53,916 nucleotides of DNA from Candidatus Woesearchaeota archaeon (GCA_016180195.1 JACPBS010000012.1:1-53916), one strand, 5' to 3'; shown: positions 1 to 53,916, counted from the stretch's first letter. The notes: generated by a model not told the origin, from the sequence alone. Numbers and translations: made by a program.

Positions 1-2097
1 GATGGAACAGTTCCCGGGTTTCCGTTCACCATACTTTACAGGAACTCATCAGCCTTCTCAAGCTTGAGTGACGGCTCAACTGCAAGCTGCAACTTCTCAT
101 TATCGCCGGTGGAGGCAACAGCGATGGGCGTGAGCAGCCCGAGCTGCGAGCTGATAATAACTTATAATTACTCCAGCACCGAAACAGCAACATTCACAAA
201 AACAGCAGGTTTCTTCGGAGCGGCCTCAACAGGAACCGCGACAGATGCAATATCATCAACCTTCTCCACATCAAACCCGAACTCAGGCAACGACGAAGGA
301 ATAGCAACAGTAAAGAACGCTTACCTTTTCGCAGCGACCCCAAGCTCCTCTATTTCAGGGCCACTATTCAGGCAGAACGTGACAAACCACACACAAACAG
401 AAGACCAAACTCTGAACTTCTGGGAAACTGATAATGAGCATGCAAACCTTCTTTATGCAATATACAACACAACTACCAACCTGAGCAAACTCAAAACAAG
501 GCACAACATCACACTACAAACAGACACACCCTCACCAATGAGCGCAGTGCAATGGGTGACGTACAGCCACACAAAACCATCAGACCGATTAATGCCCACA
601 GTAAAGCTGTGGAACCCGGCAAGCAACACAAACACGACATCAAAAAACATGTCATTCAACTTTACTGCATATGACATAGGGGGCATTGGCAACGCAACCC
701 TGCTGATCAACCTGACCCGCAACAACTCGAACTACACTAACATAATCTCTGGACAAAACGCGTCAATAAACGTAACTGATATGCCTGAAGGGGTTTTCAA
801 CTGGAGCATAGAGGCATGCGACAAAGCAGGAAACTGCAACACCAGCACTGAAATATTCAACCTGACAGTTGATTATTCAGGTCCAAATTCAACAATCGTG
901 TTCCCCGGGAACAAGACAATAGTGGAAGGAAACACCGTTATCAACGCATCCGTGAATGATTCGGTCACAGGAACCAGGCTCGTAGAAATGCAGCTTTGGA
1001 ACATAACAGACAATGTCAGCGGGTGGATGCCCATGAACCTTAGCTTTGGGGACAAGCATACAGGATACTGGAACTATACAATAGATACCTCGGTGTTCCC
1101 TGATGGACACTACAACATAACACTAAATGCAACAGATTTCATGGAAAATAGCGCGATATATGCGAACCACAGCATAATAACGATAGATAACCCGAAACCA
1201 GACCTTTACATAAACTCATCGGAAATAAACATAACCGCCAACCTTATAGAAGGCCAGACTGTGCAGATAAACTCCACGCTCAAGAACCTGGGTGACGACA
1301 CTGCGTACAACATAAACGTCTCTTTTTACGAGAATGGCATCCTGGCAAAGAACTTCACCATAGAAAACCTATCCCCATCGCTTGAAACAACCCTAATCTA
1401 TAACTGGACAGCGGTAATAGGGAACTATAACATAACAATCGAGACAGACCCTCCCATAGCATCAAATGGCACCACAAACGAAACCAACGAAACCAACAAC
1501 ATTGCAAATTTTACCCTGTTTATTCCGGCATATGGTGTATATTACGGCCAGGCAATACTTAACATTCACCTTGGCACCTCTGAAAACGGCTGGCAAATAA
1601 GATGGCTTAATCAGACAAACTCCTCAGGAAACATATATGTCACAAGCACAGCCACCAGGAATTCCGTTAGCTGGCAAAATCTCCAGGCAATAGGAATAGC
1701 CAAGAACGGGGACAGGGCAACTGATGACTGGGAAGAGATGGATATGATGCTTAACATGAGTAACCTCACAGATTCAATAAACAGAACATACACTGTCCAG
1801 GGAGACCCCATAAACATAACCAGCTTCAACCTCTTTTCAAGCCCCATCCAGAATGTATCTGTTGCAAACAGCACGAACAGCAGCAATTTCCTAACAGGCA
1901 TACTATGGGACACGACTGATGCAGAGACCCAATACAACACAGGCGATGTGCCTGATCTGGTATTCGTAACATCAATAAACAGGAACAAGCAGGGAAAATA
2001 TGGAATATATGATTTTGAGCTCAAAGTCCCGGCAAACCTCAGGACGTACAGAAATGCCACCTTGGACTCGGTAGAATTCTACCTTGATCTAATATGA
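1..2097 (+). CDS. Secreted surface glycoprotein with Ig-like and CARDB-like modules (5' partial)
   Basis: The reading frame is open to the left edge, so the true start lies outside the window and any internal TTG or ATG start would be arbitrary. The visible product is rich in Asn, Thr and Ser, with very many N-x-S/T sequons, as expected of an N-glycosylated exported protein. Around residues 215-300 there is an Ig-like module with the signature NATL...EGVFNWSIEACDKAGNCN, which recurs many times in the giant protein at 14805. Around residues 400-500 a CARDB-like stretch follows (NLGDDTAYNINVSFYENG). The C-terminal 180 residues form an unrecognised beta-rich domain. No C-terminal membrane anchor is visible. 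Function is inferred as a cell-surface or adhesion protein. Confidence 0.85.
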   Translation, partial: DGTVPGFPFTILYRNSSAFSSLSDGSTASCNFSLSPVEATAMGVSSPSCELIITYNYSSTETATFTKTAGFFGAASTGTATDAISSTFSTSNPNSGNDEGIATVKNAYLFAATPSSSISGPLFRQNVTNHTQTEDQTLNFWETDNEHANLLYAIYNTTTNLSKLKTRHNITLQTDTPSPMSAVQWVTYSHTKPSDRLMPTVKLWNPASNTNTTSKNMSFNFTAYDIGGIGNATLLINLTRNNSNYTNIISGQNASINVTDMPEGVFNWSIEACDKAGNCNTSTEIFNLTVDYSGPNSTIVFPGNKTIVEGNTVINASVNDSVTGTRLVEMQLWNITDNVSGWMPMNLSFGDKHTGYWNYTIDTSVFPDGHYNITLNATDFMENSAIYANHSIITIDNPKPDLYINSSEINITANLIEGQTVQINSTLKNLGDDTAYNINVSFYENGILAKNFTIENLSPSLETTLIYNWTAVIGNYNITIETDPPIASNGTTNETNETNNIANFTLFIPAYGVYYGQAILNIHLGTSENGWQIRWLNQTNSSGNIYVTSTATRNSVSWQNLQAIGIAKNGDRATDDWEEMDMMLNMSNLTDSINRTYTVQGDPINITSFNLFSSPIQNVSVANSTNSSNFLTGILWDTTDAETQYNTGDVPDLVFVTSINRNKQGKYGIYDFELKVPANLRTYRNATLDSVEFYLDLI

Positions 2098-2118
2098 CGT
2101 CATTTTTTAATAATAACA

Positions 2119-2131
2119 AACTTTTATAAAT
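2119..2131 (+). promoter_or_regulatory. TATA-like box before the coiled-coil gene
   Basis: The run CTTTTATAAATGG sits about 40 bases before the TTG start at 2168. A purine-rich AAGGGGAG follows it and could act as a ribosome binding site. The only gene-free stretch here is short and follows the stop of the first surface gene. Confidence 0.5.
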
Positions 2132-2167
2132 GGGCTATCTTCAAAACCATTTAAGGGGAGTGGTAGA

Positions 2168-3019
2168 TTGGTAAAGCAACTGATAGAGCAGTTTCTGAAA
2201 AAAGAGGGGCAGAATAAGGAAAACAAGCAGCAACAAGTTCCTGACGAGTTGCCCCCCCTTTCTGAAGAGACAATAAGCCATAAAAAAACCGAAGCAGCGC
2301 CACAAGCCGTTCCTAATGAGCTTCCATCACTAAGCACGCAGCCTGAGCCTGTCAAGTCCGATGAAAAGAAGGAAATTCCTCTGGAGTTCCCAACAAAGCA
2401 AGCTCCTGAACCAGTGGAACAGCAATCAATGTCGTTCCCACAGCAAAAGGATGAGGATGTCCCAAGCTTCTTCTATGATCTGATGCAGATAATAAAAACC
2501 CCGGGCTCAATAGACAAAGTGCTTTCGCAGGACCTGCTGACAAGAATGAAGGAGAACTGGGATTCAAGGGAGAAAAACAGGGAACAGGGAAATTCCGGCG
2601 TTGAAACTGAATTCTCAAAGCGCATCAACGAGCTAAAATACCTTGAAAAGAAATGGAGTTCCCAGAAGATAATACTTGAGGAAGAGGAAAAAATACTGAA
2701 AGAACGGGAAAAAGACCTTGCTGCAAAAATAGTGGAATTCAAGAAATTCCTGCAGCGGGCAAAGCTTTACAAGCACGTACCGGAATCGAACTACTTGGTG
2801 CTTGAGAACTGCATGGTCATAAAAAACCTAAAGGACCTGTCCAATGCTCTCAGAGTAATTGATGAAAAGACGCTTAGAAAACACCTGGCAGGCAATGAGG
2901 TAATCAGTTGGGTAAGCCAAATTGACCCCAAACTTGCCTCAAAGCTGAAAACACTGAAAAACAAGAAAGACTTTGTTTCAGCAATACATCAATATGAGAA
3001 AAGGCTCGAAGGTAGCTAA
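2168..3019 (+). CDS. Cytoplasmic coiled-coil protein with a C-terminal DUF5752-like domain
   Basis: TTG start preceded by AAGGGGAGTGG. The product (283 residues) has a Pro/Glu/Gln-rich, probably disordered N-terminal 100 residues, a charged helical and probably coiled-coil segment at roughly 130-205, and a C-terminal domain of about 75 residues. That last domain aligns by eye with the separate small protein at 33400: both share an IVK/VIKNL start, a conserved His-Leu, a Trp-Val, a Leu-Ala run and an identical RLE near the end. I associate this domain with DUF5752 from memory. There is no signal peptide, unlike the neighbours on both sides. The role is unknown; it may be a cytosolic accessory of the surface locus. 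Confidence 0.75.
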   Translation: MVKQLIEQFLKKEGQNKENKQQQVPDELPPLSEETISHKKTEAAPQAVPNELPSLSTQPEPVKSDEKKEIPLEFPTKQAPEPVEQQSMSFPQQKDEDVPSFFYDLMQIIKTPGSIDKVLSQDLLTRMKENWDSREKNREQGNSGVETEFSKRINELKYLEKKWSSQKIILEEEEKILKEREKDLAAKIVEFKKFLQRAKLYKHVPESNYLVLENCMVIKNLKDLSNALRVIDEKTLRKHLAGNEVISWVSQIDPKLASKLKTLKNKKDFVSAIHQYEKRLEGS

Positions 3020-3020
3020 A

Positions 3021-3030
3021 AATTTAAATA
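3021..3030 (+). promoter_or_regulatory. TATA-like box, probable leaderless start for the first surface paralogue
   Basis: AATTTAAATA lies about 27 bases before the ATG at 3053. This is the spacing at which archaeal transcription would begin at or next to the start codon. Confidence 0.5.
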
Positions 3031-3052
3031 ACAGTCAAGGAAAAAAAGTAAA

Positions 3053-3832
3053 ATGGGCAAAGGGCCGGGCAAGCTTTTTTTTCACATTATAATATTAGTT
3101 CTTCTTGTAGGTCTTGCAATAGCTGCGGAAAAAAATGTCCCGACAGGACCAGAAACTCTAAGCGTGGGCAACTCAACGAGATATACAGGTGGGATGAATG
3201 GAACGCTGATCAGGGCTGAAGCAGGAAACGTAACCAGCCTGATCATCTCTGAAACCATAGTAACGAAAGCATGGGCAGGCTACTATGGGAACGTAACAGG
3301 AACAATAGTATTGAATGACGGCCTTAACAACACATTATATAATTGGCAGTTGGCAAGCCCAACAGGGGAGATATATGCTTCAAATGGAAGCGATGTGAGC
3401 TGGAGCCTGATAAAGTGCGTAAACTTCACAGGCAACATGACAGGGATATCTGAGCTGTACGAGCCTTTCAACCTCACCACCCTGGAGAGATTCTTTGGGA
3501 TTAATGACACGGACAAAGACGGCATAAATGAAACATTCAACGATACATTTAACGGAAACGGACTGATGGTTGGGGAGATGCTAATAAACCAGTCCCAGAA
3601 ATGCCCGATGCTCTACACTTTCATGGATGGAGCATACCAGACAGTGAGCTTCAAAGAGGTCCTTTTGCATGACAACAAGAGCATCATCTTTACTGCGCTC
3701 CTCAATGACAGCGTTGACGGGTTCAAAGACGATAATGAGCAGATGGATTTCCAGATGCTGGTTGCGGAAGACGGCCATATTGGAAAAGAGGCAACGCTGA
3801 CAAACTATTATTTCTATGTAGAGCTAGCTTAA
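3053..3832 (+). CDS. Secreted surface protein, paralogue 1 of a five-member family
   Basis: A 259-residue protein with an N-terminal signal peptide (about 25 residues ending near IAAEK). The mature part begins VPTGPETLSVGNST. Family marks in order are AGYYGNVTGTI, NNTLYNW, GEIYASNGSDVSWS, IKCVNFTGN, KEVLLHDNKSIIF, DFQMLVAEDG and a terminus of the form YYFYVELA. There are many N-x-S/T sequons and no membrane anchor. It is nearly the same as the proteins at 4131 and 5099, and more distantly related to those at 6072 and 8279. I do not recognise a named family. The fixed C-terminal aromatic-VEL ending suggests that the very end of the chain matters, perhaps for assembly; that is inference. Confidence 0.85.
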   Translation: MGKGPGKLFFHIIILVLLVGLAIAAEKNVPTGPETLSVGNSTRYTGGMNGTLIRAEAGNVTSLIISETIVTKAWAGYYGNVTGTIVLNDGLNNTLYNWQLASPTGEIYASNGSDVSWSLIKCVNFTGNMTGISELYEPFNLTTLERFFGINDTDKDGINETFNDTFNGNGLMVGEMLINQSQKCPMLYTFMDGAYQTVSFKEVLLHDNKSIIFTALLNDSVDGFKDDNEQMDFQMLVAEDGHIGKEATLTNYYFYVELA

Positions 3833-3880
3833 CCACTTACTATGTAAGAATCCTTTTTCTTAAAAAAAGAAAGGTTTAAA

Positions 3881-3892
3881 TACTAGTATACT
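3881..3892 (+). promoter_or_regulatory. TATA-like box before the first Sm-like gene
   Basis: GGTTTAAATACT lies about 35 bases before the ATG at 3924. It follows a T-run and A-run (3851-3879) that could form a weak terminator for the preceding gene. This suggests a new transcript starts with the small Sm-like gene rather than with the surface gene behind it. Confidence 0.45.
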
Positions 3893-3923
3893 GAAAAGTA
3901 TATTAATATCGAAAGTAGTGTAA

Positions 3924-4127
3924 ATGTTGATATTTGAAAAAATGAGATTGTTTGATGAGTTTGTTGGAGAAGAAGTAAAGGTCCCCTACCGTGATGGGGT
4001 GCAGTTCAAGATTGCCAGGGGTGTCCTTGAAAGCACTGATTCTGGCTTTGTTAAGATAAAAGGCAAGCTCGGGACAATCATAATAAATGAAAAAAACATC
4101 GAGAAAATGTCAAGGGTGGTGAGGTAA
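3924..4127 (+). CDS. Small Sm-like (LSm/Hfq-like) protein, copy 1
   Basis: A 67-residue cytosolic protein without a signal peptide. The core is KVPYRDG, then ARGVLESTDSGFVKIKGKLG, then TIIINEKNIEKM. The order strand, DG turn, GVLES-D-GFV-IKG, GTI-I-NI matches the general layout of Sm-fold proteins; this is a judgement from pattern, not a search result. It is very similar to the copy at 5879. It ends three bases before the ATG of the surface paralogue at 4131, so the two are almost certainly co-translated. RNA binding and control of the neighbouring surface mRNAs is a reasonable but untested idea. A start at the internal ATG (3942) is possible. Confidence 0.75.
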   Translation: MLIFEKMRLFDEFVGEEVKVPYRDGVQFKIARGVLESTDSGFVKIKGKLGTIIINEKNIEKMSRVVR

Positions 4128-4130
4128 AAA

Positions 4131-4913
4131 ATGGTGAAAAACAGCTTCTCAAGATTGATAGTGTACATGCTTGCATTGCTGGCGCTGGTCTTGTCGGTTT
4201 TTGCAGCACAGAACTCGGTTCCCACAGGTCCGGATACATTCCAAGTGGGGAACAGCACTTATTACACAGGTGGGCTTAACGGCACGTACATACAAGCTGA
4301 GGCAGGAAACATCACCAACCTCGTTGTAGCAGAACTGACAGCCACCAGGTCATGGGCAGGCTACTATGGAAACGTTACCGGTACAATAGTATTGAATGAC
4401 GGGCTCAACAACACCCTATACAACTGGCAGCTAACCAGTCCTAATGGTGAAATATATGCATCTAATGGAAGCGATGTGAGCTGGAGCCTGATAAAATGCG
4501 TAAACTATACAGGCAACATGACAGGTCTTGCGGATTTATACGAGCCTTTTAATCTTACCTCCCTTGAAAGGTTCTTTGGGATTAACGAAACGAACCAAGA
4601 CGGGATAAATGAAACCTTCAACGACACATTCAACGGAAACGGACTTATGGTAGGACAGGAGCCAATCAACCAGTCCCAGAAATGCCCGATGCTCTATACA
4701 TTTGTTGACGAAGCGTACCAGACGGTGAGCTTCAAGGAAGTGCTTCTGCACGACAATAAGAGCATTATCTTTGCATCAATACTAAATGACAGCCTGGACG
4801 GATTCAAAGCAGATGATGAGCCGATGGATTTCCAGATGCTGGTTGCAGAGGATGGGCACGTAGGAGCAGAAGCGACCCTTACCCCCTATTATTTTTTCGT
4901 AGAGCTGGCCTAA
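4131..4913 (+). CDS. Secreted surface protein, paralogue 2
   Basis: A 260-residue member of the same family as the protein at 3053, with a signal peptide of about 26 residues (hydrophobic LALVLSVFAAQ) and the mature start VPTGPDTFQVGNST. All family marks are present (AGYYGNVTG, NNTLYNW, GEIYASNGSDVSWS, KEVLLHDNKS, DFQMLVAEDG, YYFFVELA). It directly follows the Sm-like gene. The near identity of long internal stretches with the copies at 3053 and 5099 points to recent tandem duplication or ongoing gene conversion, while the signal peptides differ. Confidence 0.85.
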   Translation: MVKNSFSRLIVYMLALLALVLSVFAAQNSVPTGPDTFQVGNSTYYTGGLNGTYIQAEAGNITNLVVAELTATRSWAGYYGNVTGTIVLNDGLNNTLYNWQLTSPNGEIYASNGSDVSWSLIKCVNYTGNMTGLADLYEPFNLTSLERFFGINETNQDGINETFNDTFNGNGLMVGQEPINQSQKCPMLYTFVDEAYQTVSFKEVLLHDNKSIIFASILNDSLDGFKADDEPMDFQMLVAEDGHVGAEATLTPYYFFVELA

Positions 4914-4929
4914 AGCCGGCTTTCTATGA

Positions 4930-5095
4930 TTTGCGAAAAAGAGCAAGCGTAAGCGTAAGAGAAATGAGATCGCCAGCGAAATGAAGTGGCAAAACCACTA
5001 AGCGTAAGCGAACCACAGCGAAAACGAAGTGAATAGCGCAATGAAAAGGGAAAAGCAAGAAGAAAGCGTCTGAAAGCGCAAAAGCAAGGTGATCG
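4930..5095 (+). repeat. Degenerate AGCG-based low-complexity repeat
   Basis: This spacer between paralogues 2 and 3 is purine-rich and built around AGCG units, for example AAGCGTAAGCGTAAG, AGCGAAATGAAGTGG, AAGCGTAAGCGAACCAC, AGCGAAAACGAAGTG and AGCGCAATGAAAA. A small hairpin, GTGG and CCAC around CAAAA, lies at 4985-4998. No convincing coding frame is seen on either strand. It ends in AAGGTGATC, a good ribosome binding site for the gene at 5099. The origin is unclear; tandem expansion or a recombination substrate for the duplicated genes are possibilities. Confidence 0.6.
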
Positions 5096-5098
5096 GAA

Positions 5099-5866
5099 AT
5101 GAAAAAGCTAGTGGTTTTGTTACTGATAAGTGTATTTGTAATGGTGATGAACATGAAACAATTGAGCGCAGTCCCAACAGGACCGGAAACGTTAAGCGTG
5201 GGAAACTCGACATTCTATACAGGCGGATTAAACGGAACATACACCCAGGCACAAGCAGGAAACGTGACCTCCCTTATTATAAATGAGCCAACAGCCACAA
5301 AATCATGGGCAGGCTACTATGGAAATGTAACTGGCACAATAATACTGAGCGATGGCCTGAACAACACCTTATACAACTGGCAGCTGACAAGCCCTAATGG
5401 TGAGATATACGCGTCAAATGGAAGCGATGTGAGCTGGAGCTTGATAAAGTGCGTAAACTTCACAGGCAACATGACAGGGATATCTGAGCTGTACGAGCCT
5501 TTCAACCTCACCACACTTGAAAGGTTCTTCGGAATAAACGATACGGACAAGGACGGGGTCAATGAGACATTCAATGATACCTTCAATGAGAATGGATTAA
5601 TGGTGGGACAGGAGCCAATCAACCAGTCCCAGAAATGCCCAATGCTCTACACATATGTGGATGAAGCTTACCAGACGGTGAGCTTCAAGGAAGTGCTGCT
5701 GCACGACAACAAGAGCATCATATTTGCCTCAATCCTTAATGACAGCATTGACGGGTTCAAAGCAGATGATGAGCCGATGGATTTCCAGATGCTGGTTGCA
5801 GAGGACGGGCACGCGGGCCAGGAGTCCACACTTACGAACTATTATTTTTTCGTGGAGCTGGCATGA
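5099..5866 (+). CDS. Secreted surface protein, paralogue 3
   Basis: A 255-residue family member with GGTGATC eight bases before the ATG. The signal peptide is short (LVVLLLISVFVMVMNMKQLSA), and the mature start VPTGPETLSVGNST matches paralogue 1. The central part (IKCVNFTGNMTGISELYEP) is the same as in paralogue 1 and the last third is closer to paralogue 2, as expected from gene conversion between the copies. It ends YYFFVELA and is followed after 12 bases by the second Sm-like gene. Confidence 0.85.
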   Translation: MKKLVVLLLISVFVMVMNMKQLSAVPTGPETLSVGNSTFYTGGLNGTYTQAQAGNVTSLIINEPTATKSWAGYYGNVTGTIILSDGLNNTLYNWQLTSPNGEIYASNGSDVSWSLIKCVNFTGNMTGISELYEPFNLTTLERFFGINDTDKDGVNETFNDTFNENGLMVGQEPINQSQKCPMLYTYVDEAYQTVSFKEVLLHDNKSIIFASILNDSIDGFKADDEPMDFQMLVAEDGHAGQESTLTNYYFFVELA

Positions 5867-5878
5867 GGGTGAGAAAAA

Positions 5879-6085
5879 ATGATTAAGAATAGCAGTGTCT
5901 TTGACGAGTTTTTGGGATCTGACGTAAAAGTGCCTTATCGGGATGGAACCCAGTTCAAGGTAGCGAGAGGGGTCCTGGAAAGCATAGACTCGGGTTTTGT
6001 GAAGATAAAAGGCAGGCTGGGCACGATAATAATCAACGAGAAAAACATAGAAAAGATGTCCAAAACGCAAAATGAGAACTACTGA
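5879..6085 (+). CDS. Small Sm-like (LSm/Hfq-like) protein, copy 2
   Basis: A 68-residue protein preceded by GGGTGAG. The core KVPYRDGTQFKVARGVLES, DSGFVKIKGRLG, TIIINEKNIEKM differs from copy 1 at only a few positions. The N-terminal ten residues and the C-terminal tail are the main differences. Its last 14 bases overlap the start of the surface paralogue at 6072, so translation is probably coupled. The alternating order surface, Sm-like, surface, surface, Sm-like, surface makes chance adjacency unlikely. Confidence 0.75.
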   Translation: MIKNSSVFDEFLGSDVKVPYRDGTQFKVARGVLESIDSGFVKIKGRLGTIIINEKNIEKMSKTQNENY

Positions 6086-6839
6086 AAAAGCAGTAATTGG
6101 CCTGATCGTGGCCTTTATCCTGGCTGCGGCAATATCGAACGCAGAGCCCTTTGGGGCAACAATATCATATATGGATAATTCATCAAAAGGCTCAACAAAC
6201 GGAACAGTATCAAATTATACAGGAGGAGGAACGCAGGCAGGAGGATATATCTATTACACAAACATCAGCGGCATCCAGCAGGACTTAAGATGGAAAGGCT
6301 ATGTGGGAAATGTTTCAGGAAGGCTAACCCTTGATGACGCCTCATCCAACACACTATATGACTGGACAATCCTTGGCTCACCAACCGGGGAAGTTTATGC
6401 AACAAGACAATCAGGATTAATCAACTGGTCGAACATCAAATGCGCATACAGGAACGTGACAGAGGCAGAAAACCTGAGGATGAACCATTCAAGCTCAACC
6501 GACAATATAACAACAACGTTCACTGCATCCACAAACAAGGCATTCACTGTGGGAACAGTTTCAATTGCAGCGGACACCTGCAATACAACCAACATATATG
6601 TAAATGATTCTTCTCCGGCAGGGGACACGTTTGAGGAAGTACTCCTGTATGATGGCCCATCAGAGCAGCTAATGAACGAATCAAATACAACAAAGAACAT
6701 TCTATATGCTTCAATAATAGAACAGGATGTTTCAGGGTTTGACGGCAGAACCTATGATTTCCAGATGATATTGCCTGAAAACGGGCTGAGCGCATGGACA
6801 AGCTCAACAGCATACTACTTTTTCATTGAACTGACATGA
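6072..6839 (+). CDS. Secreted surface protein, paralogue 4 (diverged)
   Basis: A 255-residue protein with a signal peptide (AVIGLIVAFILAAAISNAEP). It keeps the family frame in altered form: WKGYVGNVSG, SNTLYDW, TGEVYATR, INWSNIKC, FEEVLLYDG, GFDGRTYDFQMI and the end YYFFIELT. The block is closer to the protein at 8279 than to the three tandem copies. It overlaps the second Sm-like gene and is followed eight bases later by the gene at 6847. A sequon-rich extracellular location is expected. Confidence 0.85.
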   Translation: MRTTEKAVIGLIVAFILAAAISNAEPFGATISYMDNSSKGSTNGTVSNYTGGGTQAGGYIYYTNISGIQQDLRWKGYVGNVSGRLTLDDASSNTLYDWTILGSPTGEVYATRQSGLINWSNIKCAYRNVTEAENLRMNHSSSTDNITTTFTASTNKAFTVGTVSIAADTCNTTNIYVNDSSPAGDTFEEVLLYDGPSEQLMNESNTTKNILYASIIEQDVSGFDGRTYDFQMILPENGLSAWTSSTAYYFFIELT

Positions 6840-6846
6840 GGATGAA

Positions 6847-7833
6847 ATGAGGATAAAGAAGGGAACAATGAGGAATCTTGGAATACTGGCCTTCGCTGTG
6901 GTTGCCCTAATAGCATTCACTTTCATAGGGATAATAACCATAAGCCCTGATGTAGCCAGCCTGCCAAATGGAACCATGATTACTTTTGTGAACGTAACGA
7001 ACACCGAGCCTACGGTAACTGACATTGTCATAAAGCCAGATTCACCAGTAACCCTAAGCCCGGGAAACATAACAACAATAACATGCAACGCGACTGTGCA
7101 TGACTGGAACGGCTATACTGACATAAGGGCCATAAACGGCACACTCTTCTTCAGCGAAGGCGGCTTTACTATAAACAGCGATGAAGACAACAACTCACAT
7201 TATACAAACTCATCATGCGGTTCATGCACGCAGTTTGATGCCAACCCCACCAACGCATCATGCACATGCGCTTTCGCAGTCCAATATTATGCATCAAACG
7301 GAACCTGGTCATGCAATGTTACCATAAAGGACATAGGAGGATTCCTCCCGACCGAAACACCCCTGAACTTCACAGCATCAGGACAAGGGACTGTAAACAT
7401 AAGCGCGCTCATCGCCATAGACACACCAAGCACACTTAACTTCGGAAACCTTACGGTCTCACAGACATCAACAGCAAAACAGGTTAACATCACCAATCTA
7501 GGGAACAGGGATGTGAACATATCATTATATGGCTATGGAGGGGATAACGAGACTGAACAGGTAAACATGTCGATGGTCTGCCCATATGGCGGAAACATAA
7601 CAATACTGAATGAAAGGTACAGCTTTGAAAACTCGCCCAATTTTGATGCCATGTTCACGTTCAACACCTCGGCCAGAAGCACAAACATAACGCTTGCCAA
7701 GGTAACTGCCCAGGAACCACTTGACCAAAACAATCGGTCCAATATGACAAACTGGAAACTGAAGATCCCGTATAGTGTAGGCGGTTATTGCAATGGAACA
7801 ATAGTTTTCATTGCATCCGACGCTCTCTACTAG
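6847..7833 (+). CDS. Membrane-anchored surface protein related to the C-terminal half of the protein at 26460
   Basis: A 328-residue protein with one N-terminal hydrophobic segment (LGILAFAVVALIAFTFIGII), likely a signal anchor. Residues 50-170 form a Cys-containing Ig-like region (ITCNATVHDWNGY, SSCGSCTQ, CTCAFAVQYYAS, WSCNVTI). Residues 185-328 contain LNFGNLTVSQTS, VNITNLGNRDVNISLYGYGGD and IPYSVGGYCNGTIVFIAS. The same blocks in the same order form the C-terminal half of the 585-residue protein at 26460. The last block, GG-C-GTIVFIAS, is the C-terminus of both. No enzymatic motif is seen. Confidence 0.82.
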   Translation: MRIKKGTMRNLGILAFAVVALIAFTFIGIITISPDVASLPNGTMITFVNVTNTEPTVTDIVIKPDSPVTLSPGNITTITCNATVHDWNGYTDIRAINGTLFFSEGGFTINSDEDNNSHYTNSSCGSCTQFDANPTNASCTCAFAVQYYASNGTWSCNVTIKDIGGFLPTETPLNFTASGQGTVNISALIAIDTPSTLNFGNLTVSQTSTAKQVNITNLGNRDVNISLYGYGGDNETEQVNMSMVCPYGGNITILNERYSFENSPNFDAMFTFNTSARSTNITLAKVTAQEPLDQNNRSNMTNWKLKIPYSVGGYCNGTIVFIASDALY

Positions 7834-7845
7834 TTTATTTTTTTT
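7833..7845 (+). terminator. T-run after the gene at 6847
   Basis: A T-rich run directly follows the stop codon. Poly-T tracts alone can end archaeal transcripts, so the helix-turn-helix gene at 7873 may have its own transcript. Confidence 0.35.
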
Positions 7846-7872
7846 TGGAATCCAAAAGCTTACATAATAAGT

Positions 7873-8292
7873 ATGAACGAAAACGAAAGCGCGAGAGAGA
7901 TTGAACAGCATTTCCCAGTCAGCATATTCTTCAATGAAAAGCTAAGCGCACTTGAGACAATAACCAAGTTTCTGAAAGAGGAAAAAAACCTCAAGTACTC
8001 GAGCATAGCAAAAATCCTTAACAGGAACGAGCGCACGATATGGTGCACATATGCGAAGGCAAAGACAAAGATGGCTGAAAGGCTGGAAAGCACACTCCAC
8101 GACATAAGCATACCCGCATCAAGAATCAGCAAAAGGGAGCTGAGCATTCTGGAAACAATTACTGAATACCTCAAGGACGAATCAAACCTGAGCTTCGGAA
8201 AAATAGCATCCATCATGAGAAGGGATTACAGGACAATATGGACAGTATACAGCAGGGCAAAAAAAAAGAGGAGGCTCCATGTCAACAATTAG
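7873..8292 (+). CDS. Tandem helix-turn-helix DNA-binding protein
   Basis: A 139-residue protein made of two copies of one helix-turn-helix unit, at about residues 24-70 and 88-134. Each has L-LETIT-(F/Y)LK-E-NL, then (S/G)-IA-I, then R-(E/Y)RTIW-(T)Y-(A/R)AK. The second half of each unit (RTIW and following) would be the recognition helix. There is no signal peptide or sensor domain. It is the only DNA-binding protein inside the first surface cluster, and its last 14 bases overlap the start of the surface gene at 8279. A role as transcription factor for the surface genes is inferred. Confidence 0.78.
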   Translation: MNENESAREIEQHFPVSIFFNEKLSALETITKFLKEEKNLKYSSIAKILNRNERTIWCTYAKAKTKMAERLESTLHDISIPASRISKRELSILETITEYLKDESNLSFGKIASIMRRDYRTIWTVYSRAKKKRRLHVNN

Positions 8293-8998
8293 GCTGATAA
8301 TGGCGCTGGCAATAATCATATCAATGTCATCAGCGGCACTTGCAATGGAGCCAACAGGCCCTGTGATAACCCAGGTGAGAAACGAAACTGCAATACAGCC
8401 AGGATCAACAATACTCAATACAACTGGCGGATCAATAAGCACCATAGACATAAACGGAACCCAGCAGAACCTGAGATGGAAGGGATATGTGGGAAACGTA
8501 TCAGGAAAACTTACACTAGATGACGCAAACAACAACACGATCTTCGACTGGTCAATCGGAGCTGCATCCGGGGAAGTATTTGCAACAAGAAATCCTGGTT
8601 CGGTAAACTGGTCAGGGATAAACTGCTCAAATTCAACCCACCTGTCAACAGAGGACATAAACATGAACCACACAAACCCAAGCGACAATATAACCAGGAC
8701 ATTCAGCCAGACATCGCATTCGGAGATGTATGTGAGCACAAACCTCATCAGGCAAAACAGCTGCTATTCACTTAAAACTTACGTGAATGACGCGCCTCAA
8801 AGCTCGGTGTTCGAGGAAATAGTGCTTTACGACGGAACAAACCTGACCAATGGAAACACCGTATATGCAACAAAGCTTGAGCAGGACTCAGCAGGGTTTG
8901 ATGGAAGAACATATGATTTCCAGATGATAGTTCCCGAAATAGGCGCGCCATCCTGGCGAAGCTCAACTGCATATTACTTTTACGTGGAGATCACATAA
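8279..8998 (+). CDS. Secreted surface protein, paralogue 5 (diverged)
   Basis: A 239-residue protein with a signal peptide (LIMALAIIISMSSAALAMEP) and mature start PTGPVITQVRNET. Family marks are WKGYVGNVSGKLTLDDA, NNTIFDW, GEVFATRNPGSVNWS, FEEIVLYDGTNL, GFDGRTYDFQMIVPE and the end YYFYVEIT. It is closest to the protein at 6072. The start lies inside the end of the tandem helix-turn-helix gene, and the next gene begins one base after the stop. Secreted and glycosylated like its paralogues; no anchor. Confidence 0.85.
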   Translation: MSTIRLIMALAIIISMSSAALAMEPTGPVITQVRNETAIQPGSTILNTTGGSISTIDINGTQQNLRWKGYVGNVSGKLTLDDANNNTIFDWSIGAASGEVFATRNPGSVNWSGINCSNSTHLSTEDINMNHTNPSDNITRTFSQTSHSEMYVSTNLIRQNSCYSLKTYVNDAPQSSVFEEIVLYDGTNLTNGNTVYATKLEQDSAGFDGRTYDFQMIVPEIGAPSWRSSTAYYFYVEIT

Positions 8999-8999
8999 G

Positions 9000-9656
9000 A
9001 TGGATAAAAGAATAGTGGTGATCATAATCGGAATTATTGCGATAGCAGCCCTGCTAGCTGTAAAGCCCCCAATTACAGGAAGGTCAACAATGGCCACCTC
9101 AGTCATGGTCACCGGCGCCATGTACAGCCATGAGTGCAGCATTCAAATCAGCAATGGATGGAACCTGATAACAATCCCATGCATACAGGAAAATTCAAGC
9201 ATAGAAAACTTCTCCAAGACAGCAGCAGGAAAATACAGGTCAATACACTATTACAACTCAAGCTCACCTGACAAATGGAAGGCATACAACCCTGAACTGC
9301 CCGAATGGGTGGTGCAGGACCTCAAGTCAACAGGGGCATTGCAGGGCTATTATGTAAATGCAACAGCCGATTCCACCATAAGGGTTAACGGGACAATAAT
9401 GACATACCAGTCTGTCAGGCTGCTTAAAGGATGGAACCTCATCGCATACCCGACCAACACCACCCTTAACCTGGCAACTGCGTTCAGCACAATACAGGGA
9501 AAATACGCTGTTGTATACATGCTGAACTCCTCAACTAAAATATATCATGCATATTATCCTGATGGATCAAACAACACGATATCATTAACTCAGCCCTACA
9601 AGGGTTACTGGATAAACATGACAGAGGAAACTACATGGAACGTAGCGGAAAACTAA
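9000..9656 (+). CDS. Secreted protein with two GWN-type repeat modules
   Basis: A 218-residue protein with an N-terminal hydrophobic segment (VVIIIGIIAIAALLAV). The exported part has two repeats, each starting GWNLI(T/A)(I/Y)P, followed by a YY or Y-rich strand and ending G-YY-N or G-YWIN. The same modules close the giant protein at 14805 (GWNFISIP, GKGYWVE, GWNMVSWH, SRGYYID). This type of repeat is often seen near the ends of archaeal and bacterial surface proteins, but I know of no established biochemical function. It overlaps the next reading frame by 22 bases. Confidence 0.8.
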   Translation: MDKRIVVIIIGIIAIAALLAVKPPITGRSTMATSVMVTGAMYSHECSIQISNGWNLITIPCIQENSSIENFSKTAAGKYRSIHYYNSSSPDKWKAYNPELPEWVVQDLKSTGALQGYYVNATADSTIRVNGTIMTYQSVRLLKGWNLIAYPTNTTLNLATAFSTIQGKYAVVYMLNSSTKIYHAYYPDGSNNTISLTQPYKGYWINMTEETTWNVAEN

Positions 9657-9766
9657 CACTGGCAATAATAATCCTGCTTGCAGTGATTCATCAGGCAGCT
9701 GCAATGCCGCCTGTAGCATCAGAATTCTATGGGACACTAGGGATATTATGGTCTCTTGTCATGTGA
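9635..9766 (+). pseudogene. Detached N-terminal piece (signal peptide) of the surface gene at 9756
   Basis: This 43-codon frame begins inside the previous gene and encodes a signal peptide (LTLAIIILLAVIHQAAAMPP) followed by VASEFYGTL. It then leaves the frame and stops at 9764. The continuing frame, read one base on from 9741, gives GYYGLLSCDGDDSETPD. In related archaeal surface proteins that I recall, an FYG strand at the domain start and a GYYGLL strand belong to one domain, separated by some 25-30 residues. Here they abut with a one-base shift, so an internal deletion with frameshift is likely. The short repeat GGGA occurs at 9731 and 9740. A sequencing or assembly error is the main alternative. 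Confidence 0.6.
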
Positions 9767-11768
9767 CGGGGATGATTCAGAAACCCCGGACAATGAAGGA
9801 GGGCGCGAGGGACAGAAAATAGTGTTCAGGGTGAACAATACAAACTCCAAATACCGCGGAAATGCCAGCTGGAAACAGGGGATGTTCACGATGATAAACA
9901 TCACCTCCCCGAACCACCAGCCCTCGCTCTCACAAATCGGGCAAAGAACAGCAACAGTAGGCTCAATCTTCGAGCTTCAGCCAACGGCCACAGACCAGGA
10001 CAACGACACACTCAGATACAGCCTAAACACAACAGAGTTCTACGTCAACAGCGACTCGGGAGTAATGAACTTCACACCTGTTGCATCGCAAATCGGGAAC
10101 CACTCGCTTAACATGACCGCAAGCGACGGTTTCCTTGAAGCGCATGAAGTATTCATGCTGAAAGTCGTGCCCGCCCCATTCTGCGGCGACAGCCTGTGCT
10201 ACACCGAAAACTGCCTTACCTGTCCGACTGACTGCGGCTCATGCCCTGTGCAGCCAGGAAGCGGGTCCGGCCAGGGCCAGGGCAGCGGCGGGGGTGGACA
10301 GGGAATGGGCACAGGGTCAGGGTCACTGTCCTCGTCTTCCAGGGGAACCTCAACTTCAGGAGGGGCAGGGCAGCAAGACTCTTCCGGATCAGGCTCAGGC
10401 TCTGCAACCACATCAAGATCAACAGGATACTCATGCATTGAAAACTGGGCATGCACAGAATGGTCCGAGTGCCGCGAAGGCCAGCAAAGCAGGATATGCA
10501 ATGACAAAAACGTTTGCCCCCTGACAAGGAACAAGCCAATTGAAAAACAGGCATGCAAAAAGGAAAAGGCAACATGCAGCGACGGAATAATGAACGGGGA
10601 TGAAACAGAAATTGATTGCGGGGGATCCTGCAACCCATGCGCAACCCGAAAGTACGCGGAAGCCCCGCCAATGACCGCAGTCAAACAGATAATTGAAGCG
10701 GGGATCAGGGCATCAAAGCAGCTGCCCTGGATATTCATCTCAGTAATATCAGCAATCAGCATAGCCTCGCTCGCTGCTGAAAAAGTCTACGTGAAACGGA
10801 TAATGATGAAAGGGTTCGACGAATACAACAAAAGCCTGAAAAGATACAAGGCTTTCAAGAGAAAGACCTACAAGTTCCTCATAAACCTCATCGTAATATC
10901 CGCGATGCTTACAACCTACCTTTTTTATTTCAGCGACTGCAGCGGCTGCATCCTAAAATACTCATACATAATAGCGTCGCTCATCATGATCACCCCGGCC
11001 ATGGTGTCATTTGCAATATCCAAATACCAGTATTCTGAAGTGGCGAAGGCAAAAAGCGCATCAAGGCTGATATTCATCCATGAGATGCAGCTTAGGAAGC
11101 TCATACGGATAGAAAACCACATCCTCCTTGACATGGAAGACAAGGCATGCGCTTCAATAGATGAAGCACGGTCGGATCCCGGGATATCAGAAAACCTAAA
11201 AGAAGCCCTTGACAAGGTATCAGAATCAGTAAAGAGCATGAGGAGCCTCCATGCAGAAAAAACAATTGATGAAATGCCCAAGGAAATAGCTGATCAAAGC
11301 AGGCAGATGGCAGGCAAGCTGAAGGACCTTTCACAATCATATGCAGAATTCGATAATGTACTGAAAAGCATAACAGGTCTTGCAAAACAGTTCAAATCAC
11401 CAGAGGACTTCTACTACGCATGCGCTGACATGAAGGACAGCATGGAAAAAATAGCCACAGACAAGTACCTCATAGAGATACTGCAGGCAGATCCGGGAAA
11501 TGTGAAGATATACAACAGCCTTGTTGACATATACGAGTTCTGCAACAGGACTGTCTTTGCCTTCTCTGAGGAAGACAGGAAGGAGATTGCCAAGGAAAAC
11601 GAGCTAATGAACATGATAGAGAAGCTCCTCATGTCAAAGCCCCTCCTGGCAGTGCTGGAGACAAAGGATAGCGTTGCAAAGGTGCACAACAGGCTTGTGG
11701 ACATACACGACCACTACAAGAAAAAGCAGTCCGTATACGAGGAAGTGAGGGCTGGACAAAGAAACTAG
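9756..11768 (+). CDS. Multidomain membrane surface protein with cytoplasmic coiled coil (N-terminus broken)
   Basis: The frame is open from 9741, but the first start codon is a weak TTG at 9756 without a ribosome binding site. Domain order is as follows: remnant of an N-terminal beta domain (CDGDDSETPD), a cadherin-like stretch at about 55-135 (DQDNDTLRYSLN), a Cys cluster (CGDSLCYTENC), a Gly/Ser linker at about 165-220, a thrombospondin-1-like stretch (CIENWACTEWSEC), a second Cys motif (CSDGIMNGDETEIDCGG), hydrophobic segments near 325 and 370-425, and a helical cytosolic tail of about 240 residues. Such a layout would link outside contacts to the cytoplasm. Without the signal peptide at 9635 the protein could not be exported normally. 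Confidence 0.75.
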   Translation: MSCDGDDSETPDNEGGREGQKIVFRVNNTNSKYRGNASWKQGMFTMINITSPNHQPSLSQIGQRTATVGSIFELQPTATDQDNDTLRYSLNTTEFYVNSDSGVMNFTPVASQIGNHSLNMTASDGFLEAHEVFMLKVVPAPFCGDSLCYTENCLTCPTDCGSCPVQPGSGSGQGQGSGGGGQGMGTGSGSLSSSSRGTSTSGGAGQQDSSGSGSGSATTSRSTGYSCIENWACTEWSECREGQQSRICNDKNVCPLTRNKPIEKQACKKEKATCSDGIMNGDETEIDCGGSCNPCATRKYAEAPPMTAVKQIIEAGIRASKQLPWIFISVISAISIASLAAEKVYVKRIMMKGFDEYNKSLKRYKAFKRKTYKFLINLIVISAMLTTYLFYFSDCSGCILKYSYIIASLIMITPAMVSFAISKYQYSEVAKAKSASRLIFIHEMQLRKLIRIENHILLDMEDKACASIDEARSDPGISENLKEALDKVSESVKSMRSLHAEKTIDEMPKEIADQSRQMAGKLKDLSQSYAEFDNVLKSITGLAKQFKSPEDFYYACADMKDSMEKIATDKYLIEILQADPGNVKIYNSLVDIYEFCNRTVFAFSEEDRKEIAKENELMNMIEKLLMSKPLLAVLETKDSVAKVHNRLVDIHDHYKKKQSVYEEVRAGQRN

Positions 11769-11820
11769 TTGAACTGTCTTCCTGAATCTGGAATTAAGCC
11801 ACGGCATCCGACCTGACAAG

Positions 11821-11838
11821 AGAACATTTCGATGTTCT
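11821..11838 (+). terminator. Stem-loop with TTCG tetraloop downstream of the 9756 gene
   Basis: AGAACAT and ATGTTCT form a seven-pair stem closed by TTCG. It lies 52 bases after the stop codon at 11768 and before the operator and promoter of the next operon. It lacks a strong T-run, so it may be a processing or stability element rather than a terminator. Confidence 0.4.
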
Positions 11839-11858
11839 TAAACTCGCCATTTCTTAAA

Positions 11859-11928
11859 ATATGATTTTTATGACTTTTATCATATTTATCATTAAAATAT
11901 GAAAAAATATATAAATCATTAATATGAT
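11859..11928 (+). promoter_or_regulatory. Operator and promoter of the giant surface operon
   Basis: Inverted copies of ATATGAT and ATCATAT sit at 11859-11865 and 11879-11885. Shorter copies follow: ATCATT at 11888, ATATGA at 11897, ATCATT at 11915 and ATATGAT at 11922. A TATA-like AAATATATAAA at 11904-11914 lies inside this array. AATCAT and ATGATT also form an inverted pair at 11914-11929. The ribbon-helix-helix gene starts right after, and such proteins bind short inverted repeats, so autoregulation is the obvious inference. Confidence 0.55.
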
Positions 11929-11942
11929 TTAAGTGCAAAATA

Positions 11943-12122
11943 GTGTCAGAGGGCTTGATCAACTTGAAGAAAAGGGTAAACATAGGCCTGAAGGAAAAGG
12001 TGCACACGCAGGCGAAAGTCATTTCCGTCCTGAAGAAGATGCCCTTAAGCAAGTACCTGGAACAGGCAATAGAAGCTGCCATAGAGAAGGATAAAAAGAT
12101 GCTTGAGGAGGTATCTAAATGA
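11943..12122 (+). CDS. Small ribbon-helix-helix (CopG/MetJ-type) regulator
   Basis: GTG start (an in-frame TTG at 11955 is an alternative). The 59-residue product contains KKRVNIGLKEKVHTQAKVIS, then LKKMPLSKYLEQAIEAAIEK and a charged helical tail. An N-terminal strand followed by two helices with S-YLE-AIE matches the ribbon-helix-helix pattern. No other domain is present. Its stop overlaps the ATG of the 902-residue protein (ATGA at 12119), making it the first gene of an operon that runs to 30423. It probably represses that operon through the repeats at 11859-11928. Confidence 0.72.
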   Translation: MSEGLINLKKRVNIGLKEKVHTQAKVISVLKKMPLSKYLEQAIEAAIEKDKKMLEEVSK

Positions 12123-14827
12123 GGCGCCTCCTGATCCTGCTTGCATTCATTCTCGCGTTGTCCACGTTGCCCACGCAAGCCGATACAGCGATAACCAGTC
12201 AATGGCCCCCGAATGAAGCCACGATTGACAGCGCAGAGATACAGTTCCTATACACGCCGTCATCAATATCAAACATAAGCTCATGCACGCTGAAAGTCAA
12301 TTCCACTTCAGACATAACTGCAATACAGCCCGCAAGCAACGGGATGAGCAGCTTTGAGAAAAGCCTACCTGAAGGATCATACTTCTGGAACATAAGCTGC
12401 ACAGACCAGTCATCTGCAAATACAACAAAAAACAGCCGTCTCACAATCGACACAACAATCCCGACTTTAACGATAACAGGCCCTAAAAACAAGGTCCGGA
12501 CATCGAATTCGACGGCGACATTCACATTCATCCCAGCAGACAGCAACCTTAAAAGCTGCTCCCTCCATACAAACCACACAGGAACATATTCAACAACACA
12601 GCCCGCAAGCGGAATTGAGAGCTCCATTACAGCCACGCTGCCTGACGGATCCTACACATGGAGCATAAGATGCAATGACTCAATCCACAGCACATCAAGC
12701 ACAAGCTACGTGCTAACCATAGACATCACGCCTCCATTAGTACAGTCACAAACCCCATCAGTATCAGGGAAAACGAGCCTTAACCTGAACATAACAACAA
12801 ATGAGAATGCAACGTGCAGGTACAGCGAATCTGACATTGAATACGGATCAATGTCCCAAATGGCGGTAACCGGGACAACAGAGCACTCTATTTTCCTGAC
12901 AGGCATGAGCGAGGGAACGCACAGTTATTACATCAGATGCTCTGACCACATCAGCAACACGATGAGCCTCAGCTATACTGCAAGGCTATCAATACAGCTC
13001 CCCCCGACTGCAGAAATAATGCTAAGCGACCCATCCCCATTAAAGCCCGGAGTTTTGGAGATAACAGTCCTCACATCAAAGCAGATGCTGACAACACCGC
13101 AGCTCAGCTATTCATACAATGATGCTCCGAACTCTGCAAAACCCATCCCTTTAAGCCCAGCAGGGTCCCCAACCCTTTGGAAGGGCTACATAATTGCAGA
13201 TGATACAGGAGCAAAAAGGATAGGGAATTTCTTCTTCTCGGGAACAGATACCTCGGGCATAACAGGAACTGAAATAACAGCAGGAAAATACTTCATAGTC
13301 GACCCTGTCAAGCCAACCAGCCCGATAAGCGTGAAGACATCAGTGGATACTGAAGGGCAGGTAAAGCTGACATGGTATTATGATGACGCTGACGTAGAGT
13401 ACTATACGGTGTTCAGGGCATCAAGTGCGGGAGTTGACTACACAGACGAGTACGCCACAACAAATGAGACAAGCTTCAAAGACACTTCAACAAGCGAGAA
13501 AACAACCTACTACTACAAGGTAAATGTAGTAGACAAGGCAGGCAACAAAGGACCATTATCCCAAGAGGTCTATGCCACATCAATCAAGCAGGAAGCAGTG
13601 GCAGAATCCAAAACAGAAAGCCCGAAATCACTCCCCCCAAACCTGGTCCCGAAAGTGGATGAGGCAATAGCCGAAGCTGAAGACAGGCTGATGGAAGCCA
13701 AGGCACAATTGGCAGGCCTGAGATCGAAAACATCTGCATCTGAGAGGGAAATTATCCTTAAGCTGGCACTTATACAGAAAGCAGAAAGCGCAACGTCGCA
13801 AATAGACCAGATCCTGGCAAACCTGGGCAAGACCAAGGAAACATACGCAACTGAATCAGAGGTTCAGGGACAGCTGGACAGGGCAAGACAGGAACTTGGG
13901 CTAATAATGAAAACAGCTCCGGCAGACATAGAAATATTGGACAGCTCAACATCGCTACAAACAGCAACAAAGGATGACATCAGCAGGGCGGTGAATGCTG
14001 CACTGGAATCCCTAAGCGAAGAGGAAAAGAAGGAATACATAGAAAGAGCATACACTGACGGCCAGGCCATCAAGATTGAGGCAATCATAATATCAGCCAA
14101 AATCGAGTATGCTGATGGCTCAACAGCATACAAGACCCTCATAACAAAGTCTTTTTCCCACCAAAGCCCTGAAATCCTGCAGGACCTCATAATAATAGAA
14201 ACGATCCCTAAAACCGTTGCCCAGGATATTTCGGACATAGAGCTCCTGACACAGGATTATGAGATCGTAAACAAGGATCCGATCATAAAATGGGGATTCC
14301 TGGAGCTGGGATATGATGAAAAGAAAATAGATTACGTAATAAACAGCCAGGTTGAAACAGCACAGGCAAAAGACGCAAAATCAATACCGCTGCCAAACAT
14401 AAACAAGCTTAAAAATCCTGAGCAGATAACCGGACTGTCAATATTTGAAGCAATCGGAAGCAGGGTTTCTGATTTAAAATCCGGAACCATATTCATAATA
14501 CTCTCAACCTCTGCAATAGCAATCCTTCTCGTGTACTACCTCGGGTTTGCAAAGGTCCCTGAGCCAGCGTTTAGGAACAGGGTGGAACTGGGGGAAGGGA
14601 TGGCTTCATACATAATTATGAAAAACATGATCAATGATGCGAACAACTATATTTATGCGGGAAGGCAGGGAGAAGCCAGAATTCTTTATCAGCAAATACA
14701 GAAAATGTACTCAGGACTTGATCCAAAAGTACGGGCCCATATATATAATGACTGCATGGAAATACAGAAACAAATAGAAGATGACCGGGGGGGCAGAAGG
14801 CAGTATGGGTATGGAAAGGTATATTAG
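12119..14827 (+). CDS. Surface protein with Ig-like and FN3 domains, membrane anchor and cytosolic tail
   Basis: A 902-residue protein. A signal peptide (LLILLAFILALSTLPTQA) is followed by three Ig-like modules (about 24-110, 111-205, 206-300), each ending in a strand like YFWNISCTD or YTWSIRCND. Next come a beta region, an FN3-like domain at about 400-490 (KLTWYYDDADVEYYTVFRA), a helical coiled-coil-like stretch at about 500-600, and a beta domain with KTVAQDISDIELLTQDYEI. A membrane helix lies near 785-805 (TIFIILSTSAIAILLVYYLG). About 95 cytosolic residues follow, with a helical repeat (AGRQGEARILYQQIQKMYSG). Its gene overlaps both neighbours. It probably anchors the complex formed with the giant protein; that is inference. 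Confidence 0.83.
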   Translation: MRRLLILLAFILALSTLPTQADTAITSQWPPNEATIDSAEIQFLYTPSSISNISSCTLKVNSTSDITAIQPASNGMSSFEKSLPEGSYFWNISCTDQSSANTTKNSRLTIDTTIPTLTITGPKNKVRTSNSTATFTFIPADSNLKSCSLHTNHTGTYSTTQPASGIESSITATLPDGSYTWSIRCNDSIHSTSSTSYVLTIDITPPLVQSQTPSVSGKTSLNLNITTNENATCRYSESDIEYGSMSQMAVTGTTEHSIFLTGMSEGTHSYYIRCSDHISNTMSLSYTARLSIQLPPTAEIMLSDPSPLKPGVLEITVLTSKQMLTTPQLSYSYNDAPNSAKPIPLSPAGSPTLWKGYIIADDTGAKRIGNFFFSGTDTSGITGTEITAGKYFIVDPVKPTSPISVKTSVDTEGQVKLTWYYDDADVEYYTVFRASSAGVDYTDEYATTNETSFKDTSTSEKTTYYYKVNVVDKAGNKGPLSQEVYATSIKQEAVAESKTESPKSLPPNLVPKVDEAIAEAEDRLMEAKAQLAGLRSKTSASEREIILKLALIQKAESATSQIDQILANLGKTKETYATESEVQGQLDRARQELGLIMKTAPADIEILDSSTSLQTATKDDISRAVNAALESLSEEEKKEYIERAYTDGQAIKIEAIIISAKIEYADGSTAYKTLITKSFSHQSPEILQDLIIIETIPKTVAQDISDIELLTQDYEIVNKDPIIKWGFLELGYDEKKIDYVINSQVETAQAKDAKSIPLPNINKLKNPEQITGLSIFEAIGSRVSDLKSGTIFIILSTSAIAILLVYYLGFAKVPEPAFRNRVELGEGMASYIIMKNMINDANNYIYAGRQGEARILYQQIQKMYSGLDPKVRAHIYNDCMEIQKQIEDDRGGRRQYGYGKVY

Positions 14828-17800
14828 GCAATTCAGCCTTCTGATGCTGATAACTGTAATAATCACGCCCACGACCTTATTGGCTGACCGGGGGATATCA
14901 ATAGCCACGTCCATTGACAGCCCAAGCAAGAACACCGCAAGAATATCAATAACAGGCACTGGAATGAACTTGACAGAGTCCTGCGTGACCTGGGAAATAG
15001 AAAAAAAGGACACGACAGGCACAATATGCCATGGCTCACATAAGTGCTGTGCAGAGATAGGGCTAAAGGCCGAGGCTTCAAACCCGTTAGCCGGGATAAT
15101 GGTATATTCGGACCAAGAGGAGGAATACACCATCAAGGCAAGGGCATTTGACAGAAATGCGTCCAGCGAAGAAAAAACAACAAGCCTAAAGATCGGAAAC
15201 AAAAAAATCCCCCTTTTCGGCAAAGCCACTGTACTCGACCAGATAAAATCCTTCTTTACAGATGAAAAAACAGGGTCTGAAAGTATCAGAAAAAACTTCA
15301 AGGCAGATGAAAACCCGAGATTTGAATACAGATTCCCGGCTGAAAAAGGGATCCTGGACGCAGGCAAAAAACCCGAAAAAGGAAAAGTCACAGTACAAAT
15401 ATTCAATTCAACAGGACAGCAAACAGGCATATCGGCAGAAGCGGCCGAAAATTCTGACGGAACATACAACATTACAATCCACAAGCCAAGGTCATACAGG
15501 CCAGGATCATACCGGATAAAGATTGAATACTATTACGGCGGCAAGACAAACATCCAAGAACAAAACTTCACATGGGGGGTTCTCGCAATCAACACCGACA
15601 AAGCCACCTACAACGAAAAAGAAACAGCCTTCATATCGATGGCGGTACTTGACGATTCAGGAAGGATAGAATGCAACGCCGAACTAAAGCTGGCCATAAC
15701 AAGCCCTGAAGGAAAAAAACAAACGCTTGACACGAAAAACGGGATAAAGGTATCCCCAGAATGTGAATTCCTAGGAGTGACCCAGATGCCTGACTATTAC
15801 GCATATTACAACACAACAATTCCAGGAACGTACAACATTGAACTTATCGCGAATACAAAAAACGGCCAGAGATCACTGAACCAAAGCTTTAACGCGGGGA
15901 ATCCGGAATATGACATAACAAGAAAAGCAGCGACAAGGATATACCCTGCTGCAAAATATACAACCGAACTCATAATAAAAACAGCAAAAGAAGCCATAGG
16001 CGAGGTCCAGGAAACAGTTCCAAGAGAATTTGAAATAACACCCGCCCAGGGAATGAGCATTTCCACAACGGCTGAAGAAAGAATCATCACCTGGAACATT
16101 ACAGAAAGAGAAACAACATTAAGATATGAATATGATGCTCCCGACATTTCACCCTACCTCTATCAGGCAGGGCCGCTTAAAATAAACGGATTTACCGAAG
16201 CAAGGACATGGATGATAGCCTCAGATTCGGTAGGCAAGATAGGGTCAGCATCGCAGGGATATGTTTTGTTCATCAATGGAACATCGAACACAACACCATT
16301 CCTAAAGCACTTCAACGGATCAGAATTCCCGTTCACCACAGAAACTCTTCAGACAATTGACGAAGGAATAAAATGGGCTGTGATAAGGTCATCACCAGTA
16401 AGGGATGAGCGGATAATAGTCGTGTCAGACAACGGATCAGACATAAATGCGATAGTGTGCAACCCAAACTGCGGATCCCCGATGGAACTGACAACGGCAA
16501 TGACAAACGTGGAAAGAAGGGGATTTGATGTTGCATATGAACAGGTAAGCGGCGACGCAATGATAGTGTTCTCAGACACCACAGCAATACCCAAATACAT
16601 AAAATGGGACGGAACATCATGGGGGGCATCGCAGCCCTTACAGACAGACACATGTACAGGGAACAACCAATGGGCAGTGCTGGCAGCAAAGCCAGGAAGC
16701 AACGAGATAATAGCAGGGCTTGCAGACGGACAAAGCGACCTGTGCATACAGGCATGGAACGGGACAGAATGGATAAACCACACAAAGATAGATCCTAACC
16801 TAGAGACACTTGCCGCACAGGCATACGACATAGCCTATGAAACATCGACTGGAAATGCAATGATAATCTTCGCGGAAGCAACAACATCAGGCCCTGTATA
16901 CAACATATGGAACGGAACCGGCCTCCAGTACACAACAAACCAAAACGCACCATCAACAGATGCACCGTCAATCAACAACATGAAGCTTGCAGCAGACCCA
17001 GGCAGCAACAGGATACTTTATGGGGGAACGGACACAGGGCAGGACGACCTCAACATCCTCCAGTGGAACGGCACCCACTGGGGCAGCAGAACAGGCGGAA
17101 CTGACTATGATGGCTCAATCGGGACAGTCAGCTCCCCAAGGACGTTTGATGTCTCATTTATTGGTGATACAGGAAGAGGAGCTATATTCTACAGGGATGG
17201 AAGCGACAACTTTCCAAATTACGGCGTATGCAACACAGAATCGGACTGCCAGGCAGGAACATGGAGCGCAGCAGGAACAGCATGCCCAAGCTCAGCAGAC
17301 ACAGGATCAATAATGAACTGGGTAAGCACAGCAACCTCATATCTTCTCAACGAGCTCATGATAATAACCATATCAACACCATCAACCACAACAGGACAGG
17401 AAAACATATACGCGCACAGGTTTGACGGCACAAGCTGCCAATCCACCCACCTAGGAAACGCGACATCAGTAACAACAGAAAACGCAATGTTCACATACAA
17501 CAACAACCCCGCCCAAAACCCGCCATACTACCTCAGGATGCTAAAAATTTTATGGGACATAACAGACGCAAACGAAAACACAAACCTGACGTTAAGCCCC
17601 ACAAGCCCCCCATCAAAGATAACTGAGGCAAACGTGCCGGTAAGCCTCACAGCAGGCACATGGAGCAGCCAAACCTGTTTTTACCTGCACCCAAGACTAA
17701 ACAACACCATGTTCGGAATTGGAAACGCAAACCTTACATTATGGCTTAGGGCGGGAACAGCATCAATACAAAGCATAAACTTCACAATAGCAGAAGTATA

Positions 17801-20800
17801 CGGAAACGGGACACAGGATTTTTATGAAAGCAACATCACAGACGGCTTAAACATAGGAACGTCATACACACGGGCAGTCCTCGACGGGCCAAGCATACAC
17901 GGTGAAAGATTCCAGAAAAACAGCACCATAAGGGCATGCATACTCTTCAACGCAGACACCACCACAACAAACACAATAGTGTTCGACAACTTCACCTACA
18001 ACTCGTCCCTTAACTTCAATTTTTCATTAAGGGACATATTCCCGCCAACATGGAACAGCAACCGAACAAACCAGAGCGGCGGAGAACCAAAAAAGGGAGG
18101 AACAATACAGCTAAACTTGACAATAAGCGACAACTACAATCTCGGCTCTTACATATACAGCACAAACGACTCAGGGACATGGGTAAATTCAACCCCCCAA
18201 TACATAAGCGGGAAAAACATAACCATAGTAATCAACGAGACAATAGATTCAGTCAAGGGAAAAATGGTATCATGGATGCTTTTCATAAACGACTCGGTAA
18301 ACAACACAAACAGCACAATAGAATTCGCCTACACGGTGAACAACACCCAGCCATCCTTTATCCAGAGCCTCCAAAACCAGACAATAAACTCTTCATCAGC
18401 ATTCTATTACGATGTGAACTGCACAGACAACGACCTTGACGCAATAAGCTACTTTGCGAACACAACCCTGTTCAGCATGCTTGAAGCAACAGGCGAAGCA
18501 TCATTCACCGCAGGCGAAATACACGATGGAATTTATCAGATAAACGTGTCATGCTCAGACGGGGAAACAAACGCAACCACACAGTATAACCTCACAATCC
18601 TGGACAATACCTCGCCACAAGTGACACTGAACATGCCTAATCCTTTCAACACGTCATCAAACAATGTGAGCTTCAACTACACAGCGACAGACGGGCTTGG
18701 AATAAGGAACGCAACCTTATGGCTGAACTTCACAGGAACATGGAGAAGGAATAACTCGAATGAAACAGCACTGCAAAACAACACCATGGACATGATAAAC
18801 ATAACCATGACAGAGGGAAGCTACCTATGGAACATACAGGCATGCGATAAATCAAACGCAGCGAACTGCAACTTCAACAGCAGCAACATGACGGCATACA
18901 TAGACACAACCCCGCCCATAATATCAATAATCTCAATCAACCAGGGCCAAACATACAACAGCACCATAACGTTAAACAGCTCAATAAACGACACAATGAC
19001 CGGATCCAAAATTTCCCACTACACATACGAATTCGGATCCGAAACAGGGCCGTACAAACCGCTTAACCTGACAGGAACAAGATACAGGGGATACTGGAAC
19101 TCGACCCTTGACACAACAACTCTTGACGACGGAACATACAACATAACGGTCAACTCGACTGATTTTGCGGGTAACAACAGGACAGAAAAAAAATGGATAA
19201 TCATAGACAACACCCCTCCATTCTGGAACACAGCCCAGGCAAACCAGTCATCAATCTTCCAGAACGATACGATCAACTTCAGCACTATGTGGGCTGACAC
19301 AATCGGGCTAACCTCATTCATTTTCAGCATAAACCAGACAGGGACGTGGCAAAATTCATCGACCTATCCGTTTTCAGGAGCAACAAACACGTCCCAGAAT
19401 ATAACAGCAATAACTGCAAACCCGGCGACAAACGTGAGTTGGAAATTCTACGCAAGGGACGCCAGCGGATGGTGGAACGAAACAAAGGAATTCACCTTCA
19501 TAGTTATGGACACAAACCCGCCAACAATAACCATAGAAGCGCCGAACGACAACGCAAACCAAACAACAACAAACGCATCATTCAACTTCACGATAAACGA
19601 TTACTCGCCAATAAAGAATGCCACCCTTTGGATAAACATAACAGGGCAATGGATGGAAAACAACAGCAATACCAGCATAATAACAAGGCTCCAGCAGTAC
19701 AGCATAAACGTGACCGAAATACCTGAAGGAGTATTCACATGGAGCATACAGGCATGCGACGACTCCAAATCCGGAATAAACTGCGCATTCAGCCCGAACA
19801 GGACAACTACAATAGACAGGACACCGCCGTTATTTTCGGGCAACATCACAAACGAGACTGAGGAGCATCCAAAACAAGGAGGAGTCATGCAGCTCAATAT
19901 CACTATAACGGACAACCATCAGCTTTCCAGCCTAATATACGGCACAAACGATTCAGGATTCTGGACAAACCAGACTTTCTATATCGGTGGAAACGCATTC
20001 AACATAAGCATAAACGAGACAGTGGACAGCCCGGTAAACAAGATGGTCGGCTGGCAAATATTCTTCAATGACACATCAGGAAACACAAATCAAACAATTC
20101 AGATGCAATATGAGATAAGGCCAGGAGGAGGCGACACATCACCCCCTGCAATAATACTGAACTCCCCGCAAAACAACAGAAAGACCGCGTCACAAAACAT
20201 AAGCTTCAATTTCACCATGAACGAGCCCTCAGGAATAGAAAACGCAACCATATGGACAAACATGACCGGAATCTGGGAGGCAAACACCACAAACCAGACA
20301 AACGTGTCAAGCGGAACAATGGCCACAATAAACCTCACAATACCATCCGACGGGGATTACATATGGAATGTAGAGGCATGCGACCGCGCACCAATACCCA
20401 ACTGCGGGTTCACATCAATAAACTACACATTTACAATAGACACAAACCGGCCCCAGTTCAGCAACAACCAAACGGATCCGGAAAGCCCAACAAGCTACAG
20501 CGTGTCTGCATCATTTAGCTTTAACACTTCATGGACAGACCGCGAAATTGACACCGTGCTGATCGAGCACAACTTCACAGGATCACTGGCAAACTACACC
20601 ACAACGAAATACAGCTCAACATACTATTACCAGGCAACAGGGCTGAAGGCAGGAATGTACACATGGAAACAATACGCAAATGACACTGCAGGCAACATGA
20701 ACGACACGCCAACCCATTACTTCAACATAACAAGACAAAATGCCGAAGTCGCACTTTACATCAACGGAACAAGATCGGGAAGGAATTATGAAATATATGA

Positions 20801-23800
20801 CATAGCCAACTTCACGGCAAAAATCAACACTAGCGAAGCGAGCCTCAACATAACCACGAACATGAGCCTAAATGCAAACGGCACATCAAACCTCACGAAC
20901 GTAACCGAGCTTACACAATTGGGGTCGTTCATGATAAATGCGAGCTTTGCGGGAAATGAAAACATAACAGAGTCTTACGAATCGTGGACCATAAACGTAC
21001 TTGATACAAAAAAGCCAAACTCCACCAACACACAAGGAAACTTCACGCAGGCATACAGGTATGACTACATAATGTTCAACTCGACATGGGGAGACAACTA
21101 CAACCTCAGCACATTCATATTCAGCATAAACCAGACAGGAACATGGCAAAACTCCACGCCAATACAGTTCCAGGGCAAATCAAACGTATCCTTCAACATA
21201 ACCCAGATAACAGCCCCTGAAGGGACAAACATAGCGTGGCAATTCTTTGCAAACGACTCCTCAGGCAACATGAATGAAACACAGAAATTCAATTTTACAG
21301 TCATGGACAGCCAGCCTCCAAACATAACCCTTATATTCCCCGGGGACAAGTCGAACCTCTCCACAACCTCAATCAACTTCACCTTCCTCCCCTCTGAGAA
21401 CATCCGGCTGAAAAACGCGACACTATGGACAAACATTACCGGAACATGGGAAAGAAACCAGAGCAACCAGACCAGCCTGATAAACGGGTCATTAAACAAT
21501 TTCTCCCTTACATACATACCTGAAGGCACGTTCATATGGAACATACGGGCGTTCGACAATACAAACCTAAGCAACTTCAGTTCAAGAAACTACACCGTAA
21601 CAATAGACAGGACATTACCTCAAATTGCACTAAAGCATCCAAATAGCTCCTACACAAGCGATTCACTGGTTGAGCTGAATTTCACAGTCACAGAACAGGG
21701 GCCCAGGAACTGCAGCCTATACGCTGATTTCAGGGGAACATGGGAAATAAACGAGACGCTTACCCATGTTGATCCGGAACAGCTTGAGAACTTCTCAAAA
21801 ATCGACCTGCCGAACGGGTCTTTCACCTGGAACGTAGAATGCATAGACTATTCAGGAAACAGGAACTTCAACTCAACAAACTACACATTCATAGTGGATA
21901 CAGCAAAACCTGCCATCAGCCTGACATCGCCTGCAAACAACACAAAACAGACAGACACATCGACTGCAACATTCAGGTACAGTTCAACAGATAACCTGGA
22001 AATAGGAAACTGCTCACTAATCCTAAACGATGCAATAATCCAAACCGATTCATCAGCAAGGGTGAACACATCATTAACCTTCACGAAAACCCTTGACAAT
22101 GGTGACTACAACTGGAGCATAAACTGCACAGACCTGGCGGGCAACACAGGAAGCTCAGAGACGAGAAACCTCTCGATATCAATGCCCTTTCCAGAGCCCA
22201 TAGCGCTCCTCGCATACTACTCAAACAATGGAACCCAGTCCCAAAGCCCCAAATACAGGCTCGGAAACGGAACATTATGGGAAAATGAGATGAATGCAAG
22301 CAGCATATCAGAGGAAGCCCAATGGGTAATTTTAAGGGCAGCGCCCGCAAGGGATGAATGGATAATGGGAACACTGGACTCCGCAGGCCACATAAATGCG
22401 CAGGTATTCGACGGCGTTGCGTGGGGCCAGCCAACAGAGATGACAACAGCGGTAGGAACAGCGAACTCAAAATACAAGGGCATGGACTTTGCTTACGAGA
22501 CCAATTCAAGCAGAGCCCTGATCGTGTATAATGTAAACACAGGAACGCCTGCATACAGGCTATGGAACGGGACAGACTGGGAACCGCAGGGATCACTGGC
22601 AGCAGACGCATGCGTTGGCATCCCGGTGTGGATCATACTGGTGTCAAATCCGATAAAGGATGAGATACTCGAAGTTGACCTTGACACATCAGGAGACTAC
22701 TGTGCACAGGCATGGAACGGAAGCGAATGGATAAGCCAGAAAACCCTTGCAACAGCAGGGCAAATGTACACGTCAAAAAGCTTCGATGCAGCATATGAGC
22801 AGTCAACAGGCAACGCAATGGTTGCGTGGGAAAGCTCGACAGCGGGCATAATAAGCACAATCAACTACTCAAGCGTGTCAACGACAACAGGAACATGGAA
22901 TGCAACAATAACCAATTTCGCAGACGCAGGAGCCACAAACATATACATAAGGCTTGCGCCAATGAGGTCGGGAAGAAGAATAATGCTTGCGTCAATGGAA
23001 GCAGCAGCAGCAAACAGCTATGACATAAATGCAGTAGAATGGAACGGGGCAACATGGGGAACTTATGTAACTAACTTTGATCAGGCAACAGCATCAACAG
23101 GGGATGGCCCGCTCGATGCCGCATACATAGGCACAACAGGGGATGCCATGATAGTATACAACGACTACGCATCGCCATCAACATCAAGGTCATCATTCAG
23201 GACTTGCACAGGATCTGCCAACTGCAACTCCGGAACATGGAATGCGGCCCAGTTCACTACGGCAGCAGGCAACAACTGCGGTGAGGATGCAGACCTTGAC
23301 TACATCATGCTGGACCCGGACCCCAACTCCAACAGGATACTCCTGTATGCAGAAGGATACGCAAACCACACCAAGTGCACACAGGAATACAGCGGAACAT
23401 GGCAGCAATGGACCCAAAACATAGGCAACGGCTCGGTACAGGGCAACTCGTCAGGATTCGCTGCACGATACGCCAGGCACAGACCGGACACAGTGGACCC
23501 TGGAGTGACGCTGAATAATCCAACCCCTGGACAGTCTATAAACCAGACAAACGTAACATTCAACTTCACCGCAACAGACAACTACAGGACAAAAAACGCA
23601 ACAATCTGGACAAACTTCACAGGAACATGGACAGAGAACAACTCATTAACATACCTCCAAAACAATGCCTCAAACATAATAACAGTAAACGACACCGCTG
23701 AAGGAATATTCACCTGGAACGTTTATGTTACGGACACCTCCAAGAATTCAGTATTCTCATCATCAAACAAGACTTTTGTAATAGACCGCACATCACCGTT

Positions 23801-24920
23801 CATAAGCATAAGCCACCCATCAGACAACCACAACACAACAAACACAACAATACAGTTCAACTGGTCAACAACAGACCTCACATCAACGGAATGCAACATT
23901 TCAATTGACGGGGTTGTAAGGCAATCAGGCATTGCAACAAGCCAGGAAAGCGTGAACATAACGCTTGAGGGAATCCAGCCCGGGGTGCACAGGTGGAATG
24001 TAACATGCATGGACAATGCATCCAACATAAACGTAACAATAAACAGGACACTCACCATAGTGGGCATTCCGTCAAACATCACACCATTCGCCAGAAACGG
24101 GAAAAATGTAACATTGAACTGGACAAACGAGACATTCGCAGAAAGATATGCAATATTCATAACGGACAATTTCACATCAGGGTTCCAGGCAGTCCCGAAC
24201 GAAACAATAACAGACACGAACTGGACTGACATAAACACATCGAATGACCGGGCAAGATACTACAGGATAGCAGCGATAAAGAATGACCAGAACATGACAA
24301 CAGTCATAACAGCAGGAAAATATGAACTTAAAATGAATGAAGGGTGGAACTTCATAAGCATCCCCTTCAACCTGACAAACTACGAGCTTGAGAACGGAAG
24401 CAACTCCGGGTTCGACTTCTCGCCCACAAGCGACTGCATAAGAAGCCTTTGGAGATTCAACGCAAGCCAGCAGTTTGAAAGGACAGACTACAACGGCACA
24501 GCATGGATACCTGCAACAGGAAGCGAGAACTTCACCCACATCCAAAGAGGAAAGGGATACTGGGTAGAGACAAATGATACATGCAGCCTCACATTCTTAG
24601 GCATTGTGCCTGAAACAAACCTGACCCAGACACTCAATGAGGGCTGGAATATGGTATCATGGCATTCAGTTGAAAACAAGACCCTGGAAACCAACAACGG
24701 GGCGCCACTGATTGTTACAAGCCCTGCAAATAAAATTCAGGCCATAAACAGATATAACCCTGGAACAATGCAGTTCGAAGTAACAGTATTCTACATGGAC
24801 GGAGAAACTCCGTGGGGCTGGTGGCCATCATGGAACAACCAGGAATTCACCCAGATGGAACCTTCAAGAGGGTACTACATAGACTCAACAGGAGATACGA
24901 CATGGACCCATACACCTTAA
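14805..24920 (+). CDS. Giant secreted surface protein (about 3370 residues), probable adhesin
   Basis: ATG at 14805 follows AGAAGG; ATG at 14811 and an upstream ATG at 14781 are alternatives. All lie inside the end of the 902-residue gene. Order: signal peptide, beta domains with an MG2-like segment near 260-330 (NTDKATYNEKETAFISMAVL), propeller-like repeats at about 490-870 (W-G-(T)-W units and GFDVAYE, GDAMIVF), a long series of Ig-like modules (about 1080-2430) with the recurring NATLW and EG-(F/Y)-W-I(Q)AC marks, a second propeller-like block (about 2480-2890) homologous to the first, more Ig modules, an FN3-like domain near 3095-3170, and two GWN modules at the end. Sequons are extremely frequent. 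No C-terminal anchor is visible. Confidence 0.88.
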   Translation: MGMERYIRQFSLLMLITVIITPTTLLADRGISIATSIDSPSKNTARISITGTGMNLTESCVTWEIEKKDTTGTICHGSHKCCAEIGLKAEASNPLAGIMVYSDQEEEYTIKARAFDRNASSEEKTTSLKIGNKKIPLFGKATVLDQIKSFFTDEKTGSESIRKNFKADENPRFEYRFPAEKGILDAGKKPEKGKVTVQIFNSTGQQTGISAEAAENSDGTYNITIHKPRSYRPGSYRIKIEYYYGGKTNIQEQNFTWGVLAINTDKATYNEKETAFISMAVLDDSGRIECNAELKLAITSPEGKKQTLDTKNGIKVSPECEFLGVTQMPDYYAYYNTTIPGTYNIELIANTKNGQRSLNQSFNAGNPEYDITRKAATRIYPAAKYTTELIIKTAKEAIGEVQETVPREFEITPAQGMSISTTAEERIITWNITERETTLRYEYDAPDISPYLYQAGPLKINGFTEARTWMIASDSVGKIGSASQGYVLFINGTSNTTPFLKHFNGSEFPFTTETLQTIDEGIKWAVIRSSPVRDERIIVVSDNGSDINAIVCNPNCGSPMELTTAMTNVERRGFDVAYEQVSGDAMIVFSDTTAIPKYIKWDGTSWGASQPLQTDTCTGNNQWAVLAAKPGSNEIIAGLADGQSDLCIQAWNGTEWINHTKIDPNLETLAAQAYDIAYETSTGNAMIIFAEATTSGPVYNIWNGTGLQYTTNQNAPSTDAPSINNMKLAADPGSNRILYGGTDTGQDDLNILQWNGTHWGSRTGGTDYDGSIGTVSSPRTFDVSFIGDTGRGAIFYRDGSDNFPNYGVCNTESDCQAGTWSAAGTACPSSADTGSIMNWVSTATSYLLNELMIITISTPSTTTGQENIYAHRFDGTSCQSTHLGNATSVTTENAMFTYNNNPAQNPPYYLRMLKILWDITDANENTNLTLSPTSPPSKITEANVPVSLTAGTWSSQTCFYLHPRLNNTMFGIGNANLTLWLRAGTASIQSINFTIAEVYGNGTQDFYESNITDGLNIGTSYTRAVLDGPSIHGERFQKNSTIRACILFNADTTTTNTIVFDNFTYNSSLNFNFSLRDIFPPTWNSNRTNQSGGEPKKGGTIQLNLTISDNYNLGSYIYSTNDSGTWVNSTPQYISGKNITIVINETIDSVKGKMVSWMLFINDSVNNTNSTIEFAYTVNNTQPSFIQSLQNQTINSSSAFYYDVNCTDNDLDAISYFANTTLFSMLEATGEASFTAGEIHDGIYQINVSCSDGETNATTQYNLTILDNTSPQVTLNMPNPFNTSSNNVSFNYTATDGLGIRNATLWLNFTGTWRRNNSNETALQNNTMDMINITMTEGSYLWNIQACDKSNAANCNFNSSNMTAYIDTTPPIISIISINQGQTYNSTITLNSSINDTMTGSKISHYTYEFGSETGPYKPLNLTGTRYRGYWNSTLDTTTLDDGTYNITVNSTDFAGNNRTEKKWIIIDNTPPFWNTAQANQSSIFQNDTINFSTMWADTIGLTSFIFSINQTGTWQNSSTYPFSGATNTSQNITAITANPATNVSWKFYARDASGWWNETKEFTFIVMDTNPPTITIEAPNDNANQTTTNASFNFTINDYSPIKNATLWINITGQWMENNSNTSIITRLQQYSINVTEIPEGVFTWSIQACDDSKSGINCAFSPNRTTTIDRTPPLFSGNITNETEEHPKQGGVMQLNITITDNHQLSSLIYGTNDSGFWTNQTFYIGGNAFNISINETVDSPVNKMVGWQIFFNDTSGNTNQTIQMQYEIRPGGGDTSPPAIILNSPQNNRKTASQNISFNFTMNEPSGIENATIWTNMTGIWEANTTNQTNVSSGTMATINLTIPSDGDYIWNVEACDRAPIPNCGFTSINYTFTIDTNRPQFSNNQTDPESPTSYSVSASFSFNTSWTDREIDTVLIEHNFTGSLANYTTTKYSSTYYYQATGLKAGMYTWKQYANDTAGNMNDTPTHYFNITRQNAEVALYINGTRSGRNYEIYDIANFTAKINTSEASLNITTNMSLNANGTSNLTNVTELTQLGSFMINASFAGNENITESYESWTINVLDTKKPNSTNTQGNFTQAYRYDYIMFNSTWGDNYNLSTFIFSINQTGTWQNSTPIQFQGKSNVSFNITQITAPEGTNIAWQFFANDSSGNMNETQKFNFTVMDSQPPNITLIFPGDKSNLSTTSINFTFLPSENIRLKNATLWTNITGTWERNQSNQTSLINGSLNNFSLTYIPEGTFIWNIRAFDNTNLSNFSSRNYTVTIDRTLPQIALKHPNSSYTSDSLVELNFTVTEQGPRNCSLYADFRGTWEINETLTHVDPEQLENFSKIDLPNGSFTWNVECIDYSGNRNFNSTNYTFIVDTAKPAISLTSPANNTKQTDTSTATFRYSSTDNLEIGNCSLILNDAIIQTDSSARVNTSLTFTKTLDNGDYNWSINCTDLAGNTGSSETRNLSISMPFPEPIALLAYYSNNGTQSQSPKYRLGNGTLWENEMNASSISEEAQWVILRAAPARDEWIMGTLDSAGHINAQVFDGVAWGQPTEMTTAVGTANSKYKGMDFAYETNSSRALIVYNVNTGTPAYRLWNGTDWEPQGSLAADACVGIPVWIILVSNPIKDEILEVDLDTSGDYCAQAWNGSEWISQKTLATAGQMYTSKSFDAAYEQSTGNAMVAWESSTAGIISTINYSSVSTTTGTWNATITNFADAGATNIYIRLAPMRSGRRIMLASMEAAAANSYDINAVEWNGATWGTYVTNFDQATASTGDGPLDAAYIGTTGDAMIVYNDYASPSTSRSSFRTCTGSANCNSGTWNAAQFTTAAGNNCGEDADLDYIMLDPDPNSNRILLYAEGYANHTKCTQEYSGTWQQWTQNIGNGSVQGNSSGFAARYARHRPDTVDPGVTLNNPTPGQSINQTNVTFNFTATDNYRTKNATIWTNFTGTWTENNSLTYLQNNASNIITVNDTAEGIFTWNVYVTDTSKNSVFSSSNKTFVIDRTSPFISISHPSDNHNTTNTTIQFNWSTTDLTSTECNISIDGVVRQSGIATSQESVNITLEGIQPGVHRWNVTCMDNASNINVTINRTLTIVGIPSNITPFARNGKNVTLNWTNETFAERYAIFITDNFTSGFQAVPNETITDTNWTDINTSNDRARYYRIAAIKNDQNMTTVITAGKYELKMNEGWNFISIPFNLTNYELENGSNSGFDFSPTSDCIRSLWRFNASQQFERTDYNGTAWIPATGSENFTHIQRGKGYWVETNDTCSLTFLGIVPETNLTQTLNEGWNMVSWHSVENKTLETNNGAPLIVTSPANKIQAINRYNPGTMQFEVTVFYMDGETPWGWWPSWNNQEFTQMEPSRGYYIDSTGDTTWTHTP

Positions 24921-26017
24921 AGAAAATAATGCCTGCGCTGGTGGCAATGGCAATCATGTCACTAATCGCAACAGCAATGCCTTTGCCCCACGGAATAGAC
25001 GGCACCATATATGACCTGGACGGGATAACAAAAGCCGGGGATGTCCATTTTAAGATAGAAAACACTGCTACAAAGCAGGTCATCTCGGGAACAACCGGCA
25101 CAGGGCATTATTCCGCTGCAATCAATGGAATAGACAGCGATATGATAATTGTAACAGCATGGAATGAAAAGAACAATTCAACACGGGAGGTGGCTCTCAA
25201 CGGCGTGCTTCATAATGTGGACCTGCTGCTTGACATGGGTGCAGGCGGCCAGATATACAAGGAATACTCTGAAGCAGAAACCATAGAGCCTGCAAATGAA
25301 GAAAGCTGGCAAGAACCTCCTGAAAACATAAAGGTGAGCGTGGGAAACGCACGAGTAATAATAATCCAGGAACGGCCGGAAGGCACGGAAAGGATTAAAA
25401 AAAAGGTATACAGATACATGCGCATAGACGGGCAAAGCAGGCCTGCAACAATAACCTTTGAAGTTCCAAAAAAATGGCTCATTGACCATAAAATAGGCAA
25501 AAACGAGATTATAATGAAAAGACACACAAGCGCATGGGAAACGCTCAATACAAAAATAAAAATGGAAACAGAACAGACTGTCGAGTATGAGTCCGAAACC
25601 CCGGGGTTCAGCTATTTCGCAATAACCACTGAAACCGAATCAAAAGAACTGCCAGAGCCTGAGCCAAGCAGCATACCTGAGCCGTACAAGATAACTGGAG
25701 TGATCAGGGACAAGCAAAACAATCCGCTAAGCATAGAGTACACAATAAAAAATTTAAACACCAGCAAGGAGTACAAGGGAAAAAGCATAAAAGGGGAATA
25801 CTACGCGCTTGTGTATGGCGAAAAAGGGGATGCATACTCATTCCAGGCTGGCAAGACAAAATACGAATTCACCCCGATCGAAAACAGGGAAAAGGAGCAG
25901 GAAATGATCGTAACCGCAACAACAGCAGGACGAGCTGATGCAGCATCCATCCTTGCAGGAATTGCGGCAATCGGAGCAGCCATAGGCGTCCTCGCAATCA
26001 AAAGGAGGGCTGAATGA
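24902..26017 (+). CDS. Surface protein with carboxypeptidase-regulatory-like domain and C-terminal anchor
   Basis: The start at ATG 24902 overlaps the end of the giant gene; a longer frame opens at 24812 but would lack the signal peptide at its N-terminus. Product of 371 residues: signal peptide (MPALVAMAIMSLIATAMP), then a beta domain typical of exported proteins (IDGTIYDLDGITKAGDVHFK, GHYSAAINGIDSDMIIVTAWN), a mid-region with a PGFSYFAITTE strand resembling PGF-type segments of archaeal surface proteins, a second regulatory-like beta domain (ITGVIRDKQNNPL), and a C-terminal helix (ASILAGIAAIGAAIGVLAI) followed by KRR. This is a type I membrane topology. It ends in an ATGA overlap with the next gene. 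Confidence 0.82.
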   Translation: MDPYTLKKIMPALVAMAIMSLIATAMPLPHGIDGTIYDLDGITKAGDVHFKIENTATKQVISGTTGTGHYSAAINGIDSDMIIVTAWNEKNNSTREVALNGVLHNVDLLLDMGAGGQIYKEYSEAETIEPANEESWQEPPENIKVSVGNARVIIIQERPEGTERIKKKVYRYMRIDGQSRPATITFEVPKKWLIDHKIGKNEIIMKRHTSAWETLNTKIKMETEQTVEYESETPGFSYFAITTETESKELPEPEPSSIPEPYKITGVIRDKQNNPLSIEYTIKNLNTSKEYKGKSIKGEYYALVYGEKGDAYSFQAGKTKYEFTPIENREKEQEMIVTATTAGRADAASILAGIAAIGAAIGVLAIKRRAE

Positions 26018-26463
26018 GAACATCAAAGGCAATCGCATTTATCCTGATCCTGGCAATGCTAACAACAGCAGCCTCCGCATCATACAGAATATACGGGAAA
26101 GCATCCTACAACTCAGCACCCCTCCCAGACATTGCCGTCACTGCCCTGAATACGCAGACAGAATACCTTAACAAAACGGCAACCGGAGCTGACGGGCATT
26201 ATTCAATGCAAATTACGGCTTCTGAAGGGGATACGATACTGATCAGAAGCTACAACACCACAATACTTGCAAGGGCAGGAAATGGCGATATAAGGGCGGA
26301 TATAAGGCTACCAAGGAATGGGGCGACAGGAATGGTGGTATTCAGTCAATCATATGACATTCCAATAACCAGGACAGGCATTCTGCTTTCAACACTGGCT
26401 GTAATTGGAATTGCGACAACAGTATTCTTCATAAAGGCAGGGCAAATCAAGAGAAAAAGATGA
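26014..26463 (+). CDS. Small membrane protein with one carboxypeptidase-regulatory-like domain
   Basis: A 149-residue protein: signal peptide (AIAFILILAMLTTAASA), one beta domain at about 24-105 (YRIYGKASYNSAPLPDIAVT, GADGHYSMQITASEGDTILI), then a C-terminal hydrophobic helix (GILLSTLAVIGIATTVFFI) and a basic end KRKR. The beta domain is the same type as those at the starts of the proteins at 24902 and 26460, so three consecutive genes carry it. ATGA overlaps link it to both neighbours. Confidence 0.8.
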   Translation: MRTSKAIAFILILAMLTTAASASYRIYGKASYNSAPLPDIAVTALNTQTEYLNKTATGADGHYSMQITASEGDTILIRSYNTTILARAGNGDIRADIRLPRNGATGMVVFSQSYDIPITRTGILLSTLAVIGIATTVFFIKAGQIKRKR

Positions 26464-28217
26464 GAGCTGGAAAAATAGCGCTTATGGCAGCATGCCTGGT
26501 TGCCCTCATCATAATCACCCCAATCACACTCACAGTTCCTCCCGGAGCGCATAACGTAAAAGGCACAGTGTACACGAGAAACGATGCACAGGCGCCCACA
26601 GGGATTCCAGTGCTCATAAACAACACAATAAACAACCAGTCCGTGCTAACCTACACAAACGGCCCCCCGCCAAAACCCGGAGCATATTCATCTACCATAA
26701 ACGGAACCGACGGAGACCTGATAGAAGTAACGTCCTGGAACATCACCCATTACGGGCTTAACAGATCCCAGCTAACTTCGACAACAACAGAATTACTGGC
26801 AATACTCAACACAAGCAAGAAGGAAACAAACCTCACCATCAACATGACAAACAATGCAACAGTAAACGCAGGCAACACATTCAATTTCACTGTAAACATA
26901 ACCATGATAGGAGTAGAAGATGGGACTGGATGCTCTGTGACCATAGGCATAAACACATCCCTAATTATCTTCACAGGCCCGGACACAAGCACGCGCAGCC
27001 TTGGAAACATACCTGCAGGCTCATTTGCATCCACTGCATGGAACCTGACTGCATTTGCGTCAGGATCCACGAACATCACCGCAAACTCAAGCTGCAACTC
27101 AGACTACCGGAATTTTGACAACGCAAACTCGAAGACAGCATACAACATAACGGTAATAGGCAGCGTGCTTCCACAAATAACCCTTGAAGCGCCAGAAAAC
27201 ATGACTAGGAAAAAAAACAACCACACCATATTCAGCTACAATGTCACGTACCAAAACTCCATAGAGAACTGCTCGCTCATAATTGATGACGCAATAAACC
27301 AGACAAATGATTCCATATCGAGAAACGCATCACAAAACTTCACGGCAGACCTTCCCATTGGCCTGTATAACTGGAGCGTAAGCTGCACGGACAGCATCAA
27401 CAAAGTGAACGGAAGCTCGGTAAAATACATAATCAACATCACAGGAAACTTCGCACCGGCGGTTTCGCAGGTTTATGCAGCGACTCCAATAGACCTCACC
27501 GCAGGCTCCACGAAGGAAATAGAATGCAATGCAACAGTCCTTGATTCAAACCTAGATGATCTGGTGCATGCAAACGCCACATTTTACGACTCAAGCTCCA
27601 CATACGGCTCGCCTGACAGCAACACCAGCCACTACTCAAATGCGAGCTGCCTTAACATATCCACGAATGGGGAAATGCACAATTTCACATGCAAGGCAAA
27701 CTTCCTGTACTATGCCTCAAATGACACATGGAAATGCAACATAACCGCAACAGACAATGAAAACATGACATCCACAGCATATGCGAACATGAGCATCAAC
27801 CAGCTTATAGCGATAGAAACCACGTCATCAACAGTTGACTTCGGAAACATAACAGTAACACAGGTATCGCAGATGCAGACAATAAACGTAACGAACCTTG
27901 GAAACATACCTGTAAACCTTTCCCTATTCGGATATGGAGGGGACAACCAGACAATATATGAGAACTATTCTCAATGGTGCCCCCATGGATTCATAGACCT
28001 CGATTTTGAAAGGTTCAGCAAGGAAGAATCAACGCCATACATCCAGATGCACAACCTAACAACGCTGCCAAAAGACTCCAACCTGACCATACAAAAAGTG
28101 ATAGACCCTTCCAATATAACAAACACGACGGGAACAACCTACTGGAGAATAAAGATACCTGCAGGAATAGGAGGAAGATGCAACGGCACGATAGTGTTCA
28201 TTGCGTCAGCAGCATGA
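26460..28217 (+). CDS. Secreted Ig-like surface protein, paralogous in its C-terminal half to the protein at 6847
   Basis: A 585-residue protein. A signal peptide (ALMACLVALIIITPITLTVP) precedes a carboxypeptidase-regulatory-like domain (VKGTVYTRNDAQAPTGIPVL, GAYSSTINGTDGDLIEVTSW), a NEW3-like or CARDB-like region, an Ig-like module (IENCSLIIDDAINQ, GLYNWSVSCTD), and a C-terminal half of about 260 residues. The last part has IECNATV, WKCNITATD, VDFGNITVTQVSQ, INVTNLGNIPVNLSLFGYGG and the terminal GGRCNGTIVFIAS. These match the protein at 6847 block by block. No membrane anchor follows. Both ends overlap their neighbours by ATGA. Confidence 0.83.
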   Translation: MRAGKIALMAACLVALIIITPITLTVPPGAHNVKGTVYTRNDAQAPTGIPVLINNTINNQSVLTYTNGPPPKPGAYSSTINGTDGDLIEVTSWNITHYGLNRSQLTSTTTELLAILNTSKKETNLTINMTNNATVNAGNTFNFTVNITMIGVEDGTGCSVTIGINTSLIIFTGPDTSTRSLGNIPAGSFASTAWNLTAFASGSTNITANSSCNSDYRNFDNANSKTAYNITVIGSVLPQITLEAPENMTRKKNNHTIFSYNVTYQNSIENCSLIIDDAINQTNDSISRNASQNFTADLPIGLYNWSVSCTDSINKVNGSSVKYIINITGNFAPAVSQVYAATPIDLTAGSTKEIECNATVLDSNLDDLVHANATFYDSSSTYGSPDSNTSHYSNASCLNISTNGEMHNFTCKANFLYYASNDTWKCNITATDNENMTSTAYANMSINQLIAIETTSSTVDFGNITVTQVSQMQTINVTNLGNIPVNLSLFGYGGDNQTIYENYSQWCPHGFIDLDFERFSKEESTPYIQMHNLTTLPKDSNLTIQKVIDPSNITNTTGTTYWRIKIPAGIGGRCNGTIVFIASAA

Positions 28218-29260
28218 AAAAAACCACCTGCCTCGCAGCCGCTCTCTTGCTTTCACTTTACATAGCATCAGCAATTGAGTTCAACATAACAGGCACATGC
28301 CCGCCTAAAGGATGCATCTCATCCACGGAAACAGAATGGAACATCACCCTTTACAATTTCGGGTCCAGCCCTGCTGAAATCAGGGAGATCGGCATCAAGG
28401 AGGCACAGACAGGCATGATGTTGGGAAAATACAACCTAACCACCAATGTAATGCCCAATCGCCCCATAACAGCAGGGGTCACGGGCGTAATTCCGAACTA
28501 TACAGGGATGCGAAACCTGACCTACAATGTCTGCTTCATATTCGGAGTCTCGCTAAGCAACAGGGTAATAGAGGATGTATACGTGGGCGAGGAGAGGTAT
28601 TACTGCGAAAAGAAGAACTTTTCCCTGGCAGTAATCGAATGTGAACGCAACCCTGACTGCCTCAGAGACCATAAATGCATGCAAAACACATGCGTGGCAC
28701 TCAACTGCACTCCATGCCAATACATACAAAACCAATCATGCCTGAACTACGAATGCTGCTCAGACGAGGAATGCGGAACGGACATGCAATGCAGGTCCAA
28801 CACATGCAGAAAGCTAAAATGCAATGAAATAGAATCGGCAAAAAACCACACATGCGTCCCATTGGACTGCAAGCCACATGAAAAATCACTAAACAACTCG
28901 TGCGTTGATGCCGGATGCAGGGATGACGAGATATACAATGGAAACTGCACAAAACTGGGATGCATGAAAGACGAGTACGCAAAATCCCACCAATGCATCA
29001 AGCTAAACTGCTCCGATGACGAGGCCTATGGAAACAGTACATGCATTACACTCTCATGCGGGGAAAATGAGACAACCGCAAACCATACATGCAGGAAGAT
29101 AACATGCCCCTTCTACTCCAAGATCTCGGAAAAGAAGTGCAGGTTCAACAGCAACTTTATATTCCTGTCAATAGAACCATTTGCAATAGCGGCAGCGGCC
29201 CTGCTTATAATAATGATGGTAAAAAAATATAAATTGAACAAAAGCAGGGATAAAAAATGA
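28214..29260 (+). CDS. Membrane-anchored surface protein with a tandem cysteine repeat
   Basis: ATG 28214 overlaps the previous stop as ATGA and starts a good signal peptide (LAAALLLSLYIASA); an earlier start at 28178 would spoil it. The first 120 residues are a beta domain (ITGTCPPKGC). Residues about 140-310 are Cys-rich: a CxxxxxCLRDHKC cluster, then about six consecutive units of roughly 16 residues of the form L-C-(x)4-E-(x)4-N-x-(S/T)-C-xx. Many of the second cysteines directly follow sequons. A single membrane helix (FAIAAAALLIIMMV) and a basic tail end the protein. The repeat would give a disulfide-rich stalk; no known domain is recognised with certainty. Confidence 0.8.
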   Translation: MKKTTCLAAALLLSLYIASAIEFNITGTCPPKGCISSTETEWNITLYNFGSSPAEIREIGIKEAQTGMMLGKYNLTTNVMPNRPITAGVTGVIPNYTGMRNLTYNVCFIFGVSLSNRVIEDVYVGEERYYCEKKNFSLAVIECERNPDCLRDHKCMQNTCVALNCTPCQYIQNQSCLNYECCSDEECGTDMQCRSNTCRKLKCNEIESAKNHTCVPLDCKPHEKSLNNSCVDAGCRDDEIYNGNCTKLGCMKDEYAKSHQCIKLNCSDDEAYGNSTCITLSCGENETTANHTCRKITCPFYSKISEKKCRFNSNFIFLSIEPFAIAAAALLIIMMVKKYKLNKSRDKK

Positions 29261-30423
29261 GAATAAAAACGCTGATAACTATCCTGATTATCATTGCTGC
29301 TTCATCAACAATGGCCGATGCGGTAAGCATAGGGGTAAGCCCGGGAAGGGTTGACTTCAAGGGGATGCTAAAGGGAGGATATGCTGAAAGCACGGTCACA
29401 ATAAGCACAAACTCCCCGCAGCAGATAATAACCTCTATAAAGACTGAAGGCGAGGTAAAGGACTGGATACAGTTCGAGCCAAACCAGACAAGGTTTGCAC
29501 TTTCCTCATCAGAACCTTACAGGCTCAAGATAATCGCGAGGCCTCCAAAGGACATAAAAAACTCATCCTACAGTGGCTCAATATACTTCATGACCGAAGG
29601 ATTCGGAAACCTGACAACAAGGGCAGGGGGAATAATAAGGACAGGGGTAAAGCTCCTTGTAGAGGTCGAAACAACAGGCCAGGAAAGGATATCATGCTCT
29701 GCAAGCAGCATAAAGGTATCTGATGCAGAGCATAAGGAGCCAATAACCGTGACATCCACAATAAGGAACACTGGAAATGTGAAGATAAGACCTGAATTCG
29801 ACTTAACCATAATGGACATGAGTGGAAAAAAGCTCATGCAAAAATCAATAATCTCAGATGAGGTTTCCCCAACAGCAGAAAGAACAGTATCAGCCTCCAC
29901 CACAAACCAGCTCGAACCAAGCCAGTACATGGCAGAGATCCTGATAAAGCCGTGTTCCACACTAAAAACAGAAACATTCGACATTGTCGAAAAGGGCACA
30001 ATCTCAGACAAAGGCGACCTGACAAGCATAACAAACAAGGCATGGGCTTATGTGAATGAAAACATAGCCATAAAGGCATCATTCATAAACCTGGGAGGCA
30101 GGCCGGTATCAGCACAGTTCAAAGGGCAAATAAACCGGGAAGGAAAGCTGGTGGAGAACATACAGAGTGATGAGATAACTGCAATGCCCGGCCAGCCAGT
30201 AGACCTGGCCATGCAGTTCATCCCGCAAGAGCCCGGAAGATATACCATAACTGGGAGGGCAATTTACAACAAGAAAGTTACCACAGAAAGAAGCAACATA
30301 ATCAACATCAATCAAATGCCTGAAACCAAAAAAGAGGGGTTCGACTTCCTTCCACTGGCACTATACATAATGATCATTGCCATGGTAATACTTGCAGTAA
30401 GGAAAATAAGGAGGCGTAATTAA
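29257..30423 (+). CDS. Membrane-anchored surface protein with immunoglobulin-like domains
   Basis: A 388-residue protein beginning at an ATGA overlap. Signal peptide (LITILIIIAASSTMADA), then a PapD/MSP-like beta domain (SIGVSPGRVDFKGMLKGGYA, SGSIYFMTEGFGN), a second beta domain with STIRNTGNVKIRPEFDLTI, a third with ASFINLGGRPVSAQFKGQI, and a C-terminal helix (LPLALYIMIIAMVILAV) followed by KIRRR. The pattern resembles archaeal S-layer-associated or COG1361-type proteins. It is the last gene of the long operon and meets the convergent regulator gene at 30420 with four bases of overlap. Confidence 0.8.
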   Translation: MRIKTLITILIIIAASSTMADAVSIGVSPGRVDFKGMLKGGYAESTVTISTNSPQQIITSIKTEGEVKDWIQFEPNQTRFALSSSEPYRLKIIARPPKDIKNSSYSGSIYFMTEGFGNLTTRAGGIIRTGVKLLVEVETTGQERISCSASSIKVSDAEHKEPITVTSTIRNTGNVKIRPEFDLTIMDMSGKKLMQKSIISDEVSPTAERTVSASTTNQLEPSQYMAEILIKPCSTLKTETFDIVEKGTISDKGDLTSITNKAWAYVNENIAIKASFINLGGRPVSAQFKGQINREGKLVENIQSDEITAMPGQPVDLAMQFIPQEPGRYTITGRAIYNKKVTTERSNIININQMPETKKEGFDFLPLALYIMIIAMVILAVRKIRRRN

Positions 30424-30794
30424 GCCCTAAGCTTCTTCCTGCCCAAATACTCCGCCCACTTATAACCTATTCTCAACATCTGGTTCTGGAAATCATCCGA
30501 AAGCCTGTAAGTCTTCTTATACAAGTCATAGTCAATCATCCCCATTCCCCTGAGCGGGGCAAGTATGCGGTCATAAAACTGCCTCTTATTATATGAAAGC
30601 CTGACTAGCTTCCCCTTGAAACCGGGCTCATCAATCTCTGCCTGAAGGCTTCCATCATGGAGAGTTGTTGCAATTTGCGACATCTCATTCCTCGTTATTT
30701 CCCCACCCTTACTCTTCATGGCATCAACCAGGACAGAAGCAACTATCTTCTGCTGCTTGGTGGAGAAAACAATCTCGAACAAGTCATCCGGCAT
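30420..30794 (-). CDS. Winged-helix-like regulator
   Basis: A 124-residue cytosolic protein on the opposite strand. The middle contains a helix-turn-helix-like run (EITRNEMSQIATTLHDGSLQ) and a second helical part (YNKRQFYDRILAPLRGMGMI, then DYDLYKKTYRLSDDF), which resembles a winged helix with a wing ending in the YRLSD strand. There is no sensor domain. It is divergent from the glycosyltransferase gene at 30982, with 187 bases between them holding promoters in both directions, so it may control the sugar genes. It converges with the end of the surface operon. Family unknown to me. Confidence 0.7.
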   Translation of the reverse strand: MPDDLFEIVFSTKQQKIVASVLVDAMKSKGGEITRNEMSQIATTLHDGSLQAEIDEPGFKGKLVRLSYNKRQFYDRILAPLRGMGMIDYDLYKKTYRLSDDFQNQMLRIGYKWAEYLGRKKLRA

Positions 30795-30928
30795 ATTAAA
30801 CCTGTCAAAAAGTATAATCTTAACACATCCCCCTGGATCACATAAACGTATTTTAGTATATAAATGTTATCATAAACCCGATTCATGCTTCCTGAAGCGA
30901 TAGATCGTTTTCCATCAAAGAATAAAAA

Positions 30929-30942
30929 AGAATACTTTATAT
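30929..30942 (+). promoter_or_regulatory. TATA-like box of the sugar operon
   Basis: ATACTTTATATATC lies about 45 bases before the ATG at 30982. A second AT-rich TTATATAAA follows at 30946-30954, and AAGGGGAAATC provides a ribosome binding site. On the other strand a TATA-like box near 30853-30865 would serve the regulator gene at 30794. Confidence 0.45.
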
Positions 30943-30981
30943 ATCGGTTATATAAAAAAAAGGTATCAAAAAGGGGAAATC

Positions 30982-32181
30982 ATGAAGGTACTAATGTTTG
31001 GTTGGGAATTCCCGCCAAATAATACGGGGGGGCTTGGTACAGCCTGCTATGGACTAACAAAAGCCTTAAGCAGGCTCGGCATAGAAATAACTCTGGTCTT
31101 GCCCACAGCAGAAAATGTATGCCCTGATTTTCTAAAAGTAAGGGGCACGAACATGAAAGTGAGGAAGATAGTATCCTCGCTAACACCATACATGAGCCCA
31201 AGCCAGTATTCTACGGTATATCATTCAAAAAACCAGCTGTACGGAAGAACACTGATAGACGAGGTGATGCGATACTCTGAGGCAGCCGAGTCAATAGCCC
31301 TTGAGGAAGATTTTGATGTTATACACTGCCATGACTGGCTCACCTATGAAGCAGGAATAAGGGCGAAGATGCTCACCGGAAAACCGCTGATAGCGCATGT
31401 CCATGCAACAGAATTTGACAGAACAGGCGGATTAAGCGTCAACCAACTCGTTTATGATGTTGAAAGAAGAGGGATGGAACATGCGGATGCGATAATAGCA
31501 GTCAGCAATTACACAAAAAACAAGATAATCCAGCATTACGGAATAACGCCTGAAAAAATCATAGTGGTCCATAACGCAGTGGATAAGGAATCGAGCGTCC
31601 AAAACCTCAATTTCGCACTAAAAAACCATTCAAAGATAGTTCTCTTCCTTGGAAGAGTTACCTTGCAGAAAGGCCCTGACTACTTCCTATATGCTGCAAG
31701 AAAGGTCCTCGATGTTGAGAACAACACCAAGTTCGTGATGGCGGGAACAGGTGACATGGAACCATACATCATCGGAAAGGCAATCGAGATGGGCATGCAT
31801 GACAAGGTTATCTTCACAGGGTTCCTCAAAGGGGAGCAGATAGACATGATATACAGAATGGCGGATGTATACGTCATGCCGTCGGTCAGCGAGCCATTCG
31901 GGATAACCGCGCTGGAAGCAATAAAAAACGGTACACCCATAATAATATCTAAAAACTCAGGGGTTTCAGAGATAGTGACACACTGCCTCAAGGTTGACTT
32001 CTGGGATATCAACCAGCTTGCCAACAAGATAGTCGGGGTCCTGAGGTACAAGGAGCTGCCTGAGATGATGTCACAAAATGCAGGGAAAGAGCTGACAAGG
32101 ATAACATGGGAAAACTCAGCAGTCAAATGCGCCAGACTATACAACGATCTTCTTAAAAAGACAGAAGTGAGAGCATGGTAA
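30982..32181 (+). CDS. Glycosyltransferase of the GT4/GT5 (glycogen synthase-like) type
   Basis: A 399-residue GT-B enzyme. The N-terminus MKVLMFGWEFPPNNTGGLGT carries the GGLG nucleotide-sugar loop typical of glycogen or starch synthases. IHCHDW and AHVHATEFDR are in the N-terminal Rossmann half. The C-terminal half has FLGRVTLQKGPDYF and SEPFGITALEAIKNGTPII, the E-x7-E donor-binding motif. It likely moves glucose from a nucleotide sugar to an alpha-glucan, but a trehalose- or glycan-forming role cannot be excluded. Its stop overlaps the start of the GH57 gene by seven bases, so the two act in one pathway. Confidence 0.85.
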   Translation: MKVLMFGWEFPPNNTGGLGTACYGLTKALSRLGIEITLVLPTAENVCPDFLKVRGTNMKVRKIVSSLTPYMSPSQYSTVYHSKNQLYGRTLIDEVMRYSEAAESIALEEDFDVIHCHDWLTYEAGIRAKMLTGKPLIAHVHATEFDRTGGLSVNQLVYDVERRGMEHADAIIAVSNYTKNKIIQHYGITPEKIIVVHNAVDKESSVQNLNFALKNHSKIVLFLGRVTLQKGPDYFLYAARKVLDVENNTKFVMAGTGDMEPYIIGKAIEMGMHDKVIFTGFLKGEQIDMIYRMADVYVMPSVSEPFGITALEAIKNGTPIIISKNSGVSEIVTHCLKVDFWDINQLANKIVGVLRYKELPEMMSQNAGKELTRITWENSAVKCARLYNDLLKKTEVRAW

Positions 32182-33365
32182 GCGTCTGCCTCTACTTCCA
32201 GGTACACCAGCCCTACAGGATCAGGAACTTCACTGTTTTTGACATAGGAAACAGGGCAGGTTATTTTGATGATGAGAAAAACACAACCATCCTCAAAAGG
32301 GTGGCAAGCAAATGCTATCTCCCTTCAAACAAAGTGATTCTTGAGCTCCTCGACACGCACCCTGAATTCAAGGCAAGCTTCTCACTATCAGGCACAGTAC
32401 TGGAGCAGCTTGAAAAAAATGCGCCAGAAGCCCTCGATTCATTCAAGGAGCTCGCAAAGACAGGCAGGGTTGAGTTACTGGATGAAACATACTACCATTC
32501 ACTTGCCTTCATATACTCCAAGAAAGAATTCCAGGACCAGGTCAAGATGCACAGCTCCAAGATAAGGAAGATGTTTGGAAAGACCCCTACAGTATTCCGG
32601 AACACAGAGCTAATATACAACAATGAAATCGCTAACTTTGTTGAAAAAATGGGGTATAAAGGGGTTATTGCAGAAGGGGCAGACCACATACTGGGATGGA
32701 GAAGCCCTAACTTCCTGTACAGGCCGAAAACAGCAGCGAATGGAATGAAACTTCTCCTTAAGAACTACAAGCTTTCAGATGATGTGGCGTTCAGGTTCTC
32801 AGAAAGAAGCTGGTCTGAATGGCCGCTGACCGCGGACAAGTTTGCCAGTTGGGTAAGCGCGATCAACGGAAACGGAGTCTGCGCAAATCTCTTCATGGAC
32901 TACGAGACCTTTGGCGAGCACCAATGGGAGGAAACAGGAATATTTAACTTCCTGAGGCACATGCCTGGAGAAATACTCAAGCACCCTGACAACGACTTCA
33001 GGACCCCGGGAGAGCTTGTTGGCCTGCATGAGCCTGTAGGAGAGATGGACATCCATAACCTGATCTCGTGGGCTGATATTGAAAGGGACCTGAGTGCATG
33101 GCTCGGGAACAGCATGCAGCATGCAGCAATAAGGGAACTATACGGCATGGAACAGGAGATAAAGGAAAGCGGAGACCAGGATCTTTTGGAGGAATGGAGA
33201 AGGCTTCAGACAAGCGACCATTTCTACTACATGTGCACAAAATGGTTCTCTGACGGGGATGTCCACAAGTACTTCAATCCATATGACAGCCCCTATGACG
33301 CGTTCATTTCATACATGAACATAATCAACGACCTCAAGATAAGGCTAAAAACGAAAAAAATATAA
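32175..33365 (+). CDS. Glycoside hydrolase family 57 enzyme (alpha-amylase or glucanotransferase type)
   Basis: A 396-residue cytosolic protein with the GH57 regions in order: HQP near residue 11, GTVLEQL near 75, ETYYHS near 110, FRNTELIY with the expected Glu nucleophile near 145, and MDYETFGEH with the expected Asp acid near 241. The length suits a short intracellular GH57 amylase. It overlaps the glycosyltransferase gene. Together they suggest synthesis and trimming of an alpha-glucan store. Substrate cannot be read from sequence alone. Confidence 0.88.
   Translation: MVSVCLYFQVHQPYRIRNFTVFDIGNRAGYFDDEKNTTILKRVASKCYLPSNKVILELLDTHPEFKASFSLSGTVLEQLEKNAPEALDSFKELAKTGRVELLDETYYHSLAFIYSKKEFQDQVKMHSSKIRKMFGKTPTVFRNTELIYNNEIANFVEKMGYKGVIAEGADHILGWRSPNFLYRPKTAANGMKLLLKNYKLSDDVAFRFSERSWSEWPLTADKFASWVSAINGNGVCANLFMDYETFGEHQWEETGIFNFLRHMPGEILKHPDNDFRTPGELVGLHEPVGEMDIHNLISWADIERDLSAWLGNSMQHAAIRELYGMEQEIKESGDQDLLEEWRRLQTSDHFYYMCTKWFSDGDVHKYFNPYDSPYDAFISYMNIINDLKIRLKTKKI
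33353..33364 (+). promoter_or_regulatory. TATA-like box for the DUF5752-like gene
   Basis: AAAAAAATATAA at the end of the GH57 gene lies about 40 bases before the ATG at 33400. CAGGGGTGAT between them is a good ribosome binding site. Confidence 0.4.
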
Positions 33366-33399
33366 ATCTAAATCGAGAAAAATACAGGGGTGATATTTG

Positions 33400-33705
33400 A
33401 TGAAAAAGATAAATGGGGAACACGCCAAAAAGATGCTTTCTGAATGCAGGCCAGAATACAGCTTCTGGATAAACAACGGTCCCATAGTCAAAAGCCTGAA
33501 CGAGCTTTCATCAGGCCTGAAAGGCATAACAGATGTCCAATTCACACATCACCTGAACAAGGAAAAGAATGACTTCTCAAAATGGGTGAATGACGTGATA
33601 GGAGATGCAGAACTTGCGGAAGACCTGAAAAAAGTCAAAACAAAGACTGCTGCCATCAAGAAAATAAATGAAAGGCTTGAGATGCTGAAAAAAACAGCCT
33701 GCTAA
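33400..33705 (+). CDS. DUF5752-like small protein linked to the sugar genes
   Basis: ATG 33400 follows AGGGGTGAT at good spacing; a TTG one codon earlier is less likely. The 101-residue cytosolic protein contains FWINNGPIVKSLNELSSGL, HHLNKEKNDFSKWVNDVIGD, AELAEDLKK and INERLE. I associate this pattern with DUF5752 proteins, which I recall seeing beside GH57 enzymes in archaea. The C-terminal domain of the protein at 2168 is a divergent relative. Helical, no catalytic motif seen. A regulatory or carbohydrate-related role is inferred only from position. Confidence 0.78.
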   Translation: MKKINGEHAKKMLSECRPEYSFWINNGPIVKSLNELSSGLKGITDVQFTHHLNKEKNDFSKWVNDVIGDAELAEDLKKVKTKTAAIKKINERLEMLKKTAC

Positions 33706-33733
33706 TTATAATAAATTTCGCCAAGGTTTAAAA

Positions 33734-33795
33734 CCTCGCACGATAAAAACCCCGGCCTTTAGGCCTTGGGATTAGTGCGGTTTTTATTATTTTAA
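33734..33795 (+). terminator. Nested hairpin terminator after the sugar operon
   Basis: CCTCGCAC pairs with GTGCGG on the outside. Inside, CCCCGGCC and GGCCTTGGG pair around a TTTA tetraloop. A T-rich run (GGTTTTTATTATTTT) follows. This fits a terminator for the genes ending at 33705. The GGCC-TTTA-GGCC core resembles hairpins in the repeats at 45598 and 48511. Confidence 0.6.
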
Positions 33796-33841
33796 TAAAA
33801 AAAAGAAAAAGGATAAAAAATCAGGATAAATAAGAATCAAA

Positions 33842-34006
33842 TCAGTAGCTTGATTTCTTCTTCCTGTAGCAATCCCTGCAGTAGACTGGCCTGCCGTCTG
33901 CCGGCTTAAAAGGCACCTGTGTGTCAACACCGCAGTCTGAGCACTTAGCGTTGTGCATCTCTCTCTGTTGGAAGCCCATTCCGCCTCCCTTGTTTCCGAA
34001 TCCCAT
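33842..34006 (-). CDS. Small zinc-ribbon protein (54 residues)
   Basis: Too short for ordinary gene calling but convincing. GGAGGAATATAAG precedes the ATG. The product starts MGFGNKGGGMGFQQREMHNA and has a CSDCG pair and a VYCRDC pair separated by VPFKPADGRP. The pattern CxxCG, VPFxP, P-VYCxxC(F/Y) is known from small zinc-ribbon proteins common in small-genome archaea and bacteria. Function is unknown; nucleic-acid binding is usual for such ribbons. It stands alone on this strand, convergent with the sugar operon terminator. Confidence 0.8.
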   Translation of the reverse strand: MGFGNKGGGMGFQQREMHNAKCSDCGVDTQVPFKPADGRPVYCRDCYRKKKSSY

Positions 34007-34111
34007 CTTATATTCCTCCTTATACTAATTTCCAACATGCTAATGCATATTGGCATTGCTTTATAAGAAAAAGACCTTATAAAACAACTTAGGGAAAGCA
34101 ACAGACTATAC

Positions 34112-34217
34112 TATATAAATTTTATGTTCCTAGTTCCTACGCCACCCCGGATGGGGCAAAGGCGTCGCACCATCTGATTCGATTCAAAAGTGTCTAGTGG
34201 GATAGCACAGTTCCCTT
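34112..34217 (+). ncRNA. Possible small RNA before the MIP18-family gene
   Basis: A good TATA-like box (TATATAAAT at 34112) would start transcription near 34139, over 110 bases before the next coding start, which has its own TATA box at 34224. The stretch between has a nested hairpin (ACGCC and GGCGT outside, CCCC and GGGG around GGAT inside) and a 3' side with CACAGTT, which could be an ACA box. It has higher GC than its surroundings and no reading frame. An H/ACA-type guide RNA is one possibility, but the fold is not clear. Confidence 0.3.
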
Positions 34218-34223
34218 TCGTTA

Positions 34224-34234
34224 AAATATATAAA
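34224..34234 (+). promoter_or_regulatory. TATA-like box, leaderless start of the MIP18-family gene
   Basis: AAATATATAAA is centred about 28 bases before the ATG at 34257, so the transcript probably begins at the start codon. No ribosome binding site is present. Confidence 0.55.
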
Positions 34235-34256
34235 TCAGCTTGGATACCGATGCCTG

Positions 34257-34541
34257 ATGGAAAAGCAGATAATCAATGCGCTAAAAACATGCTATGATCC
34301 TGAACTTAACATAGATGTATGGACTCTTGGCCTAATCTATTCTGTAAAGCATTCAGGCGGAACAGCGCACATAAAGATGACATTCACAACTCCATTCTGC
34401 CCTTATGCTGAAACACTACTCCAGGAAATTGAAAACAAGGTAAAGTCCATAAAGGGGATCAGAAAGGTAAGCATAGATGTGGTTTTCAGCCCGCCATGGC
34501 AGCCTTCAGATGAGCTAAAGGCAATGTTAGGACTAATATGA
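34257..34541 (+). CDS. MIP18/DUF59 family protein (iron-sulfur cluster assembly or metal-cofactor maturation)
   Basis: A 94-residue protein with the family marks YDPELNIDVWTLGLIY, MTFTTPFCPYAETL and DVVFSPPWQPSDE. The Cys in TPFCP is the conserved residue of PaaD/SufT/MIP18-type proteins that help build or transfer Fe-S clusters. Full length for the family. It is monocistronic, with a leaderless promoter and 299 bases before the FtsZ start. Confidence 0.88.
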   Translation: MEKQIINALKTCYDPELNIDVWTLGLIYSVKHSGGTAHIKMTFTTPFCPYAETLLQEIENKVKSIKGIRKVSIDVVFSPPWQPSDELKAMLGLI

Positions 34542-34639
34542 ACTGCACTATATGTTTCTCGACATATATTTCTTATTCCAGAAATATTTAAATATTAACA
34601 CATTGAAAGATAACAAAATTTCGATTAAAAATTAGTTAA

Positions 34640-34714
34640 AACCTGTTTTGTTGGCGCAAAACGGTTTTAAAAACGATTATTGGCAATTTTCAAATACACT
34701 TGTTGGCGCAAGTG
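34640..34714 (+). other. Hairpins with a shared TTGGCG loop upstream of ftsZ
   Basis: Two stems carry the same six-base loop TTGGCG. The first is AACCTGTTTTG and CAAAACGGTT at 34640-34666; the second is CACTTG and CAAGTG at 34697-34714. The outer stem bases differ but stay paired, so the pairing rather than the sequence is conserved. Between them, ATT and AAT around ATTGGC (34676-34687) is a weaker third copy. They lie between the MIP18-family gene and the ftsZ promoter (TATTTAAACA near 34749). They could be protein binding sites or part of a transcript from the upstream gene. Confidence 0.6.
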
Positions 34715-34840
34715 AACTTGTTCTTAATGGAAGTATGTTGAAGGGCAACTATTTAAACATTTTTGTGTTTAAAAGGTTGTTTTGTAAGATATACTTTGGA
34801 AACTAAAATAAAAAAACCTATGGAAAAGGGGGTTGGGAAA

Positions 34841-35911
34841 ATGGACTTTATTGTGGAAGACGCGTTGAAGGCAGCTGAGGGGAACAAATTTGGCGGGATG
34901 ATTGGGCAGGCTAACATAAAGGTGATGGGTGTGGGCGGAGGCGGCAATAACATGGTCTCATGGCTCCACAGAAAAGGCGTAAAAGGGGCTGAAATACTGG
35001 CTTGCAACACAGACAAACAGCATCTCGAAATATCTTCTGCTGACAAAAAATACCTTATAGGAAAAGATCTTACAAGAGGCCTTGGCTGCGGCGGATTTCC
35101 TGAAAGGGGTGCGGAAGCTGCCAAGGAAACAATGCAGGAAATCAAAGAAGCACTAAGGGAAGCTGACATGGTTTTTGTATGCGCAGGAATGGGTGGCGGA
35201 ACAGGAACAGGAGCAGCCCCGGTTGTTGCAAAGGTAGCGAAGGAAACCGGAGCAATAGTGATAGGGACAGTCACGATGCCTTTCAAAATCGAAAGAGCAA
35301 GGATTGACAAGGCAGAATTTGGATTAAGCCAGCTAAGGCAGGTATCTGATACAGTAATAGTTATAGACAACAACAGGCTGGTCCAGATTGCGGGCAACCT
35401 GCCGATAGAGCAGGCATTCGCGGTCGCAAACGAGCTTGTTTCAACAATGATAAAGGGAATAGTCGAGACAATATCAGTTCCGTCGCTTGTCAATCTTGAC
35501 TATGCTGATGTCAAGGCCATTATGACAAATGGAGGCGTTGCAGCCATCGGAGTTGGCAGCTCAGATACGAATAACAGGGTAGAGGAGGCTGTCCAAGGCG
35601 CTCTAAGCAACCCGCTTCTTGACATAAGCTACAAGGGCGCAACAGGAGCACTCATACATGTCTCGGGCGGACCCGACATGACGCTTGACGAAATAAACAG
35701 GATAGGAGAGCTTGTTACAGAAAGCCTGGACGACGATGCAAACGTCATTTGGGGAGCAAGGGTAAGCGAGAACATGAAGGGCAAAATAACCGTTATGACC
35801 ATCATAACAGGAGTAAAGAGCCCATGGATACTGGGAAAGCTGGACAAGAAGCAGCAGGTAGCCAAGCACCGGGAAATAGAGGATGAGCTCGGCATAGAGG
35901 TGATAAGCTAG
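34841..35911 (+). CDS. ftsZ: Cell division GTPase FtsZ
   Basis: The ATG at 34841 follows a G-rich AAGGGGGTTGGG; ATG 34820 and a TTG at 34763 give longer, less typical N-termini. The 356-residue protein has the tubulin-type nucleotide site: VMGVGGGGNN near 29-38, the signature GGGTGTG at 118-124, and a T7-loop region DYADVKAIMTNGGVAAIG. It forms GTP-dependent filaments at the division site. The C-terminus (KHREIEDELGIEVIS) shows no clear membrane-adaptor peptide. It is a single-gene unit bracketed by unusual hairpins upstream (34640) and four downstream (35902). Confidence 0.95.
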   Translation: MDFIVEDALKAAEGNKFGGMIGQANIKVMGVGGGGNNMVSWLHRKGVKGAEILACNTDKQHLEISSADKKYLIGKDLTRGLGCGGFPERGAEAAKETMQEIKEALREADMVFVCAGMGGGTGTGAAPVVAKVAKETGAIVIGTVTMPFKIERARIDKAEFGLSQLRQVSDTVIVIDNNRLVQIAGNLPIEQAFAVANELVSTMIKGIVETISVPSLVNLDYADVKAIMTNGGVAAIGVGSSDTNNRVEEAVQGALSNPLLDISYKGATGALIHVSGGPDMTLDEINRIGELVTESLDDDANVIWGARVSENMKGKITVMTIITGVKSPWILGKLDKKQQVAKHREIEDELGIEVIS

Positions 35912-36049
35912 AAATAGCTTATCTTTCACGATCACCGAAAGGTGTGTTTTCTTGCCTTCATTTTACCACCCCCCAACAATAATGAAGGCATAGCAAAACT
36001 TGGTCTCCAATTGCATCTCAAACGATGCAATTTGGAGGTCTTTTTTTTT
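35902..36049 (+). terminator. Four consecutive hairpins after ftsZ
   Basis: First, GATAAGCTA and TAGCTTATC close a GAAA loop across the ftsZ stop codon (35902-35923). Second, CACC and GGTG close another GAAA loop (35933-35944), followed by TGTTTT. Third, GCCTTCATT and AATGAAGGC (35954-35989) enclose a C-rich loop. Fourth, a long imperfect stem from GGTCTCCAA and TTGCATC with GATGCAA and TTTGGAGGTC (36002-36040) ends in nine T. The fourth is a classic intrinsic-type terminator. It may also serve the convergent FHA gene. Confidence 0.7.
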
Positions 36050-36545
36050 AGGCTTTAATCTGAATATAATACGAAGGCTTTACGAAAAGCCTTGCAAGGC
36101 TGCCGTTAATAGCAGATATAGCCCCACCAACGAGAAGATAGGAAGAACTGCCTTCTGAAATCTTGAGCTTAACCACCTTACCTATCTGATCTATCACGTC
36201 CTCAATGCCATTATTAGGTGACCAGATAACTGTCTTGCTTCCGCTCTGGCTTAAATGAACATAATCAACAGTTCCATCAGGTCTTCTTACCAGTTCACCA
36301 TGCGATCTGCTTATAGGAAGATTACCTTGCACATGGGGGACAATTATTTTTTCCCCATTATAGTTTGGGGTATACACAGAACCTTTAACTATCTCGGTCA
36401 GCCCTACTTCTTTTTCAGAGTCTGCCCGGCCAATCATGATTGAATTGATCAACGGAACTTGCAGTACAGGTGGGCTGATCTGCACATTGTTTCCTGTAAC
36501 AAAAAAACGCCCAAAAAAAATGCTAAAATAACCTGAATTTGCCAT
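36048..36545 (-). CDS. FHA-domain-like protein
   Basis: ATG 36545 lies about 25 bases after a TTTAAA box, so a leaderless transcript is likely; a longer frame to 36614 would overlap the kinase gene. The 165-residue protein has an FHA-type pattern: IMIGRAD near residue 38, LPISRSHGELVR near 78, then DYVHLSQSGSKTVIW. The usual Asn before Gly in the last loop is Ser here, so phosphothreonine binding may be altered. The C-terminal part is beta-rich and ends SYYIQIKA. It follows the RIO1-type kinase gene by only 19 bases on the same strand, which suggests kinase and phosphopeptide reader work together. Confidence 0.7.
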   Translation of the reverse strand: MANSGYFSIFFGRFFVTGNNVQISPPVLQVPLINSIMIGRADSEKEVGLTEIVKGSVYTPNYNGEKIIVPHVQGNLPISRSHGELVRRPDGTVDYVHLSQSGSKTVIWSPNNGIEDVIDQIGKVVKLKISEGSSSYLLVGGAISAINGSLARLFVKPSYYIQIKA

Positions 36546-36564
36546 AAGCAATGGGAATGCAGGA

Positions 36565-37287
36565 TCATTTAAATTTCTTTTTCCCAATATCCTTAACAAG
36601 GCCTTCAACATCACACTTAACCCCTAGCCTAGAGAAGAAAGAGCAAACATTAACTACATCCCTCCTTAGGAGCTCGCTTGAATTAGGGTTCCTCAAAGGT
36701 GTTGCCTGGGAGAAGTCAATGAATACGGGCGTTTCCCTATGGTTAAGGATATTGAACTTAGACAAGTCTCCATGGACAAAGCCTGCCCTGTAAAACCTGG
36801 TCATGTACGCTATGATCTTGCGGAAGAATTCACCAGTGTCTTCCGGAATCGCGTCCTTCAACTGCCTGGCAGGCTTCTCATCACCAATGAATTCCATAAC
36901 AATTATGTTCTTAAGGAACGCGATAGGCAGAGGGGAACGAACACCTGCCTCCCTTGCAGCCATAAGGTTCCTATACTCGCGCTGGGCCCAAGCGAATATT
37001 ATCTCCCTCTTCCTCTTCTTAAGAGCTACAAAGCGGGGATCTGGCTTAATATAATAGTACATATTATTGAAATCAGAGGCCTCAAGCCTGTGAATCTTTA
37101 TAGCAACCATATCGCGGTCTCCAACCTTCGCTTTTGCAGAGAATACATTAGCTTCCTTCCCTATATTAAGGGGGCTCAGGCTCTCCTCATCGAAATATTT
37201 CCCGAGCTTGAAAATATTGGCTAACGTAAACTCATCAAATACATTCTCGAAGGTCTTGAATTTTTCCCTGGGCTTAACACGAGGCAT
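36565..37287 (-). CDS. rio1: RIO1-type atypical protein kinase
   Basis: A 240-residue protein with RIO-family kinase motifs: GKEANVF as nucleotide loop near 43, AIKIHR with the expected Lys, WAQREYRNL, IVMEFIGD as hinge, VHGDLSKFNIL as catalytic loop near 178 and FIDFSQAT as metal-binding motif. There is no N-terminal winged helix, so it is RIO1- rather than RIO2-like. RIO1 proteins act in late maturation of the small ribosomal subunit. The C-terminus is a basic KKKFK. The FHA-like gene lies directly downstream. Confidence 0.9.
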   Translation of the reverse strand: MPRVKPREKFKTFENVFDEFTLANIFKLGKYFDEESLSPLNIGKEANVFSAKAKVGDRDMVAIKIHRLEASDFNNMYYYIKPDPRFVALKKRKREIIFAWAQREYRNLMAAREAGVRSPLPIAFLKNIIVMEFIGDEKPARQLKDAIPEDTGEFFRKIIAYMTRFYRAGFVHGDLSKFNILNHRETPVFIDFSQATPLRNPNSSELLRRDVVNVCSFFSRLGVKCDVEGLVKDIGKKKFK

Positions 37288-37375
37288 TCAAGAATAAATG
37301 AGCACTAATCTTTATAATCCTTCCCAATTTCTATTTTTAACCATTAAATAGTTACAAAAAAACACTTTACCCAAA

Positions 37376-37387
37376 GATTTTTATAGT
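37376..37387 (+). promoter_or_regulatory. TATA-like box of the structured region before dnaG
   Basis: AGATTTTTATAG lies about 25-30 bases before the start of a GC-richer structured stretch at about 37405. It is nearly 300 bases before the DnaG start codon. Confidence 0.4.
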
Positions 37388-37401
37388 TGATCTGTTTTTC
37401 T

Positions 37402-37563
37402 TTTCACACGTCAAGTGACCAAATGGGTCCTTACAAAGCCGGGCAATCGTGCCCTGCAATGAAAGTAAGACACTCTTGGCCACAACAGCCCGTCACGAGA
37501 GTACCCATAGGAGCTCACGGAAAAACCAAGCAATGAGCCTGGGGGTTAGTGTAGCGGGCAACA
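37402..37563 (+). ncRNA. Candidate structured RNA between the RIO1 and DnaG genes
   Basis: The 392 bases between the divergent RIO1 and DnaG genes hold no reading frame but one GC-rich block. Small stems are visible: GACC and GGGTC around AAAT (37417-37428), GGGC and GCCC around AATCGT (37441-37454), and ACTCT with AGAGT (37472-37502). It begins where a transcript from the TATA-like box at 37376 would start and ends in GTGTAGCGGGC near 37560, followed by AT-rich sequence. It does not match tRNA, SRP RNA or RNase P RNA cores that I know. It could be a new small RNA or a 5' leader of dnaG. Confidence 0.4.
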
Positions 37564-37679
37564 AATTTCATAATTGCAATAGGACATTCCATTTTTATTC
37601 CCAGATTTCATCAGGAAACAAGCCATAGGAAGATAAAAGACAAACTTGTTCTATTGCTAAAATTCAAAAGGTGATTACA

Positions 37680-38954
37680 ATGGGCAAAATAAGTCCGGTA
37701 TCGGCAAAATATATCGTTCATTCAACCATTACAATAGAGGGCGTGGTTGACAGGCCGGATGTGATTGGAGCGATTTTCGGCCAGACAGAAGGCCTGCTTG
37801 GATCAGACCTTGAGCTTAGGGAGCTGCAAAGGTCAGGCAGGATAGGAAGGATAGAAGTTAACACGGAAACAAGAAACGGAAAGACAAGCGGCAATATAAT
37901 AATCCCTTCTTCACTTGACAAGGCAGAGACATCTATAATAGCTGCTGCTCTTGAAATCATACAACGCATAGGCCCCTGCAATGCAAAGATCAAGGTTGAT
38001 AGCATTGAGGACATCCGCGTCACGAAGAGGGGATTTGTTGTTGAAAGGGCAAAGGAGCTGCTGAAGCAGCTTATGGACAATGTAATGCCTGATTCCCAGG
38101 AAATAGCCGATGAGGTAATGTACTCAGTAAGGGTCATGGAGATAAAGGAGTACGGAAAGGACAGGCTGCCTGCAGGACCGCTTCTCGAGGAATCCGATGA
38201 AGTGGTTATTGTAGAAGGAAGGGCAGATGTGCTTAACCTCCTAAAACACGGGATAAAAAATGCAATAGCGCTCAACGGCACATCAGTGCCAGAAACCATC
38301 ATAGACCTGTCGAGGAAGAAAGTTGTCACGGTCTTTGTTGACGGGGACAGGGGAGGCGACCTCATAATCAAGGAAATGCTGGATGTTGCAGACGTGGACT
38401 ATGTTACCAAGGCCCCTGACGGAAAGGAAGTTGAGGAATTAGCCAAGAAGGAAATCCACAAAGCACTAAGAAGCAGGGTAACAGCCGAACAGGCTAAATT
38501 CGAGACGTCAACCAGGACAGGGGAAAATGGCGGAAGGCATGATGACAGGAGATATGAAGGCAAAAAGCATGAAGAAAGGCGGGAGGAAAGAAAGCCTGAT
38601 TTCGAAAGAAGAACTGATAAAAGGCCGATTCCAATGCCTCTCCAGCAGAAGCAAAAGGCTGCAATCTCACAGGATGAGAAAAAGGCATTCAAGGAAATGT
38701 CAGAGGACCTCATAGGAACAAGAGGCGCATACATCCTAGATGACAAGCTTAACATACTTGGAAAGGTTCCCATTACAGAGCTTCAGGTAACAATAAAAGG
38801 CTTGAACTCAGCATACGCAATAGTATTTGACGGCACAATAGACATTGATCTGGTCAAGGCAGCGGAAAAGGCAAATGTACAATACCTAATAGCCATGGAC
38901 GCAAAGCAAAAGCCGGAAACAAGAATCAACCTGCTGACCGTCAACGAGCTTTAG
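37680..38954 (+). CDS. dnaG: Archaeal DnaG-type primase, Toprim protein
   Basis: ATG 37680 is preceded by AGGTGAT; a GTG three codons earlier is less likely. The 424-residue protein has the archaeal DnaG N-terminal region, then a Toprim domain with VVIVEGRADVLNLL near 175 and VFVDGDRGGD near 220. A charged low-complexity insert at about 280-320, rich in Arg, Glu, Lys and Asp, separates it from a C-terminal domain with a conserved LNILGKVPI strand. Archaeal DnaG can prime DNA and is also a partner of the RNA exosome. Sequence shows full length. Confidence 0.92.
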   Translation: MGKISPVSAKYIVHSTITIEGVVDRPDVIGAIFGQTEGLLGSDLELRELQRSGRIGRIEVNTETRNGKTSGNIIIPSSLDKAETSIIAAALEIIQRIGPCNAKIKVDSIEDIRVTKRGFVVERAKELLKQLMDNVMPDSQEIADEVMYSVRVMEIKEYGKDRLPAGPLLEESDEVVIVEGRADVLNLLKHGIKNAIALNGTSVPETIIDLSRKKVVTVFVDGDRGGDLIIKEMLDVADVDYVTKAPDGKEVEELAKKEIHKALRSRVTAEQAKFETSTRTGENGGRHDDRRYEGKKHEERREERKPDFERRTDKRPIPMPLQQKQKAAISQDEKKAFKEMSEDLIGTRGAYILDDKLNILGKVPITELQVTIKGLNSAYAIVFDGTIDIDLVKAAEKANVQYLIAMDAKQKPETRINLLTVNEL

Positions 38955-38960
38955 CCGGGA

Positions 38961-38973
38961 TACCTTTAAATAA
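38961..38973 (+). promoter_or_regulatory. TATA-like box, leaderless start of the pilin-like operon
   Basis: ACCTTTAAATAAT is centred about 26 bases before the ATG at 38994, right after the DnaG stop. Confidence 0.5.
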
Positions 38974-38993
38974 TCGCCAAGGCAAAGGAAATC

Positions 38994-40235
38994 ATGCAAA
39001 AAAGAGGTGGCTCTGAGCTAGACTGGATGATAAGCCTGGCTATTTTTCTTCTTTACGTGGCATGGTTCTTTGTATATGTTTCACCCCTCACCAGCCGACC
39101 CGAAGACGAGGGACCGATGCTCACCCGGCTTAATGATAAGCTAAAGGCGAATACAACCTGGAACATTGATGAGGTGCCTATATTCATATGGTCGAACACG
39201 TCAGGAACCGATGAGCCTGCCATGGCTGATTTCCCCTACGAATGGAACAGCACGAGCTTTTCTTTCAAAAGAAACAACACATTCATACTGGACGAAAACA
39301 AGCTCCTTTTCATCATCAACATTTCACAAGGGAAAAACCTGGCCGGAATAGTGCATTCCAGCGAGAACTACAACGCGCCCACCGATTCCATGACCGGTCT
39401 CTCAGCAACAAAGGATTCTGCTTCAACATCAAACATGAAAGTTGAGTTTTCGAGTGCAATACCTTCAAGGATAAAATACGGGAACCAATACTTAATAGAT
39501 GACATAAACCTCACAATCGGAACTGAATCGCTAAATGTCGAGAACCACTCTGCAACCATTTCGTCCATATCAAAATACAAGGCAAAATCACAGGCACTCA
39601 ACCATACATCATATGTTTTCGCGAACAGCCCAAAGATATACAACCTTGTAAGATCGCTACAGGACATAAACCTAACGCTGTCATCCGTAATCCTAAACAT
39701 GACCAGCTACCACACCGGAACTGTCTCTGGGAATTTGAACCTCAATAACACCTGCATGTCAATGAGATCGCAGTACATTGATTTTTCCTCAGACATCTCA
39801 GGAGCATCGATAATCCTGGACAAGGAAACCAACATAAGCATATGCGTCCAAAACTCAACAACCAGGCTATACATCTACTTCAGGCATAAAAACGAGACAA
39901 GATATGACTTCATAACCCATGACGGAAACTACAACAGCACGCTAAAGTACATTAGCGCACTAAGCATCAAATACGGAATCAGGGAACGCAAAACAGGCCT
40001 TTCTGAAAAGCTTCTTCAGCAGCTTAACGGCACTAACTATTCCAGCCTGAAATCAGCATGGCACATGAAGCAGGAATTCTCATTTTCAATATCCAATTCC
40101 TCGGACTCAATAATGTACAACTACGAGCCAAAAAAGGCGAGCAACGAGAATGTTTTCGCGGACGAATCAACCGGAAGCCTGCTTGACCAGTATGGAAACA
40201 GGCAAACGATCATCATGAGGGTAAGAACATGGTAA
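38994..40235 (+). CDS. Membrane-anchored extracellular protein with pilin-like N-terminus
   Basis: A 413-residue protein. The N-terminus MQKRGGSELDWMISLAIFLL has a basic start, a short polar segment and then one hydrophobic helix to about residue 28. This is like type IV pilin-type membrane proteins, though no definite prepilin cleavage site is seen. The remaining part is beta-rich and extracellular with many sequons. It overlaps the short gene at 40229 by seven bases, and that gene has the same layout. A minor pilin or pilus-like complex is plausible, but I do not recognise the family. Confidence 0.75.
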   Translation: MQKRGGSELDWMISLAIFLLYVAWFFVYVSPLTSRPEDEGPMLTRLNDKLKANTTWNIDEVPIFIWSNTSGTDEPAMADFPYEWNSTSFSFKRNNTFILDENKLLFIINISQGKNLAGIVHSSENYNAPTDSMTGLSATKDSASTSNMKVEFSSAIPSRIKYGNQYLIDDINLTIGTESLNVENHSATISSISKYKAKSQALNHTSYVFANSPKIYNLVRSLQDINLTLSSVILNMTSYHTGTVSGNLNLNNTCMSMRSQYIDFSSDISGASIILDKETNISICVQNSTTRLYIYFRHKNETRYDFITHDGNYNSTLKYISALSIKYGIRERKTGLSEKLLQQLNGTNYSSLKSAWHMKQEFSFSISNSSDSIMYNYEPKKASNENVFADESTGSLLDQYGNRQTIIMRVRTW

Positions 40236-40603
40236 GAGGCAGGAATGCATTCATGAGAACACTTGAGGCGATCATAGCCATGGCAATAACAATGGTCTTC
40301 GTGGGAATGTTCATTGCCCAGAATAATGCTGCCAAGTCAGTCTTCGAAAACGAAAATATCCTTCCCGAACTGATGAAAGAGCATGACTTCAAGCAATGCA
40401 TATTGCTAGAGAACTCAACATGCATAAACGCCACCCTTTCACGGGCCCTCAGGGGGTATGGGTTTACCATGAACATATCAAGAAGCACGGACAGCAGGGC
40501 GCAGGGCCTCCCGGAAAAAAGGGTTTTTTCGGAATCCTCAATGATATCAGGCAACTCGACATTATACGATCCCAGGATAATAAGAGTGTACTACTGGAGG
40601 TAA
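40229..40603 (+). CDS. Small pilin-like membrane protein
   Basis: A 124-residue protein with the start MVRGRNAFMRTLEAIIAMAI, where an aromatic and a T-LE precede a hydrophobic helix, as in type IV pilins (compare the F-T-E mark of bacterial pilins). The remaining 90 residues are exported, with two Cys (KQCILLENSTC) and a few sequons, ending IIRVYYWR. Translation is coupled with the larger pilin-like gene before it. No prepilin peptidase or ATPase gene is in the window. Confidence 0.72.
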   Translation: MVRGRNAFMRTLEAIIAMAITMVFVGMFIAQNNAAKSVFENENILPELMKEHDFKQCILLENSTCINATLSRALRGYGFTMNISRSTDSRAQGLPEKRVFSESSMISGNSTLYDPRIIRVYYWR

Positions 40604-40606
40604 AAT

Positions 40607-40616
40607 TTTTATAAAT
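40607..40616 (+). promoter_or_regulatory. TATA-like box, leaderless start of the gene at 40638
   Basis: TTTTATAAAT lies about 27 bases before the ATG at 40638 and right after the stop of the pilin-like gene. Confidence 0.5.
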
Positions 40617-40637
40617 GGGACAAACAAAAAAGAAACC

Positions 40638-40856
40638 ATGAGAATAACGATAGATACTGAAAAAGACTCGAAAGAGGACATAAAAGCAATCATCCGCTTG
40701 CTTCAAAAGGGAACAGAAACAAATGAAGTGCAAAAGAAGCAGGAGACTGCAGAGGCACTGATAAGATCAGCCAAGCCGGAGAAAGATGAGATGCCTGAAA
40801 TACCCAAATCAGTAAAGGAGGCATATGAGATAGCAGAAGAGCTGGAAACCTACTGA
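40638..40856 (+). CDS. Small conserved archaeal-type protein, unknown function
   Basis: A 72-residue acidic protein starting MRITIDTEKDSKEDIKAIIR. A beta strand followed by helices is predicted, with a charged helix at the C-terminus. Small proteins that begin this way are known to me from other archaea, without an assigned role. It ends two bases before the archease ATG, so it is in the archease operon. Confidence 0.75.
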   Translation: MRITIDTEKDSKEDIKAIIRLLQKGTETNEVQKKQETAEALIRSAKPEKDEMPEIPKSVKEAYEIAEELETY

Positions 40857-40858
40857 AA

Positions 40859-41290
40859 ATGAACAAGCAATACGAATTCTTCGATCACACGGCCGACGCG
40901 AAATTCAGGGCTTACGGGAAGAACCTGCAGGAAGCCTTCGCAAATGCGGCAATCGCCATGACCAGCCTGATGTTCGACACCGAAAAGATAGAACCAAGGA
41001 TAAACAAGGCAATAGAGTCAGAAGGAACTGACCTGAAAGCGCTTCTCGTGAATTTCCTGAGCGAATTCCTATACCTCCATGACACAGAAGGGTTCATACT
41101 GAGAAAGCTGACAAGCATCACGATAAACAAGCAGCGGGAAGGGTACCGTCTGGCCGCCATAGCAAAGGGAGACACTTATTCTGAAAAATACGAGATACTG
41201 GGAGACGTGAAGGCTGTAACATACAACGAGATAGAGGTCAGGGAAGAGGAGAAAGGCAACTGCTGGGTCCAGATTGTTGTTGACATCTAG
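40859..41290 (+). CDS. Archease, activator of the RNA ligase RtcB
   Basis: A 143-residue protein with the family marks FDHTADAKFRAYG, LLVNFLSEFLYLHD and VKAVTYNEIEV. Archease binds metal ions and speeds up guanylylation of RtcB. The RtcB gene follows 74 bases downstream, and the pair is conserved in archaea. Full length. Confidence 0.93.
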   Translation: MNKQYEFFDHTADAKFRAYGKNLQEAFANAAIAMTSLMFDTEKIEPRINKAIESEGTDLKALLVNFLSEFLYLHDTEGFILRKLTSITINKQREGYRLAAIAKGDTYSEKYEILGDVKAVTYNEIEVREEEKGNCWVQIVVDI

Positions 41291-41364
41291 CCATAAATAG
41301 CTTTTTAAACTATGCTGGCACGTCCATTAATAACGACTATAAGCAATAATATCATGGAGGTAAC

Positions 41365-42783
41365 ATGGAACCGAAAAAAATCAGCGACCATGAATGGGAA
41401 ATCCCAAAGCAAGGCAACATGAAGGTGCCTGCAAGGATTTTCGCTACAGAAAAGCTGATGGAAAAGATAAAGCAGGACAGGACACTCCAGCAGGCAGCGA
41501 ATGTTGCTCATCTCAAAGGTATCCAGAAATACTCATACGTGATGCCCGATGCCCACGAAGGCTACGGTTTTCCGATTGGCGGCGTTGCGGCATTTGACAT
41601 TGATGAAGGAGTGATAAGCCCTGGAGGGATCGGTTACGATATTAATTGCGGCGTCAGGCTTGTAAGGACAGACTTCTCAGTAGAACAGGTGCTGCAGAAA
41701 AGGACACGGCTTCTCGAAGAGCTTTTCACAGAAGTGCCATCAGGAGTCGGAAAAGGGGGAATAACAAAACTGACAAAGGAAGAGCTGATCGAGCTTCTCG
41801 AAAAAGGATCACAATGGAGCCTCGAACATGGATATGGAACCAAGGAAGACCTTGAGGCAACAGAGGAAAATGGAAGGATGGAACAAGCAGATGCATCTGT
41901 GGTTTCGGAAAAGGCCCTGGCCCGGGGGAAGCCGCAGCTTGGAACACTTGGGGCAGGCAACCACTTCCTGGAAATACAAAAAGTGGACGAGATATACGAT
42001 GATGAGGCAGCATACCTATTAGGCATAGAGAAAGGAAAAGTTACGGTAATGATACATTGCGGAAGCAGGGGCCTCGGCCACCAGATCGCAACCGACTACA
42101 TTGATTCAATGGAAAAGAAATACGGGTTTTCTGACATTCCTGACCGGGAGCTCGTCAACGCCCCGATAAACTCAGACCTTGGAAAAAAATATTTCAGCGC
42201 GATGTGCGCAGGGGTGAACTACGCGTTCGCAAACAGGCAGATGATAGTGCACTGGGTACGCGATTCATTCAAAAAAGTGCTCGGAACAGATGAGGGCATG
42301 AAACAGATATACGATGTCTGCCATAATGTCGCAAAAATCGAGACGCACAAGATAGGGGGCGAAAAAAAGAAAGTATGCGTGCACAGGAAAGGTGCAACAA
42401 GGGCTTTCGGACCAGGAAATGAGGAGCTGGCCGAAAAATACAGGAAACTCGGGCAGCCTGTCATAATACCTGGAACCATGGGAACAGCAAGCTACCTCCT
42501 GCTCGGGACAAAATCTGCTGAGGAAACAAGCTTTGCAAGCAGCGCACACGGAGCAGGAAGAGCAATGAGTAGGGCAGCCTCCATAAAGCAGTTCAGGGGG
42601 GAAGCCGTTGCCCGGGAATTAATGTCGAAAGGGATAGAGGTCAAGGCAGCAAGCTGGAAAGGGCTGGCAGAAGAGGCCGTTCCATCATACAAGGATATAG
42701 ATGAAGTAATCAAGACAACCTTAAATGCAGGAATATGCAAGGCTGTAGCGAAATTGAGGCCAATAGGAGTTGTCAAGGGCTGA
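41365..42783 (+). CDS. rtcB: RNA-splicing ligase RtcB
   Basis: A 472-residue enzyme with GGAGGT directly before the ATG. Marks include PDAHEGYGFPIGGVAAFD, GGIGYDINCGVRL with metal-binding Asp and Cys, GAGNHFLEIQ, MIHCGSRGLGHQ, VHRKGATRAFGPG and SSAHGAGRAMSR, whose His is the GMP-linked residue in the family. It joins tRNA exons by the 3'-phosphate route with GTP and Mn. No intein is inserted. It ends convergent with the gene remnant at 42773. Confidence 0.96.
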   Translation: MEPKKISDHEWEIPKQGNMKVPARIFATEKLMEKIKQDRTLQQAANVAHLKGIQKYSYVMPDAHEGYGFPIGGVAAFDIDEGVISPGGIGYDINCGVRLVRTDFSVEQVLQKRTRLLEELFTEVPSGVGKGGITKLTKEELIELLEKGSQWSLEHGYGTKEDLEATEENGRMEQADASVVSEKALARGKPQLGTLGAGNHFLEIQKVDEIYDDEAAYLLGIEKGKVTVMIHCGSRGLGHQIATDYIDSMEKKYGFSDIPDRELVNAPINSDLGKKYFSAMCAGVNYAFANRQMIVHWVRDSFKKVLGTDEGMKQIYDVCHNVAKIETHKIGGEKKKVCVHRKGATRAFGPGNEELAEKYRKLGQPVIIPGTMGTASYLLLGTKSAEETSFASSAHGAGRAMSRAASIKQFRGEAVARELMSKGIEVKAASWKGLAEEAVPSYKDIDEVIKTTLNAGICKAVAKLRPIGVVKG

Positions 42784-42958
42784 TCATTCCTTCTTCATAA
42801 AAACAAAAATGAGCTTTATATGCACCGAAAAGAGCCCATATGCCCTCCAAAACCAACAGGACGCTGTTAAGCGGGTATGCACAATAAGCCAGCAAACTCC
42901 CGCCCACAAGATTCAGGGCCTTATAAGCAACCGATCCTGGGTCAGCTTTTTGAACAGG
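42773..42958 (-). pseudogene. Remnant of a CBU_0592-type small membrane protein
   Basis: On the minus strand a 61-residue frame reads KADPGSVAYKALNLVGGSLL, then AYCAYPLNSVLLVLEGIWAL and FGAYKAHF. This matches the second half of CBU_0592-family membrane proteins, which normally begin with another membrane helix. Upstream, an in-frame stop lies at 42959-42961 and no good start codon is present. The histidine kinase gene ends only nine bases away on the same strand, where the missing N-terminal part should be. Loss of the 5' end is the simplest reading. Confidence 0.55.
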
Positions 42959-42967
42959 TTAAATATT

Positions 42968-43888
42968 TTATCTCACAGTGACCAAATCAGGAATTGCAGC
43001 CTGCACGGTTGCAGGTATGTACATCCTGAACTCAGATCCCTGACCGTAAACAGAATCTATTTCTATGAATCCTCCATGTTTTTGGACTATTTCCTTGACC
43101 TGGGGGAGCCCTATCCCGTTACCGCGCATGCCCTTATCAGAGAATGAAGACCCTGATCTGGCGTTTTCCAATTTATCAGGTGTCATTCCAGACCCATTAT
43201 CCTTGACTGCAATGCACACATATCCGCTATTGTTTCTATATCCATCTGAAACCACAACATCGATTCTGCCACCGATCCCATTGTTAACTATGGCATCTAT
43301 AGCGTTGGATACAAGCACTGCAAGCGCTGAATTAATCTTTAAATCGTCTGCAAATATTGGAGCAGAACTGTGTGCACTGCAAGATAAACTAATAGGAACA
43401 GGACAGTTAACCAGCAAACCATTAAGCTCGCCAATATATTCCCTGACAAGATTTCCAATGTTGTTTATATGCTGTGGATTGTAAGGCTTATTGGCCTTTA
43501 AAAGACCAGTAATCATTTCATTCATATTCATTGCAGCGGTATAAATCGCATATGCAGAGTTAATTGCAGGATCAGTTTTCCCTCCTTCTAAAAACATACG
43601 CACTAATTGTGCTTGTCCAATAACGGCACATAACGGGGTTCTCAAATCATGCGCAACACTTCTAAGGGTTTGTCCAGTAACTTCCTCAATTTCACCTATT
43701 CTTGCGGCAAGGGTTTCATTTTGTCCAACAAGGCTTGAATTAGCTTCTTCAAGTTCGGCATTCCTGGCAGTAGCATATTCAAGCGCTCTAATCAGGTGGG
43801 CAAGATTGATTGGTTCAGCTGCTATATCACCTGTAACATTCCCTTTACCATTGGTTATCGGTTCCAAAAACTCGTCAACACCAAACAT
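42968..43888 (-). CDS. Soluble orphan histidine kinase
   Basis: ATG 43888 follows GGAGGC at good spacing and lies about 28-30 bases after a TATATAA box; ATG 43909 is too close to that box. The 306-residue protein has no membrane helix. A short N-terminal part and a coiled coil lead to the HisKA box SVAHDLRTPL (His near 80), then an ATPase domain with VSNAIDAIVNN, DNGSGM and GNGIGLPQVKEI. No response regulator gene is in the window. Base composition is more AT-rich and less purine-biased than in its neighbours, and such kinases are rare in small archaeal genomes, so acquisition by transfer is possible. Confidence 0.88.
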   Translation of the reverse strand: MFGVDEFLEPITNGKGNVTGDIAAEPINLAHLIRALEYATARNAELEEANSSLVGQNETLAARIGEIEEVTGQTLRSVAHDLRTPLCAVIGQAQLVRMFLEGGKTDPAINSAYAIYTAAMNMNEMITGLLKANKPYNPQHINNIGNLVREYIGELNGLLVNCPVPISLSCSAHSSAPIFADDLKINSALAVLVSNAIDAIVNNGIGGRIDVVVSDGYRNNSGYVCIAVKDNGSGMTPDKLENARSGSSFSDKGMRGNGIGLPQVKEIVQKHGGFIEIDSVYGQGSEFRMYIPATVQAAIPDLVTVR

Positions 43889-43909
43889 CTGCTTTTTGCC
43901 TCCATTCAT

Positions 43910-43965
43910 GAAAATTTATATAATTTTTAAATTATTTGGTAGTTTATTTAATATATATATTTAAA
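43910..43965 (+). promoter_or_regulatory. Divergent AT-rich promoter region
   Basis: The stretch between the histidine kinase (minus) and the UPF0282 gene (plus) is almost purely A and T. TATATAA boxes face both ways (43915-43925 for the kinase; ATATATATTTAAA at 43950-43962 for the other). Confidence 0.45.
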
Positions 43966-44023
43966 TTTTATCATTTTTGGGTAGTTACAAACTCTATTAT
44001 TGCCTTACTGCATACATGGTATG

Positions 44024-44911
44024 ATGGAGATAACGCCTATTGCAGCAGACAGCATGGGAACAAGGAGCTGCGCCATGTACGTCAGAACCTCAGATTGCCG
44101 GATACTAATAGACCCCAGCTCGGCGCTCGGGCCAATAAGATATGGCCTGAGTCCTCATGCACTTGAGTTCAGGAAACTCGAGGAGGACTGGGAGCTTATC
44201 AGGCAGTATGCGAGAAAGTCGGATATACTTGCAGTCACGCATTACCACTATGACCACCATAACCCGGACGAGCCCGGGATTTTCAAGGACAAAACAGCGT
44301 TCCTGAAACACCCAAAAGAAAACATAAACAAGAGCCAGACCCAAAGGGCAAAGCATTTCATTGAAAATCTAGGCACAATCCCTAAGGAAATAATATTCAG
44401 CGACGGAAAGAAACACGAAATTGGCGGGACGTTGATAGAATTCTCGGAAGCGGTTTTCCACGGGACAAACAGCAGGCTCGGTTTTGTGACAGAGATTGCG
44501 ATTTCCGAAGGCAGCGAAAGATTCCTCTACACATCAGACGTAGAGGGGCCCTCTGTGGATTCGCAGGCGGATTTCATCATGAACCAAAAGCCAGGCATCA
44601 TATACATTGACGGCCCAATGACATACATGCTGGGGTACAGGTTCAGCCACGAAAGCCTGAATCAATCAATCGGGAACATCCTGAAGATAATTGAGAAAAT
44701 AAATCCGGAGACCATAATACTGGACCATCACCTTCTGAGGGACCTCAAGTACAGGGATAGGATACAACCGCTGCAGAACAAGGGAACCAGGATCGTTACA
44801 GCGGCAGAATATGCGGGAAAAGAGGTGAACCAGCTTGAGGCAAAAAGAAAGGAGCTATGGAAACAACACCCTGACATGGAAGCGCCTAAACTCGAGCTGA
44901 GAAGCGACTAG
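44024..44911 (+). CDS. UPF0282 family metallo-beta-lactamase-fold protein
   Basis: The start at 44024 gives MEITPIAADSMGTRSCAMYV, as expected for the family; a longer frame from 44000 is possible. The 295-residue protein has the metal motif THYHYDHHNP, then FHGTNSRLGF, LYTSDVEGP and ILDHHLLRD, all with likely zinc ligands. UPF0282 proteins are widespread in archaea with no proven reaction. The 3' end overlaps the convergent metallophosphoesterase gene by four bases. Confidence 0.9.
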   Translation: MEITPIAADSMGTRSCAMYVRTSDCRILIDPSSALGPIRYGLSPHALEFRKLEEDWELIRQYARKSDILAVTHYHYDHHNPDEPGIFKDKTAFLKHPKENINKSQTQRAKHFIENLGTIPKEIIFSDGKKHEIGGTLIEFSEAVFHGTNSRLGFVTEIAISEGSERFLYTSDVEGPSVDSQADFIMNQKPGIIYIDGPMTYMLGYRFSHESLNQSIGNILKIIEKINPETIILDHHLLRDLKYRDRIQPLQNKGTRIVTAAEYAGKEVNQLEAKRKELWKQHPDMEAPKLELRSD

Positions 44912-45513
44912 ATCTCGATTATTCTTTCCTTTGTGGCTACATTAATAACCCTGGACTTTCCGATAATTTCCTCAATGCCACGGGCCTCATGAACGTGAGC
45001 GCAAATCGCAAGATCAGGCTGAAGCTCATCGATTGCCTGCCTTACGGCATCGCTACCCTCAACCATATCTGAAAACCTCTCCATCAGGCTCCCGCTCGGA
45101 TGCATATGGGTCACCATGATAGTCTTTGCAACTCCCTTAATTCCCTTATGCGCCTTTTTGAGGCTGTAAAGAATGTCGCTCTCGTCCAGCCTGTTTACAG
45201 GCCCTATGTTACCGCCACCACAGCCGAAAAAGCCAATGTTCATGTGCTTAAGATAAGCCCCATGCAGGTTGACAACACCGTACTTCTGGGCAAGAAAATC
45301 GGCTGTTGCAGCACTCTCATGGTTACCCGGGATGATTGCAACCTTGAGCCGCCTGTTAACAAACGGCCCGAGTATGTAATCCAGCTTCGTCTCCGCGAAT
45401 GTCAGGTCTCCGCAAAGTATAACCAGGTCCGCCTTTTCCTCGGCAGCCTTCTCCGCCATCCTCTTTGCAAGGCTTGAATCACCGTGCAGATCCCCAACAG
45501 CAAATATTTTCAT
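44908..45513 (-). CDS. Calcineurin-like metallophosphoesterase
   Basis: ATG 45513 starts MKIFAVGDLHGD; the upstream extension to 45585 has no support. The 201-residue protein shows the full metal-binding series: GDLHGD, CGDLTF, PGNHE, VTHMHPSG and AHVHEARG. This is a single-domain phosphoesterase of the YfcE/MJ0936 type. The substrate is unknown. It converges with the UPF0282 gene. Confidence 0.9.
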   Translation of the reverse strand: MKIFAVGDLHGDSSLAKRMAEKAAEEKADLVILCGDLTFAETKLDYILGPFVNRRLKVAIIPGNHESAATADFLAQKYGVVNLHGAYLKHMNIGFFGCGGGNIGPVNRLDESDILYSLKKAHKGIKGVAKTIMVTHMHPSGSLMERFSDMVEGSDAVRQAIDELQPDLAICAHVHEARGIEEIIGKSRVINVATKERIIEI

Positions 45514-45597
45514 GATAAGAAGAAGATGGAAAGTGCCTATAAAAACCTTTTGTTTTTCAAAAGTTGTAACACTTAAAAAAAACAAGATTTAAGTGAC

Positions 45598-45760
45598 TTG
45601 AAATGTCAGAAATTGCTCTCGACGCAATCTGTGGCACTTTAGTGCGCAGTAAGGACGAGCAATTTCTGAGACCCAATTTGAGCATAGCTCAAATGGATCA
45701 AGCAAAGCTTGATTTGTGTGATCAAGAAACGCCCTGGGCTTTAGCCCGGGGTTCTTGACA
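45598..45760 (+). repeat. Structured repeat element, copy A (with a 36-base extra hairpin)
   Basis: The first 99 bases (45598-45696) and the last 28 (45733-45760) appear identical to copy B at 48511. Stems are CAGAAATTGCTC with GAGCAATTTCTG (12 pairs), inside it GCAC and GTGC around TTTA, then ATTTGAGC with GCTCAAAT, and CCTGGGC with GCCCGGG around TTTA. The 36-base insert (45697-45732) adds one more stem, ATCAAGC with GCTTGAT. No reading frame fits. The 326 bases between the phosphoesterase and Sua5 hold little else. Confidence 0.8.
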
Positions 45761-45839
45761 AGAAATCAGAAAGATCAAACCTCTATTTTATCAATGCCAT
45801 CTCCCAGTTTTGCGACTCTGTAATCGAGCTGGAATAAAA

Positions 45840-46412
45840 TCACCTTTCAATAATCTTCACGTCCTCATTAATCAGGTTGATGATTGTAGACGGCTTACCC
45901 TTCTTCTCGCCCTCATAAACAGCGAAATCAACGCCAAGGGCAATCCTGCTGTCAAGATCATCAATAGATGTCATGAAATCAGCCCCCGAAACATTGGCGC
46001 TTGTAGTCACCACAGGAACTCCAACAGCCTCCACAACCTTCCCAAACCAGTGCCTGGGCAGCCTAACCCCCAAGGTATCGGACGAAAGGTTAACCTCGTT
46101 TGAAACAGCCATTGGATTAGAAAGCTTCAACAAAAGAGTGAAAGGCCCGGGAAGCTCCCTTAGCCACCCCTCCCCCTTCTTGCTGACAATACAATTCTCC
46201 ATTATCCATTTCTTGGAAGGAGCTATGACCGAGAAAGGCATGCTTGCACGCTGCTTCAGCTTCCTCAGTTTTATTACAGCGTCGTCATTGGTCGCGGTGC
46301 AACCAAGACCGTATATTGTATCAGTAGGATGGATAAAGATGCTTCCGTTCATTATCCTTTCAAAGAACTCATGCTTCCTCAAAGAAATCTCCTGGCGGTT
46401 GATTATCTCCAT
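45840..46412 (-). CDS. sua5: Sua5/YrdC-type threonylcarbamoyl-AMP synthase
   Basis: ATG 46412 begins MEIINRQEIS; the longer frame to 46499 runs into the promoter of the divergent gene. The 190-residue protein has the YrdC marks IHPTDTIYGLGCTA, KLKQRASMPFSVIA, PGPFTLLLK and VVTTSANVSG. It makes threonylcarbamoyl-adenylate for the t6A modification of tRNA at position 37. It is the short YrdC-only form without the Sua5 C-terminal domain. Confidence 0.92.
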   Translation of the reverse strand: MEIINRQEISLRKHEFFERIMNGSIFIHPTDTIYGLGCTATNDDAVIKLRKLKQRASMPFSVIAPSKKWIMENCIVSKKGEGWLRELPGPFTLLLKLSNPMAVSNEVNLSSDTLGVRLPRHWFGKVVEAVGVPVVTTSANVSGADFMTSIDDLDSRIALGVDFAVYEGEKKGKPSTIINLINEDVKIIER

Positions 46413-46468
46413 CCTGTTCCGCCTAAAAAAATACAAGCTTAAAAATTTTCTGGTGCATATGAGAAAAA

Positions 46469-46479
46469 TTTTTATACCC
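46469..46479 (+). promoter_or_regulatory. TATA-like box, leaderless start of the FabI-like gene
   Basis: ATTTTTATACC is centred about 24 bases before the ATG at 46498. The 85 bases between Sua5 and this gene hold promoters for both directions. Confidence 0.45.
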
Positions 46480-46497
46480 CGGCGACAAAAATCAGCC

Positions 46498-47373
46498 ATG
46501 TCTGTCAGGAGATTATTTCTTCAACTGGCCACCCAAGAACCAGACCTGGGAGAGGCACATATACAACTTCCAGACCTTAGGGAAAAAGTTCTTCTTGTGG
46601 TTGGTGCATCATATGCATCCGGGTTCGGCTATAACCTTGGAAAAGTGGCACGAACAGAAGCGAATGCGCATGTCATAATGACCGCTTCCGAGGAGGCGAA
46701 AAGAAGCAGACTAGAGGCCAGAATAAACAAGTCAGGCTTTGAGGCAGACACTGCCGTATTAGACGTTACAAAAGATAGAGATATTGCTGCAATGAGAGAA
46801 TTGCTGCAAGAAAGGTATGGCAAGCTGGACTACCTTGTCATAACATCAGCCAACATAGCCCTTCAATACCTTAAGCAGGGAATAACATGGGATGATGTTC
46901 CTGAAACTGAAAGGGAAAAATGCAGAGCAGTAACAGTCTACCCTATACAAAGACTGACAACCGAGTTCAGGGAACTTATGAGAGGCGGATCATCCTATGC
47001 AATCTCATTTTGCGGACACGACATGCCGGGGTACTCGATAGGTGGTGCGAAAAAAGAGCTTGAGGAACTAGTTACTGGAAAAGGATTCATTGACTCATTG
47101 GACGAACTTGGAATCAGGGCCAATATAATATCCCTGGGATCTTTTGACTCGATTTCCTCATCGGCTGTTCCAGGTGTGCAGGTATTAAGGAAATACATTG
47201 ATGAGCTGGGGGCAAGAAAATTAACTCTCGGGGAAATGGTAAGAGAGTCTATAGCAACCTTTGTACTACAGGACAAGGGCAGGATATACAACATTGACGG
47301 CGGATTGAGGCAGGCATTAGCGGACCCGATAAATAGCCGAATAGTGCAAAGGCTATACGAAGAAGCCAGATAA
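46498..47373 (+). CDS. Short-chain dehydrogenase of the FabI (enoyl-ACP reductase) type
   Basis: The frame is open further upstream (45973) across the Sua5 gene, but the real start is ATG 46498. The 291-residue protein has a nucleotide site VLLVVGASYASGFGYNLGKV, where the usual third Gly spacing follows the FabI form. The likely active site is YSIGGAKKELEEL, with Tyr and Lys seven apart as in FabI rather than four apart as in ordinary short-chain dehydrogenases. IRANIISLGSFDS and GRIYNIDGG match the C-terminal part. A FabI-like protein is unexpected in an archaeon without bacterial-type fatty acid synthesis; another substrate is likely. Confidence 0.78.
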   Translation: MSVRRLFLQLATQEPDLGEAHIQLPDLREKVLLVVGASYASGFGYNLGKVARTEANAHVIMTASEEAKRSRLEARINKSGFEADTAVLDVTKDRDIAAMRELLQERYGKLDYLVITSANIALQYLKQGITWDDVPETEREKCRAVTVYPIQRLTTEFRELMRGGSSYAISFCGHDMPGYSIGGAKKELEELVTGKGFIDSLDELGIRANIISLGSFDSISSSAVPGVQVLRKYIDELGARKLTLGEMVRESIATFVLQDKGRIYNIDGGLRQALADPINSRIVQRLYEEAR

Positions 47374-47379
47374 TTGAAC

Positions 47380-47772
47380 CTAAAACCTTATCATCTTGAT
47401 CTTGTTTTGTCTTGCAGGCAGATTGAAGTGCGGGTCATTTGTTAGGATGTTGTCGTATTCAGTTGATATAGCAGTTGCCAGGATGACTGAATCTACAGTT
47501 GGCATATTAAATGTATTGCTGAATTTTCCAGCTTGAGAAGCTATTGAAGGGGTTAGATCAACTATAGAAATTTTCTGCGATTTTTCAATTGATGACAAAA
47601 ATTCCTGCAATTCCCTGCCAAGGTTTTTCCTAAGAAATGCTTTTGTGAGCTCTGTTATTATTATTGTCGGGACAACCAATCTGCTTTTGCCTTCCGTTAC
47701 GTCAAGCCAAATTTTTTCTGCATGTTCTTGATTCAGATTCATGAAAAAGCAGCTGTCCGCAGTATAGTTCAT
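47380..47772 (-). CDS. vapC: PIN-domain ribonuclease toxin, VapC-like
   Basis: A 130-residue protein with acidic residues placed as in PIN domains: Asp near 6 (YTADSCFF), Glu near 41 (IITELTKAF), Asp near 93 (PTVDSVILATAI) and Asp near 112 (ILTNDPHF). It overlaps the antitoxin gene by four bases and is translated after it, the usual VapBC order. VapC toxins cleave tRNA or rRNA when free of VapB. Confidence 0.88.
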   Translation of the reverse strand: MNYTADSCFFMNLNQEHAEKIWLDVTEGKSRLVVPTIIITELTKAFLRKNLGRELQEFLSSIEKSQKISIVDLTPSIASQAGKFSNTFNMPTVDSVILATAISTEYDNILTNDPHFNLPARQNKIKMIRF

Positions 47773-48011
47773 CTTTCCCTATCTTTTTGAATATCTTCCC
47801 AGTCCTGCCTGTCGAACTTTGCGTTCTTAAATGCCCTGAAAATCAAGTCTTCAGGGCTGATCGTTTGTTTCGGGATCCTTATGATTATTTCGCCATCAAG
47901 ATGCATTATCTTCAAAGACTGGTTTGGAATCAGGCATTCTTTTTCCCTTATTTCTTTTGGGATCACTATCTGCCCCCTCTCACCCATCTTTACATATTTA
48001 CATATAATCAT
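47769..48011 (-). CDS. vapB: AbrB-type antitoxin, VapB-like
   Basis: An 80-residue protein. MGERGQIVIPKEIREKECL with LKIMHLDGEIIIRIP is the swapped-hairpin AbrB DNA-binding domain. The C-terminal 30 residues (PEDLIFRAFKNAKFDRQDW) would bind the toxin. ATG 48011 lies inside a perfect palindrome; an internal ATG at 47987 just before GERGQ is an alternative start. Confidence 0.85.
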   Translation of the reverse strand: MIICKYVKMGERGQIVIPKEIREKECLIPNQSLKIMHLDGEIIIRIPKQTISPEDLIFRAFKNAKFDRQDWEDIQKDRER

Positions 48012-48021
48012 ATAATATGAT
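48007..48021 (-). promoter_or_regulatory. Palindromic operator at the vapBC start
   Basis: ATCATATAATATGAT is a perfect palindrome (seven pairs around a central A) that covers the antitoxin start. AbrB-type antitoxins usually repress their own operon from such sites. The half-sites ATCATAT and ATATGAT are the same as those in the operator at 11859. Confidence 0.5.
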
Positions 48022-48046
48022 AATATGCATTGGTTTAAAAATATTT

Positions 48047-48217
48047 CTACTTAAAAATCCCTAACCTTTGCTTAAGAAGCCTGGCTGAATCCGGAGCATA
48101 TGTGGCCAGGATCTCGTCCAGCTCCGAATGATATCTTCTCTTTTGGATGCTCAATCCTTTAATCTGGCTGAAAAACAGCCTTGAGATCGTTTCACAGCTT
48201 GTGTCCGCTACAGTCAT
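48047..48217 (-). CDS. Small unknown protein (56 residues)
   Basis: ATG 48217 is preceded by AGAGGTGG at good spacing. The product begins MTVADTSCETISRLFFSQIK and continues with a helical, basic and acidic mix (IQKRRYHSELDEILATYAPD). Probably all helical; no motif recognised. It lies upstream of vapBC on the same strand but is separated from it by the palindromic operator, so it is probably a separate unit. Confidence 0.5.
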   Translation of the reverse strand: MTVADTSCETISRLFFSQIKGLSIQKRRYHSELDEILATYAPDSARLLKQRLGIFK

Positions 48218-48510
48218 TTTAACCACCTCTGGTATTAAACCTTATTCAACCAAAACCACCCCCAAGGGCCGCTCAAAGGCGCGCCCTGGATGGAATTTGG
48301 ACTTTGCTGTCGCAAAGCCGGGTTGTGGGGTTTAATATCAGCAGTACAATCAGGTTTAAATACCCTGCGCGCCCCCATGTCCAGTGTCCAGTGCAATTTG
48401 TTTGGGGCAATGAGCCCTAATCATGAGACAAGCCCAGTGGCAAATAAGTTAAAATTGAAGTAGCCTGTTTAAGGCAATTAGCAAGAATGTCCTGGGCCAC
48501 TATAAGAACA
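48218..48510 (+). other. Gene-free stretch with one strong hairpin and a TATA-like box
   Basis: No reading frame longer than 28 codons is supported here. CTTTGC and GCAAAG around TGTC form a perfect hairpin at 48302-48317 inside a C- and G-rich stretch (48250-48335). A TATA-like TTTAAATA at 48355 points toward the repeat at 48511 and the phosphatase gene. A tandem CCAGTGT/CCAGTGC pair follows near 48381. The GC-rich part could be a small RNA on either strand, but nothing is recognised. Confidence 0.35.
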
Positions 48511-48637
48511 TTGAAATGTCAGAAATTGCTCTCGACGCAATCTGTGGCACTTTAGTGCGCAGTAAGGACGAGCAATTTCTGAGACCCAATTTGAGCATAG
48601 CTCAAATGGCCTGGGCTTTAGCCCGGGGTTCTTGACA
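48511..48637 (+). repeat. Structured repeat element, copy B
   Basis: 127 bases that appear identical to copy A apart from lacking its 36-base insert. The same stems are present: the 12-pair CAGAAATTGCTC stem with an inner GCAC-TTTA-GTGC, ATTTGAGC with GCTCAAAT, and CCTGGGC-TTTA-GCCCGGG. It ends 14 bases before the ATG of the phosphatase gene, so it would be in that gene's 5' leader if transcribed from the TATA-like box at 48355. Confidence 0.8.
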
Positions 48638-48651
48638 GCAGTTCGAACCAC

Positions 48652-49224
48652 ATGATAAGAATCCTGTATGTCTGCCGCGAAAACATCAGGAGAAGCCCTG
48701 CGGCAAAAATAATCACAGAGCAGAAGCTTTCGCGAACCGGACTGGAATCCAAGGTTGATTCTGCAGGGATTGATAATCCGCAAAGCATCGGCATGGACTA
48801 CGCCATGCAGCTCGCACTTATTTCAAAAGGTTATCAAATCCAAACACAACATCATGCAAAGCAGCTCACAGAAGAATTGGCAACAAATGCCCACTACATC
48901 TTCTGCATGACCGACAATCAGAAAAGGCTAGTTAAAGAAAGATATCCCTCAATAAAAGGAATAGTTGCCGTATTGGCACGATATTCAGAAAAAGGCAACG
49001 AGATCAGCGATCCAACAGACAGAATAGGGAAAGTTCATCTTTATCCTGTTTTCAGCCTGCTCCCTTTTTTCCTAAGGGAAATGATTTATAGGGCAGCAGG
49101 CAAAACAGATCCGAGGGACAAGCAGGGCGTCGAGAAAGTATTTCAGGATACAATAAATGAGTTGGAACTATGCATAGACAAGGTAATCTCGAATCTGACT
49201 GGCACCTATAAAGAATTGCGCTGA
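48652..49224 (+). CDS. Low-molecular-weight protein-tyrosine phosphatase-like protein
   Basis: A 190-residue protein beginning MIRILYVCRENIRRSPAA, in which CRENIRRS fits the C-x5-R-S phosphate loop; the usual CxGNxCRS is altered. ISDPTDRIG supplies the expected acidic Asp of the DP motif near 126. Arsenate reductases share the fold, but the DP position favours a phosphatase. The C-terminal 50 residues extend past the standard domain and are helical. The structured repeat copy B sits just upstream. Confidence 0.8.
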   Translation: MIRILYVCRENIRRSPAAKIITEQKLSRTGLESKVDSAGIDNPQSIGMDYAMQLALISKGYQIQTQHHAKQLTEELATNAHYIFCMTDNQKRLVKERYPSIKGIVAVLARYSEKGNEISDPTDRIGKVHLYPVFSLLPFFLREMIYRAAGKTDPRDKQGVEKVFQDTINELELCIDKVISNLTGTYKELR

Positions 49225-49242
49225 TTATGCGACGTATAGCGC

Positions 49243-49881
49243 TCAGCCCCAAAACTTCCTGTCAACGCCATTCCTCTCACAGAGATTGAAAAGAAAGCAT
49301 TGCCTGCATAGCGGGCGGCGAGCCTGACAAATACTCCTTCCATGAGCAATGAGAAGATTGCTCAGATGCGGCCAATCCTCTTTTTTAAACCTGGCCTGAA
49401 GATCCTTTTCTATCTTTTCAGCATCCGTATTGTTGGTCAAACCAAGCCTGTAGGAAACCCGCCTGACATGGGTATCAACCGCAACCCCTGATATGATGCC
49501 GAAGGAGTTCCATAAAACAATGTTTGCAGTTTTCCTTCCGATTCCAGGAAGCGCGATCAGATCCTCGACATTATCAGGAACCTTTCCCTTATGGTTCTGG
49601 ACTATCAAGCTAGCAGCAGCTATTATATTCGCGGCCTTGCTCCTGTAAAATCCAGTTGGCCTTATATCACTCTCAAAATCCCTGATGCTAGCTTTGGCAA
49701 AATCATCCACAGTCCCGTATTTTTTGAAAAGGCTTGATGTAACCCTGTTAACTGTGGCATCGGTGCACTGGGCTGAAAGCATTGTCGAAACCAGCATCTG
49801 AATCGGGGTTCGAAATCTCAGGGCAGTCCTTGGACTCACGTAATTTGTTTTCAGCAGCCTCAAAATCCGGGCAGCATCCAT
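49243..49881 (-). CDS. nth: Endonuclease III (DNA glycosylase/AP lyase)
   Basis: A 212-residue enzyme with MLSAQCTDATVNRV, where the Lys of the bacterial active site lies later, in the helix-hairpin-helix LPGIGRKTANIVL. VAVDTHVRR provides the catalytic Asp. The iron-sulfur loop C-x6-C-x2-C-x5-C near the C-terminus is complete. It removes oxidised pyrimidines from DNA. The small zinc-ribbon gene lies 24 bases upstream on the same strand. Confidence 0.93.
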   Translation of the reverse strand: MDAARILRLLKTNYVSPRTALRFRTPIQMLVSTMLSAQCTDATVNRVTSSLFKKYGTVDDFAKASIRDFESDIRPTGFYRSKAANIIAAASLIVQNHKGKVPDNVEDLIALPGIGRKTANIVLWNSFGIISGVAVDTHVRRVSYRLGLTNNTDAEKIEKDLQARFKKEDWPHLSNLLIAHGRSICQARRPLCRQCFLFNLCERNGVDRKFWG

Positions 49882-49905
49882 AAAAAAATTAAAGAAAGAG
49901 CGAAT

Positions 49906-50046
49906 TTAAAAAAATTTTGAATCAAGCCTTGAATAGATATCGTTCGCGTCCCCCTCCATCCCGCACCACCTGCACAGATACGGGTCAGACTGGCTCGTTT
50001 TTACGATAAATGAGCCACACCTAGTGCACATATTACGCTTTCTCAT
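49906..50046 (-). CDS. Small zinc-ribbon protein upstream of nth (46 residues)
   Basis: GGAGGGGGTTGCTG precedes the ATG. The product MRKRNMCTRCGSFIVKTSQS, then DPYLCRWCGMEGD, has two CxxC pairs 18 residues apart, a typical small zinc ribbon. The C-terminus (NDIYSRLDSKFF) is short. Being just before nth and on the same strand, it is likely cotranscribed. The function is unknown. Confidence 0.72.
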   Translation of the reverse strand: MRKRNMCTRCGSFIVKTSQSDPYLCRWCGMEGDANDIYSRLDSKFF

Positions 50047-50162
50047 CAGCAACCCCCTCCGTTAAACATATCCAAGAAAACCCTTAATAAATAAATGACC
50101 TATAGAAAGAAATACCTTATATATTGGAAACATTTAAATGCGTCCTGGAAAACAATGTACGC

Positions 50163-50435
50163 ATGAGAAAGGTACATATCATCCTTTCAGGCAAGGTACA
50201 GGGCGTCACCTTCAGGGAGCACGCAAGGAAGAACGCTGAAAAGCTTGGGATAACTGGATTCGTAAAAAACCTTCAGGACGGAACTGTCGAGATCATTGCA
50301 GAAGGCGATGATGACAAGATCAACATATTCATCAGGGAATGCAAGAGGGGACCACTCATGGCCTTTGTAAAGAAAGCGGACATAAGAGAAGAGAGACCGA
50401 CAGGCGGGTTTGAGGGATTTGAGATCAGGTTCTAA
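50163..50435 (+). CDS. acyP: Acylphosphatase
   Basis: ATG 50163 gives a 90-residue protein, the usual length; the longer frame from 50124 covers the promoter (TTATATATTGG near 50114). Marks are LSGKVQGVTFREHARKNAE with the catalytic Arg, and GFVKNLQDGTVEIIAEG with the catalytic Asn. It hydrolyses acyl phosphates such as 1,3-bisphosphoglycerate or carbamoyl phosphate. Confidence 0.93.
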   Translation: MRKVHIILSGKVQGVTFREHARKNAEKLGITGFVKNLQDGTVEIIAEGDDDKINIFIRECKRGPLMAFVKKADIREERPTGGFEGFEIRF

Positions 50436-50526
50436 TAGTAAATCGCATTGACTTCGGAACATTATTAGGCGATTTACTAATAGCAAAGTGCATATCGAAA
50501 GTTCCATTATTAATGCACTTTGCTAT
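50436..50526 (+). repeat. Two tandem hairpins with similar loops between convergent genes
   Basis: Hairpin 1: TAGTAAATCGC (50436-50446) pairs with GCGATTTACTA (50469-50479), 11 pairs. Hairpin 2: ATAGCAAAGTGCAT (50480-50493) pairs with ATGCACTTTGCTAT (50513-50526), 14 pairs. The stems are unrelated, but both loops begin ATYGA and end CATTATTA. They lie between acylphosphatase and the Orc1/Cdc6 gene, which converge. A bidirectional terminator is the simple view; the shared loops hint at something more specific. Confidence 0.65.
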
Positions 50527-50545
50527 AACTGCCGACGCGCTTGCT

Positions 50546-51616
50546 TCAATATTCAGTCAGCTTCTTCTCGGATAAAATGCTGACCATCGTCGTGTTGCCG
50601 CCAATCCCACCAACCTTCTTGTCAAGAGCAACATACCTGTCCTTCTCCAAACGGTCAATCTTCCTCTGGAAGGTCTTGTACACCGCCTTCCCGCCTGCTT
50701 CCTGGTAAGCGCGGAAAAGGTCCCCGATCCTGCTCCCGGAATTCTTTTTCACAAGCTCGAGAACAAACCGGTCCTCGTCATCCAGTTCAGACTTGTCCTT
50801 CACGCTGAAGTCATCGAGCCTGCCGATCGAATGCAAAACATGATCCCTGCAGACCTTCCTCGATGCATTGTCCTCTGCGAAAAGCCCCGATTCCCTCATC
50901 AGGAAAAGCCCCCTTCGGATGTCCCTCATCTCAAACGCCTTATCCGCAACAAGCGAAAACGCATCAGGATCCCATACCCCTGGCACAAAGGCAAATTCCA
51001 TACGGCTCTTCAGAATCCCCCTGGTTTCGTCAAAGCTGTAAGGCCGGAACTCCAGGCTGTCAGCCATAAGCCTGCTCCTTATCCTTGTATCCAGAGCTGA
51101 AAGCCAGCCTCTCTCATTGGTAATGGCGATTACCGACTTCCTGTAAATCTCCTCAAGAACAGAATAGAGGAAATCATAATCCTGCAGCTTGTCAATCTCG
51201 TCAAGCACAAAAACAGACTGCTTCTTGTTAAGCATCTGCTTGATGATCATAAAAAGCTCATCAGACCTCTTGTTCTGCGTGAACCTGTACCCCAGAACAT
51301 TGCACATCTCCAGAAAAACCTTGAAGCTGCTGTTATGCTGCCAGCAGTTGATGTAAATCGCGTCTATGTCATCAGTCTGCTCCTCCATCTCATCCAGCAC
51401 GTGCCTGCAGGCAACAGTCTTCCCCACGCCAGGCTGGCCGAAAATGAAAAGATTGCGGCCGCTTCTCCCCTGAAACAAAGGCTTGATGCAGCCCGCTATC
51501 TGGTGCTGCTCGGCCTCCCTGTAAGGGATCAATTTGGGCACGAAAGAATAATCAAGAGCCAACTCATTCCTGAAGAGGCTCTCACCAGACCCCAATACAT
51601 CCTTGAACAAAGACAT
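50546..51616 (-). CDS. cdc6: Orc1/Cdc6-type replication initiator
   Basis: ATG 51616 begins MSLFKDVLGSGESLFRNELA; it lies about 29 bases after TTATATAAA, so the transcript is likely leaderless. The 356-residue protein has Walker A GQPGVGKT near 60, Walker B VFVLDEIDKL near 138, a sensor-1-like IAITNERGW, an arginine-rich IRSRL, and a C-terminal winged helix (YKTFQRKIDRLEKDRYVAL). It binds origins and loads the MCM helicase. I found no origin-recognition repeats beside the gene in this window. Confidence 0.9.
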   Translation of the reverse strand: MSLFKDVLGSGESLFRNELALDYSFVPKLIPYREAEQHQIAGCIKPLFQGRSGRNLFIFGQPGVGKTVACRHVLDEMEEQTDDIDAIYINCWQHNSSFKVFLEMCNVLGYRFTQNKRSDELFMIIKQMLNKKQSVFVLDEIDKLQDYDFLYSVLEEIYRKSVIAITNERGWLSALDTRIRSRLMADSLEFRPYSFDETRGILKSRMEFAFVPGVWDPDAFSLVADKAFEMRDIRRGLFLMRESGLFAEDNASRKVCRDHVLHSIGRLDDFSVKDKSELDDEDRFVLELVKKNSGSRIGDLFRAYQEAGGKAVYKTFQRKIDRLEKDRYVALDKKVGGIGGNTTMVSILSEKKLTEY

Positions 51617-51638
51617 AAGACCAAAGAGCCCTGAATGT

Positions 51639-51803
51639 TTATATAATTTTCTGCACCTTTGCGATCCCCCACAGCACAAACACTATGCCCACAAATACAA
51701 ACACGATCATGCCCATGCCTTTCTGCACTGAATTTATGTAAAAGGAGACTCCGGCGACAACCAGGCCTATCAGGATAAAGACCAAACCAGGTATATTAGC
51801 CAT
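51639..51803 (-). CDS. Small two-helix membrane protein (54 residues)
   Basis: ATG 51803 gives MANIPGLVFILIGLVVAGVS, a first membrane helix, then MGMIVFVFVGIVFVLWGIA as the second, ending KVQKII. TTTTATATTTGG is about 28 bases upstream, so it is leaderless. It is upstream of cdc6 on the same strand, 22 bases away, with a separate promoter for cdc6 in its coding end. No known family recognised. Confidence 0.7.
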   Translation of the reverse strand: MANIPGLVFILIGLVVAGVSFYINSVQKGMGMIVFVFVGIVFVLWGIAKVQKII

Positions 51804-51866
51804 AACCTCAACTGCAGAATCCAAATATAAAAACATTTGGGTGAATGAAATATATATCCCGGGCTC

Positions 51867-52700
51867 TCAATAAGCGTACCTTATACCGCTGCCGTTCTGC
51901 GAGCTTTCATTTTCTGAACTCGTTAAATTCTGCGAGCTTTGGTTTCCAGAACCAGTCACATTCTGGCCAGTCCCGGTGACATTTTGATTTATAACAGAAG
52001 AGGTAACATCCCCTTCGCTGATATCAACCTCATCATCATTTATCATTACAGTCGCATTCGCCCTAGACTCAAGCTCAACCACAGGGTTCATAAAGTAACT
52101 TCCAGAACCGATTTTTCTCAATGAGTCCTCAAGATAAAACTCAAAAAGAACCGTGGATGTAGAATTCGGTGATACAATAAGCTTGCCTTCGAAAACAATT
52201 TCTCCCGAAGCGATTTCAGCATCAAACAGGCCACTATCATCGTCAACCACGACATTGGACACGTTAAGCCTGACCTGCCTATAAGTGCCTGGCTTCAGCA
52301 TCACATCCGCAAGCAGCACGTTACGGTCATCCAGATCCACGAGATCCAAGCTCCTGCTTTCAAATGAAATGTTTGCCCAGCCACCCTCTTCCTTCATCAC
52401 CTCAATCCCCTCCAAAGTGATTTCAACGGATGAAAAATTACCATTCTCAGCCGAAACCGCAAAAACAACCCTTCCATTCGAAATGTTTTGTGTTTCATTA
52501 GTCAAGTTTTTAGAGATATTGCTCATGTTTCGCGTAGCATTCACAGTCATGTTCTTCGAAATGTTACTTGCTTCAGAAACATTAACAGACCTGGTCTCGT
52601 TTGGAAAAACATCGGAAACATTGAAAGGCCTTTCAACCTCGCACCCCGCTGCAATGACCAAAAACAACGGCAATATCACCAAAAATTTTCCGCTAATCAT
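51867..52700 (-). CDS. DUF4382-domain lipoprotein
   Basis: ATG 52700 starts a signal peptide with a lipobox-like VIAAGC, so the protein may be lipid-anchored outside the cell. Sequon-rich linker residues 30-75 lead to a DUF4382-like domain (GRVVFAVSAENGNFSSVEIT, LLADVMLKPGTYRQVRLNVS). The C-terminal 50 residues are a Ser/Asn/Gly-rich tail (NVTGTGQNVTGSGNQSSQNL). A TTAAATTT box is about 28 bases before the start. The function of DUF4382 proteins is unknown; they are commonly extracellular. Confidence 0.82.
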   Translation of the reverse strand: MISGKFLVILPLFLVIAAGCEVERPFNVSDVFPNETRSVNVSEASNISKNMTVNATRNMSNISKNLTNETQNISNGRVVFAVSAENGNFSSVEITLEGIEVMKEEGGWANISFESRSLDLVDLDDRNVLLADVMLKPGTYRQVRLNVSNVVVDDDSGLFDAEIASGEIVFEGKLIVSPNSTSTVLFEFYLEDSLRKIGSGSYFMNPVVELESRANATVMINDDEVDISEGDVTSSVINQNVTGTGQNVTGSGNQSSQNLTSSENESSQNGSGIRYAY

Positions 52701-52766
52701 GAGAAACTGCAAAGGGGACGAGAAATTTAAGCTTGTCTATATAAACTTTAAGCTGGATAAAAAATT

Positions 52767-53916
52767 TTATCGGGCTTCCTGACACTTGCCAATAACCCTT
52801 ATCCCGCCCATGTACGGGACAAGCGCAGAAGGTATGGTGATCGACCCGTCCGCATTCTGATAATTCTCAATAATGGCCCTCAAAGCCCGTGAAGTCGCAA
52901 CCGCAGTGCTGTTAAGCGTGTGAACAAAATCCCTCTCACCGTCCTTTGACTTGAACTTCACATTAAGCCCGACAGCCTGATAAGCAGTACAGTTGCTACA
53001 GCTCACAACCTCCTTATAGGCCTCCTCCCTGGGGAACCAGGCCTCGATGTCGTATTTTTTTGCAGCAACGACACCTATGTCACCCGTGCAAATGCTTATT
53101 ATCCTGTAAGGAATGTTGAGCTTCTGGAATATTTCCTCAGCGTTTCCAAGGATCTCATCAAAAAACCTCCATGACTCATCAGGCCTGCAAAACACGAACT
53201 GCTCCACCTTGTTGAACTGATGCATCCTGAACAGTCCCCTTGAGTCAACCCCGTGGCTGCCGATCTCCCTCCTGAAACAGCTGCTTATGCCGCAAAGCCT
53301 GATTGGCAGGTCGTTTTCCGCAACAACCTCATCAGCATACATTGCAGCCATAGGGTGCTCTGATGTAGCAATAAGGTAACTTTCCTCACCCTCAACCTTG
53401 TACATGACACTCTCGAAATCCTGGATTGCGGTAACACCCTCATACGCCTTCCTTCCCATCATGAGGGGAGGCGAGATCGGAGTATAACCCTTCCTGACAA
53501 GCAGGTCAATAGCGAAGTTGATCAATGCCATCTCAAGCCTGACCAGGTCTCCCTTAATGAAAACAAAACCTGAGCCGCTTATCTTTGCAGCCCTCCTGAA
53601 GTCAGCAAGGCCCCTCTCCTCCAAAAGCTCGCCGTGAACCTTCAGGTCAAAATCGAACTTCCTCGGAACACCCCACTTCCTTACCTCCTCATTTCCAGTC
53701 TCATCCTTGCCTGCCGGAACAGAATCATGAAGAACATTAGGAAGCCTCATCAAAATATAATCAATCCTCTCCTTGAGCTCATCAAGCCGGGCATCAGCAG
53801 CCCTTATCAAATCAGGAAGATCCTGCGCCTCCCTTACTTTTCCCGAGAAGTCGCTGCCCTGGAAGCAGAAGCAGGCCTCTCCGCCCGGCATGTCGGCCGT
53901 CACCGTGACCGTCGCC
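52767..53916 (-). CDS. serS: Seryl-tRNA synthetase (5' partial, runs off the right edge)
   Basis: The frame is open to the edge; GTG 53903 is not a trusted start. The visible part has the end of the N-terminal arm (LDELKERIDYILMRLPNVLH), then the class II core: motif 2 around CFRREIGSHGVDSRGLFRMH and motif 3 around TLNSTAVATSRALRAIIE. This is the common bacterial/archaeal type, not the methanogenic type. The first 25 residues at the edge (MTADMPGGEACFCFQGSDFS) do not look like a seryl-tRNA synthetase arm and are encoded by unusually GC-rich DNA, so the contig end may be chimeric. Confidence 0.9.
   Translation of the reverse strand, partial: ATVTVTADMPGGEACFCFQGSDFSGKVREAQDLPDLIRAADARLDELKERIDYILMRLPNVLHDSVPAGKDETGNEEVRKWGVPRKFDFDLKVHGELLEERGLADFRRAAKISGSGFVFIKGDLVRLEMALINFAIDLLVRKGYTPISPPLMMGRKAYEGVTAIQDFESVMYKVEGEESYLIATSEHPMAAMYADEVVAENDLPIRLCGISSCFRREIGSHGVDSRGLFRMHQFNKVEQFVFCRPDESWRFFDEILGNAEEIFQKLNIPYRIISICTGDIGVVAAKKYDIEAWFPREEAYKEVVSCSNCTAYQAVGLNVKFKSKDGERDFVHTLNSTAVATSRALRAIIENYQNADGSITIPSALVPYMGGIRVIGKCQEAR

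Follow-up and report, generated by a model that had tools for sequence, protein, structure and literature searches.

Five related genes for small secreted proteins lie close together in the genome of a Candidatus Woesearchaeota archaeon, and the question they raise is what such an array is for. The window, meaning the whole stretch of 53,916 nucleotides analysed here (GCA_016180195.1 JACPBS010000012.1:1-53916), runs from base 1 of contig C19 of a 1.23 Mb genome in 25 contigs. The five ORFs, all on the + strand, lie where the original prediction had placed them and encode proteins of 239–260 aa. Three of them, 3053..3832 (259 aa), 4131..4913 (260 aa) and 5099..5866 (255 aa), are copies A, B and C of one clade-I subtype, as judged from ORF, alignment and tree position. 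The fourth, 6072..6839 (255 aa), belongs by alignment, tree and gene order to a subtype found directly before an Ig-like partner, and the fifth, 8279..8998 (239 aa), is assigned by tree, gene order and an AlphaFold2 model to a subtype coupled to a helix-turn-helix (HTH) gene. A five-way alignment with ∼50 invariant columns established that all five are homologous, and the motifs on which a single family had been proposed are present. Identity to the first copy (3053) ranges from 32% to 79%. With 5099 as the query, a search of the genome recovered the divergent copies at E = 6e-18 and 1e-25 and revealed no stand-alone members besides these five. The gap before 5099 (4914–5098) lacks a conserved ORF and has, on the + strand, many repeats of the motifs AAGCGTAAGCG / GCGAAA.

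The earlier description of the proteins as secreted, unanchored and dense in sequons is borne out. The N termini of all five are signal-like and hydrophobic, and a later hydrophobic segment is absent; as read from the sequence, the hydrophobic stretch occupies the extreme end only and gives way to A-x-A-like sites and a polar beginning rich in P, G and T. Each mature protein contains 11–15 sequons, compared with 3.5–5.0 in composition shuffles (p ≤ 0.002), and an STT3 oligosaccharyltransferase gene occurs in the same genome. The proteins are acidic (net charge −9 to −19), with two cysteines each, and this conserved pair is probably disulfide-bonded. Neither a class III signal peptide nor the retained hydrophobic helix of type IV pilins and archaellins was seen in the sequences, and the model of the mature 8279 protein has no N-terminal helix.

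The array is not a set of equivalent copies. A tree of 146 members, from a quick IQ-TREE search with SH-aLRT support only, groups 3053, 4131 and 5099 in one major clade, apart from 6072 and 8279, which share another. In other genomes the closest relatives of 6072 all have the partner gene directly downstream, and those of 8279 all have an HTH gene upstream. Over this tree the trait of an upstream HTH gene changes 8 times, compared with 22 in shuffles (minimum 18), and that of a downstream partner 14 times, compared with 28 (minimum 21), the minima being taken over 200 shuffles. Partner-linked members are not monophyletic, falling in the first major clade in some lineages. The subtype clades and the trait counts therefore indicate a set of old specialised types, the first of which is amplified here, a structure that the original prediction had overlooked. 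The three clade-I copies had been regarded as nearly the same, but their DNA identity is just 73%–76% and synonymous sites are saturated (dS 1.3–2.2). Saturated dS together with a dN of 0.14–0.16 shows that the copies are old and under purifying selection, and leads us to reject a recent tandem duplication accompanied by strong conversion. Variation is greater in their signal peptides and immediately after them than in the core. Of the proposed conversion mosaics, one stands: a tract of copy A that recurs in copy C (3415..3475, + strand, with its counterpart in 5099), a run of 7 sites with a permutation p of 0.007, is the sole significant signal, whereas the AB and BC runs are not significant (p = 0.65 and 0.43), and a dominant role of conversion is not supported.

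The surroundings of the family are also ordered. Profiles of the family and of the genes around it were run against the ORFs of 57 loci; these loci were picked for holding the family, so co-occurrence is inflated and the counts describe the family neighbourhood, not the exclusivity of the neighbours. The recurrent order is a large Ig/CARDB protein ending in a family module, a coiled-coil protein, family members, the Ig-like partner, an HTH gene, a further member, a GWNLI protein and a membrane protein. It is kept across divergent genomes and is present in full in the window, from 1 to 11768, on the + strand. The large Ig/CARDB surface protein (1..2097; Pfam, profile scan) is truncated by the contig start, and its C terminus (about 1525–2049) is a divergent family core that had also been missed. 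Between it and the array lies a conserved, intracellular, coiled-coil-like protein without a signal peptide (2168..3019; profile scan). Downstream of the array are two conserved neighbours identified by profile scan, a secreted protein with GWNLI repeats (9000..9656) and a membrane protein with an Ig-like extracellular part (9756..11768), the latter a possible anchor.

The secreted partner (6847..7833; 328 aa, 23 sequons) was assigned by model, sequon count and gene order. Partner genes have a family member directly upstream on the same strand in every case bar one split gene. The model predicts two Ig-like beta sandwiches (pLDDT 84, pTM 0.73) and weakly resembles the CFA/I tip adhesin complex, FimC-FimH and RbmA (E 4e-6 to 8e-5, TM only 0.2–0.4), a predicted likeness to two-domain fimbrial and biofilm proteins that is at the level of the Ig-like fold and is not evidence of homology. 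A sequence search found that the C-terminal part (about 27384–28205) of a 585-aa protein at 26460..28217 (+ strand) is homologous to the partner. A 3379-aa Ig-domain protein (14781–24920) lies on the same strand within a run of surface-protein genes of ∼30 kb that extends up to 30423. In other genomes a conserved membrane protein of 550–600 aa with a C-terminal zinc ribbon, and with a weak cell-wall-binding-like Pfam match below cut-off, is often near the family (L042:5981-7696, L047:13450-15213, L075:4620-6356 and other loci); it also occurs at L076, on contig C16 of the genome studied here.

Individual members are coupled to small genes. A double HTH protein with a sigma-70 region 4-like HTH (7873..8292, + strand; Pfam, gene order) shares its last 14 nt with the start of the 8279 gene. 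At family loci, 28 of 28 HTH genes overlap the start of the next gene, by 4–97 nt when longest-ORF starts are used; that gene is a family member in 24 cases and module-bearing in 2 more. Two previously unlisted genes, absent from the original prediction, were recognised by codon-position pattern and conservation, both on the + strand: one of up to 67 aa (3924..4127) ends 3 nt before the 4131 gene, and one of 68 aa (5879..6085) runs 14 nt into the 6072 gene. The gaps in which they lie share a 178-nt repeat whose substitutions are distributed 5/36/6 over the three codon positions, a pattern that marks the repeat as a small protein gene. The encoded protein of ∼65 aa, below the usual length cut-offs, reads VK(A/V)PYRDGxQFKxARGxLES...LGTIIINEKNIEKMS and is 44%–77% identical between genomes. 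Among 98 relatives, 8 have its gene; each of these carries the family, and no family-less genome searched has the gene. Most copies are directly upstream of a member, one neighbours an unrelated gene and another lies where a contig ends. In other lineages its position is occupied by an HTH protein labelled ArsR-like from our own reading of the protein sequence. Directly before 145 members there were 24 HTH, 22 ArsR-like and 10 ∼65-aa genes (56 in total), and most of the members lacking these three types follow another member. From their coupling and the HTH domains, all three gene types are likely to regulate their neighbours.

Two other readings of the small genes were discarded. Structured RNA in the gaps was rejected, as Rfam gave one chance match only and the conserved gaps are small protein genes; the pattern DG...G-L...GT-I-I had raised the suspicion that the ∼65-aa protein is Sm-like, but this found no support in Pfam or PDB searches, and the protein was left unnamed. 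The HTH gene is not dedicated to the family either. It is present in 58 of 98 genomes, many of which lack the family, and usually precedes other surface-type genes. Among 24 further cases sampled, at least 15 have the HTH gene abutting or overlapping a gene whose product has a strongly hydrophobic N-terminal segment; these neighbours are often large and rich in sequons. An HTH gene overlapping a surface-protein gene is thus a general arrangement beyond this locus; overlaps with other surface-type genes were observed at L105-L124, L126, L128 and L131, in genomes without the family or on other contigs.

The presence of three unrelated small gene types directly before members, the overlap of the HTH family with genes for large, sequon-rich, signal-bearing proteins in family-less genomes, and the variability of the signal peptides and adjoining region relative to the core could all be accommodated if the array were a set of alternative, switchable surface proteins, a system for host recognition or variation in which the coupled regulators choose the members displayed. 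We regard this as unlikely, albeit the best of the alternatives. The order of subtypes is kept across divergent genomes, the core is under strong purifying selection, unlike that of diversifying variant sets, gene conversion is scarce, and a repeat search found no long inverted repeats suggestive of an invertible segment.

The number of copies and their secretion had led to the proposal of a structural surface component, such as an S-layer or fibre subunit. A structural role does fit best, though not on account of copy number; it is favoured by the position-specific subtypes, the conserved order, the partner and the large proteins that share the module. Like archaeal S-layer glycoproteins, the proteins are secreted, acidic and dense in N-glycosylation sequons, with a proposed place in a surface coat. 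They are also multicopy, and their genes lie in linkage with those for a membrane protein and for large surface proteins with Ig domains. They differ from S-layer glycoproteins in their small size (about 240–260 aa), the absence of an anchor of their own, their several coupled subtypes and their patchy distribution. An S-layer serving as the sole cell wall would be expected to be near-universal in its clade, whereas a profile of the five found the family in 36 of 98 relatives, with 1–9 matches each, mostly in tandem, and at the phylum level in 46 of 193 sampled genomes, 44 of the 46 in the same taxonomic order. Codon adaptation, a proxy for abundance with ribosomal genes as its reference (family L14 was used; L2 gave no match), is 0.58–0.62 for the first four members and 0.68 for 8279, compared with 0.72 for ribosomal genes and 0.53 for a background that includes some spurious ORFs, which makes percentiles flattering. 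These moderate values do not single out the three clade-I copies as genes of very high expression and give no support for S-layer-like abundance. Since solved S-layer proteins also gave no sequence or fold match, it is improbable that the family provides the main subunits of a two-dimensional S-layer lattice.

Carriers are recorded as Candidatus Woesearchaeota, Nanoarchaeia, Nanoarchaeota, 'DPANN group' and two divergent Micrarchaeota; the family is thus a widespread multicopy DPANN family, mainly of Woesearchaeota. An array of several subunits is not needed in every case, since a genome can lack stand-alone members and have just one copy, fused into a larger protein (849 aa in L085). In relatives, members at L051:8707-10719 and L049:4246-5520 are fragmented or enlarged by inserts, which suggests decay or remodelling of some copies. 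A mobile or viral origin was also considered and rejected, as there were no relatives in IMG/VR (pattern scan), phages or plasmids.

The family has no name, as the original prediction had supposed. Pfam gave no match above cut-off for any of the five or for 59 aligned relatives, and neither did NCBIfam for the four members scanned; a PDB profile search with the family returned nothing significant, and literature searches found no published description. The mature 8279 protein, the sole member modelled, was predicted by AlphaFold2 from a 59-row alignment with a pLDDT of 87 and a pTM of 0.82. The model consists of four strands, a helical insert and four main strands, preceded by ∼44 almost strand-free N-terminal residues. 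Foldseek found no match to it in the PDB (best E = 1.7, probability 0.02) and no credible match among the viral structures of BFVD, so that no S-layer, pilin or other known fold was recognised. The family would therefore have a beta-rich predicted fold without a counterpart in the PDB, which the other four members should share by homology. A clear match to a known enzyme was looked for in Pfam, NCBIfam and the PDB, and none emerged; with invariant residues chiefly W, G, L, T and Y and few catalytic candidates, and with enzyme and carbohydrate-binding-module families and a PDB fold match all lacking, a role as secreted enzymes or carbohydrate binders that act on glycans of a host or of the environment is the least probable alternative, despite the secretion, the probable disulfide and a glycosyltransferase gene and a GH57 gene farther downstream.

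The family module recurs in large proteins, here in the 1..2097 ORF and, in divergent form, in a 1693-aa protein on contig C16 of the same genome. The median profile position at which the module starts is 77 in 21 large-protein C-terminal modules and 12 in 145 stand-alone members. The large-protein modules thus lack the N-terminal extension, and they begin near the first strand of the core. Insertion of an N-terminal strand into the next subunit would be compatible with, although not proven by, the ∼44 strand-free residues of the model and their absence from the large-protein modules. In donor-strand pili, FimH consists of a large N-terminal part and a C-terminal module without an N-terminal extension. 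The module-bearing large proteins resemble this tip adhesin in layout, and neighbouring large proteins hold the CARDB and Big domains of Ig-domain archaeal surface proteins while ending in the family module, which itself, unlike those domains, has no Pfam match and a predicted fold without a PDB match. The archaeal threads of Sulfolobus acidocaldarius (Saci_0406/0405) illustrate that sequon-dense, Sec-secreted subunits can form fibres (PMC9715654). As in threads and donor-strand fibres (TasA, chaperone-usher pili), the subunits studied here are small, beta-rich, anchorless and sequon-dense, have signal-like N termini and are encoded with accessory subunits. Unlike those systems, they comprise several subtypes, their array also includes an Ig-like partner and small genes coupled to members, and they match them neither in sequence nor, by Foldseek, in solved structure. 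The likeness to FimH and archaeal threads would thus be an analogy of layout, homology of fold having been sought and not found.

Taken together, the secretion signals, the sequons and STT3, the cysteine pair, the beta-rich fold, the subtypes, the conserved partner and the large proteins ending in the core module point to specialised subunits within a single N-glycosylated, extracellular assembly of several proteins at the surface of a woesearchaeal DPANN archaeon, a reading that we hold to be slightly more probable than not. As its form, we somewhat favour a fibre over a lattice. In such an assembly the small subunits would associate with each other and with the Ig-like partner, and the large Ig/CARDB proteins would join the same structure via the C-terminal module, as tip, base or anchor. 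Parts of the array may be separately expressed under the small coupled genes (the HTH, the ∼65-aa and, in relatives, the ArsR-like HTH gene), and such control could make the ratio or composition of subunits adjustable. A more specific version, a heteropolymeric archaeal surface fibre of a new class, in which subunits of a fold absent from the PDB are linked by their N-terminal extensions, giant Ig/CARDB proteins cap or anchor it via the extension-less core module and regulators precede individual subunit genes, is a speculative proposal and rather doubtful in its entirety.

The cell surface of Woesearchaeota, as of most DPANN archaea, is essentially uncharacterised, and all cultivated DPANN archaea live attached to hosts (PMC11291902). 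The locus offers a fold without a solved relative, and the rule that a small HTH gene overlaps a surface-protein gene extends to other surface proteins in the group. A conserved, ordered set of surface genes in over a third of the relatives searched provides concrete candidates for attachment or coat structure in these archaea.
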